DNA from: a virus
Direction: 5' to 3' (one strand)
DNA length: 47,324 bases
Virus record (IMG/VR): IMGVR_UViG_3300033148_002360
Span: 1 to 47,324 of that record
The notes under the pieces were generated by a model, which made no database searches, was not told the origin of the DNA, and was given only the letters and a program-made list of their open reading frames with translations. Made by a program: the position numbers and the translations under genes. Positions 1 through 47,324 of this stretch are shown here, in pieces. The stretch's first letter is position 1. Each line of letters opens with the position of its first letter.

Positions 1-114
1 TCCAGAGGTTCTATTATATATGGTAATGTTGACTCTAAATGGGATGAATTAGTAAAAGGTGCAGCTGATACTTTCCTTGGGTCTGATGGTACAGATATAT
101 CATATCGAACTGCT
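1..114. repeat. Terminal redundancy, left copy
   Basis: These 114 bases are identical to 47211-47324. The tail-fibre frame passes through both copies without interruption, so the repeat is best explained as the overlap produced when a circular (or circularly permuted) genome was assembled and cut at an arbitrary point. It is not a convincing physical phage end. Confidence 0.95.
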
Positions 115-1629
115 GCGCAAGTGAAAACTTCTTTAAGCTTGGGGACTACTGATAGTCCTCAATTTACTACTCTGTCGCTAACAAAAACACTTGGCGCCGA
201 TGATGCTGTAGAAGAACTGCTTACGATAACAGCAGATTATGGCTCAGCAACTGCTGTAGGATTCGGCGGAGCAATAAAATTTGTAGGAAGAACTATTGGT
301 AATGGCCTTTTCGATGCCGCTCAAATTGCAGCAGTTGTAGATAACCCAACCAATAACCAACAAGGACTTAGCTTTTATACTTCACGACCTGCAAATACTC
401 TTAATGAAGTATTTAGAATATCAAGTTTTGGTACAGTGTTCATAAAGGAAAGAGCGGAAGCTTCTGACGATTCTGCGACTTGGGGGCAGATATGGGTTAA
501 AAGCAATGATCCAAATACTTTATGGTTTACTGATGATGCTGGAACTGATAAACAATTAGATTTAGTGGTTGGAACTGATGTTCAAGCATGGAATACTCGA
601 CTTGATGATATAGCTGCTTTGGCTGTTACTGATGGAAATTTTATTGTTGGGGATGGCGCTAACTGGGTTGTTGAGAGCGGAGCTACAGTGCGGGCATCTA
701 TTGGTCTTGGTAATGTTGAAAATACTCAACTTTCAACTTGGGCGGGTTCAACAAATATAACTACATTAGGCACTATCGCAACAGTTGGGAATATCACTAT
801 TGCTGACGGTGGCACTATCGGGTGTGCTGGTGCTCCTATTCTCACATTTGATGATACAAATAATTTTCTTGAAATTTCAGATTGCAAAATAGGTATCGGA
901 ACAACTACTCCAGAAGAAAGATGTTCTATTTGGGGGTCTGGAGGCCTTTGCGAAATTTCAATCGGTTATAATTCTACTTCTGGCAGTGATTACCCAAGAC
1001 TTTTATTCAGGCAAGCAACTGTAGCTGGAAATAAAATTGTTGGTGCTATTGGCAGTAAACCAATAGATAGAAGTACAAATTATTATAGTAAATTAAAGTT
1101 ACAAGTGTCAAATAGAGCAACCGAAACACTTGTTGATAGAATTGTAATGCAATCAAGAAGTTCGGAGTATGATATAGCATTCTATTGCGGAAATACTCCA
1201 ACTGAGGCAATGCGGATTGATAGTAATTTATTAGCGACCTTCGCCGGTAGAGTTAGTGTCGGGGCGACAACTAACTTGAGGAATTTTACAGTTAAGAAAG
1301 AAGGGGACGACATCGATGATGGGATTGCAATACAGGGAGATGATGATATAGTTGTTTGGGGATTAATAAATGTAGATGCTAATAATAATCTTGCTTTTGG
1401 AAGTTGGACTGGTTCTAATTTTGCTACTAACGTTGTTATTGATAATGTAAATGGTTTTATAAGTTGTCTCGGGGCAGTTACTACTGATGAGCATTATGAA
1501 GTAGATGGGGTTCAAGTAATTAGTAACCAAGGTGCTGCAGTTGCTGACGCTACTGATACTGCTACGACAACGGCCAGACTTAATGAACTTTTAGCTCGTT
1601 GTAGAGCACACGGAATTATCGCAACTTAA
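1..1629 (+). CDS. Tail fibre, C-terminal part (continues from 44718)
   Basis: The frame is open from base 1 and joins the frame that starts at 44718, giving a 1,373-residue protein when the 114 bp overlap is counted once. A GTG at 121 could be mistaken for a start, but the frame is coding before it. Low-complexity beta-rich modules recur: an ESGATVR-type motif followed by SIGLG (near 680-710, related to a unit at about 46200 and to the AAQVKTSLSLG unit at 115-145), and a WGQIWVK...NTLWFTDDAG module (480-545) that repeats one near 47070-47120. The last 35 residues (NQGAAVADATDT...LNELLARCRAHGIIAT) form a short helical end typical of phage fibre trimers. Role inferred: receptor-binding fibre. 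No S74 chaperone or enzyme domain was seen. Confidence 0.85.
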   Translation, partial: SRGSIIYGNVDSKWDELVKGAADTFLGSDGTDISYRTAAQVKTSLSLGTTDSPQFTTLSLTKTLGADDAVEELLTITADYGSATAVGFGGAIKFVGRTIGNGLFDAAQIAAVVDNPTNNQQGLSFYTSRPANTLNEVFRISSFGTVFIKERAEASDDSATWGQIWVKSNDPNTLWFTDDAGTDKQLDLVVGTDVQAWNTRLDDIAALAVTDGNFIVGDGANWVVESGATVRASIGLGNVENTQLSTWAGSTNITTLGTIATVGNITIADGGTIGCAGAPILTFDDTNNFLEISDCKIGIGTTTPEERCSIWGSGGLCEISIGYNSTSGSDYPRLLFRQATVAGNKIVGAIGSKPIDRSTNYYSKLKLQVSNRATETLVDRIVMQSRSSEYDIAFYCGNTPTEAMRIDSNLLATFAGRVSVGATTNLRNFTVKKEGDDIDDGIAIQGDDDIVVWGLINVDANNNLAFGSWTGSNFATNVVIDNVNGFISCLGAVTTDEHYEVDGVQVISNQGAAVADATDTATTTARLNELLARCRAHGIIAT

Positions 1630-1642
1630 TAGGAGATATGAA

Positions 1643-2581
1643 ATGAGCGGGCCAAGTACAGGTAGTTTAGAAATAAGACATACACCGGGTACGGTGCCGG
1701 GTGGTGCAAGACCGGGATGGGGTTTGCCATACCAACAGCTTCCCGGTGCTCAGATTCCCCAAGGTCGTTTAACATCTGAATCAATGTTAAATCAAGAAAT
1801 ACAAACTGGTCGACAAGCTATACAAGATAAATATGCTCTTCAGTGGAAAAACGCAAATAGAAGTAGGCGATTTATTGGTGTCGCAAAAACCAATCGTTTG
1901 TTACAAGAAATAGATGCCAGAGCAAAACAAGAGATGCTTCAATTTAATCAACGAGCACAACAACAACTTATACAATTACAGAATATAGACCGTCTTGCAC
2001 AACAGGGGGCAATAACAAACCCAGAAGAGATTAAAATGCGGATGTACAATCCTGATCTGGCACGGTCTATGTATCCAACACCAGAAAAAGGACGCACGCC
2101 AGCAACAGTAATGAATGAACTTAATAGATATAAAGAAATAATACAAAGCAATCTTGATAGATATAAAACAGTGAAAATACCATGGTGGCGCAAGGGCAAA
2201 CTTAAAGAAAAAACATTATATCTTGATTACGACTTGCCCGCTAAAAAAGAAGGTGAGGTAGGTGCTTGGCGTGACGCCACTGAAGAAGACATACAGGATC
2301 AAGATTTTTGGAAGCAAGAATTGGAAGAAGTAAAAAAACGCGAAATGGAGATTGTTAGGATACCCGGCATTAAGCACAGAATAGTTCAACCAGGAACTAC
2401 TGGCGGTACATTCAGTGATAAAGTTGTTGAACCCTATAAGAAACCTGTTCGACAACGACCAAGACCCATTAGACATCAACCAGGAACTGTCCCGGAACCA
2501 AAAACTGAACAAGAGTATAATGCTCTACCACCGGGCACAAGATATAAACACCCCAGTGGCGATATAAGGATTAAAAGATAA
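1643..2581 (+). CDS. Hypothetical virion-associated protein, 312 aa
   Basis: Starts at ATG 1643 behind a good AGGAG site, 13 bp after the tail-fibre stop. The protein is hydrophilic, rich in Gln, Arg and Pro. A proline/glycine-rich N terminus (residues 1-45) leads into a probable coiled coil (about 45-110), and the C terminus is rich in proline and basic residues with repeats of the kind HQPGTVPEP and HTPGTVPGG at both ends. No catalytic motif is visible. Its stop overlaps the next start (TAATG). Placed between fibre and internal-protein genes, it is probably a minor structural or ejected protein, but the family is not recognised. Confidence 0.7.
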   Translation: MSGPSTGSLEIRHTPGTVPGGARPGWGLPYQQLPGAQIPQGRLTSESMLNQEIQTGRQAIQDKYALQWKNANRSRRFIGVAKTNRLLQEIDARAKQEMLQFNQRAQQQLIQLQNIDRLAQQGAITNPEEIKMRMYNPDLARSMYPTPEKGRTPATVMNELNRYKEIIQSNLDRYKTVKIPWWRKGKLKEKTLYLDYDLPAKKEGEVGAWRDATEEDIQDQDFWKQELEEVKKREMEIVRIPGIKHRIVQPGTTGGTFSDKVVEPYKKPVRQRPRPIRHQPGTVPEPKTEQEYNALPPGTRYKHPSGDIRIKR

Positions 2582-5500
2582 TGTGGGGCGATGCTGATAC
2601 AAAAATTCAATCAGAAATAACTTGGGGACAAAAAGATATTCCTGAAACCGGCGGTGAATTTCGAGGTGCGGGTGCAACCGGAACTTGGGAAGAACCAACT
2701 TTACTTGGTGGTGCTCTCACTGAATTTGGTAAAGGTCTTGTTTCATCTGAACTCGGTGTCGCTAAAGGTATTGTAGGAACTGCTGAAGCTGCTCTTACAA
2801 TGCCGGAAGAAAAAGTGCGTAAAGTAGGCACTCCTTGGGCACCTCGTCTACCCACGTCAGAAGAACAACAAGAAAGAACAGCAGGATTACGTGAAGCTAA
2901 AAGAAGGATAGTATCTGCCCAAGAACGATTCGCCAGAACTTATGGCGGTACGGGTGCGTGGGCTGGTAGAGTAATTGGTGAAGCTATTCCCTATATGGCT
3001 AATGCAATGGCTGGCGGTTATGCTATTGGTCCAGTTGGTGCCGCAATGGTTGGGTTTGCTGTTGAAGGTGATAATGCCTATGATGAAGCTATCGCGAGCG
3101 GGGCACCTGAAGGACAAGCACAAAGAGAACGTGTAGTTGTAGGATCTATTAATGCTGCCATCGAGGCTTTACAAATTGGACGACTAATGAAATTTCATCA
3201 GGCTGGTAAACATTCTGTAAGAAATTTCGTGCGACTCGCCAGAGATAAAGCGTTCAAGCGAATGTTTACTACTGGTAAACAATTTGGAGCAGATATTTTA
3301 CGCCATTCAATCGAGGAAGGACTTGAAGAATTTGCTCAAGAAGGCGTATCTATTAGCGTTCCTGCTTTATTTAGAGGTGAATATCCTAAAAAAGAAGATG
3401 GTACTGTAGATTATTGGGCACTGGGTGAACGTCTTGGCGGTGCTGCCCTTGGCGGTGCCGTCGCTGGTGGTGTACTTGGTACTGCTGGACAAGTAGAAAT
3501 CGGTACTAAAGTATCAGAATCAATGCCAGAAGCTATGGATATAGGTGAGCTGTTAGGATTCGGTCACGCTATACCTGAAGCTCTGGGTATGCAAACAGAA
3601 GAACGTCAAGCTTATATGGAATCTCTTACTGGCAAACGCTCAATGAGCGATATGAATCCACAAGAACTTGAAAATTATATGTGGCAACTTCATCAAGATG
3701 CCAGTGAAGCTGGGATTGATTTGAATAAGTTAGCACAGAAGTTTCAACCTGTTAAAGAACTTAATAAACAACTTCAATCGTTGAAGCGTTATAAAAAACC
3801 ATTATCTCGCGGTGCGATCAGACGTAGATCCAGTATCTTAAAAGCGGCTGACAAAATTGGTGAATTAGAACAGTCGTACCTCTTAAATCAAGACCGTATG
3901 AAAAACGTATGTCGTATGTTAGACGGGTATGAAGCTGACGGCCCTATGTCACGACTTATTCAAGAACCTGTGAAAGCTGCAACTGTAAAAGCTAAAGGTG
4001 CTGCAAATGATTTAATGTGGAGCTTGCGAAAATCTGCAATGGATCGCGGTATTAACATTGGTAAAATGTTTGATGTCAAAGCAAAACCAGAAGTTGTAAA
4101 AGGTTTTCCATTGTCTGACGCTGAGTGTATTGGAGTCTATTATTTGGCTCAAAATCCGAAAGCACGAAAAGATATTGTAGCATTATTTGAAGAAGATGGC
4201 AAAGATCCCGAAGCGGCGATTAAATCTATACAAAAGTATGTCGAAAAAGATGATGACCTCATGTTTATTTATCGGGGGCACAGAGCATATTTCGATATAA
4301 TGGGGCCACGATTTTTTGATACCATCAATCAACTTGGTATTAAGGATGTTGTTAAAGAAGAAAATTATATTACAATGCTCCTTAATAAAGGTGGTGAAGA
4401 GGGTACTGCAAATATTCTCCAGAAATTTACTTCACAATTTGGCCTTCTCTTACCGGGTAAAAAACATACTAAAGAAAGAACTGGGGCTATTAAAGATATA
4501 AATCTTAATATCTTTAGTATCACATCTCAAGCATCTCGATCACTTGAACGATTTATAAATGTTGCCCCCGTTGCTAAGAAGGTTAATGATTTAATTGAAA
4601 ATCCTAAGTTCAAAAGAAACTTAAACGCTGCTACTAAAAATCAGGGTGTAAAAATATTCAAAAGATGGCTCGCTGATTCTGCACGGGGAACATCTGATTA
4701 TAATACAACTGGTGTCGAGCGAACGTTAAATAAACTTAGGCACAATGCTGTTATTTATACACTTGGTGCTAAGGTAATGACAGTGATGCCCAAACAGGCT
4801 ATCTCGCTTTCTAATGCTGTAGCTAAACGTCCAGCTATGCTCCCGGCTATACTTAAAACTATTAATGTTATGGCCGATCCCAGAATAACTAAACAACTTC
4901 ATGAGAGAGCAATGAGCAAATCTGCATTAGTAAGGAATAGAAGTTGGGAACGAGATTTACGAGCAGTATACAATGATAAGAGCATTAAAAAATTCTTCAA
5001 GGGGAAAAATTTATCACCAATAGGCATGCGTCCTATTTCGTGGATGGACCGCAAAACTGTTGATACAGTATGGAACTCAGCTTATGACCTTGCGATTGCT
5101 GATGGATTGGATGAAAAACCAGCTATTAAATACGCCGATGATTTTATTGAAACAACACAACCGATGGCCGATGCTACAGATCTGCCTGGATATTTTAGGG
5201 GAGGTATCGCTGAGAAAACATTTACAACATTTATGAATCAACGTAATCAAAACTGGCAGGCTCTTAGACATGATATTTTAGGCGAATACAAAGCCGGAAA
5301 AATCAGCAAAAGCATGGTTATGTATCGTTTTCTATTTAGCCAAATTCTACCATCTATGATGTTGGGTACACTTACCCGTGGTCGTTTACCAAAAGATGCA
5401 AAAGAAATGGGATTGGACCTTATTTCATATATGATAACACCATTAATATTTGGTGGTCGATTTGCATATAATCTTGTAACAGGTGAGTGGGATCCAATTA

Positions 5501-5805
5501 CATCAGAAGTTTCTACAATACCGGCCAGAGGACCAGAAGAAATAGTTAGGGGTGTTGCAGCAGCGAAACGTGGTGATATACGTGGAGTGATCGAACATGG
5601 TGTCGGCACTATCGGTGCCTTCACAGGTACAATTCCGCAACAGGCACTTACAACTACCGGTGGCATAATTGATTTGGCAATAGGCGAAACTGATGATTTC
5701 AAACGATTGATCTATTCCCCCTATGTAATTAAAAAATATGGCAAGAAAGAACCGACAACGGGGCGTGCAGCACGTAAAGCACCAGTAAGAAGGAGACCAA
5801 AATGA
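2581..5805 (+). CDS. Large internal virion protein, LPD38-like segment, 1074 aa
   Basis: The largest protein after the fibre. It has Gly/Ala-rich, partly hydrophobic stretches (about residues 135-165 and 285-305), a long charged helical middle (380-470), and a C-terminal region around residues 850-900 with an ETTQPMADATDLPGYF segment followed by FTTFMNQRNQNW. That pattern resembles the LPD38 domain of large polyvalent phage proteins. Such proteins are packaged inside the head of short-tailed phages and ejected with the DNA. Transcription follows the fibre gene, and the start overlaps the previous stop by one base. No lytic transglycosylase or protease motif was found. The assignment as an ejected internal protein is inference from size, composition and position. 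Confidence 0.7.
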   Translation: MWGDADTKIQSEITWGQKDIPETGGEFRGAGATGTWEEPTLLGGALTEFGKGLVSSELGVAKGIVGTAEAALTMPEEKVRKVGTPWAPRLPTSEEQQERTAGLREAKRRIVSAQERFARTYGGTGAWAGRVIGEAIPYMANAMAGGYAIGPVGAAMVGFAVEGDNAYDEAIASGAPEGQAQRERVVVGSINAAIEALQIGRLMKFHQAGKHSVRNFVRLARDKAFKRMFTTGKQFGADILRHSIEEGLEEFAQEGVSISVPALFRGEYPKKEDGTVDYWALGERLGGAALGGAVAGGVLGTAGQVEIGTKVSESMPEAMDIGELLGFGHAIPEALGMQTEERQAYMESLTGKRSMSDMNPQELENYMWQLHQDASEAGIDLNKLAQKFQPVKELNKQLQSLKRYKKPLSRGAIRRRSSILKAADKIGELEQSYLLNQDRMKNVCRMLDGYEADGPMSRLIQEPVKAATVKAKGAANDLMWSLRKSAMDRGINIGKMFDVKAKPEVVKGFPLSDAECIGVYYLAQNPKARKDIVALFEEDGKDPEAAIKSIQKYVEKDDDLMFIYRGHRAYFDIMGPRFFDTINQLGIKDVVKEENYITMLLNKGGEEGTANILQKFTSQFGLLLPGKKHTKERTGAIKDINLNIFSITSQASRSLERFINVAPVAKKVNDLIENPKFKRNLNAATKNQGVKIFKRWLADSARGTSDYNTTGVERTLNKLRHNAVIYTLGAKVMTVMPKQAISLSNAVAKRPAMLPAILKTINVMADPRITKQLHERAMSKSALVRNRSWERDLRAVYNDKSIKKFFKGKNLSPIGMRPISWMDRKTVDTVWNSAYDLAIADGLDEKPAIKYADDFIETTQPMADATDLPGYFRGGIAEKTFTTFMNQRNQNWQALRHDILGEYKAGKISKSMVMYRFLFSQILPSMMLGTLTRGRLPKDAKEMGLDLISYMITPLIFGGRFAYNLVTGEWDPITSEVSTIPARGPEEIVRGVAAAKRGDIRGVIEHGVGTIGAFTGTIPQQALTTTGGIIDLAIGETDDFKRLIYSPYVIKKYGKKEPTTGRAARKAPVRRRPK

Positions 5806-5969
5806 CAGATGAAGAAAAAGAAATGCTAATCAGAGTTGATGAACGTACTGAACGAATGGAGATATGGGCTACTAACCACGACATACACCATTTTCGTTAT
5901 AATATTATGGCCTGGGGGGTAGCGTTAAGTGCTATTATCGGACTGATTGTTGCCTTATTAACTAAATGA
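5802..5969 (+). CDS. Holin-like small membrane protein, 55 aa
   Basis: ATG at 5802 overlaps the stop of the 1,074-residue gene (ATGA), so it is translationally coupled. An acidic helical N terminus (MTDEEKEMLIRVDERTERME) is followed by a polar stretch and one C-terminal membrane segment, about residues 34-54 (IMAWGVALSAIIGLIVALL). This resembles XhlA-type haemolysin/holin-associated proteins. It is the last gene of the rightward arm, a common place for a lysis gene. Too short for routine gene calling; the coupling and the membrane segment support it. The lysis role is inferred. Confidence 0.7.
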   Translation: MTDEEKEMLIRVDERTERMEIWATNHDIHHFRYNIMAWGVALSAIIGLIVALLTK

Positions 5970-5984
5970 TTTCCTTAAAGCAAC
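5949..5984. terminator. Hairpin at the convergence of the two arms
   Basis: GTTGCCTTA (5949-5957) can pair with TAAAGCAAC (5976-5984), nine pairs with one mismatch; on the leftward transcript the odd pair becomes U-G. It sits over the two facing stop codons. There is no clear U tract on either side, so function as a bidirectional terminator is only a suggestion. Confidence 0.35.
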
Positions 5985-6329
5985 AACTTTACCATCCTTA
6001 TATATTTTTTGGTCTTCTTTAGTCGACACAAGAGTTGTAACGGCAATGTTTGCTGTAACTTTTCTTAACATAGCATCCAGCTTTGGTAAAAATGATGCCA
6101 TTGCTTTTTCGCATTCAGCTTTTTGTTTAGAGTTCCATGCTTTCTTAAATCTTCTATCCCAATAATTATCCCAGAAGAGCATATCTCCTTTATGTTTAGC
6201 ATCTTTAGCGTCAATCAACTTCTTAGCATATTGTATGTTTTCATAACACAACATAGTGATAAGATGAGTTAAATTCCACCAATATCTAATAGTATAATTC
6301 CAGATTAAATTCTTCCAGTATATTTTCAT
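5958..6329 (-). CDS. Hypothetical protein, 123 aa
   Basis: Last gene of the leftward arm. It overlaps the end of the holin-like gene by 12 bp in convergent orientation. The start at 6329 has a GGGAG site with good spacing. The N terminus is rich in Trp and Tyr (WKNLIWNYTIRYWW) and could be amphipathic; the rest is charged and helical (a repeated KKA/KKLIDAKDAK pattern, a YWDRRFKKAW stretch). No known family is recognised. Both the Shine-Dalgarno site and the consistent strand support it as a real gene. Confidence 0.6.
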   Translation of the reverse strand: MKIYWKNLIWNYTIRYWWNLTHLITMLCYENIQYAKKLIDAKDAKHKGDMLFWDNYWDRRFKKAWNSKQKAECEKAMASFLPKLDAMLRKVTANIAVTTLVSTKEDQKIYKDGKVVALRKSFS

Positions 6330-6330
6330 T

Positions 6331-6588
6331 TTATTCTCCCATTAAAGCTCTTCCGGCTTGATTACTGATTGGAATACCTTGGGACCAGATTATTATTGGT
6401 ACTGGTTGGGTACGCTTCCCATCAGATGCCGTATACATACTCATTACGTTAATGGCATTTTTAATTATTTCTTCCGGTATGATACAATATTCACCATCGC
6501 GGCACCAAAGTATAGGATCAATTTCGCTGCAAGTTGCTTCATCGACAGGAATCATATCGCCCGATTCTTTATATATGCTGATTCTCAT
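6331..6588 (-). CDS. Hypothetical protein, 85 aa
   Basis: The frame is open further upstream, but the ATG at 6588 is preferred: it has a GGGAGATATGGA ribosome site, and a longer start would overlap most of the next gene. The product (starting MRISIYKESGDM) is mixed alpha/beta with no recognisable motif. It overlaps the end of the upstream gene by 20 bp, typical of the tight packing in this arm. Confidence 0.6.
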   Translation of the reverse strand: MRISIYKESGDMIPVDEATCSEIDPILWCRDGEYCIIPEEIIKNAINVMSMYTASDGKRTQPVPIIIWSQGIPISNQAGRALMGE

Positions 6589-6958
6589 TCCATATCTCCC
6601 ATAATTTTTTATACTCTTCGGGATGATCACCACTGAATAATTGTTGTCTAAACTTATTATCATTTTTGTAACACACTGGCCACTTATATGTACCACACCA
6701 ATCCCCCCAGGACACATCACGAAGAATCCTGATGCCATATTTGTTTTGATGCACAATTACAGCAACATACCAAGTCTTATCATAAACAGATGTTACTCGT
6801 ATGATCCATCCGGGGTCAGTCGTAGGGGGCACAGGATTAAACCCCCCATAGAACTCGACTGAACCTTCACGTAGTGCCCGGACAATAGCCTTGCGGGGAC
6901 AATTTTCCTCAAGCCATGATACTATGTGCAATCTGGATTGAAAATGGATTTGTTTCAT
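6569..6958 (-). CDS. Hypothetical protein, 129 aa
   Basis: Compact soluble protein with many Trp residues (WIIRVTSVYDKTWYVAV, DVSWGDWCGTYKWPV), suggesting a small beta-rich fold. Start at 6958 overlaps the stop of the upstream gene (ATGA). No family recognised; no signal peptide or membrane segment. Confidence 0.65.
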   Translation of the reverse strand: MKQIHFQSRLHIVSWLEENCPRKAIVRALREGSVEFYGGFNPVPPTTDPGWIIRVTSVYDKTWYVAVIVHQNKYGIRILRDVSWGDWCGTYKWPVCYKNDNKFRQQLFSGDHPEEYKKLWEIWNENQHI

Positions 6959-7371
6959 AGCGGCTTGATATTTTTATAACGATAATGATATATCCGATTA
7001 TCATCATCTTCCAACGACCATTCAGTAGCAACATCACCTTGTCTAAGATCTAAAGAATAAATTTTTCCGACTTCAAGGCAAACATTCTCCGTTGGCTTAA
7101 ACAACAATCGTAATTTCTGTCCATATTCAGCCAGCCTCGCTACTGGAATCTCTTTTGACTTCTCTAATGCCTTAATTGCTTCAAACGTTTCTGTACTGAT
7201 GTTTTCTAACGGTATCTGTTTGCCATCTACTTCTGCTGTAATTTTAATACTTGACATATTTTCCCTTTCATAATTAGGACAATTGATCGTTCGGCCTTGA
7301 ATAACCTCTGCTAAACAACAGATTTTACGATCAGGATAGAATATACAGTCATTGTGTTTACAGTCAATCAT
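6955..7371 (-). CDS. Cys-rich two-part protein, paralogue A, 138 aa
   Basis: Residues 2-33 hold about six Cys (DCKHNDC, KICCL, NCPNY), suggesting a small metal-binding head. From the second in-frame ATG (7257) the protein carries a segment (MSSIKITAEVDGKQIPLE and on to PVARLA) that is almost identical to the one in the neighbour at 7405-7836; the C termini then differ, although both end IKPL/IRPL. The second ATG has its own AAAGGGAAAAT ribosome site, so one frame could yield both a 138- and a 100-residue product. An upstream TTG at 7374 is less likely than ATG 7371. Function unknown. Confidence 0.65.
   Translation of the reverse strand: MIDCKHNDCIFYPDRKICCLAEVIQGRTINCPNYERENMSSIKITAEVDGKQIPLENISTETFEAIKALEKSKEIPVARLAEYGQKLRLLFKPTENVCLEVGKIYSLDLRQGDVATEWSLEDDDNRIYHYRYKNIKPL
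7129..7269. repeat. 141 bp direct repeat, copy A
   Basis: Matches 7573-7713 at 137 of 141 positions. Read on the coding strand it begins at the internal ribosome site and start codon (GAAAGGGAAAATATG) and covers 43 codons ending at ARLA(S/G-like junction). Outside it the two paralogues are clearly diverged. Confidence 0.95.
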
Positions 7372-7404
7372 CAATCTGCTCTCCTCTTAGCCGATGAATT
7401 TATT

Positions 7405-7836
7405 TCATAGCGGTCGGATATTTCCATATTGTGCTGTTAATTTCGCGTCATGCTTTTGTTCCCAGTTATCAGTAAAAGTACCCCGTTCAAAGTCAAAAAG
7501 ATGAACTAATCCAGCAGTAAGGTGAATATCTCTTGTCTGCCTAAGGAATAAATATGATCTGCCACGAAAAGTAGCCAGCCTTGCTACTGGAATTTCTTTT
7601 GACTTCTCTAATGCCTTAATTGCTTCAAACGTTTCTGTACTAATGCTTTCTAACGGTATCTGTTTGCCATCTACTTCTGCTGTAATTTTAATACTTGACA
7701 TATTTTCCCTTTCCCAACATTTTTCACATATGCGTTGTGGTGATGGCAACCAACCACGCTTAAATACAGAGCGAAAGGAAGGTTCTCCCCACCAAAAATA
7801 ATGACCACAACTTGCGCAAAATGGTTTATAGTTCAT
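7405..7836 (-). CDS. Cys-rich two-part protein, paralogue B, 143 aa
   Basis: Tandem paralogue of 6955-7371. Here the N terminus is a different zinc-ribbon-like module with two CxxC pairs (FCASCGH and ICEKCWER, about residues 7-10 and 36-39), joined at ERENM to the same nearly identical 43-residue core and followed by a diverged beta-rich tail. An internal ATG at 7701 has its own AAAGGG site. ATG 7836 overlaps the stop of the lipoprotein gene (TGATG) behind AGGAGG, so it is preferred over the TTG one codon earlier. Function unknown. Confidence 0.65.
   Translation of the reverse strand: MNYKPFCASCGHYFWWGEPSFRSVFKRGWLPSPQRICEKCWERENMSSIKITAEVDGKQIPLESISTETFEAIKALEKSKEIPVARLATFRGRSYLFLRQTRDIHLTAGLVHLFDFERGTFTDNWEQKHDAKLTAQYGNIRPL
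7573..7713. repeat. 141 bp direct repeat, copy B
   Basis: Second copy of 7129-7269, with four mismatches. Two of the four lie in the first 25 bases on the + strand. The high identity against diverged flanks points to recent duplication or gene conversion of this block only. Confidence 0.95.
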
Positions 7837-8312
7837 CAATCATTCCTCCTCTTAGCCTTAGCTACAACTTCTTCCATCTCTGCTGGTGAGTAATCGCCTT
7901 TACGTTTCAAAGCGCGACCGATAGCAGCACCGCCCGTGAATCCCGCAAGGATACCAAGCAAGCTAAATGGTTGGTCTTCATTTCCCACAATAACACCTTG
8001 AAGATATTCAGCTTCCTTGATATTAGCGTCAATGAAGCCAATAGCATCACTATAATCAAGTTCATCGTCTTCAGCCAATCGTTTAAGATTAATTTGTTCT
8101 GTACGATGGTCGATTACAATTTCATTATGAAGTTTCTTCACATTATGCAATGAATCAATCTCTTTGAAACCATCGAGCGACCCCTTAACATATTCATAAG
8201 ACTGTTCTGTTACAGTACACGGCGTTATTCGATCCATCATAGACCTACAACTGATGACGGCGAGGGATGCGATACACACGATCGTTAATAGCCAGTTTAA
8301 TTTGTTCTTCAT
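7836..8312 (-). CDS. Probable phage lipoprotein, 158 aa
   Basis: The start at 8312 (MKNKLNWLL...) sits behind an AGGAGC site; the open frame extends upstream but only through the microgene at 8315-8443. Residues 1-22 are a signal peptide ending in a lipobox (AVISC, Cys about 22). The middle is charged and helical, and a short Gly-rich hydrophobic stretch (LLGILAGFTGGAAIG, about 120-135) precedes a basic tail. A lipidated protein next to a one-TM microprotein recalls an outer-membrane spanin and its partner, but it is longer than most o-spanins. Superinfection exclusion is an alternative. Confidence 0.65.
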   Translation of the reverse strand: MKNKLNWLLTIVCIASLAVISCRSMMDRITPCTVTEQSYEYVKGSLDGFKEIDSLHNVKKLHNEIVIDHRTEQINLKRLAEDDELDYSDAIGFIDANIKEAEYLQGVIVGNEDQPFSLLGILAGFTGGAAIGRALKRKGDYSPAEMEEVVAKAKRRND

Positions 8313-8314
8313 TT

Positions 8315-8443
8315 TTAGCTCCTTATATAGACCCAAAGAAATTTCACTGTGGCGAGATATATGCTCCCCACTAAAAATCCGGTTAATATCCCACAACAAA
8401 TTGCTGTAGTATAATCTACAATAGTGCACAAAATATTTTTCAT
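8315..8443 (-). CDS. One-TM microprotein, 42 aa
   Basis: Begins MKNILCTIVDYTTAICCGIL and has a single membrane segment covering about residues 14-38. The ATG shares a base with the stop of the upstream gene (TAATG), and its final codons contain the AGGAGC ribosome site of the lipoprotein gene, which starts 3 bp later. This double coupling is good evidence for translation. Function unknown; a partner of the lipoprotein is plausible. Confidence 0.65.
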   Translation of the reverse strand: MKNILCTIVDYTTAICCGILTGFLVGSIYLATVKFLWVYIRS

Positions 8444-8742
8444 TATAAACCTTTCTTATAAAATATACGAGCCATTTTTTTAGCAGTACGTTCTGTCAGT
8501 TCTTTTCTTGTTAATTTTGTACTTCTGAATGTCATCTTACAAAACAACCACCATAAAAGATTTTTGAAACGATCTCTTTTTGCTAAATATTCTATATACC
8601 TATTTTCATAGATCCTCCACTCACGCTGTAGTGTTCCAAATTTCTGGGCTAAATCTTCTATAGCCTTGTGGTTAACAGTAAGCGTTTTCTCAATTAATGC
8701 CAGAGCCTCAAATATTTGTTCAATTTTTTCTTTCTGTGTCAT
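8443..8742 (-). CDS. Hypothetical helical protein, 99 aa
   Basis: Starts with MTQKEKIEQIFEALALIEK behind AGGAGAACAG. Residues 1-60 look like a coiled coil, followed by a Trp-rich hydrophobic patch (LLWWLFCKM, about 62-70) and a basic tail. No family recognised. It overlaps the upstream stop by 4 bp. Confidence 0.6.
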   Translation of the reverse strand: MTQKEKIEQIFEALALIEKTLTVNHKAIEDLAQKFGTLQREWRIYENRYIEYLAKRDRFKNLLWWLFCKMTFRSTKLTRKELTERTAKKMARIFYKKGL

Positions 8743-9062
8743 TTCTGTTCTCCTACCAATGGTACTTTAGATAATAGTTTCCTCATATCTTCGAGATGTC
8801 TCTGTGTGGCTGCCAGTTGTCCTGCACTGCCCGAACCTTCACTTGGTCGTAGCCCGCAATCCCATAAATCATCTATGAGTTTCTGTGCAGCGTGTTTAGG
8901 AATTTCAAGATACGGCTCACTATCAGTTTCATACATTTCATGTTGTTCAAATTCAATAGGTTTCGCAGAAAAAACTTTGCCACCAGCTTCATAATCTACA
9001 AAGATAGATACTGTGTTGTATCTATTACCACTCCTTAACGCTCTCACTTGTATTTGTGTCAT
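8739..9062 (-). CDS. Hypothetical protein, 107 aa
   Basis: Soluble, beta-rich N-terminal half (MTQIQVRALRSG...) and a helical C terminus (AATQRHLEDMRKLLSK). The phrase AAQKLIDDLWDCGLRPSEG is of a type often met in phage hypothetical proteins of unknown role. Overlaps both neighbours by 4 bp. Confidence 0.65.
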   Translation of the reverse strand: MTQIQVRALRSGNRYNTVSIFVDYEAGGKVFSAKPIEFEQHEMYETDSEPYLEIPKHAAQKLIDDLWDCGLRPSEGSGSAGQLAATQRHLEDMRKLLSKVPLVGEQK

Positions 9063-9244
9063 TCCTGCTCTCCTTCTGGTTTTTCTACAACTGCATTTAG
9101 AATTGTTATTAAACTACCACATTCATCACAAGTATATTTCTTCCATTGAAAAGCCCCCATTACACTCCCTGGTTGATCTTTGGATTCAAAATCCACAAGA
9201 GTCATCTGATCGATTTCAGTTAATTTAGGATGTCTGCAATTCAT
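9059..9244 (-). CDS. Small Cys-containing protein, 61 aa
   Basis: Has a CDEC pair at about residues 39-42 and a single CRH near the N terminus, so a complete zinc ribbon is not certain. Ribosome site GGAGAACAGAAATG is nearly identical to that of the gene at 8443-8742. It follows the primase-helicase by 10 bp. Confidence 0.55.
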   Translation of the reverse strand: MNCRHPKLTEIDQMTLVDFESKDQPGSVMGAFQWKKYTCDECGSLITILNAVVEKPEGEQE

Positions 9245-9254
9245 TTCTGTTCTC

Positions 9255-11537
9255 CTAACTCTTTGGTTTTCCTAAATATTGTGAATAGACCCAGTCCTGC
9301 AGTTCAAGACCCTTATACGTATATTGCCTCCTACCATCAATATCAGCACGGAAATCTGTAATAGTAGGGCAGGCCTGTTTTAACCAACGTCCGAAATAAA
9401 TATTATTACCGACTTTGTGTCCTGTTTTGCCACACCATATTTCCCATGCTTCATATAATTGGCTTCTGGTCACATAGGTATTTTCATTTTTAATACAACA
9501 TTCTTTTATAAACGCCGTTACAGGTGCAGTTATCTCTGTTAGTTGTTGTAAAAGCAGATTAGAAGATCCGGGCATAGTAAATCTACCCTGCTCTCTTAAA
9601 TCTTTCAAACCTTGTAAAGCAAAATTAATTAACTTGCCCTCGCGAGCTTCTTTGCGCAGTCTATCTTTCAAAGTAAAATTTTCTCTACCGACATATGAAT
9701 TAGGAAAATTAAGAATGATAGATCTGGCCACAAGTGCTTTAGCCGGGTCTGAAAAGCCGGGAAGGTCATTCATGACAATAGTAAACCGACAGGTCATATA
9801 GACATCAAACTGTTGCAGATACTTAGGATTTACTGTGATAGGATCTCTGCCAGTTATTTGTAATATAGTTTGTAATGCTGCATCAGCTTCACCTTTTCTC
9901 GGAGTCCTCGCATCACCGAGTGTAGCAGCGAGTTTACCTATAAGCGGATATAATCCATGTGTATTAGCTAATGCTTGAAAACTGGTAGCACTATATTGGT
10001 CTTTACCAAGCATACCATGTAATGTTTCAAGTATCGTACTTTTACCTGTTCTTGTATCGCCAATGAAAATCATTAACTTTTCTTGAGTCATATCTGGCAC
10101 TAAGCAATAGCCAAACCATTGAGCCAATGCTCTAATACATTCAGTATCCCCATTAAATATCTGATTACAAGTATCATCATATAAATTAGACCAAACATTT
10201 TCATCATAATCATACGGAAAAACATTATATGTGAACAATCGCGGGTCAGGATTATGCAATACAATGTTACCCTTCATATATTCAGTAACATCAAGCATAC
10301 CATTTTTGAAGATTATCAAATTATTTGGGTGCGGGTGGTCTTCTTTATCAAGCCACACGGGGGGATCTTTTTCTACCGGGCACCATCTGTTCAAGGCATC
10401 AATGATGTCGCCTATCTTAGATCTGGTAGGCTTGTAAGGGACTACGTCCATACCGTTTGCAGTAGTTTTTATGAACTTCTTACCCGCAAGAAATTTATAT
10501 AATTTTCCTTTGAACGTTGATAACGATAACTCCTTATAATGATCCTTATACCATTCCATCCATTGCCCACGATAGTTACGAAGTACCGGCACACCATCTA
10601 ATACGTGAGCTTCATTTATAAATCGTTCAGCGATTAAAAAAGCTATATCGTCTGCAAATACATTAGGGTCTGTCTCTTTATCATCGTCACCGTGTTCACC
10701 AACATATTCAAACAACGAGGCTTGGGTAAGCCCATGTCGTACCCACTGTCGTAAGTCTTTAATCCCTTTTGGTGGCAATATACACTTAATATCTTCAACC
10801 GTATCTTTGATATTAAGATATGCTTTCTTCATCCCTGCTTCACCGGCACCAGCGTCATTATCGCCTATAATCCAAACTTCATGACCAGCAAGGGGCATTT
10901 CTTTAAGAATCGCCATACCCCCCTCAGCAGAAGGCCGGCCAATCGCCACGAAGCCCAAAGCCATAGCCGCAAGCACGTCAGATGCACCTTCCACGATGAT
11001 AATCGGTAGATCGGTATCCGGGAGAACTCCAAATGTTCCTGCACTTTGTTGCTGTTCTTTTTTCCGAATATGAAGATAGCCACAATCTGGTAGTTCTCGT
11101 ATTGAGCCATCATGTATACGACTACATACTGCAGCAGATGGATCGTCTGGGTTGTCAGATGACACCATGCACCAGTCCGGTTTTCCGCAAATCGGGCAAA
11201 CAACACCCGCTTCTGCGATTCTGACCCAATGGAATTTTCCCGCTTCATATTTTTTATCCCCTGTTATGTGGTCTGAATTGTAGGTATAAATCAGTCCACG
11301 TCTGGATCCATGTACCATAAACTTCTTACCGTCGTGGTATCGTTTGAGTAGGCCGGTAATATCACCCTTAGCATTCCGTTCAGCAAATATCCAGGCATAT
11401 TCACCAGGATAGTATCCAACATCAAGTGTTTTCAAAGATTCTATAGTCACACCGAGTTCCTCTACGAGGCATTCAAGCATACCTATAGTAACGTTACTTT
11501 TATAGATGTCATATTGTTGTGCGAAGGTTAGGGTCAT
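9255..11537 (-). CDS. Primase-helicase: zinc finger, Toprim, SF3 ATPase, 760 aa
   Basis: N-terminal zinc module with C114, C117, C123 and C138 (VCPICGKPDWC then CSR). A Toprim domain follows, with EGASD (183-187) and GDND (225-228) as the metal-binding acidic residues. A D5-like linker leads to an SF3-type ATPase with Walker A GDTRTGKST (493-501) and a Walker B-like strand ATLGDAR (538-544), then a poxvirus-D5/P4-type C terminus. Such fusions make primers and unwind DNA at the phage fork. The start overlaps the MT-A70 gene stop (ATGA). Length is normal for these fusions. No AEP catalytic motif was seen, so primer synthesis would be by the Toprim part. Confidence 0.85.
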   Translation of the reverse strand: MTLTFAQQYDIYKSNVTIGMLECLVEELGVTIESLKTLDVGYYPGEYAWIFAERNAKGDITGLLKRYHDGKKFMVHGSRRGLIYTYNSDHITGDKKYEAGKFHWVRIAEAGVVCPICGKPDWCMVSSDNPDDPSAAVCSRIHDGSIRELPDCGYLHIRKKEQQQSAGTFGVLPDTDLPIIIVEGASDVLAAMALGFVAIGRPSAEGGMAILKEMPLAGHEVWIIGDNDAGAGEAGMKKAYLNIKDTVEDIKCILPPKGIKDLRQWVRHGLTQASLFEYVGEHGDDDKETDPNVFADDIAFLIAERFINEAHVLDGVPVLRNYRGQWMEWYKDHYKELSLSTFKGKLYKFLAGKKFIKTTANGMDVVPYKPTRSKIGDIIDALNRWCPVEKDPPVWLDKEDHPHPNNLIIFKNGMLDVTEYMKGNIVLHNPDPRLFTYNVFPYDYDENVWSNLYDDTCNQIFNGDTECIRALAQWFGYCLVPDMTQEKLMIFIGDTRTGKSTILETLHGMLGKDQYSATSFQALANTHGLYPLIGKLAATLGDARTPRKGEADAALQTILQITGRDPITVNPKYLQQFDVYMTCRFTIVMNDLPGFSDPAKALVARSIILNFPNSYVGRENFTLKDRLRKEAREGKLINFALQGLKDLREQGRFTMPGSSNLLLQQLTEITAPVTAFIKECCIKNENTYVTRSQLYEAWEIWCGKTGHKVGNNIYFGRWLKQACPTITDFRADIDGRRQYTYKGLELQDWVYSQYLGKPKS

Positions 11538-12112
11538 AATTGAATATCCGATTCGATTTCATTGCCCCATACATCCCAACCTGGAGTTTTCTCTCTGGCG
11601 AATAGCTCTATGCGAGGTATGTCACCAAAAAGTTCCACAATACGTTTTCTTGCCTCATCTGGTTTACGACTATGTTCCCTGCGTGGAGCGATAATAATAG
11701 AAGATACTTTATTGCTTATTGGTTTTAATTGCCCTTTCATCCCCAACAAACATATTTCAGCATTTGATTTGGCGTAATATCCAACACCAAAAAAAGGTTT
11801 GCCGTTTTTAGAGTTTGTCTTTACCCATGTAAATCCTACCGTTCTATAACGAAAACCCCAATAATCAAATAACCTGATTTGCTGTTCAAGATATGGGAAC
11901 GTACACCACATAAATAAAGCACAGTTTTTATCGGCTAATTCTGGCAAAGGTAATTTTTTTATCTCATCCATTGTCATTAAATCATAATGCCCGCAAGCTC
12001 CCCCACGAAAACGGGTTTTATGATTTGCTCGGCTATTATATTTCCAAGGCGGGTCTGCATAGATAATCTGATATTGTTTCCGTATCGGTGGTGGTGTTTT
12101 TGGCAATGTCAT
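11534..12112 (-). CDS. MT-A70-family N6-adenine DNA methyltransferase, 192 aa
   Basis: Carries the catalytic DPPW motif (residues 20-23) just after a short N terminus, an FMWCTFPYLEQ segment, and a C-terminal ELFAREKTPGWDVWGNE block, the standard order for compact phage MT-A70 methylases. It probably methylates adenine in phage DNA to evade host restriction; the target site cannot be read from sequence. It is coupled to a 38-codon acidic gene by TAATG and lies two genes after a cytosine methylase. No restriction endonuclease is adjacent. Confidence 0.88.
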   Translation of the reverse strand: MTLPKTPPPIRKQYQIIYADPPWKYNSRANHKTRFRGGACGHYDLMTMDEIKKLPLPELADKNCALFMWCTFPYLEQQIRLFDYWGFRYRTVGFTWVKTNSKNGKPFFGVGYYAKSNAEICLLGMKGQLKPISNKVSSIIIAPRREHSRKPDEARKRIVELFGDIPRIELFAREKTPGWDVWGNEIESDIQL

Positions 12113-12228
12113 TATTCCCTTTCTGGCGTTTCAGTTATTTCTTCCTCATCATTTTCTTCTTTTTCGTCCATACAAATAGATCGATGTTCCACTAATGGGC
12201 CATCCACAAAACTAAAAAAATCTAACAT
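12112..12228 (-). CDS. Acidic microprotein between two methylases, 38 aa
   Basis: ATG 12228 lies 3 bp from the stop of the cytosine methylase, which supplies the strong GGAGATATGAT ribosome site, and its stop overlaps the start of the adenine methylase (TAATG). The C-terminal half is very acidic (DEKEENDEEEITETPERE). Function unknown; tight coupling on both sides argues that it is translated. Confidence 0.55.
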   Translation of the reverse strand: MLDFFSFVDGPLVEHRSICMDEKEENDEEEITETPERE

Positions 12229-12229
12229 A

Positions 12230-13165
12230 TCATATCTCCTCAAATTTTTCCATGATAGCTTCAATTACATTTACTGTTACTGCATTACCTAAACATTTAT
12301 AACGTTGAGTATCGGAGATTCCTTCCGTCCATCCATCAGGAAATCCTTGGAGTCGCTCGCATTCTACGGGGGTGAGTCGGCGAATATTCCGATTCCCCTT
12401 GTTGTCCCCCCTGCTTGGCTGCGTAATGCTGGTTGTATTTCTGAAATCTCCTTTGGAAGGTCGTTTTGGTATTTGCAATTTTGTAAATCCATTACTGCTT
12501 TCTCTGATAGGAAATACTTGGGGGCGACTTGTTCCTCTAAGATGTCCGATAATGAACACTCGTTCCCGATTCTGGGGGACGCTGAAGTTTTTACTGTTAA
12601 GCACCTGCCATTGGAGGTCATACCCAAGTTCATCCATCGTGCGGAGGATAGTTCCGAAGGTTCTGCCTTTGTCGTGAGATAGAAGCCCTTTAACGTTTTC
12701 AAGGAGTAGAAGGCGTGGTTGTTTTTCCTGTGCAATCCGAGCGATTTCAAAAAAAAGTGTACCCCGTGTGTCGTTGAAACCCCTTCGTTTACCGGCGATT
12801 GAGAAAGATTGACAGGGAAAGCCTCCGCAGAGTAAGTCAAAATCCGGGACATCTGAGCATTTGATATTTGTAACATTGCCGTACTCCTTGTGGGTTGGGA
12901 AATGTTTTTTGTAGATTGAAATAGCATATTTGTCGATTTCGGAGAAACCAACACATATTGCTCTACTGTTTGGGTTGCTGTCAGATTGTTGGCTAAACCA
13001 TCCATTCTCGGAACCAACTCTTTTGCTCGCCTTGGAGACCAATCTTTCCCCTGCTTCATCATTTGTCTCCGTATCTTCTTGGCTTCTTCCGTTCTTCTTT
13101 CGGTAAGCTGATAATATTCCAAGTTCAAATCCTCCTATGCCACTGAATAGTGAAAAGTATTTCAT
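12230..13165 (-). CDS. C5-cytosine DNA methyltransferase, 311 aa
   Basis: All main motifs are present in order: FSGIGGFE (I, residues 7-14), EIDKYA (II), PCQS with the catalytic Cys (IV, 117-120), ENV (VI, 156-158), QNRERVF (VIII), and RRLTPVECERLQGFP plus LGNAV at the end (IX-X). About 45 extra polar residues (22-68) lie between motifs I and II, longer than usual. ATG 13165 has GAGGT at good spacing; the TTG at 13177 overlaps that site and is rejected. Probable role: protective DNA modification. The specificity is unknown. Confidence 0.88.
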   Translation of the reverse strand: MKYFSLFSGIGGFELGILSAYRKKNGRSQEDTETNDEAGERLVSKASKRVGSENGWFSQQSDSNPNSRAICVGFSEIDKYAISIYKKHFPTHKEYGNVTNIKCSDVPDFDLLCGGFPCQSFSIAGKRRGFNDTRGTLFFEIARIAQEKQPRLLLLENVKGLLSHDKGRTFGTILRTMDELGYDLQWQVLNSKNFSVPQNRERVFIIGHLRGTSRPQVFPIRESSNGFTKLQIPKRPSKGDFRNTTSITQPSRGDNKGNRNIRRLTPVECERLQGFPDGWTEGISDTQRYKCLGNAVTVNVIEAIMEKFEEI

Positions 13166-13166
13166 A

Positions 13167-13253
13167 TCATACCTCAAAAATAGATGCTGGCAGGCAGTTG
13201 GTACTGCTTAGTTGCATTCCGGCCATCACAGCCCACTCACTATAGGCTACCAC
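13167..13253 (-). CDS. Possible microgene or in-frame extension after the SSB stop
   Basis: The 103 bp between the SSB-like gene and the methylase remain open in the SSB frame after its TGA (13281-13283). A GTG at 13253 or ATG at 13226 could start a 28- or 19-residue peptide whose TGA overlaps the methylase ATG region. No good ribosome site is visible. It may be a small gene, occasional UGA read-through, or chance. Confidence 0.25.
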   Translation of the reverse strand: MVAYSEWAVMAGMQLSSTNCLPASIFEV

Positions 13254-13280
13254 GCCACCGCCAACACCATATCGACACTT

Positions 13281-14240
13281 TCAGAATTTAGCTACACTCT
13301 CTAATGTTTTTTCTGCTATCTGATACCATTGTTCATTAGTAACATTTTCCGATTCAACATTAGGGCCAGCAATCTCAGCAATACTACCGTGCCATACTTC
13401 ACCGATTGTTTTATCGTCGATAGTAGGATCTCGTAATTCTACAATTTTATTCCACGCTTCTTGCATAGTGCACGCAGTGCTCTCTGGCTTTACGGGTGGT
13501 ACAACAGCATCTTTTGATTCTGGTTTTGGCGGCGGCCCATCAACTTGAGGTTCTGCTACCTGTCTTGCTACCAGAGCAGCTTTAGCTGCTGCTGCTCTAT
13601 TTTTAGCTGACTTCTCAGCCATTTTACGTGCTTTCTCTTCTGGTGTAGGCTTCGCATCAATGGGCGATGCAGCATCATCAGTAGGTACTCCTGATGATGG
13701 CCGATTAGCCGGGGCTTTAGCAGCAGTAGTTACAGACTTCGTTGTTGCGTTCTTGGCACCAAGGGCAGCGAACTGTTTGTCCAGGGCCTTTAATTCTTTG
13801 GCGTCGAGCTTACGAAGTTGTACTCCTGGTTCAGCATCATATACATCGATCCAGTTAACTTGGTATGGATATGTAGCTTCTGAGTAAGTATTCTCGCCGA
13901 TTCTGACTTGAAATTCAAGACCATCATATTTGCCATTAGCAAGTTGAACCAATGATCTGCCGTCCCAGTTAAATACTTTCTTAACTTGATCCATACTGAG
14001 TGTAGGCCCGAGTTCCTTGCCTTTAGACTTGATAATACCATAAAGGCACGAATACGCAGTGATTTCACCTTTATATCCGGTATAATCAAACCATTTTCCC
14101 TCTTTTTGATCATAAACTTCAGTGAGAGCGACCCTTACATTGAACCAAGGCAACTCTATATCAGTACCTTTTTTCTTTTTACCATCAACACCCCATTCGA
14201 GTGCTTTACATCTGAATGTTCCAGCTCTATCAAGTCCCAT
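13281..14240 (-). CDS. Probable ssDNA-binding protein, 319 aa
   Basis: Residues 1-150 look like a compact beta-rich domain (MGLDRAGTFRCKALEW..., GLEFQVRIGENTYSE...) of the type encoded next to phage Sak4-like ATPases and acting as SSB. A long Ala/Pro/Lys linker (about 160-250; KSAKNRAAAAKAALVARQ) leads to a C-terminal helical domain of about 60 residues. The usual acidic SSB tip is absent (ends ESVAKF). The start at 14240 has an AGGAAC site. Recombination/replication SSB is inferred from context and layout; the family match was not tested. Confidence 0.6.
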   Translation of the reverse strand: MGLDRAGTFRCKALEWGVDGKKKKGTDIELPWFNVRVALTEVYDQKEGKWFDYTGYKGEITAYSCLYGIIKSKGKELGPTLSMDQVKKVFNWDGRSLVQLANGKYDGLEFQVRIGENTYSEATYPYQVNWIDVYDAEPGVQLRKLDAKELKALDKQFAALGAKNATTKSVTTAAKAPANRPSSGVPTDDAASPIDAKPTPEEKARKMAEKSAKNRAAAAKAALVARQVAEPQVDGPPPKPESKDAVVPPVKPESTACTMQEAWNKIVELRDPTIDDKTIGEVWHGSIAEIAGPNVESENVTNEQWYQIAEKTLESVAKF

Positions 14241-14257
14241 TTTTGGTTCCTTTCTGG

Positions 14258-14563
14258 CTAAAGATTATTATTTTCAGAGGCTTTACCTATAACTATTAAT
14301 CTCTTTACTTCTTCCTCGGATAATGTTTCTGCTCCGATTATATAATATTCTAAATCTTCTATTTCTTTCTTGATTTCTCCCCATTTTTTTAGGTCGGCAG
14401 GACTGCAGTTTTTAGAAAGTTTTTTATCACATATCTCTTTGTACATTTTTCTTACTTTTGGTTTGGTTAACAAGTCATATGTCGTTCCTGCTGTTGTAAA
14501 AGGTTTGACACAAACATAAATCAAGTCAAATATGAGTATCCCGATAAGTATCTCCATCATCAT
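14258..14563 (-). CDS. Membrane-anchored hypothetical protein, 101 aa
   Basis: One N-terminal membrane segment (MEILIGILIFDLIYVCV, about residues 3-19), then a charged helical body with KKWGEIKKEIEDLEYY. Three ATGs in a row (14563, 14560, 14557) make the exact start uncertain; the first overlaps the upstream stop. Function unknown. Confidence 0.55.
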   Translation of the reverse strand: MMMEILIGILIFDLIYVCVKPFTTAGTTYDLLTKPKVRKMYKEICDKKLSKNCSPADLKKWGEIKKEIEDLEYYIIGAETLSEEEVKRLIVIGKASENNNL

Positions 14564-14913
14564 TTTTTCCTCTTACACTTAACACATATTGTTTCAGTAT
14601 CCGGTATAGGTGTACCACAGGTACATCGTTTTAACCCGGCATTATCTAATATTTGCTTTACGTCTTTACTTGTAGCTGGCATTGGTGAAACTTCGGGGTC
14701 GTATCTTTCTTTGAACATTTTATATTGATCATCTGATAGTATCCCACGCTTATGCTGTTCTCTTGCTATCAATTTTGACATGTGTTCAAACGCCACGTGA
14801 TCACAGGCTAACATTTTACTCAAATCCCCGTGACAATACTTAAATTTAAGCCCAGAATTACAGGGGCATAGGTCATTTCTCTTAGGTTTTGGTCCTTTGA
14901 ATTTTATACCCAT
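14560..14913 (-). CDS. SEC-C motif zinc protein, 117 aa
   Basis: The N terminus has the SEC-C zinc motif NDLCPCNSGLKFKYCHG (about residues 13-29), and the C terminus a second ribbon (CTCG...CVKC, about 97-113). SEC-C modules occur at the end of SecA and in many small accessory proteins. Here two metal sites flank a helical middle. ATG 14913 overlaps the ATPase stop (TGATG) behind GGAG, so it is preferred to the GTG one codon earlier. Lying inside a recombination cluster, it may be a nucleic-acid or protein adaptor; the role is unknown. Confidence 0.75.
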   Translation of the reverse strand: MGIKFKGPKPKRNDLCPCNSGLKFKYCHGDLSKMLACDHVAFEHMSKLIAREQHKRGILSDDQYKMFKERYDPEVSPMPATSKDVKQILDNAGLKRCTCGTPIPDTETICVKCKRKK

Positions 14914-15863
14914 CACTCATCTCCTTCTTCTGGAATATCACGCCAACATTCATCGAATAAAAACTTCCATATAGAATCATCCGCAGGATTATCAAACGAT
15001 ACTACAGGAAATCTGGGTGGTATACTTCGTGATTTAGCTTTATAATGTACTTCTGGTGCGTGAACATGAATGATTCTATTGCCGGTTGATGTGGCCTTAG
15101 CAACTTTAGATCCTTCATCATCCTTAACAGCTACCACGCCTTCGTTACTAATCTTAAATAAATGATCAGCCCATTCACACCACATGCCCCAAATTGATGG
15201 AGCCACTTTACCATATTGAAGGGCTAATTTAGGAACGTCGCAAAGATAATTTTCACCGCCCGAATGAGCTATTTCGGCTTGCTGCATTTGACACAAAATA
15301 CACACATTTATGCCACGCCTGATTAATACATCAAAATCTGCAAGGGGTAAACGCATAGTATCATATATATGACGATGCCCATCACCGTATCCATATTGTT
15401 TAATATTCTTCATAAACTCACCCTTACTACCCTTTATATTTTCAAGTACCCAAGGAAGTGCCCATGATTCGAGGATAGTGCCGGTATCAATAACATATGA
15501 TTCATAGTCATTAAAGAGATCTAACTGTTGTGTAACTGCTCGAAAATCATCGAACGTCTCTATGCCGGGAATATGTTTTAGAGATTCACCAGTTTTAGGA
15601 TTTTTGATTTTACGACCACCGTCATCAAGGCCAGCGAATACAGGTGTTGGTAACATTGAACCAAGTGTAGTCTTGCCCATACCCGAATCAGCATAGATAA
15701 TAATTTTTTCGCCTTCTTCGGAACCATCCCAGGTTGCTACTTGGAATGTTTTATTAACACCTCGTTGCTGTTGTTTAGTGGTTTTCGGTTTCACGGGCAT
15801 CGGGGCAGGGGGAGCTTTTGGTAACGGTTTTTTTGTTGATGGTGGTTTATTTGATAAGGTCAT
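14913..15863 (-). CDS. Sak4-like RecA-fold ATPase, 316 aa
   Basis: After a Pro/Lys-rich head (1-40), a Walker A motif ADSGMGKTT is seen at about residues 54-62, a Walker B-like strand SYVIDTG (about 122-128), and a later VCILCQMQQAE segment in the place of the RecA-like sensor. This is the pattern of AAA_24/Sak4 proteins, which promote annealing together with a phage SSB. SSB-like and exonuclease genes nearby fit that module. ATG 15863 has a GGAG site. Confidence 0.75.
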   Translation of the reverse strand: MTLSNKPPSTKKPLPKAPPAPMPVKPKTTKQQQRGVNKTFQVATWDGSEEGEKIIIYADSGMGKTTLGSMLPTPVFAGLDDGGRKIKNPKTGESLKHIPGIETFDDFRAVTQQLDLFNDYESYVIDTGTILESWALPWVLENIKGSKGEFMKNIKQYGYGDGHRHIYDTMRLPLADFDVLIRRGINVCILCQMQQAEIAHSGGENYLCDVPKLALQYGKVAPSIWGMWCEWADHLFKISNEGVVAVKDDEGSKVAKATSTGNRIIHVHAPEVHYKAKSRSIPPRFPVVSFDNPADDSIWKFLFDECWRDIPEEGDE

Positions 15864-15877
15864 CAGTTTTCTCCAGA

Positions 15878-16042
15878 TTAAGGCCAGTTTCCTGTTTCTA
15901 CGCTAATGCGAGCCATTCGCAAATCACCAGAATTATCTTCCCATTCTCTTCTTAACTGCTCTTCAGAAACATGAGGATACTTTATTTTATACAATTCAAA
16001 TTCTGATTCTGGTTTATTATTGTAAAAATTTATTTTATCCAT
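15878..16042 (-). CDS. Hypothetical microprotein, 54 aa
   Basis: Begins MDKINFYNNKPESEFELYK and ends VETGNWP; hydrophilic and helical. Its ATG shares a base with the stop of the exonuclease gene (TGATG), and it ends 14 bp before the ATPase. No motif. Coupling supports it. Confidence 0.6.
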   Translation of the reverse strand: MDKINFYNNKPESEFELYKIKYPHVSEEQLRREWEDNSGDLRMARISVETGNWP

Positions 16043-17241
16043 CATTCATCGTCCTTTTTACTAAAGATACACTTAAATCCATCAGGAATGTGATCTTGAT
16101 CAATAATTTCGTGGTTATAACACTGCTGTATATAATCACATCGAAACGTAGCTTCACATTGATGTTCATTAGTATAGAACCTACCTGATCTAATCATAAA
16201 CTGCATATTCTGAGCTATATCGTAAAGTTCTTGTTCAAATGCTTTTAGCTCAGCATCAGTTCTGGTAAGCTCAATACATCGGAAATAAAACTCAGGACGT
16301 TCAGTGATGTCTTTGAGTAATCGGGCACCGAACATATCAGGTGTCTCACGGATGGCGAAAGTGCCGGGTTTTTTGCCGGGTTCGACCATTATATTCATAT
16401 TATTAATAGCAAAAGTAGGATACCCCGGCATCGAATCAATACTTGACAGTGTCCTAACATTAAACTTCTGTCCGCAATATATACCGTCAGCCACAAACTT
16501 TTTACTCTCGCCCTGGGTAAGTTTTTTCGGTTTGATTGTTGGTTTATGATATACATCGTACTTGACTGTGTTGATGAGTGGGCTACTAATGTCACTGCCA
16601 AGATCATTAGCGGCTTGCGTCTCTTCTATTTGCATCCGCCTTGCAGCATAAATATACATCGTAGTTTGAACGTCGAGGTTCAAGTGACCCCAGTAAGTTG
16701 AATCCGGGTCAATAGACTTACTTGTTGATTTATGTTCCTTAACGGCAATACCATTATCGAGTTCAATTAGTTTATCAATTCGACCTGTAATAAACACATC
16801 TGGTACAGGACGTCCAGTCTGGGGATTGAGCAATGGTAGATTGAAGTGTTGTTCAGTAGCGACAACTGGCTCCAACGTGCCACCATAGTACCAACGGTAT
16901 CCAGCAAGTGCATGGAGTAGTGTCACTCGTTCAATCTCTTTAGCCTCAGGATCATTAAACTCTTTACCTTCATAAGCCTTGTTCAGTACACGAGTTACGG
17001 CTTCCATAATATCATCAGGGACTTTACCAGTGCCTTCACAAATATCACACAGTGGATCAGAACAACATGCACTTCTCGGCACCAATGCGGCAGTTTCAAG
17101 AAGCAGGTGCCAGAATGTCCCTACACGTTGTGACTCTGTATCTTCAATCGGCCTGATGCCATAAACATATGCATTGCGGAATCGGATCGGGCAACTCTTA
17201 AATGCCGAAATCGAACTCGCTGAAAGCATTAACTTTCTCAT
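16042..17241 (-). CDS. PD-(D/E)XK exonuclease, RecB/Cas4-like, 399 aa
   Basis: Starts with the SASSISAFKSCPIRFRNAYV helix typical of RecB-like nucleases, followed by VGTFWHLLLE. The catalytic core is GRIDKL (Asp) and AVKEHKS (Glu-x-Lys) near residues 170-200, then DVQTTMYIYAA, the conserved Gln helix. Four cysteines (ACCSDPLCDIC, about 58-68) form an inserted metal site, and more Cys lie near the C terminus (CEATFRCDYIQQCYN), as in Cas4-type iron-sulphur nucleases. Likely processes DNA ends for the neighbouring ATPase/SSB. ATG 17241 overlaps the VRR-NUC stop; a TTG upstream is rejected. Confidence 0.78.
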   Translation of the reverse strand: MRKLMLSASSISAFKSCPIRFRNAYVYGIRPIEDTESQRVGTFWHLLLETAALVPRSACCSDPLCDICEGTGKVPDDIMEAVTRVLNKAYEGKEFNDPEAKEIERVTLLHALAGYRWYYGGTLEPVVATEQHFNLPLLNPQTGRPVPDVFITGRIDKLIELDNGIAVKEHKSTSKSIDPDSTYWGHLNLDVQTTMYIYAARRMQIEETQAANDLGSDISSPLINTVKYDVYHKPTIKPKKLTQGESKKFVADGIYCGQKFNVRTLSSIDSMPGYPTFAINNMNIMVEPGKKPGTFAIRETPDMFGARLLKDITERPEFYFRCIELTRTDAELKAFEQELYDIAQNMQFMIRSGRFYTNEHQCEATFRCDYIQQCYNHEIIDQDHIPDGFKCIFSKKDDE

Positions 17242-17699
17242 ACCCAATCCCCCATTAAAAATTCCAATTCTTCTACACCATGTACTACGAAATATAATGA
17301 ATCATTAGCACGTACATCTCTCATTCTATCTTGTTGTCTTTTACCCTGTCGGCCACCTGATCCGCGTTTACATTCGATTTCAAAATGTTTTCCATTATGA
17401 TATTTAAGTATTCCGTGAATATCACCTGATCCTTTAATTCCATATGTGCCCCACTGGCCGCGTTCATTCTGAAACGAACCACTATCATGGCGATTGTGGA
17501 ACACATGATGCCTTTTTAACCAGAATAAGCAATCAGCAAGAACTTCACGTTCGAGTAATTTAGGATTTACTGGTATTACTGGATGTGTCTTAACACTCCC
17601 ATCTTTAGCCCCAACTCGTTTCACTTTCCCCCCCTTACGCATCTGACCAATGGCATTAGCTAAATCATTATATTTTTGTGCACGTGTTTGTCGTTTCAT
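17238..17699 (-). CDS. VRR-NUC domain nuclease, 153 aa
   Basis: Matches the VRR-NUC layout: a helix with LLEREVLADCLFWLKRH (Glu early), then GSGDIHG (catalytic Asp) and FEIECKRGSGG (Glu-x-Lys), followed by a QQDRMRDV helix and a YFVVHGVEEL strand. These small nucleases cut branched DNA, such as Holliday junctions, during phage recombination or before packaging. ATG 17699 overlaps the upstream stop (ATGA). Confidence 0.82.
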   Translation of the reverse strand: MKRQTRAQKYNDLANAIGQMRKGGKVKRVGAKDGSVKTHPVIPVNPKLLEREVLADCLFWLKRHHVFHNRHDSGSFQNERGQWGTYGIKGSGDIHGILKYHNGKHFEIECKRGSGGRQGKRQQDRMRDVRANDSLYFVVHGVEELEFLMGDWV

Positions 17700-17878
17700 T
17701 TTGAAAACTCCACTATCCCGAATGTGAAAAACATAAATTTACCATTTTTGAATCTTGTAATTTTGAATTTTATTTCTTTAATAGTTAATGGTATAAAAAA
17801 TGTAACCCACCAATTTTTATATTTAATTGGTCTGAAAATTACTTGTTTGAAGCAATAAATATATAGAGGTAATTTCAT
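17696..17878 (-). CDS. Hypothetical basic, aromatic protein, 60 aa
   Basis: The frame is open upstream to 17914, but ATG 17878 (MKLPLYIYCFKQVIF) avoids overlapping the previous gene. Rich in Lys, Phe and Ile, with short hydrophobic patches (WWVTFFIPL). No strong ribosome site is visible. The stop overlaps the VRR-NUC start. Confidence 0.5.
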   Translation of the reverse strand: MKLPLYIYCFKQVIFRPIKYKNWWVTFFIPLTIKEIKFKITRFKNGKFMFFTFGIVEFSK

Positions 17879-17880
17879 TT

Positions 17881-18066
17881 TTATTCTTTTTGAAGTGTAA
17901 CTGTATGGCCGCATTCAAAAGCAAGTTGCTGCAAGCCATTCATAAAATTTATAGTTTCTTCAGCATTTATTTTTGCAGCTTTGGATGTCCACCCTATAGC
18001 TTTACTCTCACGATATACTGTCCGTTTTATATCGGCCATCTGATTTCTATGGTTGCTATGCTTCAT
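17881..18066 (-). CDS. Hypothetical protein, 61 aa
   Basis: Small soluble helical protein (MKHSNHRNQMADIKRTVYRE...), with a good GGAG ribosome site. No motif recognised. It lies in the leftward run between the polymerase and nuclease genes. Confidence 0.6.
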   Translation of the reverse strand: MKHSNHRNQMADIKRTVYRESKAIGWTSKAAKINAEETINFMNGLQQLAFECGHTVTLQKE

Positions 18067-18071
18067 TTTAA

Positions 18072-18257
18072 TTATTCTCCTCTCTGATAATCTATTGGTA
18101 CTTCTATAAGTTCAAACCAATTAGGATTAGGACAAGGAAATTTTTGTTTCCTTAAAATTAGTTTCGTTGTGGGCATATCTTCAGGATTATACAAACAATT
18201 ATGACAACGGTTTTGTCCAAGATATTCTCTATAACATTTTATAGCTGTACATTTCAT
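18072..18257 (-). CDS. Small Cys-rich protein, 61 aa
   Basis: Cys pairs MKCTAIKC at the N terminus and NRCHNC at about residues 17-20 suggest a metal site; one more Cys lies at about 42. No family recognised. It follows the polymerase gene by 28 bp. Confidence 0.55.
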   Translation of the reverse strand: MKCTAIKCYREYLGQNRCHNCLYNPEDMPTTKLILRKQKFPCPNPNWFELIEVPIDYQRGE

Positions 18258-18285
18258 CTTATTTTTCTCAACTTTTTGCTTAGCA

Positions 18286-20295
18286 TTATTTACAATACCT
18301 CGAACTAATTTGTCCTTCTACACTGAGCGGCAGACCATTAGCCCAAGCTGGTCCGGATGTCATTATTTCACACATCTCAAGTAATCTATCATCGGCATTC
18401 TTTTTTGGCACACAGCCAACCAATTCATCATAACTGTGTAAAACTATCGGTATGCCAGCATTCTCACACTTCAGCAACCAATACCCTAATAAATCACGAC
18501 ACATTGCCTGAATGAGATTCTCAGTGATAGAACCACCCCATAAATGCCCGTGCAGATATTTAATACTATCATCTTTGGGTGATACTGAAGCGTGGCGATA
18601 GTTCATTACTCGTCCTGATGGGAGTCGCATTTTAGTGGTAGAACCTTGACGCGAGAATATAAGTTGTGCACATCTTGATATGTTATAGGTCGTTTGCTCT
18701 TTAGGATACTTAGTTGGCCATCGGAAGCATTTTTCGATTTCGGTCCAGAAGGCGGGGATTTTACTATATTTGGTGCGGTAAGCCTTGCCAAGTCGATCAA
18801 TGAAATCCCAGTCATATTCACCACTGTCGAAGAGAGGACGCAAAGCATCATTTTGTCGACATCTATCGAAGGCGGTATTAGTACCCATGCCATAACCTCG
18901 TCCAAGAATGGTATCTTTCCCAAAGCCTCTTCTAATATCAGCCGTTTGGCCTTCAAGAGTTTTCTTTTCTTCCTCTGTTGGCTTCCAAACCTTTGCTTGA
19001 AATAATTCCGAAGCGAATATAGAGTAAATATCTTCACCATCTGCAAACCCTTTTACAAGATCATTCTGGTGTGCTACCCAAGCTAATTCACGAGCTTCAA
19101 TTTGCGCACTATCAACGATTATCAATGTGTGGCCGTCTGGTGCCATTAGCGTGTTACGTATTTGAGCGATGAGTGGATGGATTGGACGTCCTCGGCCTTT
19201 GCCACCCAGATTCATTGGATTCCAGCCACCCGTTCCTGACCATCGCCCCGTATGAGCACCGTAATACTTCAGAGGCATTCGAATCAGACCACCCGAGCAT
19301 TTAGTTTGTGTAATCATACGTTTAACCTTGCTCTGATGCAACGGCCAACTTGAGCAGGCAGCTTTTGCCCTACATAAGTTACGCACGCGTTCGTCTTTAT
19401 GAGATAATAATAATTGAAATGCTACATCATTCTGTGCGAGGGCAGGGATCATTTCATTCTTACCCTGTTTCATAGGTACTACTTCATCTTCAGGTAAAAT
19501 ATCTTGGAGTATTTGTGGGAAAATTTTCTTAGCACGCATTATTTTCGAGATGTTGGACTTTGTCTTAGTCCTGTATTTGAGGACCCAGGCCACTTTTGCC
19601 AGATCTTCCTGTAGTGCTTCATCCATATCTGCCGCGATCTTATTAGCTTGTAGTGTATCCAATTTAAGAATCGGCTTAAGATATAAGTTAAGCGTATGCC
19701 GGGCCAAGTCAAGCTCAACACCAGGATTATCAACCATCGGTAACAGAATTTCCAATAACGATTTTTCATTTTCAATATCCCTTAAACAATATTCTTTCAT
19801 AGCTTGACGTTGTTCTGGCGTCATTGATTCCCAGTATAACCCTTTGAATTGCTTAGTATCGCCCTTGGCCGGCAGTTTGAAAAGTTTAGCAAGGTCTTTG
19901 AGTCCCTGCTTCATACGGCTGTCATAATATCTTGATAAATCTTCGATGTCAATAGTGTAAGATGGATAAATATCAAATTTCTCGACCAGAATTAAACAAT
20001 CAAACTTGTTATTTTTGGCAACCACAGTGCAATTATGCAATGCTTTTCCATATTTCTTTTTCAGTTGTTCGATAGCCCATTCCACATGCGGGCCGGGAAT
20101 GAATCGAGGTGATTGATCGTTAATCTGAATGCCAAGTCCGGTGAAGCAGAATCGAGGGTCAGTAACATACTCGACTATCGATAAAGCGTTCTTGCCTTTG
20201 CCTAAATGATAATCGGCATCGAAAAATGATTCAAAATCTATCAAAAGAACATCAGTAGGCCAATTAATAGATTGTAATATTTCAGTAATAGTCAT
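18286..20295 (-). CDS. Family A DNA polymerase with 3'-5' exonuclease, 669 aa
   Basis: Exonuclease domain: LLIDFES (D20, E22), NNKFD (about 95-99) and YCLRDIE (about 169-175). Polymerase domain: THTGRWS-like AHTGRWSG (347-354), motif A VDSAQIEAR (394-402), motif B RRGFGK...YGMG (K460, Y468) and motif C LHSYDELV (D623, E624). Two oddities: the residue matching E. coli Pol I Phe762 is Leu464, and the His just before the Asp-Glu pair is replaced by Tyr622. No 5' nuclease domain. This is the phage replicase. ATG 20295 overlaps the upstream stop. Confidence 0.92.
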   Translation of the reverse strand: MTITEILQSINWPTDVLLIDFESFFDADYHLGKGKNALSIVEYVTDPRFCFTGLGIQINDQSPRFIPGPHVEWAIEQLKKKYGKALHNCTVVAKNNKFDCLILVEKFDIYPSYTIDIEDLSRYYDSRMKQGLKDLAKLFKLPAKGDTKQFKGLYWESMTPEQRQAMKEYCLRDIENEKSLLEILLPMVDNPGVELDLARHTLNLYLKPILKLDTLQANKIAADMDEALQEDLAKVAWVLKYRTKTKSNISKIMRAKKIFPQILQDILPEDEVVPMKQGKNEMIPALAQNDVAFQLLLSHKDERVRNLCRAKAACSSWPLHQSKVKRMITQTKCSGGLIRMPLKYYGAHTGRWSGTGGWNPMNLGGKGRGRPIHPLIAQIRNTLMAPDGHTLIIVDSAQIEARELAWVAHQNDLVKGFADGEDIYSIFASELFQAKVWKPTEEEKKTLEGQTADIRRGFGKDTILGRGYGMGTNTAFDRCRQNDALRPLFDSGEYDWDFIDRLGKAYRTKYSKIPAFWTEIEKCFRWPTKYPKEQTTYNISRCAQLIFSRQGSTTKMRLPSGRVMNYRHASVSPKDDSIKYLHGHLWGGSITENLIQAMCRDLLGYWLLKCENAGIPIVLHSYDELVGCVPKKNADDRLLEMCEIMTSGPAWANGLPLSVEGQISSRYCK

Positions 20296-20456
20296 GTTAT
20301 AATGCGGCCATTGCGTTTGATTAATCCGCGTTTCATTAATGCCTTGTATTCCTTTTCATACTGTAAGAAAGTCATTTTACCTCTGGCATACCTATCACGC
20401 AAATCTTGTTCTTCCCTGCCAGTACAACATGGCCTGCGCTTTGAACCTTTACCCAT
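20292..20456 (-). CDS. Small basic protein, 54 aa
   Basis: Starts MGKGSKRRPCCTGREEQDL, an N terminus seen in many small phage proteins of unknown role. Strongly basic and helical. ATG 20456 overlaps the phosphoesterase stop (TAATG), so the longer start at 20474 is not needed. Confidence 0.7.
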   Translation of the reverse strand: MGKGSKRRPCCTGREEQDLRDRYARGKMTFLQYEKEYKALMKRGLIKRNGRIIT

Positions 20457-21175
20457 TATTTTCTCCCGTTCCAACCTTTGTTCTCAAATTTAGATTTATG
20501 ATACTTCTCACCTCGTCCACATGGCATAATAAAATGTTGAGGTATGCCGTCAATAATAACTGCTGCCGATAAGATAGGCCGTTTTCGCATGTGCCTGCCG
20601 TAAGCAAATTGCCAGGCATCAACGTCAATCCCACAACCTACATCCATGCCAAACGTCCGTTGATCTGGATTTGCCGACCATTTAACACCTGATGCTGTAT
20701 GGCAATGTCCCATAGACACAGACATTAGATGGTCCTTCATAGCATTGTATGCCGGATATAAACCGCTTCTACCAGTGCCGTGAAAATGATATACTCCATC
20801 AATAATAATATCTTCAACCCATTTCCAAGTCGGCGTATTCCATACCGTATTGAAATCACGCAAGTATTGAGGCGGAATATTAACTGATTCCGCAAGTCGA
20901 AGAACGCGCATATCATGGTTTCCTATTGTAATAATCGCTTTTGGAAAGTCTTTATGCCACAATCGCATTTTTTGTTTAGTTAGCTGGTATTCATCATTGG
21001 GGCCGGGGCACATCGGATTTGCAGCATGAAAACTAATTGCGTGATGATCACAAATATCGCCCTTTATGACTGTTTTAGTTGTCTTAAATTTTCGCCGTAG
21101 GTCTCGACAGAATGCCCGATAGCCGGGATGTGCTACGGGTTCGTGCGGATCTCCGATGTCTAATACGCGGCTCAT
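20456..21175 (-). CDS. Metallophosphoesterase, 239 aa
   Basis: The calcineurin-type motifs appear in order: DIGDPH (residues 6-11), KGDICDHH (about 38-45), GNHDMR (about 93-98) and MGHCHTASG (about 155-163). The lone H in YHFHGTG supplies another ligand. The protein has no signal peptide. Substrate unknown: phosphodiesterase or nucleic-acid phosphatase activity is possible. It sits between the deoxyribonucleotidase and the polymerase, which suggests DNA or nucleotide metabolism. Confidence 0.85.
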   Translation of the reverse strand: MSRVLDIGDPHEPVAHPGYRAFCRDLRRKFKTTKTVIKGDICDHHAISFHAANPMCPGPNDEYQLTKQKMRLWHKDFPKAIITIGNHDMRVLRLAESVNIPPQYLRDFNTVWNTPTWKWVEDIIIDGVYHFHGTGRSGLYPAYNAMKDHLMSVSMGHCHTASGVKWSANPDQRTFGMDVGCGIDVDAWQFAYGRHMRKRPILSAAVIIDGIPQHFIMPCGRGEKYHKSKFENKGWNGRK

Positions 21176-21690
21176 ATTATTTCCTCCAACGAATTCTTAA
21201 CCACTTGTAATGCTTCGTCAGCCCATCCATGTAATTCATTCCAAGGACGCGGCACTAAAATTCCATGACCACCGGCTTCAATGAATTCGTCTATATTTTC
21301 ATCTTTATCATCGATGAGTAAAGTATCTGGCCGGGCCAATAAACGTTTTGGAGCTTGAGTGATGATAATGCGTTTAATAAATTCCGGTAAATTACCATCG
21401 ATCCACATCATTTTACCGGACGCTGATTCGAGATTTAACATAGGTGTAGTGAGCAAATAAATTCGGCTCAAATGAATTTTATCAAGAACTGCTTGCAATA
21501 TATCGCAACCATCATACATCCATTCAAGATTATTCCAGAAGGTTGCAGTGCAAATATTATTTACTTGGAGCCGAATTTCTGGAAAAAATTCATAAGTTTG
21601 CGGTGGGTAAGGCAAATGGAATTTATCGCAAACAGCCTTATTAAAATCAACAAGGACACCGTCCATATCTAAGAATATAGTCTTTATCAT
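21172..21690 (-). CDS. HAD-family 5'(3')-deoxyribonucleotidase-like phosphatase, 172 aa
   Basis: Motif I LDMDGVLVDF (residues 7-16) has both catalytic Asp residues; motif II is LLTTP (about 99-103), and motif IV LIDDKDENI (about 125-133) provides the metal ligands. The length and the LVDF cap start fit NT5C-type deoxyribonucleotidases, which remove phosphate from dNMPs and so tune nucleotide pools. Coupled to the metallophosphoesterase by ATGA. Confidence 0.8.
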   Translation of the reverse strand: MIKTIFLDMDGVLVDFNKAVCDKFHLPYPPQTYEFFPEIRLQVNNICTATFWNNLEWMYDGCDILQAVLDKIHLSRIYLLTTPMLNLESASGKMMWIDGNLPEFIKRIIITQAPKRLLARPDTLLIDDKDENIDEFIEAGGHGILVPRPWNELHGWADEALQVVKNSLEEII

Positions 21691-21956
21691 GTTTTTTCTT
21701 TCTTGATATACCAGATTAACATCCCTAACCAGACTGTATTCACCAATGTTACAGCCAAACTACCAGCAAAACTTAACCACTGGTCAAGATTTGTATAATA
21801 ATGAATATTCCAGTAACCCCATGCCGTAAAATAAGCTACGTGTACAAAACTCACACCCCGTACTTTTTTATCTCGATGAAGTTTAATACAACTGAGTGTT
21901 ATAAATAACCCACCCAAGAGTTCAAAAATTCCATTAATTACATCTGACCAATCCAT
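21687..21956 (-). CDS. SemiSWEET-like small membrane protein, 89 aa
   Basis: Three predicted membrane helices (about residues 8-24, 38-52 and 62-83). Between the first two lies a charged turn with KLHRDKKVRGVS, then an aromatic AYFTAWGYWNIHYY patch. This layout, with three helices, recalls the half-transporter SemiSWEET/PQ-loop proteins and a common phage membrane family. Transport function is not shown. Coupled to both neighbours. Confidence 0.65.
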   Translation of the reverse strand: MDWSDVINGIFELLGGLFITLSCIKLHRDKKVRGVSFVHVAYFTAWGYWNIHYYTNLDQWLSFAGSLAVTLVNTVWLGMLIWYIKKEKT

Positions 21957-22498
21957 TATTTATTTTCCTTTTCCAAATACTGTTTTAGTGCGTTTTCCGC
22001 AGCTTCTTTCGTTGGCCAATAACCAGGGGCTTCGCCGAATTTATATTCCTGACGACTACCACCTGTCCAACTATAAAATCGGCCATTTTTCCATAAATAC
22101 GTATCTGATTTCTTTTTATAAATATACCACCCGCATCCATCATTAAGCATTATCATCCATTCCTTAGGACAGATAGGCAGAAAATACTTCTCTTCTAATA
22201 AAGCTTGAAGCAATATACTATAATTACGGTCATCAGTGAGCTTTTCAAGCCACCATGCTTTAGAACGGCATGGCTTGCCATCCGCTAATTCATCAAGTCC
22301 TTGTCGAATTGAAGTCCGATGTTTCAACCACATGCCCCGTAACGCTTCAATAGGCGATACGCCATCTAATTCAGCCGCAAGTTTGAAATTGAACAGTTTA
22401 TCATCGCCGGCAGAATAATCAGCTGATTTATTACACATTACGTCCTTCATCCGTTTAGTTTCTCGTTCTACTAATTCATCGAATGCTTTGAAGTCCAT
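21956..22498 (-). CDS. DUF1599/MazG-like nucleotide-associated protein, 180 aa
   Basis: Residues 1-110 have the pattern KSADYS...NFKLAAELDG...EALRGMWLKHRTSI...DDRNYSILLQALL, matching the DUF1599 (nucleotide-modification-associated) type of all-helical MazG-related domain. A C-terminal module of about 65 residues (GCGWYIYKKKSDTYLW... to KEAAENAL) is an extra WY-rich extension. ATG 22498 has GGAG at proper spacing; the upstream TTG overlaps that site. It probably acts on nucleotides, in keeping with the next two genes. Confidence 0.65.
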   Translation of the reverse strand: MDFKAFDELVERETKRMKDVMCNKSADYSAGDDKLFNFKLAAELDGVSPIEALRGMWLKHRTSIRQGLDELADGKPCRSKAWWLEKLTDDRNYSILLQALLEEKYFLPICPKEWMIMLNDGCGWYIYKKKSDTYLWKNGRFYSWTGGSRQEYKFGEAPGYWPTKEAAENALKQYLEKENK

Positions 22499-22519
22499 AT
22501 CAATCTCCAATTAAAAAGA

Positions 22520-22591
22520 TGACCAGCTTTACTACCTTTCTATCCTACTCCGATTGTTATTGTGGCTGCAGGTGAGGATTCAAGCTGGTCA
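22520..22591. other. Inverted repeat after the regulator gene
   Basis: TGACCAGCTT (22520-22529) and AAGCTGGTCA (22582-22591) are perfect 10 bp arms 52 bases apart. On the leftward transcript the far arm is followed by ATCTTTTTAATT. It may stop or attenuate transcription after the regulator gene, or fold as a small structured RNA; the long loop makes a simple terminator unlikely. Confidence 0.4.
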
Positions 22592-22972
22592 AAATTTATG
22601 TTTTGTACGCGCATCATCTATCTTAGAATTATATGATAATATTCTTTTTTTTGCTCCAGAGAGAAACATTCCTTTATCCCGTGCCCGTTGAAGTGCTAAT
22701 TGTACTGTCCTTTGCGACATTCCCATATATTCTGCTATTTCTTCGGTTGACCAGCCTTCGTCCATATAATAATGATAAACCTGAATTTCCAATTTTGTAA
22801 GAATCGGAAAATATTGTGGTAAAACTTTCTTTACAGCAGTTAATAAATAACTAATGGCACGTTGGCTAATGTCCATTTGCTTTGCTGCTTTTTCTTGGGT
22901 TAATCCTTTGAAATCATGATGGCACAATCGTAATGCCCGTTCTTGTTTTTTAGTTATAAGTCTTTTATTCAT
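22589..22972 (-). CDS. Two-HTH regulator, sigma-region-4-like, 127 aa
   Basis: Two helix-turn-helix units are visible. The first is at about residues 24-50 (LTQEKAAKQMDISQRAISYL), and the second, better one at about 73-100 (WSTEEIAEYMGMSQRTVQLA). Both match the -35-binding region 4 of sigma factors and related phage late regulators. A basic tail follows. No region 2 (the -10 binder) is present, so it may work with host sigma or as an activator. It is preceded by a 39 bp element shared with the late arm. The 5' end folds as CCTCT-TTGT-AGAGG over the GAGGG ribosome site. Confidence 0.75.
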   Translation of the reverse strand: MNKRLITKKQERALRLCHHDFKGLTQEKAAKQMDISQRAISYLLTAVKKVLPQYFPILTKLEIQVYHYYMDEGWSTEEIAEYMGMSQRTVQLALQRARDKGMFLSGAKKRILSYNSKIDDARTKHKF

Positions 22973-22981
22973 TATATCCCT

Positions 22982-23020
22982 CTACAAAGAGGTAGAATAC
23001 GAAGGTATTTAGAAGGTTTT
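22982..23020 (-). promoter_or_regulatory. Shared 39 bp control element, regulator copy
   Basis: On the minus strand this reads as two ACCTTC words 11 bp apart, then GTATT and CCTCT and TAG. It matches 29521-29559 at 34 of 39 positions, with the first 25 identical (22996-23020). It points toward the HTH gene, whose ATG is 24 bp from the identical block. Confidence 0.7.
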
Positions 23021-23055
23021 TAGAAAATAATCTGAAAATTTTCTTGAAAATAAAC

Positions 23056-23187
23056 TTATCGGGCGTTTAGAATTTCATCTTCAGGGATATTAAATATACC
23101 GAGATACGTAAGACGGCCATTTATTTGTATCTGTGCTTGTGGTCGTCCATGAGTATAACTAACGCCTCTATATTTTTGATGAGTCAT
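23056..23187 (-). CDS. AP2-like DNA-binding mini-protein, 43 aa
   Basis: The core KYRGVSYTHGRPQAQIQING followed by RLTYLGIFNIPEDEI is the three-strand part of an AP2/ERF domain (YRGV start, A-Q-I strand, YLG-F turn). The usual C-terminal helix is cut short, ending after LNAR. AP2 domains in phages usually accompany HNH homing nucleases, but none is adjacent. ATG 23187 overlaps the stop of the upstream gene. Either a stand-alone strand-only binder or the remnant of a longer protein. Confidence 0.6.
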   Translation of the reverse strand: MTHQKYRGVSYTHGRPQAQIQINGRLTYLGIFNIPEDEILNAR

Positions 23188-23372
23188 AATAGAATTATCT
23201 CATAATCACCAAGTGTATCATGTCCATATTTACGGTCTGGGTTGTCTTTTTCGACCCCATTGATGTCATAATCGTGAAGTTCTACATCAATATCATCTAA
23301 TCCGCTTATTACCTCTACTAAACCGTGCCTCACATCAATAATGATTTTTCTGTTCATATCAAACTCTTTCAT
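23184..23372 (-). CDS. Hypothetical acidic protein, 57-62 aa
   Basis: Begins MNRKIIIDVRHGLVEVISGL from ATG 23357, or five residues earlier from ATG 23372, which overlaps the upstream stop (ATGA). The latter start is used here. The DDIDVELHDYDINGV stretch resembles small phage proteins of unknown role. Confidence 0.6.
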   Translation of the reverse strand: MKEFDMNRKIIIDVRHGLVEVISGLDDIDVELHDYDINGVEKDNPDRKYGHDTLGDYEIILL

Positions 23373-23524
23373 TCTGTTATCCCATTTTCTAAACTTTCTG
23401 CAAACGTTAAAGCGAATCGCATCAGCATATCGTCAACTGCCTGTCTATCCGGCTCATCCCGTAAAAACTCACGATGTTCAACAATGTCGGCTATTGTAAG
23501 TGTTGTTTGCTTTATCTTTTTCAT
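23369..23524 (-). CDS. Hypothetical protein, 51 aa
   Basis: Reads MKKIKQTTLTIADIVEHREF and ends ENGITE; helical and charged. Its stop overlaps the next start by ATGA, which supports translation. No motif recognised. Confidence 0.55.
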   Translation of the reverse strand: MKKIKQTTLTIADIVEHREFLRDEPDRQAVDDMLMRFALTFAESLENGITE

Positions 23525-23532
23525 TTTATACT

Positions 23533-23721
23533 TCACCCCCCATCACCATATTTACGTTCCAGTCCCTTACGTTGAGCCACTATCTTTTCATAAACCAATT
23601 TAGCTACTCGCTCACCATCTTTAATCCCGTATCCGGCAATGAAACGGGTAGCAAAATTTTGGGCTATTATTGGTAAGGGTTTGTCAAGTTTAATGTTTTT
23701 CTTTGCTCTGGCCATTATCAT
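23533..23721 (-). CDS. Hypothetical basic protein, 60-62 aa
   Basis: Basic, helical (MARAKKNIKLDKPLPIIAQ...). Two possible starts, 23721 (overlapping the upstream stop) and 23715 (better spaced from AAGGA). No motif recognised. Confidence 0.55.
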   Translation of the reverse strand: MIMARAKKNIKLDKPLPIIAQNFATRFIAGYGIKDGERVAKLVYEKIVAQRKGLERKYGDGG

Positions 23722-24008
23722 CCTTTTTCTGATATTGCTTTGGCGATGGCTTTTTTAATCTGCGAATGACAAAAATCTGATACTGTGTATGCAAATTTTT
23801 CTTTATCCCATTCCGCTAATTCCATAAAATCTTCACATGCAGCCAACAGATCAGGTGCAGCAGCTATTAGACGGGCGTTAGCTTCATCTTCAGTTTTGTA
23901 TTCTTCCCTATGTTCTATCATTGTACAGATTCTTTGTTGGCCTATATTTTGCCCAACAATAATATCTTTGCCATTAAATTTCCATTCACCTTTCGTATGC
24001 TCATTCAT
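23718..24008 (-). CDS. Phage protein with ANARLIAAAPDLL motif, 96 aa
   Basis: The start at 24008 (MNEHTKGEWKFNGKDI) has an AGGA site; the frame is open further upstream but overlaps another gene. The segment EDEANARLIAAAPDLLAACED is a hallmark of a very widespread phage family of unknown function. A beta-rich N-terminal half precedes this helix. Confidence 0.75.
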   Translation of the reverse strand: MNEHTKGEWKFNGKDIIVGQNIGQQRICTMIEHREEYKTEDEANARLIAAAPDLLAACEDFMELAEWDKEKFAYTVSDFCHSQIKKAIAKAISEKG

Positions 24009-24036
24009 TTTCTTATCCTTTCTCACCTTGTAAATC

Positions 24037-24234
24037 TCACCAATACTTTTTAGGGATGCCGGCGTCGATAAGTATTTTGTCATCAAATTCATATCCGCAT
24101 TCTTCCATAAATTTAACGTCATCTTTGACAACAAAATCAAACGCTCTGCCGCCGCAAGGCCGGTCTGGATATTCACCATTATCAAATTTTTTGCATTCTC
24201 GGCAGAACATCCACGCTGTTAGTTTATTGTTCAT
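24037..24234 (-). CDS. Hypothetical protein, 65 aa
   Basis: Starts MNNKLTAWMFCRECKKFDNG; one CREC pair and a further Cys (RPCGG) hint at a metal site. Coupled by ATGA to the upstream gene. No family recognised. Confidence 0.55.
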   Translation of the reverse strand: MNNKLTAWMFCRECKKFDNGEYPDRPCGGRAFDFVVKDDVKFMEECGYEFDDKILIDAGIPKKYW

Positions 24235-24467
24235 CTCATCACCTCAAATTCTACACCGCCTATCATATCATCCCCATCAAGAATGGCGATCATACCATAC
24301 GGCTGATAGATGTACTCCGGCGGGTCAATAAACTCACCGTTCTCATCAATATAATCACATATATCACCGGCTATAAACTCTTGACTTGTGCAAACAAAAT
24401 CGCCGTTTCTGTTTTTCTTAAAACGCTGTTGCACTTCTCCGCTTGTTCTCTTAATAAAGCTGTCCAT
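24231..24467 (-). CDS. Hypothetical protein, 78 aa
   Basis: Acidic protein (GDICDYIDENGEFIDPPEY), probably beta-rich. ATG 24467 lies 10 bp after the stop of a 35-codon gene, with GTGAGGACAG as ribosome site. A longer overlapping frame at 24371-24598 on the same strand is judged non-coding. Confidence 0.6.
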   Translation of the reverse strand: MDSFIKRTSGEVQQRFKKNRNGDFVCTSQEFIAGDICDYIDENGEFIDPPEYIYQPYGMIAILDGDDMIGGVEFEVMR

Positions 24468-24477
24468 ATTTCTGTCC

Positions 24478-24585
24478 TCACTTTCTGTAATTCCACACGC
24501 ACCACGCTACGATAATCGTTAACAGCCCAAGTACCATCGCTAACATTGCAGCGTGAAACATAAACCCTAAATAATACATAATCAT
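24478..24585 (-). CDS. One-TM microprotein, 35 aa
   Basis: Nearly the whole chain is one membrane segment (MIMYYLGFMFHAAMLAMVLG and on to WNYRK). The ATG has the strongest ribosome site in the region, GGAGGTGAAAA. Its end supplies the GTGAGG site for the next gene. It is too short for most gene callers. Function unknown. Confidence 0.65.
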   Translation of the reverse strand: MIMYYLGFMFHAAMLAMVLGLLTIIVAWCVWNYRK

Positions 24586-24588
24586 TTT

Positions 24589-24801
24589 TCACCTCCACGA
24601 GTCTATAATTGTCATTAAAGATAAACTAACATATCCTTTTTTGCTCATGTCCATAACAATCTTTTTACAAGTTTTACATCGGTTATCGTCGTTAAAGTGT
24701 TGGACAAATCCTTCCATATTGAACAGAAAAGTCTTTGGCGACTCTTTCGCCTGCCCGCAGGCACTCACGTTTTTACCTGGATATTTATAGTGATATTTCA
24801 T
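24589..24801 (-). CDS. Hypothetical protein, 70 aa
   Basis: Begins MKYHYKYPGKNVSACGQAKE and carries a CKTCKK pair at about residues 42-47. The phrases suggest a small zinc-binding phage protein. ATG 24801 has an AAAGGAAAG site. Confidence 0.6.
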   Translation of the reverse strand: MKYHYKYPGKNVSACGQAKESPKTFLFNMEGFVQHFNDDNRCKTCKKIVMDMSKKGYVSLSLMTIIDSWR

Positions 24802-24816
24802 TATGCTTTCCTTTTA

Positions 24817-25281
24817 TTATTTAGTTTCTATTTCTTTTATTTGTTTCCATAACTTCTCATCGTAAAGCTCATCCCACTTCATATCAGGGCTAAAACTACG
24901 ACCGCCACTGACACACTCAAAAACAGGATAATCCTTTTCTGTTAGCTCTGGTATGGCTGCTCGTAAGTCGTCCCAATAATCATAGCCACTGAAGTCGAAG
25001 ACAGCCTCATCCCCATCAATATCTAAAATCATCTTCACATAGTATTCAAGGCTGTCAGTTGTTATTTCAGTTTGTACTGCTTGTCTCCAGCAGTCCTCAA
25101 AATATTTTATCACGTCGGGATTGTTAGGATTTGTCCTATTCTCATAATCTTCACAAGCAACGGGGCGTAATACGGTTGCTATTGCGCCTTTGAAATCGTC
25201 TGTATGCTCGAATAAAGCATCACAAAAATAATAATCATTACCAATCCGACCAACTAATTTCTTTATTTGTGTTCGTGTCAT
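24817..25281 (-). CDS. Hypothetical protein, 154 aa
   Basis: Acidic and aromatic (DDFKGAIATVLRPVACEDYE, VFDFSGYDYWDDLRAAIPEL); no catalytic motif is obvious. Good AAGGAG ribosome site. It is the longest gene in the early microgene cluster, so it may be one of its more important host-interaction proteins, but the role is unknown. Confidence 0.65.
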   Translation of the reverse strand: MTRTQIKKLVGRIGNDYYFCDALFEHTDDFKGAIATVLRPVACEDYENRTNPNNPDVIKYFEDCWRQAVQTEITTDSLEYYVKMILDIDGDEAVFDFSGYDYWDDLRAAIPELTEKDYPVFECVSGGRSFSPDMKWDELYDEKLWKQIKEIETK

Positions 25282-25282
25282 T

Positions 25283-25510
25283 TTATTCTCCTTTTTGTTT
25301 TAGTATTACAATCTTTTCCATACGCTGACACAGGGCAATATTTTCGCTACCGCAAACAGCGCAAAGAAAAACATCGTCTGCGCCCATCGTAGAGAAGCTG
25401 CCCCGTGTCCCACTAAACATATGTCCGCAATCTTGACACTGCATAAACTCACCTCGTCTTTGGCCATAGTCTTTGTCTGATATATCTGTTAGATCTTTTC
25501 GTTTAATCAT
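25283..25510 (-). CDS. Zinc-ribbon protein, 75 aa
   Basis: Two CxxC pairs, MQCQDCGHMF (about 24-27) and FLCAVCGSEN (about 51-54), form a classic zinc ribbon. The C-terminal helix RMEKIVILKQKGE follows. Ribosome site GAGGATG. Possibly a nucleic-acid-binding or transcription-associated protein. Confidence 0.65.
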   Translation of the reverse strand: MIKRKDLTDISDKDYGQRRGEFMQCQDCGHMFSGTRGSFSTMGADDVFLCAVCGSENIALCQRMEKIVILKQKGE

Positions 25511-25520
25511 TTTTACATCC

Positions 25521-25778
25521 TCATTTTAATAATGGAAACCCCCAAAACAGTCGATGGGTGTTCTTGATGTCTTTCGGTATTTTCTTAGTCCATTTTAATC
25601 CCAACCAATAGCGTCCAGCGATCCTCGAAACAGGTATTTTCTCAAGATGACAATTCATAGTATAATCCTGCTCAGGCGCCACTCTGTCAAAATCCAGTAT
25701 CGGCCAGGCAAGCTCACTACCAACACGAGATATAACTAATCCCGTATCAGTATCTATTGCGTATTGTATCGTTTTCAT
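25521..25778 (-). CDS. Hypothetical protein, 85 aa
   Basis: Start ATG 25778 (MKTIQYAIDTDTGLVISRV) with AGAGAA site is preferred over an upstream in-frame start. Mixed alpha/beta, no motif. The N-terminal phrase is common in phage proteins of unknown role. Confidence 0.6.
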   Translation of the reverse strand: MKTIQYAIDTDTGLVISRVGSELAWPILDFDRVAPEQDYTMNCHLEKIPVSRIAGRYWLGLKWTKKIPKDIKNTHRLFWGFPLLK

Positions 25779-25780
25779 GT

Positions 25781-25969
25781 TTAATTCTCTATTGCGCACG
25801 CTTCAAGGAATCTGTTGCCGTCAAAACGTGGGTTATCTGCTGCGAAATAATCGGCTAATTGCGTGCTTATTGTTGATAATACTAATTCAGTGGGCGTTCC
25901 GCCCCGATAATCTTCTCTTGCTTCTTTGATGATCCTTGCTATCGCTTTATAGTGTTGTCTCGTTAACAT
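25781..25969 (-). CDS. Phage protein with RQHYKAIARIIKEA motif, 62 aa
   Basis: Reads MLTRQHYKAIARIIKEAR, then LADYFAADNPRFDGNRFLEA, a very common small phage family of unknown function. The upstream leader, AATCAGAGAGAGTGAGGGTA, belongs to a recurring initiation cassette in this cluster. Confidence 0.7.
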   Translation of the reverse strand: MLTRQHYKAIARIIKEAREDYRGGTPTELVLSTISTQLADYFAADNPRFDGNRFLEACAIEN

Positions 25970-25996
25970 ATTTTTACCCTCACTCTCTCTGATTAG

Positions 25997-26209
25997 TTAA
26001 CTGATATTTGATACCTTGTAAAGAATATTCTTTATTTCGCATTCTTCTTGATAACTTAAATCAGCTTTTTCTAATTTATTTTCCATAAATTGTCTAATTG
26101 CCTTCTGTCCGTAGTTTTCACATATTTGTTTTTTACCTGTAGTTATATCTGATTGTAGTTTCTCTACAAGATGAACAGCCTGCTTCATTATTCTTTTATG
26201 CTCATTCAT
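25997..26209 (-). CDS. Hypothetical helical protein, 70 aa
   Basis: All-helical, charged (MNEHKRIMKQAVHLVEKLQS...). Leader CAGAAAGTAGGGCATAAA. No motif recognised. Followed downstream by the 25781-25969 gene. Confidence 0.55.
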   Translation of the reverse strand: MNEHKRIMKQAVHLVEKLQSDITTGKKQICENYGQKAIRQFMENKLEKADLSYQEECEIKNILYKVSNIS

Positions 26210-26227
26210 TTTATGCCCTACTTTCTG

Positions 26228-26407
26228 TTATTCTGCCCATTCACAAGGATATAATGCTTCAAGTGTTTCATCTATTTGTTTCGAGATAGTATAATAAATC
26301 TCAAGTCCTAAATCCTCAAAGCTTAATTCTCTGCCTTGACCGTGGGCATCTATTGTTTTTACTGTAATAGTCCAACTTTGGATCTTCTCATTTTCATTTA
26401 GTTTCAT
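26228..26407 (-). CDS. Hypothetical protein, 59 aa
   Basis: Begins MKLNENEKIQSWTITVKTID and ends YPCEWAE. The start resembles that of the gene at 26936-27307 (MKLNKNEKQRF). The GTGAGGCGGTAAAATG leader fits the local pattern. No motif. Confidence 0.6.
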   Translation of the reverse strand: MKLNENEKIQSWTITVKTIDAHGQGRELSFEDLGLEIYYTISKQIDETLEALYPCEWAE

Positions 26408-26445
26408 TTTACCGCCTCACTTATTTGTTCGTTTAAGCCCGTTTA

Positions 26446-26565
26446 TTATAGTAACTTCAATATCTGTTTCATTATATGGACTTCTTTTTGTAATATCCAC
26501 AATGGTATAGTATTAAATTGATCATAATAGCTTATGGCTTTTAATTTTTTAATCAAGCGTTCCAT
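26446..26565 (-). CDS. Possible leaderless microgene, 39 aa
   Basis: ATG 26565 falls exactly seven bases downstream of the -10 box at 26572-26577, so it would be the first base of the transcript, with no room for a ribosome site. The frame (MERLIKKLKAISYYDQFNTI and on) is basic and helical. It may be a leaderless gene, or the ATG may simply be part of the promoter. Confidence 0.4.
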   Translation of the reverse strand: MERLIKKLKAISYYDQFNTIPLWILQKEVHIMKQILKLL

Positions 26566-26571
26566 ATGTAT

Positions 26572-26600
26572 AGTATAACACATGTTTGGTTATTATGCAA
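26572..26600 (-). promoter_or_regulatory. Sigma70-type promoter P1 (leftward)
   Basis: -35 TTGCAT (26600-26595), a 17 bp spacer containing AAACATGTGT, and -10 TATACT (26577-26572), followed by ATACATATGGA. Very similar to P2 and P3. Confidence 0.75.
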
Positions 26601-26603
26601 GTT

Positions 26604-26933
26604 TTATTTCATCGGATAAGCTAAATTATTTTTATCTCTCGGCAGCATATTCGGCCTGCGACACATTATACATATTCGACTGAGCGGTGAAATAAACTGC
26701 CCTATCGGCTTTCGCAATCGGCATTTACTACACAATTTAACTTGTTGCGGTTTGTTCCTGTACGTCCACAATTTAGGTGATAGATGACTTCTTTCCCACT
26801 TTTGCACTTTACGCCATTGTAGAATTGATCTGCGATTTTCACGATAATATTTCCGCCGATTGGCAAGTTTCTGTTCCGGTGTTAGCTTTAGCCTTGTCCT
26901 ATCTGATTTTGCTATTGGATATTTGTTGTCCAT
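26604..26933 (-). CDS. Zinc-finger-like protein, 109 aa
   Basis: The N-terminal two thirds are basic and helical (KLTPEQKLANRRKYYRENRR), followed by a CSKCRLRKPIGQF ... CIMCR zinc module (about residues 72-97). This HNH-like basic/zinc arrangement suggests DNA binding, but no HNH catalytic residues are clear. ATG 26933 lies just after the upstream stop; an upstream TTG is less likely. Confidence 0.6.
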   Translation of the reverse strand: MDNKYPIAKSDRTRLKLTPEQKLANRRKYYRENRRSILQWRKVQKWERSHLSPKLWTYRNKPQQVKLCSKCRLRKPIGQFISPLSRICIMCRRPNMLPRDKNNLAYPMK

Positions 26934-26935
26934 AT

Positions 26936-27307
26936 TTATATGACCATTTTCCAAGTTGTTAGCGTTTTAGCTGTTTCGATACGCCATTGCTTAAATGCTT
27001 TAATAGTTTCATTGGCTGTTTTAGGGCAAAACGCCTTTTTTAATAATTCACAAGACGCCGATTTTCGACAATATCTATGCCGTATAGTCCCGCCATAATA
27101 AAAAGTAACACAACCTAAATCACCAGGTTTTGTATTACTGCCGTCAAAAAGACAACAACTGATATTGTCAATTAAAGTATGGTATTCTTTTGGCGTTTTG
27201 TAATAGTGTGGGACGAGATTCAATCTATGTAATACCGGCGATATACTAAATCCCTCTTTCCTTAAATAATTGATAAACCGTTGTTTCTCATTTTTATTCA
27301 GCTTCAT
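26936..27307 (-). CDS. Hypothetical protein, 123 aa
   Basis: Starts MKLNKNEKQRFINYLRKEGF behind the strong site TAGGAGGATATGAC. A weaker in-frame ATG at 27340 lies inside promoter P2 and would add 11 residues. Five Cys residues are spread through the chain; no motif is recognised. First gene after promoter P2. Confidence 0.6.
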   Translation of the reverse strand: MKLNKNEKQRFINYLRKEGFSISPVLHRLNLVPHYYKTPKEYHTLIDNISCCLFDGSNTKPGDLGCVTFYYGGTIRHRYCRKSASCELLKKAFCPKTANETIKAFKQWRIETAKTLTTWKMVI

Positions 27308-27344
27308 GTCATATCCTCCTATTAAGTTATCATTGACCATGTAT

Positions 27345-27373
27345 ATTATAACACATGTTTAATCGTTATGCAA
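27345..27373 (-). promoter_or_regulatory. Sigma70-type promoter P2 (leftward)
   Basis: -35 TTGCAT (27373-27368), 17 bp spacer with AAACATGTGT, and a consensus -10 TATAAT (27350-27345), followed by ATACATGG. It would drive the gene at 26936-27307. Confidence 0.8.
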
Positions 27374-27866
27374 ATTAAATTTTTGTCTATGTAAAGATTA
27401 TTTTGCATAGTGTACTTAGACGTAAAATAGCCTATTATGGCTTGCTATGGCTGTTGTGTCTATATATGTCTATGTATATTGTAGTAACATAGACAGGATT
27501 AAACCTTTATTAGGAAAGTATTTACATCTATATTTTACTATGTCTATATAGATAAAACTATTTACTATTAAAATAGAGTATATATAGTATAGTAATATAG
27601 TAGGGATTATATAATATGTGTATATATGTATAGTAGTATTTTACTTTACATAGACATCATAGACATTCCCGATAACTGCTTATGTAATAAGGGATTATGC
27701 TGTCTATAAATCGACAATTCACCTAGACATACCTAGACGCAAGTGTCCGATAATATTATGTTGATAAAAATAAACATCCATGTTGATAATTATAAACGTT
27801 ACTGTTTCCCAGAAACAACATGCCGACACGACCAATATAATATCATCCCTGATATTCGACCAGCTG
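27374..27866. other. Gene-free AT-rich zone, candidate origin/operator region
   Basis: No credible gene in about 490 bp. It contains many TGTCTATRT words and their complements: 27384, 27457, 27467, 27487, 27541, 27648, 27657 and 27701, then ACCTAGAC at 27721 and 27731 (10 bp apart). An 18 bp direct repeat lies at 27758-27797. The composition and repeats fit a replication origin or repressor-bound control region; neither is proved. Confidence 0.55.
27758..27797. repeat. Tandem 18 bp repeat, 22 bp period
   Basis: ATGTTGATAAAAATAAAC (27758-27775) and ATGTTGATAATTATAAAC (27780-27797) differ at two bases and are spaced by two helical turns, as expected for adjacent protein-binding sites. Confidence 0.7.
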
Positions 27867-28067
27867 CTAAGTAAAATCAAATACTACATAGTCTTTTTCG
27901 ACTATAAGTTTTCCGCCAAGTTTTTGCGCTATATCGAGGCAGTTTAGCCCCCATTGTAGCTCCATAGATTCTTCTGATATAAAACGTTTGTTTAATAGCT
28001 TAACTATCAATTTCAAATAATCTGTTTTATCCTCATCTTTTTGTACAATTTCAATCGGCATTGTCAT
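27867..28067 (-). CDS. Hypothetical protein, 66 aa
   Basis: MTMPIEIVQKDEDKTDYLKL and so on, ending VEKDYVVFDFT; alpha/beta, no motif. ATG 28067 behind GGGGATAAGAAAA. Last gene of the promoter P3 unit before the repeat-rich zone. Confidence 0.55.
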   Translation of the reverse strand: MTMPIEIVQKDEDKTDYLKLIVKLLNKRFISEESMELQWGLNCLDIAQKLGGKLIVEKDYVVFDFT

Positions 28068-28072
28068 TTTTC

Positions 28073-28210
28073 TTATCCCCTAAATTCTTTTGGCTGTGGG
28101 ATTATATATTCTTCACACGTGATGTCCACTGTGTTCCCGCACATCGGGCAACTCTTGCCCTCGTCGTCCAACCAACAACATCCACATTCGTTACATTCGT
28201 ACTCATACAT
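28073..28210 (-). CDS. Zinc-ribbon microprotein, 45 aa
   Basis: CNECGCCW near the N terminus (about residues 6-12) and CPMCGN (about 21-26) form a two-knuckle zinc ribbon of rubredoxin-like type, with another Cys later. Leader GAGAAAGCGAGGGTAATC is the recurrent cassette. Too short for most gene callers. Confidence 0.65.
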   Translation of the reverse strand: MYEYECNECGCCWLDDEGKSCPMCGNTVDITCEEYIIPQPKEFRG

Positions 28211-28212
28211 GA

Positions 28213-28329
28213 TTACCCTCGCTTTCTCGGATAGTATTTATATTGTTTGCCGTCTTTTTCACAAACGACCACTCTTTTCTGTTTGTTGGCATACTCTTTG
28301 CCTTCTGCATGAGTTTTGATTTGTTTCAT
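28213..28329 (-). CDS. Basic microprotein, 38 aa
   Basis: Lysine-rich (MKQIKTHAEGKEYANKQKRV), ends PRKRG. The codons for RKRG double as the ribosome site of the next gene. Leader GAGAAAACGAGGGTAATT. Function unknown. Confidence 0.55.
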   Translation of the reverse strand: MKQIKTHAEGKEYANKQKRVVVCEKDGKQYKYYPRKRG

Positions 28330-28331
28330 AA

Positions 28332-28571
28332 TTACCCTCGTTTTCTCTGATTAGCGATGTGTTGGTTAACCCCGTCCATATACCAGACGTACCAAACAGA
28401 ACTTTCAGTATTTATTCGTTTTTTAATTGTCTGCCAACTACATTCCGGCCATAAAGATTTTAGATAGTCTATGGAGTATTGTTCATCATCCATAGCGCAA
28501 TCGATAATATCATTCAGATCTTCACTTGCCGCAATTTGTTGGTCATCTTCTAATTGCCATACGTCTGTCAT
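28332..28571 (-). CDS. Hypothetical acidic protein, 79 aa
   Basis: Starts MTDVWQLEDDQQIAASEDLN; acidic N-terminal half and aromatic C terminus (WYVWYMDGV). ATG 28571 behind GTGAGGCACAAG is chosen; the GTG at 28583 is part of that site. Ends QRKRG like the next gene. Confidence 0.6.
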   Translation of the reverse strand: MTDVWQLEDDQQIAASEDLNDIIDCAMDDEQYSIDYLKSLWPECSWQTIKKRINTESSVWYVWYMDGVNQHIANQRKRG

Positions 28572-28579
28572 CTTGTGCC

Positions 28580-28789
28580 TCACTTTCTTATTCTTAAACT
28601 ATTACCAGAGATTTCTAATTGGCCGTTAGCAACTAAATCTTCCCAGGCGTGCATAAAATTTTGATTCCGTGTTGCCGGACCTGCAAGGCAATCAATAGCT
28701 AAATCATCTATTTTAATGTAGTCCTCAGCAGCTTTGCATAGCTTAATGATCTTGCTCTGATACTCAAGTATTTTCTTTACTGACTTCAT
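28580..28789 (-). CDS. Hypothetical helical protein, 69 aa
   Basis: All-helical (MKSVKKILEYQSKIIKLCKA...), with a possible winged-helix-like ending (LEISGNSLRIRK). ATG 28789 with GAGATTGATT leader; an upstream GTG is rejected. Confidence 0.55.
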   Translation of the reverse strand: MKSVKKILEYQSKIIKLCKAAEDYIKIDDLAIDCLAGPATRNQNFMHAWEDLVANGQLEISGNSLRIRK

Positions 28790-28797
28790 AATCAATC

Positions 28798-28929
28798 TCA
28801 CTTTCTCTGATTATCTTGTACATGTTTGAACAGTCGAAGATAATCACGCCAAAGCTGGTTTGCTTCCGGTTGTGTGATGTATCCCCACAATACTAATTGT
28901 CTTAACCTGTTCTTCTTCATAGTTTTCAT
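28798..28929 (-). CDS. Hypothetical basic microprotein, 43 aa
   Basis: Reads MKTMKKNRLRQLVLWGYITQ and ends DNQRK. Helical, basic. Strong GTGAGGGGGC site. Its last codons (AATCAGAGAAAGTGA) supply the initiation cassette of the next gene. Confidence 0.6.
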   Translation of the reverse strand: MKTMKKNRLRQLVLWGYITQPEANQLWRDYLRLFKHVQDNQRK

Positions 28930-28967
28930 TTTAAGCCCCCTCACACTCTCTGTATTGGACGAACGCA

Positions 28968-29111
28968 CTATAATAGTGATAGATATGCCCTACAATAGTT
29001 TTTGTACTGAACCCATACGATAATATAATCGCAATAGGTGAAGTCTATATGAACAACTTTACCGTGGTTATATCTATCGTATATCCCAATTGGTCTTGTT
29101 ATTTTGTTCAT
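28968..29111 (-). CDS. Hypothetical microprotein, 47 aa
   Basis: Begins MNKITRPIGIYDRYNHGKVV; aromatic beta-rich end (CDYIIVWVQYKNYCRAYLSLL). AGAGAGGAATTG ribosome site. No motif. Confidence 0.55.
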   Translation of the reverse strand: MNKITRPIGIYDRYNHGKVVHIDFTYCDYIIVWVQYKNYCRAYLSLL

Positions 29112-29124
29112 AATCAATTCCTCT

Positions 29125-29205
29125 CTATAATAGCGACAAATACGCCATTATTGCAAGCAATAGCATTAGTCGCCCGTCTAAGTCTGTGAATAGTCTGTTA
29201 TCCAT
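29125..29205 (-). CDS. Possible leaderless membrane microprotein, 26 aa
   Basis: ATG 29205 lies exactly seven bases downstream of the P3 -10 box, so it could be the first base of the transcript. The frame (MDNRLFTDLDGRLMLLLAIM then AYLSLL) ends in one short hydrophobic segment. Same arrangement as at 26565. Translation is uncertain. Confidence 0.35.
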   Translation of the reverse strand: MDNRLFTDLDGRLMLLLAIMAYLSLL

Positions 29206-29211
29206 ATGTAT

Positions 29212-29240
29212 AGTATAACCTATGTATGGTATAAGTGCAA
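29212..29240 (-). promoter_or_regulatory. Sigma70-type promoter P3 (leftward)
   Basis: -35 TTGCAC (29240-29235), 17 bp spacer, -10 TATACT (29217-29212), then ATACATATGGA exactly as in P1. It is the first promoter of the leftward arm. Confidence 0.75.
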
Positions 29241-29443
29241 GTATATTTTTACTATTTTATGAAAATTCTTTTATCGGATGCTGTGTGTATATATATGCGA
29301 CGCCAACCGATGATTAGTCCGATAACTAAACCCCCCGTACCGACCCTTGCCCGTGATGTGTGGAATCCCGAGACACCCTCTCTTATAAACCCTCAACATT
29401 TCATTTTCAGTGTTAGATAATTACTTAACAACATATCCACGTA
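29241..29443. other. Divergent intergenic region, no supported gene
   Basis: An open frame on the + strand (29259-29420, MKILLSDAVCIYMRRQP...) has no ribosome site and Pro-rich, non-phage-like content. ATCGGA (29273) and TCCGAT (29309) form a loose inverted repeat. Nothing else is recognised. Confidence 0.3.
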
Positions 29444-29489
29444 TATATAGACAAAATCTCCGGAAAAGACAACATATATATAGACAAAA
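29444..29489. promoter_or_regulatory. Paired TATATAGACAAAA operators
   Basis: The 13 bp word TATATAGACAAAA occurs at 29444-29456 and 29477-29489, 33 bp (about three helical turns) apart. It contains the TAGACA core of the words in the 27.4-27.7 kb zone. Suggests one DNA-binding protein acts in both places. Confidence 0.45.
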
Positions 29490-29520
29490 AAAAATAAAAT
29501 ATTTTATATTTTTATTTACG

Positions 29521-29559
29521 AAAACCTTCTAAATACCTTCGTATTTCCCCTCTATATAG
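29521..29559 (+). promoter_or_regulatory. Shared 39 bp control element, late-arm copy
   Basis: Two ACCTTC words (29524-29529, 29535-29540) 11 bp apart, GTATT, CCTCT, and a TATATAG (29553-29559) in -10 position. 34 of 39 bases match 22982-23020 read on the minus strand. The late-arm first ATG is at 29591. Candidate activator-dependent late promoter. Confidence 0.7.
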
Positions 29560-29590
29560 AAAGACATATGTTTTATGCCCTGGAGAAAAT

Positions 29591-29776
29591 ATGACCCCAC
29601 AACAAATAGCAGCCATATACGATAGTTTCACTCCGGAAGAACAGAATATACCTCGTTCAGAATTCATTAAACGGACTATGGATGCTCTGGATCCGAATAA
29701 AATGATGCAGGAAGCCAGCACAATAGCCAAAGGCCGGATACAGCGAAAACAAATTAATGAGGCTCTGCAAAGATGA
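29591..29776 (+). CDS. Hypothetical protein, 61 aa, first late gene
   Basis: MTPQQIAAIYDSFTPEEQNI, then a helical basic tail (AKGRIQRKQINEALQR). CTGGAGAAAAT site. First gene of the rightward arm. Role unknown. Confidence 0.65.
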   Translation: MTPQQIAAIYDSFTPEEQNIPRSEFIKRTMDALDPNKMMQEASTIAKGRIQRKQINEALQR

Positions 29777-29934
29777 AGATTTGTACAGATTGGATTGAAA
29801 TAAAATATATTGAAGCTACGTGTCCTCATTGTGGCGTGATTGACACATATTTCATGGTTGGCGATGTAGGTGATATTGTGCAGTGCGGTAATCCGAAGTG
29901 TAAGAAGCAATTCAAACTTGGGGAACAGGAGTGA
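29773..29934 (+). CDS. Zinc-ribbon microprotein, 53 aa
   Basis: TCPHCGV (about 16-22) and QCGNPKCKK (about 37-45) give a four-Cys zinc ribbon. ATG overlaps the previous stop (ATGA); ends with GTGA overlap into the next gene. Role unknown. Confidence 0.65.
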   Translation: MKICTDWIEIKYIEATCPHCGVIDTYFMVGDVGDIVQCGNPKCKKQFKLGEQE

Positions 29935-30182
29935 AACTCAAACTGAATGACAGAATTGAAGTTGAATGGGACGACACTGTTACTCATTCTGTATGGATCC
30001 CGCAGGAAGAAGCGAAAGAAAAAATGTCGTGCCGGTGTAAATCAGTAGGGTATTTTCTTAATCAGGATAAAAAAATTATACGACTTAGCTGCACTATCCA
30101 GCTTGGAGATAAACCCGAAAGAGATTTGACTGTAATACCGAAAGGTACTATTACTAAAATTAGGAGATTAAAATGTCAGTAG
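29931..30182 (+). CDS. Hypothetical protein, 83 aa (GTG start)
   Basis: Beta-rich, probably a small barrel (MKLKLNDRIEVEWDDTVTHS...; ends GTITKIRRLKCQ). GTG overlaps the previous stop and has a GGGGA site. Similar small proteins occur in many phages without known role. Confidence 0.6.
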   Translation: MKLKLNDRIEVEWDDTVTHSVWIPQEEAKEKMSCRCKSVGYFLNQDKKIIRLSCTIQLGDKPERDLTVIPKGTITKIRRLKCQ

Positions 30183-30520
30183 GTGAAGTATATCTTTCAG
30201 ATAACAGCGGCAATCGTATACCAGGTCATCCACATTGCCCGGATCCGGTAGCCGCATCTGGTATAACACTAACTATAACAGGTGCTGAGCAAACAGAAGA
30301 ATTAGTAGGTGGCGAGATGTATGCCATCACTTATGTGGATGCGGTTGGTAAAAAAATGCTTGCGGGTTTTACAGGCGTAACAACAACAGACGCTAATATT
30401 GAGTGGGTGTTTGCAGCTAATGAGACGTATATATTTCATATGCCAGTGGATAAAACTACATTTTATTATTGCGGCGATACGGCCCAGACAAGTGCTTATT
30501 TAAGGAAGCTTGCCAAGTAA
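30173..30520 (+). CDS. Hypothetical beta-rich protein, 115 aa
   Basis: Strong AGGAGATTAAA site. Gly/Thr-rich, beta-type composition (ASGITLTITGAEQTEEL, FAANETYIFHMPVDKT). Likely a small virion-associated protein (fits the late arm), but no family is recognised. Confidence 0.6.
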   Translation: MSVGEVYLSDNSGNRIPGHPHCPDPVAASGITLTITGAEQTEELVGGEMYAITYVDAVGKKMLAGFTGVTTTDANIEWVFAANETYIFHMPVDKTTFYYCGDTAQTSAYLRKLAK

Positions 30521-30526
30521 GGAGAT

Positions 30527-31153
30527 ATGATGAAAAAATGGATGCTATTGACACTCGTAGTGATTTTCTTGTTTTCGATTGGTTTCTCAAATAAAAAAAC
30601 CGACTTATACGAGAACATGGTGAATGCTTCAGTAATGATTTCTAATGAAGATGGCTGGGGATCTGGTGTATTCATATATGATAATGTGATTCTTACTGCC
30701 GCCCACGTTTTACGTCAGCCTGATCTTGTCGTAGAACTTACTGATGGCACTGTACTGGAAGTTGATGATTTTTATATTGATGATAAAGAAGACGTTGGTT
30801 TCATATTTATAGATGCTAATGAGCTTCACATAGCTAAAGTTTCACCAATACCTGGTGATATTATGGATACCGTGTATCTCGTAGGATGCCCCTATGAGAG
30901 GCCTTTGAAGTTTACCACAACCAAAGGAACAATATCTCATCTTGACAGAGATATATGGGATTGGAAAGATTTATTGCAGACTGATGCTGAAGGTGCACCG
31001 GGTAGTAGCGGTGGGCCATTATATGATTCCAAAGGCCGGGTGATTGGTATCTGTGTTGCTGGTTGCGCTCCTGGCGGCGGTGTTACTCTATGTGAGAGTG
31101 GTAAGAGTATTCTGGAAGCGTATGAGAGGTGTATAGATGCCCGCGAAGAGTGA
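30527..31153 (+). CDS. Secreted trypsin-like serine protease, 208 aa
   Basis: A signal peptide (MKKWMLLTLVVIFLFSIGFS, residues 2-21) precedes a trypsin/HtrA-type fold with a full triad: TAAH (H60), KEDVGF (D89) and GSSGGPL (S161). Four Cys may form disulphides (C121, C176, C180, C188, approximate). Such exported proteases are rare in phages; the usual prohead protease is cytoplasmic and of a different fold. No PDZ domain is present. Possible roles: digesting envelope or surface proteins, aiding release, or acting on the virion. ATG 30530 is spaced better from GGAG than 30527. Confidence 0.8.
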   Translation: MMKKWMLLTLVVIFLFSIGFSNKKTDLYENMVNASVMISNEDGWGSGVFIYDNVILTAAHVLRQPDLVVELTDGTVLEVDDFYIDDKEDVGFIFIDANELHIAKVSPIPGDIMDTVYLVGCPYERPLKFTTTKGTISHLDRDIWDWKDLLQTDAEGAPGSSGGPLYDSKGRVIGICVAGCAPGGGVTLCESGKSILEAYERCIDAREE

Positions 31154-31292
31154 GAAACAAAGAATAGCTGCTGTGATTGCTAAGCACCATCCTGAGAAAC
31201 TATATAAAAGAAATCGTGGACTGTTAAAAATGTCCAAAGAGGATTTAAGTGACTACACCAGACGACACAAAAGAAAAAAGCGAACACGGTAA
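31137..31292 (+). CDS. Small basic phage protein, 51 aa
   Basis: MPAKSEKQRIAAVIAKHHPE, then KMSKEDLSDYTRRHKRKKRT: a widespread small phage type with an MS-[KE]-ED-L core near the portal/terminase genes. Overlaps the protease end and the terminase small gene. Too short for most callers. Confidence 0.6.
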   Translation: MPAKSEKQRIAAVIAKHHPEKLYKRNRGLLKMSKEDLSDYTRRHKRKKRTR

Positions 31293-31677
31293 AAAAGTAA
31301 TAGCTGGTAAATTACTCTCGAAATTCATCCGCGAGATAGCCGGCGAATTGTGTGATGACCCCGTAATAAAAGCAAAAGGCGAAGAAGCCGTGATGGTAAC
31401 TAAGGCTGAAGCCGTTGCAAGATATATCTGGAAAACCGCTTTAGGCTATGAAGAATCTATAGATGTGTATGGTAAGCAGGGAAAGAAAGTAGGTATCAGG
31501 CCTGAAGTTCATAAGCCCGATAAATGGGCAATTAACATGATCTGGGATCGAATAGAAGGCCGTGCGGGTGCAGCTGATCTTAAAGGTAGCAGTGATAAAG
31601 CGAGCTTAGCTGATAAGATTTCTGCTCAAGGTCAGAAACGTCTTGATCAGATAGCTAAAAGCTCTTTGAAAAATTAA
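31249..31677 (+). CDS. Probable small terminase subunit, 142 aa (GTG start)
   Basis: GTG start behind GAGG. Charged, mostly helical (KVIAGKLLSKFIREIAGEL..., AEAVARYIWKTALGYEE), ending with a basic helix. Directly upstream of the large terminase, the usual small-subunit place. No clear HTH motif, so this rests on position and size. Confidence 0.55.
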   Translation: MTTPDDTKEKSEHGKKVIAGKLLSKFIREIAGELCDDPVIKAKGEEAVMVTKAEAVARYIWKTALGYEESIDVYGKQGKKVGIRPEVHKPDKWAINMIWDRIEGRAGAADLKGSSDKASLADKISAQGQKRLDQIAKSSLKN

Positions 31678-31679
31678 AA

Positions 31680-33599
31680 ATGATTGATGTAGCCGAAAAA
31701 CTCAAACCCGAACTTGCGACGCCCTTTCCAAATGTTCCTGAAATATGGACGTGTCCAAAAACTGGACTGGCTGTCCCCAAACAGGAAATACCCAATCTTA
31801 AATATAGAGAAGGTATTTTACGGGATGCTGAGTATGATAAGGGTTTTCAGGCTGATTTAATGGCTGCGAGCAAAGAATCTCTTTTATTCTGGGTCAATTC
31901 GTTTGTCTGGACTTTTCATCAGTTCGATGTTGAAGGTAGTACCGGGGAACGATATGAAGCCAAAGCAGTACATTGCCCTTTTATAAGTTGGGAGATTCAA
32001 GATGTCCTGTTTGAGCGGTTAATATGGCACCTTAAAAATGCTAAAGATATTCTGATTAATAAGTCACGTGATATGGGTGCCTCGTGGATATGTACTATTT
32101 TTATGCACTGGCTATGGCTGTTTAGACCCAATTCACAGTTGCTTGAATTATCAAGAACCGAACCATATGTAGATCAAGCTGGTAATATGAAGGCATTGTT
32201 CCAGAAACACGATTATATTAATACCTGGCTCCCGGAATGGATGGTGCCACCGATGACTGGTGTGGGGCAGAAATATCGCACCAAGATGCACTCATATAAT
32301 GTGTTGAATGGTTCATGCATTGATGGAGAATCAACTACAGAACACGCAGCATCAGGTGATAGGCGATTGGTTGCCCTTCTTGACGAATTTGCTAAGGTGA
32401 AACACGGTCGACTGATGCGTTCTGCAACGCGAGATGCTGCGCTGATGCGTATTGTTAATAGTACAGTAGCCGGACCTGGCACCGAATATTCTAAGTGGAA
32501 GAATGATAGAACAATCATAGTGTTTCCATTAATGTGGTGGGATCACCCTGATAAAGGCCTTAATCGCTACGTCGTTCAAGATCCAGTGACAAATGTTTGG
32601 AAGATTCGCTCGCCCTGGTATGATGCAGAATCAGAAGTTAGATCTCCACAGGAAATGGCAAGAGAAATTGATGCTAATGATCTTGAAGCCGGTTCAGCAT
32701 TTTTCACTATTGCGAATATTGATAAGCATATAGCAATATTCGGCAAACCACCTAAAACACAGTGGAACGTGGATTTTGTAAGAGGAGTGCCGAGTGATAA
32801 CATCCCAACAATTCTTAAGAAAAAGAACATTAAGAAAATAGCGTATAAGAGAGCAGTTAAAGGCAGACTTAAAATCTGGGTTAATTTAATAAATGGTAGG
32901 CCAGATCAGAATCTTGATTATGTTATCGGCTTTGATCTGAGTAAAGGCCAGGGTGCTTCTAATTCAGTCGGTTCGATTAAGTGCCGACAAACTGGTGAGA
33001 AGATAGGCGAGTGGGCTGATGCTAATACGCCACCGTATGAAATGGCCCGTATTGCTATGGCCTTGGCTTTGTGGGTTGGCGGCAGAAAAAAACTTCCATT
33101 TTTGAAATGGGAAATGAATGGTGATCCCGGTTTTGATTTTGGCAGGATAGTTGTTAAACAGTTTTATTATCCGTACTATTATCGTGATGTGAAAGCTGGT
33201 AATATTAGGGATAAGAAAACTAAGAAATATGGATGGCATAATCATAAAGATTCTAAAGGTGAACTTCTTAATGCTTATGACCGGGCACTTGCTCATGGAG
33301 GTTATATCAACCATTCAATTAAATCACTCGAAGAAGCTAAGACATATATTTACAATGATGATGGATCAATCGGACCAACGTGTTTAGTAGAGGAAAGCAA
33401 TGCAGCAAAGAAAACACATGGTGACAGAGTAATAGCTGACGCCCTTACGATTGAAGACAAATATTATAAAATGAGAACTCATGTAGAAGTGTCAAGTTCT
33501 CGTAGTAATATGCGGACAGCCGCAGGTAGGAAAGCAGCGTGGAAAAAGAAAAGAACTAAGCCGAAGGGATGGAGAAGTCCATTCGATTTCAGAGGATAG
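31680..33599 (+). CDS. terL: Terminase large subunit, 639 aa
   Basis: ATPase part: a deviant Walker A NKSRDMGAS (about 127-135), Walker B LVALLDEF (230-237) with the catalytic Glu, and a coupling motif STVAGPG (about 261-267). Nuclease part: VIGFDLSKGQ (about 415-424; first Asp), WEMNGDPG (about 477-484), and TIEDKYYK region with Asp near 600 (HGDRVIADAL). This is the DNA-packaging motor that cuts concatemers. The deviant Walker A (no GK[ST]) is known in some terminases. Weak ribosome site; 2 bp after the small subunit. Confidence 0.92.
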   Translation: MIDVAEKLKPELATPFPNVPEIWTCPKTGLAVPKQEIPNLKYREGILRDAEYDKGFQADLMAASKESLLFWVNSFVWTFHQFDVEGSTGERYEAKAVHCPFISWEIQDVLFERLIWHLKNAKDILINKSRDMGASWICTIFMHWLWLFRPNSQLLELSRTEPYVDQAGNMKALFQKHDYINTWLPEWMVPPMTGVGQKYRTKMHSYNVLNGSCIDGESTTEHAASGDRRLVALLDEFAKVKHGRLMRSATRDAALMRIVNSTVAGPGTEYSKWKNDRTIIVFPLMWWDHPDKGLNRYVVQDPVTNVWKIRSPWYDAESEVRSPQEMAREIDANDLEAGSAFFTIANIDKHIAIFGKPPKTQWNVDFVRGVPSDNIPTILKKKNIKKIAYKRAVKGRLKIWVNLINGRPDQNLDYVIGFDLSKGQGASNSVGSIKCRQTGEKIGEWADANTPPYEMARIAMALALWVGGRKKLPFLKWEMNGDPGFDFGRIVVKQFYYPYYYRDVKAGNIRDKKTKKYGWHNHKDSKGELLNAYDRALAHGGYINHSIKSLEEAKTYIYNDDGSIGPTCLVEESNAAKKTHGDRVIADALTIEDKYYKMRTHVEVSSSRSNMRTAAGRKAAWKKKRTKPKGWRSPFDFRG

Positions 33600-33601
33600 A
33601 A

Positions 33602-35383
33602 ATGCCTGAATATTTTACTCCAACCAAATTTGCATTAGCTGTGAAACAAGGATTCGAGAGAAATCGAAGACACCGAAGAGCACGTGCAATGTTTATTAAA
33701 GAGTACGTTGGCCGATATTATGCCTCGGAATATGGCCTGACTGGCGACGAACCTATTAACCTTATATTTAATACAATCCGCGCAACCGTACCGAATCTTG
33801 TTATGAAAAGCGGGATTAATAAAGTATCAACCGAGATAGTTGAGTATAGACAGTACGCTTATTTGCTTGGTCTCGCGTTGGATAAACTTGATAAGAATAT
33901 CAAGCTTAAAGACACTCTCAGGGCTGGTATCGTTGATGCATTCTTTATGATGGGTATCTTCAAAACTGGCATAGCTGGTGGCGGCAAAATGTTGAATTTC
34001 GGTGATATTTTTATTGACGAAGGCCAAGTATATACAGACCTTGTTGATTTCGATGATTGGACAGCCGATCCCTCGTGTAAAGACTACCGCAAGGCAGCAT
34101 TTCTTGGTGACAGGAACCGCATACCGCGACAGATTTTACTGGATGATAATGAGTTTAACCATGACCTCGTAATGAAAATACCGAGGTCAACTCATCCCAA
34201 TACCAAGAATAAAATTGAATCACTTACGCGAAAAAACATGAGTGATAGCGAGATGTACGAACTTCAAGATTTCGTAGACGTTGTAGAAGTGTTCGTACCA
34301 GGGGCTAATGCACTTATTACTATTCCTGATCCGTCTCAAAAAATCTTTAATGAATATCTTGCTGCACGTGATTATTATGGCCCGAAAGAAGGGCCATATA
34401 CTATACTTGCTCTAACACAGCCTGTACCGGGTAATCCATTTCCAGTGGCTCCGGTTGGTATTCATTATGATCTGCATAAGATGGCCAATAGGATGATGGT
34501 CAAAAACATGAATCAAGCTGATCGCGAAAAGAGTATTGGTATATATGATCCAGGTAACGCAGATGAAGCTGAAGATATAAGAACTGCTGAAGACGGCAAA
34601 ATGGTAGCAGGCAATCCCGAAAGTGTTAAAGTAGTAACTTTCGGTGGCAATAATGTAAAAAGTGAACAAATGCTTCAGCAATGTCAGATATGGCATAATT
34701 ATATGTCAGGTAATCCCGATCAAATGTCTGGTCTGGTATCTAATGCTGAGTCAGCAACACAAGCAAGTATTTTGCAGGCTAATGCGACTATTACTATTGA
34801 AGATGCTCGTGGTATGATTTATGATTGTGCAGCGGATACTGCTGAGAAGAGAGCTTGGTATATCCATACTGATCCGTTTATGGATATTATGTTAGCCAGA
34901 AGGAAGCCTGGTGGTGAATATGAACAATTACAACTGACTCCTGAACAAAGAGATGGTGATTTTCTTGACTATACGTTTACTCTGAAAGCAAGATCGATGT
35001 CCCGCCTCGACCCAGCTGTTAGGACTAAACGGATTGTTGAATTTGCAACTAATCTCGTACCAAGTTTAATTAATTCTGCTATGGTAGCGATGCAAATGGG
35101 AATAGCATTTAATATCCAAACTGCTATTACTGATCTTGCGGAAGAAATGGGTATCCTTGATGACGTTCAAGATTGGTTTGAGGATCCTACATTTATGCAA
35201 CGAATACAGTTACAAATGGCAATGAACCCACAGCCAGCAGGTAAGGCTGGATCAGAACAGGGTGGAACCAGAGGTATCCCACAGCAAGCTAAAATGCAGT
35301 CTCCGTTTCAGGAGAGAAAAGAAATAGAACAAATAGGTGCCAATGAGAGCCAAAGTGCTCGGACATCCGAGCCGGGAGTATGA
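33602..35383 (+). CDS. Portal protein, 593 aa
   Basis: Follows terL and has the size of a short-tailed-phage portal. N-terminal helices (RRHRRARAMFIKEYVGRYYA), a DDW..DPSCKDY segment (wing), KMANRMMVKNMNQ and QATITIEDARGMIY-like helices (stem/crown), and a long C-terminal helix. ATG 33602 has AGAGGATAGA; the in-frame start at 33569 lies inside terL and is rejected. The assignment rests on order, size and segment pattern. Confidence 0.82.
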   Translation: MPEYFTPTKFALAVKQGFERNRRHRRARAMFIKEYVGRYYASEYGLTGDEPINLIFNTIRATVPNLVMKSGINKVSTEIVEYRQYAYLLGLALDKLDKNIKLKDTLRAGIVDAFFMMGIFKTGIAGGGKMLNFGDIFIDEGQVYTDLVDFDDWTADPSCKDYRKAAFLGDRNRIPRQILLDDNEFNHDLVMKIPRSTHPNTKNKIESLTRKNMSDSEMYELQDFVDVVEVFVPGANALITIPDPSQKIFNEYLAARDYYGPKEGPYTILALTQPVPGNPFPVAPVGIHYDLHKMANRMMVKNMNQADREKSIGIYDPGNADEAEDIRTAEDGKMVAGNPESVKVVTFGGNNVKSEQMLQQCQIWHNYMSGNPDQMSGLVSNAESATQASILQANATITIEDARGMIYDCAADTAEKRAWYIHTDPFMDIMLARRKPGGEYEQLQLTPEQRDGDFLDYTFTLKARSMSRLDPAVRTKRIVEFATNLVPSLINSAMVAMQMGIAFNIQTAITDLAEEMGILDDVQDWFEDPTFMQRIQLQMAMNPQPAGKAGSEQGGTRGIPQQAKMQSPFQERKEIEQIGANESQSARTSEPGV

Positions 35384-35385
35384 TT

Positions 35386-35640
35386 ATGGCGAAGAAAAAT
35401 ACTTGGGTTTCCAGAATGGCAGGCAAAGTAAAACGCCATTTTAGAGCTAAACAAAAAATGGCAAAAGAAACTGCCAGTAAAAAACGCTATGCTGAACATT
35501 ATAAAAAAGCTGGCCCGAAATATGCTATGACTTATGCTCAGTGGAAAAAAGAAGGCGAGCAACCTACATATTTCAAAGGTACTAAATTTAGAAGAAAAAC
35601 ACCAGAAGCACGATTACGGGAAGCTCGTATTAGGAGATAA
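35386..35640 (+). CDS. Highly basic small protein, 84 aa
   Basis: Starts MAKKNTWVSRMAGKVKRHFR; about one residue in three is Lys or Arg. ATG 35386 is better spaced from GGGAG than ATG 35380, which overlaps the portal stop. Likely binds nucleic acid or is a head-internal protein; unknown. Confidence 0.6.
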   Translation: MAKKNTWVSRMAGKVKRHFRAKQKMAKETASKKRYAEHYKKAGPKYAMTYAQWKKEGEQPTYFKGTKFRRKTPEARLREARIRR

Positions 35641-35642
35641 TT

Positions 35643-35999
35643 ATGCCTCGTTATAGTTTTATTTGTCCTAAATGTGGGAACAAAGAAGATGTAATCCGAC
35701 AGATGTCCGATGCCGAAAAACCTTGGCGATGTTATTCTTGTAAAACAATAATGAACCGCGATTTTCAAGCTGATATACCCTTTGCTTCAGGAGATTATAA
35801 ACGTGCAATTCATTCTGATTCATTGGCCATTAATCCTAAACAGAGAGAAGAACACCTTAAAATGTTTCCTAACATCAAGCTTGATAGTCAGAATCGTCCA
35901 GTATTTGATAACTTTCAAGATCATCAGGCGTATCTTGATAAATGTAATATCGTGAAGGAACGAAAAAAAGTACGACCTAAAGGAAAAATAATTGCGTAA
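35643..35999 (+). CDS. FmdB-like zinc-ribbon protein, 118 aa
   Basis: MPRYSFICPKCGNKEDVIR and RCYSCK give a zinc ribbon of FmdB/regulatory type at residues 8-33. The rest is a helical tail common in phage portal-adjacent FmdB-like proteins (HSDSLAINPKQREEHLKMFP). AGGAGATAATT site. Role in assembly unknown. Confidence 0.7.
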   Translation: MPRYSFICPKCGNKEDVIRQMSDAEKPWRCYSCKTIMNRDFQADIPFASGDYKRAIHSDSLAINPKQREEHLKMFPNIKLDSQNRPVFDNFQDHQAYLDKCNIVKERKKVRPKGKIIA

Positions 36000-36017
36000 A
36001 ACCCTAAATTACTTACC

Positions 36018-36040
36018 CTGAATACTAAATTAGTATTCAG
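36018..36040. promoter_or_regulatory. Perfect 23 bp palindrome before the scaffold gene
   Basis: CTGAATACTAA (36018-36028) and TTAGTATTCAG (36030-36040) are 11 bp arms around one base. No T tract, so not a simple terminator. A DNA-binding site or an RNA processing hairpin is possible. Confidence 0.6.
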
Positions 36041-36060
36041 CAACTAATGAAAGGTGTAAA

Positions 36061-37200
36061 ATGAAGTCGTTGAAGGAAACCGAACAGGTCGCAGAAGCAG
36101 AAAGCGATCACATAGAGGGTCTAAAAGAATTGGACGTTGCCGCAATAGAAGATCCGGTGGTTGTAGATGCAGTCCAAGAAAAATTAGATGCTATGTACGG
36201 AGCAGAAGAAAAAGAAGAAGAAACGGCAGTTCCAGATGAAAAAGATGATGATTCTACCTCTGATGAAATCAAGGATGATAGTGACACACGGGAGAGTGAC
36301 CAGACAGAATCTCAGACTGAATCAGATGATACTACCCCGGAAGTGGAAGTTAAAGACGGCGAAGTTAATATCCCGGATGCTTATATACGGGCTGCTGTCC
36401 ATCATGGATTGAATAAAGAAGATGTTGATGACATGGTTAAGAGTAATCCTAAATCAGCTATGAAGTTGCTCGAAAGTTGTTATTTGAGCGTCAATAATGC
36501 TTCGCGCGAGTGGAGTGAATTAGGTCGTGCAAAGATTGAAGCGGAGCGTGCGAAAGCTACACAGACTGCAACTAAGACGGTCGTGCAAGAAGATCCGACT
36601 ATAGTGGCAAAAATTGCTGCATTGAGGAAAGAGTATCCAGATGATCCTCTGATTGAGGTTATCATCGCTGATCTGGAGAAAAAGGCTAAACCTGTTCAAC
36701 AACCACAACCAGTTCCGCAAGCACAGCAGCATTATGAAGTCGCTACAGCACGGGCTAATGCAGCAGGTAATCTTGCTATTGACCAAAGGGTTAATTCTTT
36801 CTTCAGTGCTGATACTATGAAACCCTATGAGAAATTTTATGGTAAACTTGAACTCGGTCAGATCCCAGAAGATCTTTCCAATGGCCAGCAGCTTAATAGA
36901 TTGAGTGTGCTTCAGGAAGCTGAGTTCATAATTGCCGGATATAATAGCCGGGGCCAGAAAATTGAAGTAGAACAAGCTCTGGAGAAAGCTCATTTTATTA
37001 TCACTGAACCTATTAGACAACAGGTTATACGTGACAATCTGAAGGCTACTGCTATGAAACGTAAGAAGAGTATGACATTGAGACCATCTGATAGTAAACG
37101 TTCAGGTAATAGTATGAGAACCGAGTCATCTAAACCAAGAAATAGAGCAGAATTAGAACAATCTGTCCAGCAAAAATTGGATAGTGTGTACAAAAAGTAA
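36061..37200 (+). CDS. Scaffold-like protein, 379 aa
   Basis: Very acidic N terminus (residues 1-95: repeated Glu/Asp, SQTESDDTT), helical coiled middle and a basic C terminus (MKRKKSMTLRPSDSKRSGNS), the charge layout of scaffolding proteins. Position between portal and capsid agrees. AAAGGTG site. Length a little above many podovirus scaffolds. Confidence 0.7.
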   Translation: MKSLKETEQVAEAESDHIEGLKELDVAAIEDPVVVDAVQEKLDAMYGAEEKEEETAVPDEKDDDSTSDEIKDDSDTRESDQTESQTESDDTTPEVEVKDGEVNIPDAYIRAAVHHGLNKEDVDDMVKSNPKSAMKLLESCYLSVNNASREWSELGRAKIEAERAKATQTATKTVVQEDPTIVAKIAALRKEYPDDPLIEVIIADLEKKAKPVQQPQPVPQAQQHYEVATARANAAGNLAIDQRVNSFFSADTMKPYEKFYGKLELGQIPEDLSNGQQLNRLSVLQEAEFIIAGYNSRGQKIEVEQALEKAHFIITEPIRQQVIRDNLKATAMKRKKSMTLRPSDSKRSGNSMRTESSKPRNRAELEQSVQQKLDSVYKK

Positions 37201-37214
37201 ACAAGGAGTAAATA

Positions 37215-38339
37215 ATGGCTGGAATCCCAAATGCAGACTTAATTGATCTTATTGCAACTACTCTACCCCAACTGCCCGAGCAGTATTTCGAGGTAACGTG
37301 GACCAATAATGATTATGAGGCCTGTCGAATTTATCAGAGAGATCGTATGGAAGTCGATGGTGGAACTTCCATCAAACGTAAAGTTATGTTCAATAATACC
37401 GGCAATGCTCGTTATCGTAGGCTTTTCGATACTGATGACCCTGCTGTGTCGGATGTAATGACCGAGATCGATGTACCCTGGACTCAGATAGGTACACATT
37501 ACTCGTGGGACATACTTGAACTTAAACGTAATCAAAGTGCAAGAGGTTTTATCCGCTTGCTCGAAACCAGACGTATTGACGGTTTGTGGAGTCTTGCAGA
37601 CCTAATTGAAGAGCGTTTTTGGAAAACTCCGGATAGTTCAACTGATGATCTTCATCCGTATGGCGTGCCGTATTATATTAATATGTGCTTGCCCGGTACT
37701 ACAAGCGTTGGTTGGAACGGTCTTGAGGTTGTTTATCAAGATAGAAACGCGAGTGCTACTTGTGCGGGTATTAGCACCACTACTGAGGCGAGGTGGGCGA
37801 ATGCCGCGGGTACATACACTGCTGTGAATAATGCTATGCTTGAATCTTTTAGAACATTATTCATGATGACCCAGTTCAAGGCCCCGTTGATCCTTAACGA
37901 TCCGGCACAGACGCGCAATGCTGCCAAGAGAGTTTATACTAATTTGGAAACTATTGTGAAATTACAGGTACTTGCTGACGCCAGAGATGATTTTCATCGT
38001 GGCAAAGATGTACTCGGTAACATCCGTATTGATGACAGTGCTACTGTATACCTGAATCGTTTGCCGGTTGTTTATATCAGCGAACTCGACGGCGCAGTGG
38101 TTGCGCACAAAGATGCTTCTACTGCAACGATTGAGCCAGATCCGATTTATTGTGTTGATTTTGAGAAATTCATTCCTTATGTTCAAGATGGTTACTGGAT
38201 GGAAGAATCTGAACCAATTAGTGGTGGGGTCACTCAACATACGACTTTCACCGTTTTCCTGGATGGCTCTCACAATAATTTGTGCGTCAATCGTAGAAAA
38301 GCTGGATTCGTGTTACACAAACCTATAATTGCAAGTTAA
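37215..38339 (+). CDS. Major capsid protein candidate, 374 aa
   Basis: Follows the scaffold gene with a strong AAGGAG site. Length and mixed alpha/beta composition fit an HK97-fold capsid protein: a long early helix-like region (LIATTLPQLPEQYFEVTW), a Thr-rich central domain, and a conserved-looking end (TVFLDGSHNNLCVNRRKAGF). No cleaved delta domain is obvious. Judged by order and size. Confidence 0.75.
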   Translation: MAGIPNADLIDLIATTLPQLPEQYFEVTWTNNDYEACRIYQRDRMEVDGGTSIKRKVMFNNTGNARYRRLFDTDDPAVSDVMTEIDVPWTQIGTHYSWDILELKRNQSARGFIRLLETRRIDGLWSLADLIEERFWKTPDSSTDDLHPYGVPYYINMCLPGTTSVGWNGLEVVYQDRNASATCAGISTTTEARWANAAGTYTAVNNAMLESFRTLFMMTQFKAPLILNDPAQTRNAAKRVYTNLETIVKLQVLADARDDFHRGKDVLGNIRIDDSATVYLNRLPVVYISELDGAVVAHKDASTATIEPDPIYCVDFEKFIPYVQDGYWMEESEPISGGVTQHTTFTVFLDGSHNNLCVNRRKAGFVLHKPIIAS

Positions 38340-38344
38340 TATTA

Positions 38345-38383
38345 ACCCCTGGTAGGGTGCGATAGCCCTATTCAGAACAGGAG
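38345..38383 (+). promoter_or_regulatory. Leader hairpin before the decoration-like gene
   Basis: TAGGG (38353-38357) pairs with CCCTA (38366-38370), and the outer CCCTG/CAGGA can extend the stem toward the AGGAG ribosome site, so folding may modulate translation. Confidence 0.35.
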
Positions 38384-38389
38384 ATTAAA

Positions 38390-39505
38390 ATGAGTAAAAT
38401 TGTAAGTATGAGTTCGGGTGCAATCGACCCTATAGCTCAAACGAAAAGAGTTTTTTTCCGCCCGGTAGATTCAACTGATGTGTTGAAACCCGGTGACAGT
38501 GTTTGTTACAACTGGGATTCCGTTACTGATCATAAAGAACGTACTGCTGATCCAGTTCATCTTGGTCTTACACAGGATACCTATGCTGAAGGCGAACAAG
38601 AATTTACTGGTCGTTTGTTTATTGTTGAGAAACCTGATCTTGATAATCTTCAAAACTATGCTGGTGTTGTTAAAAGTCTTGGCCCTAAAGCTGGTGCTGA
38701 CGGCGATATGATCGAAATTTTTGTGCCAAATGGTGCGATGGTTCCGGTAAATGCCGGTGTTTATTGTTATGCTGGTGTTACGATATTAGCAGTACAGAGT
38801 GGTTCATATTCACTTGAGACACCCGTTTATGGTACTGAATCTGCAACTGTTGCTATTGCTCAGGAAACTATAGACAGAAGCACTGACGGTTTGGTATGGG
38901 CCAGATTGCTTGGAGTCAACTACTTTGAAAATGGTAGTTATAATGTACCATTACGTACAGGTGATGGTATTGCTTCCGGCACTGTAAAAGTGTTTGAACG
39001 AGATATTTCAACTCGCCAAACTGGTGGACGAATCCAAGCTACTTCATTTCGTACTCGTCTTAAGGGTAGCGGGAGTGCTTGTCCCTATGGTGGCGCTTTA
39101 GTCGGCGAAGTTTATGTAGAAGGTACTAATGATGCCCCACTTGAAGGCATTAATGTAGCGCATTTTAACCTGGTGCTTGATCCTGGTTGTACCGTACCTC
39201 AAATGCTATCTGCTGTATATGCAAGAATCGTTGAGACAGCAGATTATGGTTGTGATAAATCAAGTGCTACTGTAACCCCACTTATATGCGAGGTTGCTAT
39301 GGACGACGAGAACGCAGCTACTGAGGTTTGCCAGATGTTATTTATGTCTAATGGTAATGACCATCCTGATCATTTTTTCAAAGCACAGACAGCCGATGCT
39401 ATTAAATTTTCTACTGCTGATGTATCTGATACAACCTGTGATGCTCATATTAAGATTGACGTTGCCGGTGTGGATTATTGGATTATGTGTAAGGATGCAG
39501 TATAA
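38390..39505 (+). CDS. Capsid decoration/fibre-like structural protein, 371 aa
   Basis: Beta-rich Gly/Thr/Ala composition, no enzyme motif. N-terminal part (GLTQDTYAEGEQEFTGRLFI, then GAMVPVNAGVYCYAG) resembles jelly-roll-like surface modules. Immediately after the capsid gene with a strong AGGAG site, so a head decoration protein or second coat protein is likely. Alternative: tail-associated protein. Confidence 0.65.
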   Translation: MSKIVSMSSGAIDPIAQTKRVFFRPVDSTDVLKPGDSVCYNWDSVTDHKERTADPVHLGLTQDTYAEGEQEFTGRLFIVEKPDLDNLQNYAGVVKSLGPKAGADGDMIEIFVPNGAMVPVNAGVYCYAGVTILAVQSGSYSLETPVYGTESATVAIAQETIDRSTDGLVWARLLGVNYFENGSYNVPLRTGDGIASGTVKVFERDISTRQTGGRIQATSFRTRLKGSGSACPYGGALVGEVYVEGTNDAPLEGINVAHFNLVLDPGCTVPQMLSAVYARIVETADYGCDKSSATVTPLICEVAMDDENAATEVCQMLFMSNGNDHPDHFFKAQTADAIKFSTADVSDTTCDAHIKIDVAGVDYWIMCKDAV

Positions 39506-39517
39506 CAATAATTAACT

Positions 39518-39592
39518 GACTCGTAATCCCTCGCCCTTTCACAAACGTGGGGCGGGGGAGCGAGTCTTAATAACAACTCCACGTTGAAAGGG
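39518..39592 (+). promoter_or_regulatory. Candidate pseudoknot covering a ribosome site
   Basis: Stem A: GACTCG (39518-39523)/CGAGTC (39561-39566) enclosing CCCTCGCCC (39528-39536)/GGGCGGGGG (39550-39558). Its loop TTTCACAAACGTG (39537-39549) pairs with CACGTTGAAA (39580-39589) of the next leader; extended, CCCTTTCA-CAA-ACGTGG pairs with CCACGTTGAAAGGG. That second arm abuts the GAAAGGGAAAG ribosome site of the gene starting at 39601. Confidence 0.5.
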
Positions 39593-39600
39593 AAAGTAAG

Positions 39601-39978
39601 ATGAAGAAGTATAAAATTGATTTATCAGAATATAGTGTGACGGCACAAGTACCTGTCACTAAAATAGTAGATGGCAAAGAAGTTCGTCAACTTGAAGACA
39701 AAACTGAAGTGTATCCCTTGAGAGAGAATATCTCTGTATGGTTGCGCAGTGTAGGTATCTTCAAATCAGCCGAGGACATCGCCGAAGCTGTTGGTGTAGC
39801 AAGACAGGTACGTGAGTGTAAGGAAAATTCAATTGAACTGGATGAGCGTGAAATGGGTGTACTGAAGCAAGCCCTGAATAGACTCGTTGAATTAACAGCA
39901 GAAGGCAAAGCTAATCTTGGTGGTGAGATTCACGAAGAGGCCATCTGTAGAATCATAAAGGCTGAAGAGGTAAAATAA
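39601..39978 (+). CDS. Hypothetical assembly-type protein, 125 aa
   Basis: Acidic, helical (EDKTEVYPLRENISVWLRSV, then EDIAEAVGVARQVRECKE). Follows the pseudoknot leader; ends 1 bp before the adaptor-like gene. Phage gene order would allow a head-tail or assembly factor; no family is recognised. Confidence 0.6.
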   Translation: MKKYKIDLSEYSVTAQVPVTKIVDGKEVRQLEDKTEVYPLRENISVWLRSVGIFKSAEDIAEAVGVARQVRECKENSIELDEREMGVLKQALNRLVELTAEGKANLGGEIHEEAICRIIKAEEVK

Positions 39979-39979
39979 T

Positions 39980-41035
39980 ATGGCAGCAGAACCTAATAGG
40001 GCAACCACCATGCAAGATTTAGTATTGCATGTGGCTGAGAAACTTGGTATTGCTGAGTATACATCAGCAGGCCTGATTCACGTTCCGACAGATCAATTTA
40101 ATCTTAATCTATGCAAACGGCATATCAATAATGGTATCAGGATGTTTATGGCTGATGCACCAAGGAAAGGGTGGCGTTGGATGCGCAGGTTAATGAGCGT
40201 AACATTCGATGCTACTGGTGCTGGTGCTGATAATATAGACGGTGATGCAGCCAGATATAAACTCGCTGCGGATTTCAGTGGTACTGTGGATGGTCCAATT
40301 AAATATGATGCTGATACCAGTGTAGGAACTAAGATTCATTGGTGTGACGAATCGGAAATACGAGCACGCAGAACTATTGCTGTAAATACTGGTATTCCTA
40401 TATTAGCTGCTATACGACCATACCAACCAACGAGTGAAGCCCTATCTACTACAAGACAATGGGAGATGATAGTTGATCCCACGCCTGATTCTGCGTATGT
40501 GGTAAAATTTCCTTACACACTTCATTTTGATAAAATGGATCTTGAAGCCGGTGTAGCTGATGCACCTAATGATGCTACTGTAGAACTTTTAGACGCAACC
40601 AGAACTGAAGGAAATGATTATTTCAATGGCTGGGTGATCCGCATTGTTGCTGGTACAGGTAAAGGCAGCTATGCAGTTGTAACAGATTATGTTGGTGCAA
40701 CCGGACAATTTGTTGTTGCTGATTGGCTTACATCAGCTGGTGCTGCTGGCGGTACTGACCCGACTACTGATAGTATATATGTAGTTGAACCAGCTGCTAA
40801 TTTACACCCGGCAGGACATCAATTTGATGATGTTATTGAATCAGCGTGTTTGGCCAGGGCTGAGATGGAGTCTCAAGACGAACATATGGATACATTCTGG
40901 ACGGATTACTACCATAAGAAAGCGATACCAAACGCATTTAAGGTAGATATGCGAAGTGCCCCACGTACGTTGGGGCCTATGTTGAATGGTCCAGTTTTAC
41001 CTCGTGGTAGAAGTTTTAACAACGTAACTTATTAA
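39980..41035 (+). CDS. Head-tail adaptor-like protein, 351 aa
   Basis: The N terminus is helical (ATTMQDLVLHVAEKLGIAEY, then INNGIRMFMADAPRKGWRWM), as in portal adaptors of short-tailed phages, and the C terminus ends in helices (ESACLARAEMESQDEHMDTF). A Gly/Thr-rich beta stretch of about 70 residues (200-270) looks inserted. Position after capsid and before nozzle genes agrees. Confidence 0.65.
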   Translation: MAAEPNRATTMQDLVLHVAEKLGIAEYTSAGLIHVPTDQFNLNLCKRHINNGIRMFMADAPRKGWRWMRRLMSVTFDATGAGADNIDGDAARYKLAADFSGTVDGPIKYDADTSVGTKIHWCDESEIRARRTIAVNTGIPILAAIRPYQPTSEALSTTRQWEMIVDPTPDSAYVVKFPYTLHFDKMDLEAGVADAPNDATVELLDATRTEGNDYFNGWVIRIVAGTGKGSYAVVTDYVGATGQFVVADWLTSAGAAGGTDPTTDSIYVVEPAANLHPAGHQFDDVIESACLARAEMESQDEHMDTFWTDYYHKKAIPNAFKVDMRSAPRTLGPMLNGPVLPRGRSFNNVTY

Positions 41036-41047
41036 AAGGAAAAAATA

Positions 41048-41515
41048 ATGGCAAATAGAGCTTTCTTAACTCACGATATTGAAAATTCACTTGCAGATGG
41101 TGAAAATAAAATTGCAGGTAAAGTTTATGAAAAAGAAGTATCAATTACTTCCGCAGAGCTTTTGGCTTTGCACGCTTCACCCAAAGAACTTGTACCAGCA
41201 CCCGGTGTGGGCAAAGTTTTACAATTTATAGGCGCTGTAGCCTTTCTTGATTACAATAGTGCTACTTATACCGGTAATGGCGTACTTACTATCAAATATA
41301 CTGATAATTCTGGTACGGCTGTTAGTGACCCGGTAGCTGCTGCCGCCCTTTTTCATCAGGCTGATGACTGTATTGAAGAATTCGCTACTCTCTCAGCAGA
41401 GACAGAACTTACGGCTAATGCAGCATTAGTATTATCTGAAGATACTGGTGAAGCCACTACTGGTGATAGTCCGATGACAGTTAAGATTTTCTATCGGATT
41501 CTCGATTTTAATTAA
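41048..41515 (+). CDS. Small beta-rich virion protein, 155 aa
   Basis: The phrase VSITSAELLALHASPKELVP with APGVGKVLQFIGAVAFLDYN is a common phage structural motif, and the remainder is beta-rich. AAGGA site. Probably a tail or head decoration protein. Confidence 0.65.
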   Translation: MANRAFLTHDIENSLADGENKIAGKVYEKEVSITSAELLALHASPKELVPAPGVGKVLQFIGAVAFLDYNSATYTGNGVLTIKYTDNSGTAVSDPVAAAALFHQADDCIEEFATLSAETELTANAALVLSEDTGEATTGDSPMTVKIFYRILDFN

Positions 41516-41542
41516 TATACCGCTTATGCGGATTATACCCAG

Positions 41543-41570
41543 GGGGTGAGCAGCCCAATATGCTCACCCC
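41543..41570 (+). other. Strong intergenic hairpin
   Basis: GGGGTGAGCA (41543-41552) pairs perfectly with TGCTCACCCC (41561-41570), 8-base loop. No U tract follows, so it may shield or process mRNA rather than end it. Confidence 0.55.
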
Positions 41571-41588
41571 ATATTCTGGAATCATAAT

Positions 41589-41810
41589 ATGGATATTCTT
41601 TTTCCGTTCAAGGGTTATCATAAAGGCCTTGGTGCCGAGAAACAACCAGCAGGAACAACTCCATGGATTCAGAACATGCGAGTTATGGACGTTCAGGATA
41701 ATAGATTTAGGGGTGGTCAGCGTCCGGGATTAAAGAAGGCATATGATGAGCAAATAGCAAATGTAGTTGGTCCCGTTGTTGCTATGTGCTCAATAACGAC
41801 AATAAATTAA
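41589..41810 (+). CDS. N-terminal piece of a split nozzle-type gene, 73 aa
   Basis: MDILFPFKGYHKGLGAEKQP followed by GGQRPGLKK looks like the normal start of a tail nozzle/stabilisation protein. It stops at 41810, 1 bp before the next gene starts in another frame. Together they would make one protein of usual size. Confidence 0.6.
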   Translation: MDILFPFKGYHKGLGAEKQPAGTTPWIQNMRVMDVQDNRFRGGQRPGLKKAYDEQIANVVGPVVAMCSITTIN

Positions 41811-41811
41811 T

Positions 41812-43908
41812 ATGGCAAGTATAACATATATAGAACAGACAGACAGAAACAATGGTCGGTCTTTGAAGGATAGTGAAGACTACCAAATTGCCCAAACATT
41901 TACTTCGGATATAGATTTTACACTCGCCCAGGTTCAATTAAAATTACAAAAAATGGGAACCCCAGCATATGATCAAACATTAAAAATCTATATCACTGAT
42001 GCGGGCCACGAACCAACAGGCGGTATATTAGCAACTGCTACTTTAGCTAAAGAGGATATTCCATTAGCTTATGATTGGGTGGATTTTGATTTAATAACAC
42101 CTTTAGATATTACTGGCGGAACTGAATATATTATTATATTTGATTCAGGTAGTGGTGGCATCGTTACTGATTACGTACTTTATGGATACCAAAGCACTGA
42201 TGTTTATGTAGACGGTTATATGCTTGATAAGAGTCCTGCTTGGATTCACCGAACTACTTGGGACATGACATTTAGACTTAATGGTGCTCCTATATCAGCT
42301 CCTCCTTTAACGGAAGCATATGTAACCAAACAATTAATCGCAATTAGTTCTGATGAAGTATGGTATGAAAGCCCTGCTGGTACAATGAATCGATTTGCGG
42401 CATCTGCCGGACAGCTTGATACTACTGATTTTTTGAATATAACTGAGGCATTTCAAAAACTATTTATTGTTAATGGCACCATTAAAAAGGTACTTGACTT
42501 TGTTAATACAAAGATAATTGCTGTTGATATAGACAACCCAGGCAAACCACCTGATTTTGGCACTATACTTACTGGACAGACTTCTGGTGCTAAAATGATA
42601 GTAGATTATATTACAGGTATTGCCGGTGAAAAAAGTATTTACGGTAAACGCACTACAGTTGCTACATTTCAAGCTAATGAAGTAGTGAAGGGTACTAATC
42701 CGACTACGAGTCCTTATGCCGGTGCTGTTGAATTTACTATGACTGCAACAGATGAAGTTGTACCTCCTCATTGGTACGATTATACTGTATTCGGTGCTGA
42801 TGCTGATAACTATGGTATTATACCAGACAGAGTATATCAAATTTGCAAATATAGGGGTAGAATACAACTAAGTGGTGATCCTAATTATCCGCATCAGTGG
42901 TATCAAAGCAGTCAGTTAAATCCGTTTGATTTTCTATATGTTGCTGGGGATGCACAATCACCTGTAGCTGGTAATAACGCAGATTGCGCCGAAGTAGGCG
43001 ACATTATTAAGGTTGCAATACCATATAGTGATGACTATCTTATATATGGTTGTGCAAATGAATTATGGGTTATGTCTGGCGACGCAGCATTTGGCGGTGA
43101 ACTTAATCCGATAGATACGACAACTGGTATTCTTGGTGATAGGGCGTGGTGCTGGGATGATAAAAGCAATCTTTATATTATGGGTACAGCAGGATTACTT
43201 AGAATACCAAAAGGTTTCGGCCAAATTGAAAACTTAACAAGGGAACTATGGCCTGATTTTATAGAAGACCTCGCACTTGATTCTTCATTACACCGCATCG
43301 TTCTGGCTTTTGACCCTGAAAAAGTTGGCATACATATATTCAAAACAACGCTTGCAACTGGTGCTTGCGTAGGTTGGTGGTATGATCTTAGGGTTGGAGG
43401 ACTATTTCCGGATGCAATACCAACAACAATGGGTATTTACTCTGCTTTTTATTATCAAACGGAAAATCCATCATATAGAAAACTTTTAGTAGGTTGTGCT
43501 GATGGTTATATTAAATCATTTGATAAGACAACTAAAAATGATGACGGTACAAAAATTACCAGTTACGTAGGATTCGCACCATTAGCATTAAGTACACATC
43601 CACGCAAAGACGGGATCATAAAAAATATCGACGTGGTCACAGGTATTGGCGACATTGACTCAAACAATGTTGTTTGTACTGTCCATACAGCAAGGACAGC
43701 AGGACAAATTATTAAAAAACTTAATGACGGTGATGCTGCTTCATTTACAAAGACTTTCATAGCACCAAATTGGACGAAAAGTAATTTAGACCGCAGGTCT
43801 GTTCGTGGTCAGTGGGGTGCTATAGTGCTAACTAATAGTGCGTTAGCAGAATCTTGGTCGATGGAGCGTCTGATAGTTGATTCAAAAGAAATCGGAAGGA
43901 GTTTGTAA
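41812..43908 (+). CDS. Tail nozzle/stabilisation-like protein, 698 aa
   Basis: Residues 1-160 form a beta-sandwich-like module (QIAQTFTSDIDFTLAQVQLK ... ITGGTEYIIIFDSGSGG). From about 170 the chain looks like the beta-propeller/nozzle proteins of short-tailed phages (GRIQLSGDPNYPHQWYQSSQ, YLIYGCANELWVMSGD). No ribosome site is visible, so translation may be coupled to the 73-codon gene just ahead. The module may carry sugar binding; that is inference. Confidence 0.7.
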   Translation: MASITYIEQTDRNNGRSLKDSEDYQIAQTFTSDIDFTLAQVQLKLQKMGTPAYDQTLKIYITDAGHEPTGGILATATLAKEDIPLAYDWVDFDLITPLDITGGTEYIIIFDSGSGGIVTDYVLYGYQSTDVYVDGYMLDKSPAWIHRTTWDMTFRLNGAPISAPPLTEAYVTKQLIAISSDEVWYESPAGTMNRFAASAGQLDTTDFLNITEAFQKLFIVNGTIKKVLDFVNTKIIAVDIDNPGKPPDFGTILTGQTSGAKMIVDYITGIAGEKSIYGKRTTVATFQANEVVKGTNPTTSPYAGAVEFTMTATDEVVPPHWYDYTVFGADADNYGIIPDRVYQICKYRGRIQLSGDPNYPHQWYQSSQLNPFDFLYVAGDAQSPVAGNNADCAEVGDIIKVAIPYSDDYLIYGCANELWVMSGDAAFGGELNPIDTTTGILGDRAWCWDDKSNLYIMGTAGLLRIPKGFGQIENLTRELWPDFIEDLALDSSLHRIVLAFDPEKVGIHIFKTTLATGACVGWWYDLRVGGLFPDAIPTTMGIYSAFYYQTENPSYRKLLVGCADGYIKSFDKTTKNDDGTKITSYVGFAPLALSTHPRKDGIIKNIDVVTGIGDIDSNNVVCTVHTARTAGQIIKKLNDGDAASFTKTFIAPNWTKSNLDRRSVRGQWGAIVLTNSALAESWSMERLIVDSKEIGRSL

Positions 43909-44711
43909 TGGCCGAAGATTATATGGCTATGTATAGGGATGCTTTACAGCGTCTTTCAACTGGTGGTATGTCGCTTGAAGCCAGTTTACAAGAAATTGAA
44001 GAAGGAAAAAAACAAGCTATCGGTAGGGGGCAACAGGCACTCGTTAGTGGCGGCCTGGGTGGTGCTACAATAATGGGTGGAGTGCCAATACAGGCTGAGA
44101 AAATTGCCGCAAGACAACGCCTTGGTGCGAGAGGTCGAGCTGAAGAGAAATATCTTACTACATTAGCATCATATGCAACTTTTGCGCAGCGTGGACAGGA
44201 AGCCGCCACAGAACGTGAAGCAGCAATGAAAAGATTACAGGCACAGATTGAAGCACAAAAAGAAGCGGCAGCCGTCTCTGCACAACCTGGTATTCTTGCT
44301 GCTATGAAAATGGGCGGCGGTGCCAGTGCTGGTGGTGGTGGTGCCGGTGGTGGTGGATACGCGCAACAATTTCCATCATTATATGACAGAGGTGGAGCGG
44401 AAGTGCCGGCACCAGATTGGATAGGCGGTGGTGCCGGTAGTGGTGTAATGCATCAGGCAACCCCCGGATACGGTTTGGGGGAATGGGCACAAGGACCTGG
44501 CGGAGAAGCTGATCCTTATGCAGAAACTCTTAGTAAATTAAGAAGTGGTAGGGCACATATAGCGGGAATGTCTCAAGAAGAGGCGATAAGATCAATAATA
44601 GCCAAGCAAGCAGCAGCAAGAGCAAAATGGGGTTTGGGTAATCTTTCTGCTGGTAGTAGTAATTGGGCTGGTATGAACATTGCTCAAAGCGGTATGGGAG
44701 GTTTTGCATAA
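43908..44711 (+). CDS. Gly-rich internal or tail-associated protein, 267 aa
   Basis: Helical N-terminal half (residues 1-125, Ala/Gln/Glu-rich, EREAAMKRLQAQIEAQKEAA), a Gly-rich hinge (135-150) and Gly/Ala/Ser-rich C terminus. Overlaps the nozzle stop (TAATG) behind AAGGAG. Composition resembles ejected or scaffolding-like virion proteins; unknown. Confidence 0.6.
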   Translation: MAEDYMAMYRDALQRLSTGGMSLEASLQEIEEGKKQAIGRGQQALVSGGLGGATIMGGVPIQAEKIAARQRLGARGRAEEKYLTTLASYATFAQRGQEAATEREAAMKRLQAQIEAQKEAAAVSAQPGILAAMKMGGGASAGGGGAGGGGYAQQFPSLYDRGGAEVPAPDWIGGGAGSGVMHQATPGYGLGEWAQGPGGEADPYAETLSKLRSGRAHIAGMSQEEAIRSIIAKQAAARAKWGLGNLSAGSSNWAGMNIAQSGMGGFA

Positions 44712-44717
44712 TAAAGT

Positions 44718-47324
44718 ATGGGACAATCATTAGCCATACCAAGAGTTATACCCGAAGATTGGAAACGGCTTGACCTTATTATCAATAAGATTAAGATGAG
44801 GTTAGGTAGTAGTGGCACTCCTACATTCACTGGAGTAACTATAACTGGACTCACACACTCTACACTTGTCGGTACAAATGCAGATAAGGTATTAGAATCA
44901 GTGACAGTCGGTACTGGTCTCGATTATACCAGACCGAACCTAACACTATCTCATCTTGGAATAGAAGCCCTTACTGACCCTGGAGTAGATAAGATTTTAT
45001 TCTGGGATGATACCGCAACTGCTTGTAAATGGCTTGGTGTCGGTGATTCTATAGCGATTACAGATGTTACAATCGATACAATTCAAGACATTCCTACGTT
45101 TGCTGATATAATTCTTACAGACTGGCAATTAAATACTCCAACCTATAATAGCATCCATGATTGGATGAATAATACACAGTCTGCTGGTCGAATAAGTGGT
45201 GGTGATTTTACAGACATGGGTGCTGGTGTATTAAAAGTTGGTGCCGGGACAGGTTTAATAAAAACTACAGATAGTCGTACTGGTATAACACAGATGTTTG
45301 ATTGGGCTGAAGATGCTGATGTACGAACAAATGATGACCCTCCAGAAGCTTTAACCGATGGTGTTAAGAATTATATTTATGTAGATTACAATGGCGGGAC
45401 ACCTAAAATTTATTCTACGATAACTAAAAGTGATATAACCTTTACGGATAAGATAGCTCTTGGTGTAGTGTATAGAAAAGGCGCAACGTTACACATGCTT
45501 CCAGGTGGAGTGCCTACGAATGATGCTACCAGTAGAACGCACCAAGCTATGTATGCTGCTTTAGGTTTTCACCGTACTTCTGGGTTACAAGTATCTGAGG
45601 TAGGAAATTTAGGTGTAGCAATCACAGAAGGTATTTTTTATGCAGGATTGAGAGGTTTTGCACTTTTTACTGGTACAGGTTATAGTAGCATTGATACAGA
45701 TTTTACTCTGTGGTATAATGATGGTACGTGGCAATCATCTGATACCAATGTTTTGACGCATCATTACAATGATTATGGTACTGGATTAGTAGCCACAACT
45801 GCCCAACAGTATGGTAATTTTTGGGTTTATGTACACTATGATGGGCATGTACATATAGTTTATGGGCTTGATAGTTATAAGTATGCTGAGGCAATTGCTG
45901 CTTTCCGGCCCGCAAATTTACCCCCAATTATTGCTGGTTTTTCAGTATTGGTTGCTCGTGTGACAATAAAGACGGAAGAAACAACTACGTTCACTAATGT
46001 CAGCACACCTTGGGAATCTACGATAGTTGCAGGCACAGTGACAGATCATGATAGTTTAGCTAATCTTGCTTTCGGAGATTCCGGACACACGGGATTTCAG
46101 GCCCAAGGCAATATATTGGATGATCTGAATACACTTGGGCCTGTTGGAGCCGATAATGAATTTCTCGTTGGTACTGGTGCAGGCATATTGGCCTGGGAAT
46201 CAGGTGCTACTGTACGAACATCATTGGGATTAGGCACGGGTGATAATGTTGAGTTTGCGGGTATCACTGGTACAAGTCTTGATATAGCAGCACAGGAAAT
46301 TACTTGCGGTAGTATTAACAGGACGACTGGCACGCTAACGTTAGAAATAAGTGGGACTCCACAATTATCACTAAGCTCTACTGTAGCAACTTTTGCAGGT
46401 ACTGTTGCCGCGGCAGGTGGAAATCTAAATCTTGGGGTAGATGATACGACGAGAGGCGTTATTACTGCTTATGGCCCAAATACCGGGATTTATGGTGGTT
46501 CTTTAATTCTTCACACAGGAGCGGAACATGATGACACGATAGAATCTTATTATGTTCGAGCATATGAAGATGACTTACAAATCGGCGGTACTGCTGGTGT
46601 AGCTATAACAATAGCCGGGACTACAGTTACCTATGCCGGTGATGTAGAAATTACAGGGACAACAACATTTACTTCTAATATTATAATCCCTGATGATGGC
46701 TGGATTGGTTCGATAACTACTAATCAAGCAATACAAATCGCCAGTACAGGAGCAATTACATTTGCTGAAGCAGTTACATTAAGCGCTGGTAAGGATTTGA
46801 CAATAGCTGGTCATATCATATTTAACACAAATAATTCTTATATAGGTTTCACTAATCCGAGGATTACATTTAATGACAATGATAATCAATTAGATATTAC
46901 TGGCAAACTTATACTTCCTGATAGTGGCTATCTCGGTTGTACTTCTGCTACTACTGCTCTTCAGATTTTACCTGCCGGCGATATTATATTCACCAATAGT
47001 CTTTATACTAATACTGGCTTGTATTTATTAGAACGAGCAGATGATGTCGGTCATATAGCGACCTGGGGACATATATGGGTTAAGAATGATGTACCAAATA
47101 CGCTTTGGTTCACAGATGATGCCGGTAATAATGTTCAATTAGGTACAGGTGTTGCCGCTCATGCTATGCTTGATGGAAATGTACATACAGATAGCGTAGC
47201 TGACGATGTCTCCAGAGGTTCTATTATATATGGTAATGTTGACTCTAAATGGGATGAATTAGTAAAAGGTGCAGCTGATACTTTCCTTGGGTCTGATGGT
47301 ACAGATATATCATATCGAACTGCT
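44718..47324 (+). CDS. Tail fibre, N-terminal part (continues at base 1)
   Basis: Open from ATG 44718 through the right edge with no stop in 869 codons; position 47211 is in the same frame as base 1. N terminus MGQSLAIPRVIPEDWKRLDL (probable attachment part), then beta-rich repeats. A module at about 45340-46080 (NYIYVDYNGGTPKIY ... HVHIVYGLDSYKYAEA) resembles a domain widespread in phage tail proteins. A repeat unit FLVGTGAG...ESGATVRTSLGLG lies near 46160-46230. No strong ribosome site; the nearest purine run is the distant GGAGG. Routine gene finding misses it because it is broken by the contig ends. Confidence 0.88.
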   Translation, partial: MGQSLAIPRVIPEDWKRLDLIINKIKMRLGSSGTPTFTGVTITGLTHSTLVGTNADKVLESVTVGTGLDYTRPNLTLSHLGIEALTDPGVDKILFWDDTATACKWLGVGDSIAITDVTIDTIQDIPTFADIILTDWQLNTPTYNSIHDWMNNTQSAGRISGGDFTDMGAGVLKVGAGTGLIKTTDSRTGITQMFDWAEDADVRTNDDPPEALTDGVKNYIYVDYNGGTPKIYSTITKSDITFTDKIALGVVYRKGATLHMLPGGVPTNDATSRTHQAMYAALGFHRTSGLQVSEVGNLGVAITEGIFYAGLRGFALFTGTGYSSIDTDFTLWYNDGTWQSSDTNVLTHHYNDYGTGLVATTAQQYGNFWVYVHYDGHVHIVYGLDSYKYAEAIAAFRPANLPPIIAGFSVLVARVTIKTEETTTFTNVSTPWESTIVAGTVTDHDSLANLAFGDSGHTGFQAQGNILDDLNTLGPVGADNEFLVGTGAGILAWESGATVRTSLGLGTGDNVEFAGITGTSLDIAAQEITCGSINRTTGTLTLEISGTPQLSLSSTVATFAGTVAAAGGNLNLGVDDTTRGVITAYGPNTGIYGGSLILHTGAEHDDTIESYYVRAYEDDLQIGGTAGVAITIAGTTVTYAGDVEITGTTTFTSNIIIPDDGWIGSITTNQAIQIASTGAITFAEAVTLSAGKDLTIAGHIIFNTNNSYIGFTNPRITFNDNDNQLDITGKLILPDSGYLGCTSATTALQILPAGDIIFTNSLYTNTGLYLLERADDVGHIATWGHIWVKNDVPNTLWFTDDAGNNVQLGTGVAAHAMLDGNVHTDSVADDVSRGSIIYGNVDSKWDELVKGAADTFLGSDGTDISYRTA
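47211..47324. repeat. Terminal redundancy, right copy
   Basis: Identical to 1-114 and in the same reading frame of the tail fibre. Shows that the ends join into a 47,210 bp circle. Confidence 0.95.

Follow-up and report, generated by a model that had tools for sequence, protein, structure and literature searches.

A two-part promoter element before a regulator gene and before the virion genes suggests a probable self-amplifying switch in a family of uncultivated phages

Xpf-type factors of PBSX (NF005385, phrog_1190) are phage-borne, sigma region 4-like proteins that are thought to switch on late genes. Other phage systems combine some of the features that are described here. In phiEco32 and 7-11, phage-specific promoters stand before structural genes as well as before the gene for the transcription factor that the phage encodes, and the early genes are read from host-type promoters (PMC4331800). 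The MotA box of T4 is centred at -30, lies 12 +/- 1 bp from the retained host -10 and replaces the -35 (PMC2988021). The Ltr/Alt proteins of staphylococcal and lactococcal phages are small activators of the promoter before the terminase and virion genes and have repeat sites upstream of the start (PMC13123087). Among cluster A mycobacteriophages, the DNA-binding specificity of the repressor and its stoperator sites drift together in related phages (PMC6550527). An earlier description of the DNA analysed here had seen an unusual late-switch design in it; precedents for such a design exist, however (PMC4331800, PMC2988021), and layout, -35 replacement and co-drift are already known. What is new here is a putative activator made of tandem region 4-like domains, with a site that is in two parts and changes fast.

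As in phiEco32 and 7-11, the phage promoter precedes both structural genes and the gene of the factor itself, an arrangement seen in 12 phages, one of them (G035) tentative. The factor of phiEco32 and 7-11 is, however, a full sigma with an anti-sigma partner, whereas the regulator described here has 127 aa, two region 4-like helix-turn-helix (HTH) domains and no region 2. The likeness to MotA is one of anatomy only: an activator box takes the place of the -35 and the -10 is retained (here -45 to -22, TATAGA and no -35), and the MotA box centre at -30 compares with a second half-site at -30 to -22. MotA has a double-wing DNA-binding domain and needs AsiA, in contrast to the tandem HTHs, the longer two-part site and the lack of a known AsiA in our case. 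The HTH2 region of the regulator has weak local similarity to the Xpf-type factors, but only the region 4 part matches, and the NF005385 model scores 37.2 bits, well below its cut-off of 136. Alt of TP901-1 has four repeats at -76 to -32 (PMC13123087), whereas here there is one two-part site, at -45 to -22, and the promoter of the regulator gene has it as well. Finally, the cluster A protein is a repressor with up to 30 sites, compared with a presumed activator and two or three promoter sites here.

The window, that is the whole stretch of DNA analysed, is a virus record; it measures 47,324 bp and carries a terminal direct repeat of 114 bp. Its phage is called W here. The leftward arm runs from about 29,200 downwards through small genes and the regulator (22589-22972, minus strand) to nucleotidase, DNA polymerase A, nuclease and primase-like genes. 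Directly 3' of the regulator, on the same strand (18286-22510, minus), are genes for a phrog_6802 protein, the nucleotidase, a phosphoesterase and DNA polymerase A. The rightward arm begins with a gene at 29591-29776 (plus) and contains terminase, portal and other virion genes, with TerL at 31680-33599. The switch had been described as one of the late arm, which it would include, but because the regulator gene heads the replication genes it would be an early to middle plus late switch. Between the regulator and the next gene, a long-loop inverted repeat (TGACCAGCTT ... AAGCTGGTCA, then TCTTTTT; 22515-22592, minus) is a possible attenuator or terminator. Elsewhere in the window, near-identical direct repeats (7151-7270 and 7595-7714, 444 bp apart, inside the genes 6955-7374 and 7405-7839, both minus) are probably a recent tandem duplication.

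The two arms share an exact 25-mer, AAAACCTTCTAAATACCTTCGTATT, which in the window occurs only at 22996-23020 (minus) and 29521-29545 (plus); by composition, 5.6e-6 such repeats would be expected. Much of the preliminary description holds at this level: 34 of 39 positions match over the longer block, the copies point to the regulator gene and to the first rightward gene, the words ACCTTC-N5-ACCTTC occur in the window at these two places only, and the hexamer ending in TAG is real, being the slot of a family-wide TATAGARGG. The regulator-side element (22981-23020, minus) comprises half-site 1 (23019-23006), half-site 2 (23004-22996) and the -10-like TGTAGA (22986-22981). Its late-arm counterpart (29521-29560, plus) comprises half-site 1 (29522-29535), half-site 2 (29537-29545) and TATAGA (29555-29560). 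With this TATAGA taken as -12 to -7, half-site 1 covers -45 to -32 and half-site 2 covers -30 to -22, thus the site spans the -35 slot. The element itself has no -35 hexamer, and neither copy in W is among the sigma-70-type sites of a promoter scan. In W (TGTAGA) and in the relative G001, the regulator copy has a poor -10-like sequence. A candidate third copy in W at 29162 (minus; matrix score 14.8) coincides with a sigma-70-like TTGCAA-18-TATTAT site and was not counted. Directly 3' of the late promoter, a short leader reading frame (MFYALEKI, stop; 29568-29594, plus) overlaps with its stop the start of the first late gene (ATGA).

The exact element of the window has no match in the viral contigs searched. 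The regulator alone as query led to one viral contig, TerL to 63 and an alignment of regulators to 14 loci; a search of 30 records found regulators in 10. Near-duplicates (G011/G012 and G014/G027) were each counted once. The 12 distinct phages with both places readable, W included and G035 tentative, each carry their version of the element before the regulator and again before the late arm: the upstream stretch of about 23 bp varies between phages and matches within each phage, and the -10-like TATAGARGG is constant. G001 (85% identical to W in TerL, 58% in the regulator) has no copy of the 25-mer and carries a different block, GAAACCTTGCAAATAGTTCCAATTCTCCGGTA, before both genes. A position matrix was trained on eight regulator-upstream copies, all from relatives and none from the window. 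It picks out the late-arm copy in G001, G002, G009, G010, G011/12, G014/27 and partial contigs without a regulator; essentially every close relative whose region could be read has one. Across the family the sequence is about AAAAGGTTGTATAGAAGGCTAATTTCCCGGTAATATAGAGG. An intermediate form, AAACCTTCCAAATAGTTCCAATT, is present in both copies of G034; its upstream half is W-like and its downstream half G001-like. W has one nucleotide more between the half-sites than the other phages, in both copies. In distant relatives the upstream part is wholly different, yet again common to both places in one phage; the copies of G018, for instance, are identical at 43 of 43 positions and quite different from those of W. 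The late copies of G018, G035, G036 and G037 were chosen by likeness to the regulator copy, and the G035 match, judged by score alone, is not above background. In G016 and G023, the two most distant carriers of the regulator gene, we saw no shared element.

That the element is shared only by regulator and late arm holds for the window and not for all relatives, some of which have a third copy on the leftward strand. G036 and G037 have three copies each, and third copies near the divergent region, before small genes, are seen at L010 319(-), L100 6199(+), L114 1855(-) and L028 279(-), the one in L010 preceding a zinc-finger-like gene. The ACCTTC pair does not survive as a recognised unit: relatives carry, for example, ACCTTCcAAATAGTTCCAATT, ACCTTGcAAATAGTTCCAATT and GGTTGtATAGATGGCTAATT at those positions, and the nearest ones keep the upstream word only. 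A search of the relatives for ACCTTC-N5-ACCTTC at regulator and late arm, as had been suggested, thus finds the exact pair to be peculiar to the window, while the element itself recurs at both places. Self-similarity at 10-11 bp is mildly raised when W is left out (z about 3, for copies that are not independent), and a tandem structure of the site is plausible but not proven. Relatives also have a conserved hairpin, GGTAAGCARCCCAG...CTGGGYCATGCTTACCCCGGA, in the late leader just 3' of the element (L010 2118-2195, L014 1837-1910, L016 2445-2528, L018 1072-1137, L023 468-533, L032 1180-1262, L043 1416-1487 and L097 2137-2207(-)). It was not found in W and has no Rfam match in L010, L014, L016 and L018; across the loci searched, Rfam returned one tRNA and no other match. 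Its position suggests a leader RNA, with put-like antitermination or a similar role.

When regulator copies were compared with late copies in a matrix of 11 phages, the true pairs summed to 224, against 85 +/- 19 for permutations, with none of 200,000 as high; here and in the comparisons below, the genomes are few and their pairs are not independent. As similarity had guided the choice of some distant late copies, the comparison was repeated with the seven phages in which position or the matrix had located the late copy, and here the true pairing was the single best of 5,040. Matching of this kind within each phage argues that both sites of one genome are held together by a common factor, and that its specificity differs between phages.

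Several observations suggest which factor this is. Similarity of regulator residues 24-49 (HTH1) follows that of half-site 1 (rho 0.73, eight phages, exact permutation p 0.0018; rho 0.61 and p 0.001 with ten genomes), whereas for HTH2 and half-site 2 the relation is weak (rho 0.17-0.19, p 0.12) and the cross terms are small; the half-sites were aligned manually. Against half-site 1, values between -0.36 and 0.18 were obtained for TerL, portal, DNA polymerase, the small conserved proteins that were tested, HTH2 and the C-terminal tail. For whole element and whole regulator, a Mantel test given TerL is modest (0.34, p 0.013). Among the leftward-arm proteins of W, only the regulator is present in all eight relatives compared. 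It matches Pfam Sigma70_r4_2 in two stretches (6e-14, 51.8 bits, cut-off 25.7), has a conserved C-terminal tail ending in KF and is predicted by AlphaFold to fold into helices 8-17, 26-32, 37-50, 60-71, 76-83 and 87-99 (mean pLDDT 83). Of the parts of a sigma-70 family factor it has the region 4 HTH and lacks region 2, its 127 aa holding only the two HTHs; region 2 (PF04542), which serves -10 recognition and core binding, was also absent from the window and nine relatives, with positive controls detected. A search of phage records with the regulator gave no relatives, sequenced genomes gave only generic archaeal HTH matches (33-42%) that point to no host, and solved structures gave only generic HTH, region 4 or LuxR-type folds (Z about 8, Foldseek E above 0.1); phrog_836, annotated 'late transcriptional activator', matches at 1e-4 over the HTH only. 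Since HTH1 tracks half-site 1, the regulator is found in all eight relatives, and neither a region 2 nor a single-subunit polymerase was found, the regulator is most likely the reader of the element, a binding predicted from sequence comparison. In most relatives, paralogues lie just 5' of the regulator (L003 from 7509; L022, L009, L075, L090, L092): two-HTH proteins without the element, single-HTH proteins with the same C-terminal tail (MDxxIxxKF) and AP2-HTH1-tail fusions. In W a 43-aa AP2-domain-like gene (23056-23187, minus) adjoins the regulator promoter on its upstream side, and it is probably a remnant of the relatives' AP2-HTH paralogue.

A reading by some other factor, be it a host sigma, a host activator or another phage protein, with the regulator as merely one target, has room in that most genes of these phages have no known function. 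It is nevertheless improbable, as one would not expect a host factor to change its specificity anew for every one of a dozen related phages and, among the shared phage proteins tested, only HTH1 of the regulator tracks the site. Promoters of T7/SP6-like RNA polymerases have a start-proximal part of TATAG plus purines. The constant TATAGARGG can be likened to it, the leader of the regulator gene would still contain a Shine-Dalgarno if transcription began at the G of TATAG, and a phage single-subunit polymerase coevolving with its promoters would also explain the concerted change. We regard such a polymerase as very improbable, because PF00940 was not found in any of seven records, W and six relatives, whereas the T7 control gave 1e-109, and because in W, G001 and G009 the two copies of a phage agree 10-35 bp upstream of TATAG and differ close to it, the reverse of the pattern in T7-type promoters.

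The sign of the regulation is a separate matter, on which co-variation of binding sites is silent. The regulator could be a repressor that, with the element as its operator, keeps the late arm and its own gene silent up to a later stage of infection; in W, the late copy has a sigma-70-like TAGACA-18-TATATT whose end is 11 bp upstream of it. However, sites of this kind are within chance for the region (37 found, 31 +/- 6.5 expected), and none is evident upstream of the late copy of G001. The element also includes a conserved -10-like part at a constant distance and, like activator sites of the MotA type, overlaps the -35 slot, and we hold repression to be unlikely.

We return to activation, and consider it probable that the element is a phage-specific post-early promoter through which the phage's own two-HTH protein activates the regulator gene and the late arm. 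Conservation, position, concerted change in each phage and tracking by HTH1 are visible in the sequences; we infer direct binding, activation and not repression, a contact of HTH2 with half-site 2, the use of the host sigma and the timing. The core of the regulator switch proposed earlier is supported by the recurrence of the element at both places, by its co-variation and by the link to HTH1, while binding and sign belong to the model. The site at about -45 to -22 would replace the -35 hexamer beside a host-type -10 (TATAGARGG), HTH1 most likely contacting the upstream and HTH2 the downstream half-site. Activation would then take the place of the region 4/-35 contact, with the host polymerase keeping the -10; a site over the -35 slot, together with canonical early promoters, fits this. 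Host RNA polymerase would at first read the leftward arm from ordinary sigma-70 promoters, and read-through would produce some regulator. At the element of its own promoter the regulator would amplify itself and the replication genes behind it, and at the matching element at 29521 it would start the late arm.

The early promoters of these phages are canonical (TTGCAC-17-TATACT). In W the early leftward promoter (29212-29277, minus) has a CCGATAAA box from 29277, TTGCAC at 29240-29235, a 17-bp spacer and TATACT at 29217-29212. The regulator lies 6.2 kb downstream on the same strand and the minus strand between them has no terminator-like site, so that a first supply of regulator by read-through is plausible. 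In nine phages the box, TCCGATAAR, precedes the -35 of leftward early promoters by 36-37 bp; at regulator promoters it precedes the -10-like site by 72-84 bp, and it is absent at late promoters. In W its sites are 29277(-), 26615(-, a variant) and 23062(-), the last of which (CCGATAAG, 23055-23062, minus) belongs to the regulator promoter, about 75 bp upstream of its -10-like site. Among relatives it is found at L006 13377, L009 7209(-), L020 7443(-) and 5946(-), L022 7386(-), L025 7272(-) and 6172(-), L092 2400, L010 1781(-) and L014 1497(-), and it is often followed by AGAATTTTCA. The box might be an upstream activator site or a UP-like element. As it occurs at early and regulator promoters and not at late ones, the regulator promoter looks like a hybrid of the early and the element type, a distribution that supports a relay.

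The copies of the site and the part of the regulator that change together in a dozen phages suggest, as far as sequences can tell, that the later phase of infection is set off by a self-amplifying switch. An uncultivated phage family thereby gains a concrete, testable transcription programme. The dozen matched protein-site pairs form a natural series that is usable for the DNA-reading code of tandem region 4-like HTHs, and late promoters of metagenomic phages can be found by comparing what precedes the regulator gene with what precedes the virion arm. It is possible, although we put it forward tentatively, that free-standing tandem region 4-like proteins are a detachable -35 reader with one half-site per HTH, the halves evolving as separate modules. 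If so, related phages would keep rewriting the specificity of their late switch while the same -10 is kept.
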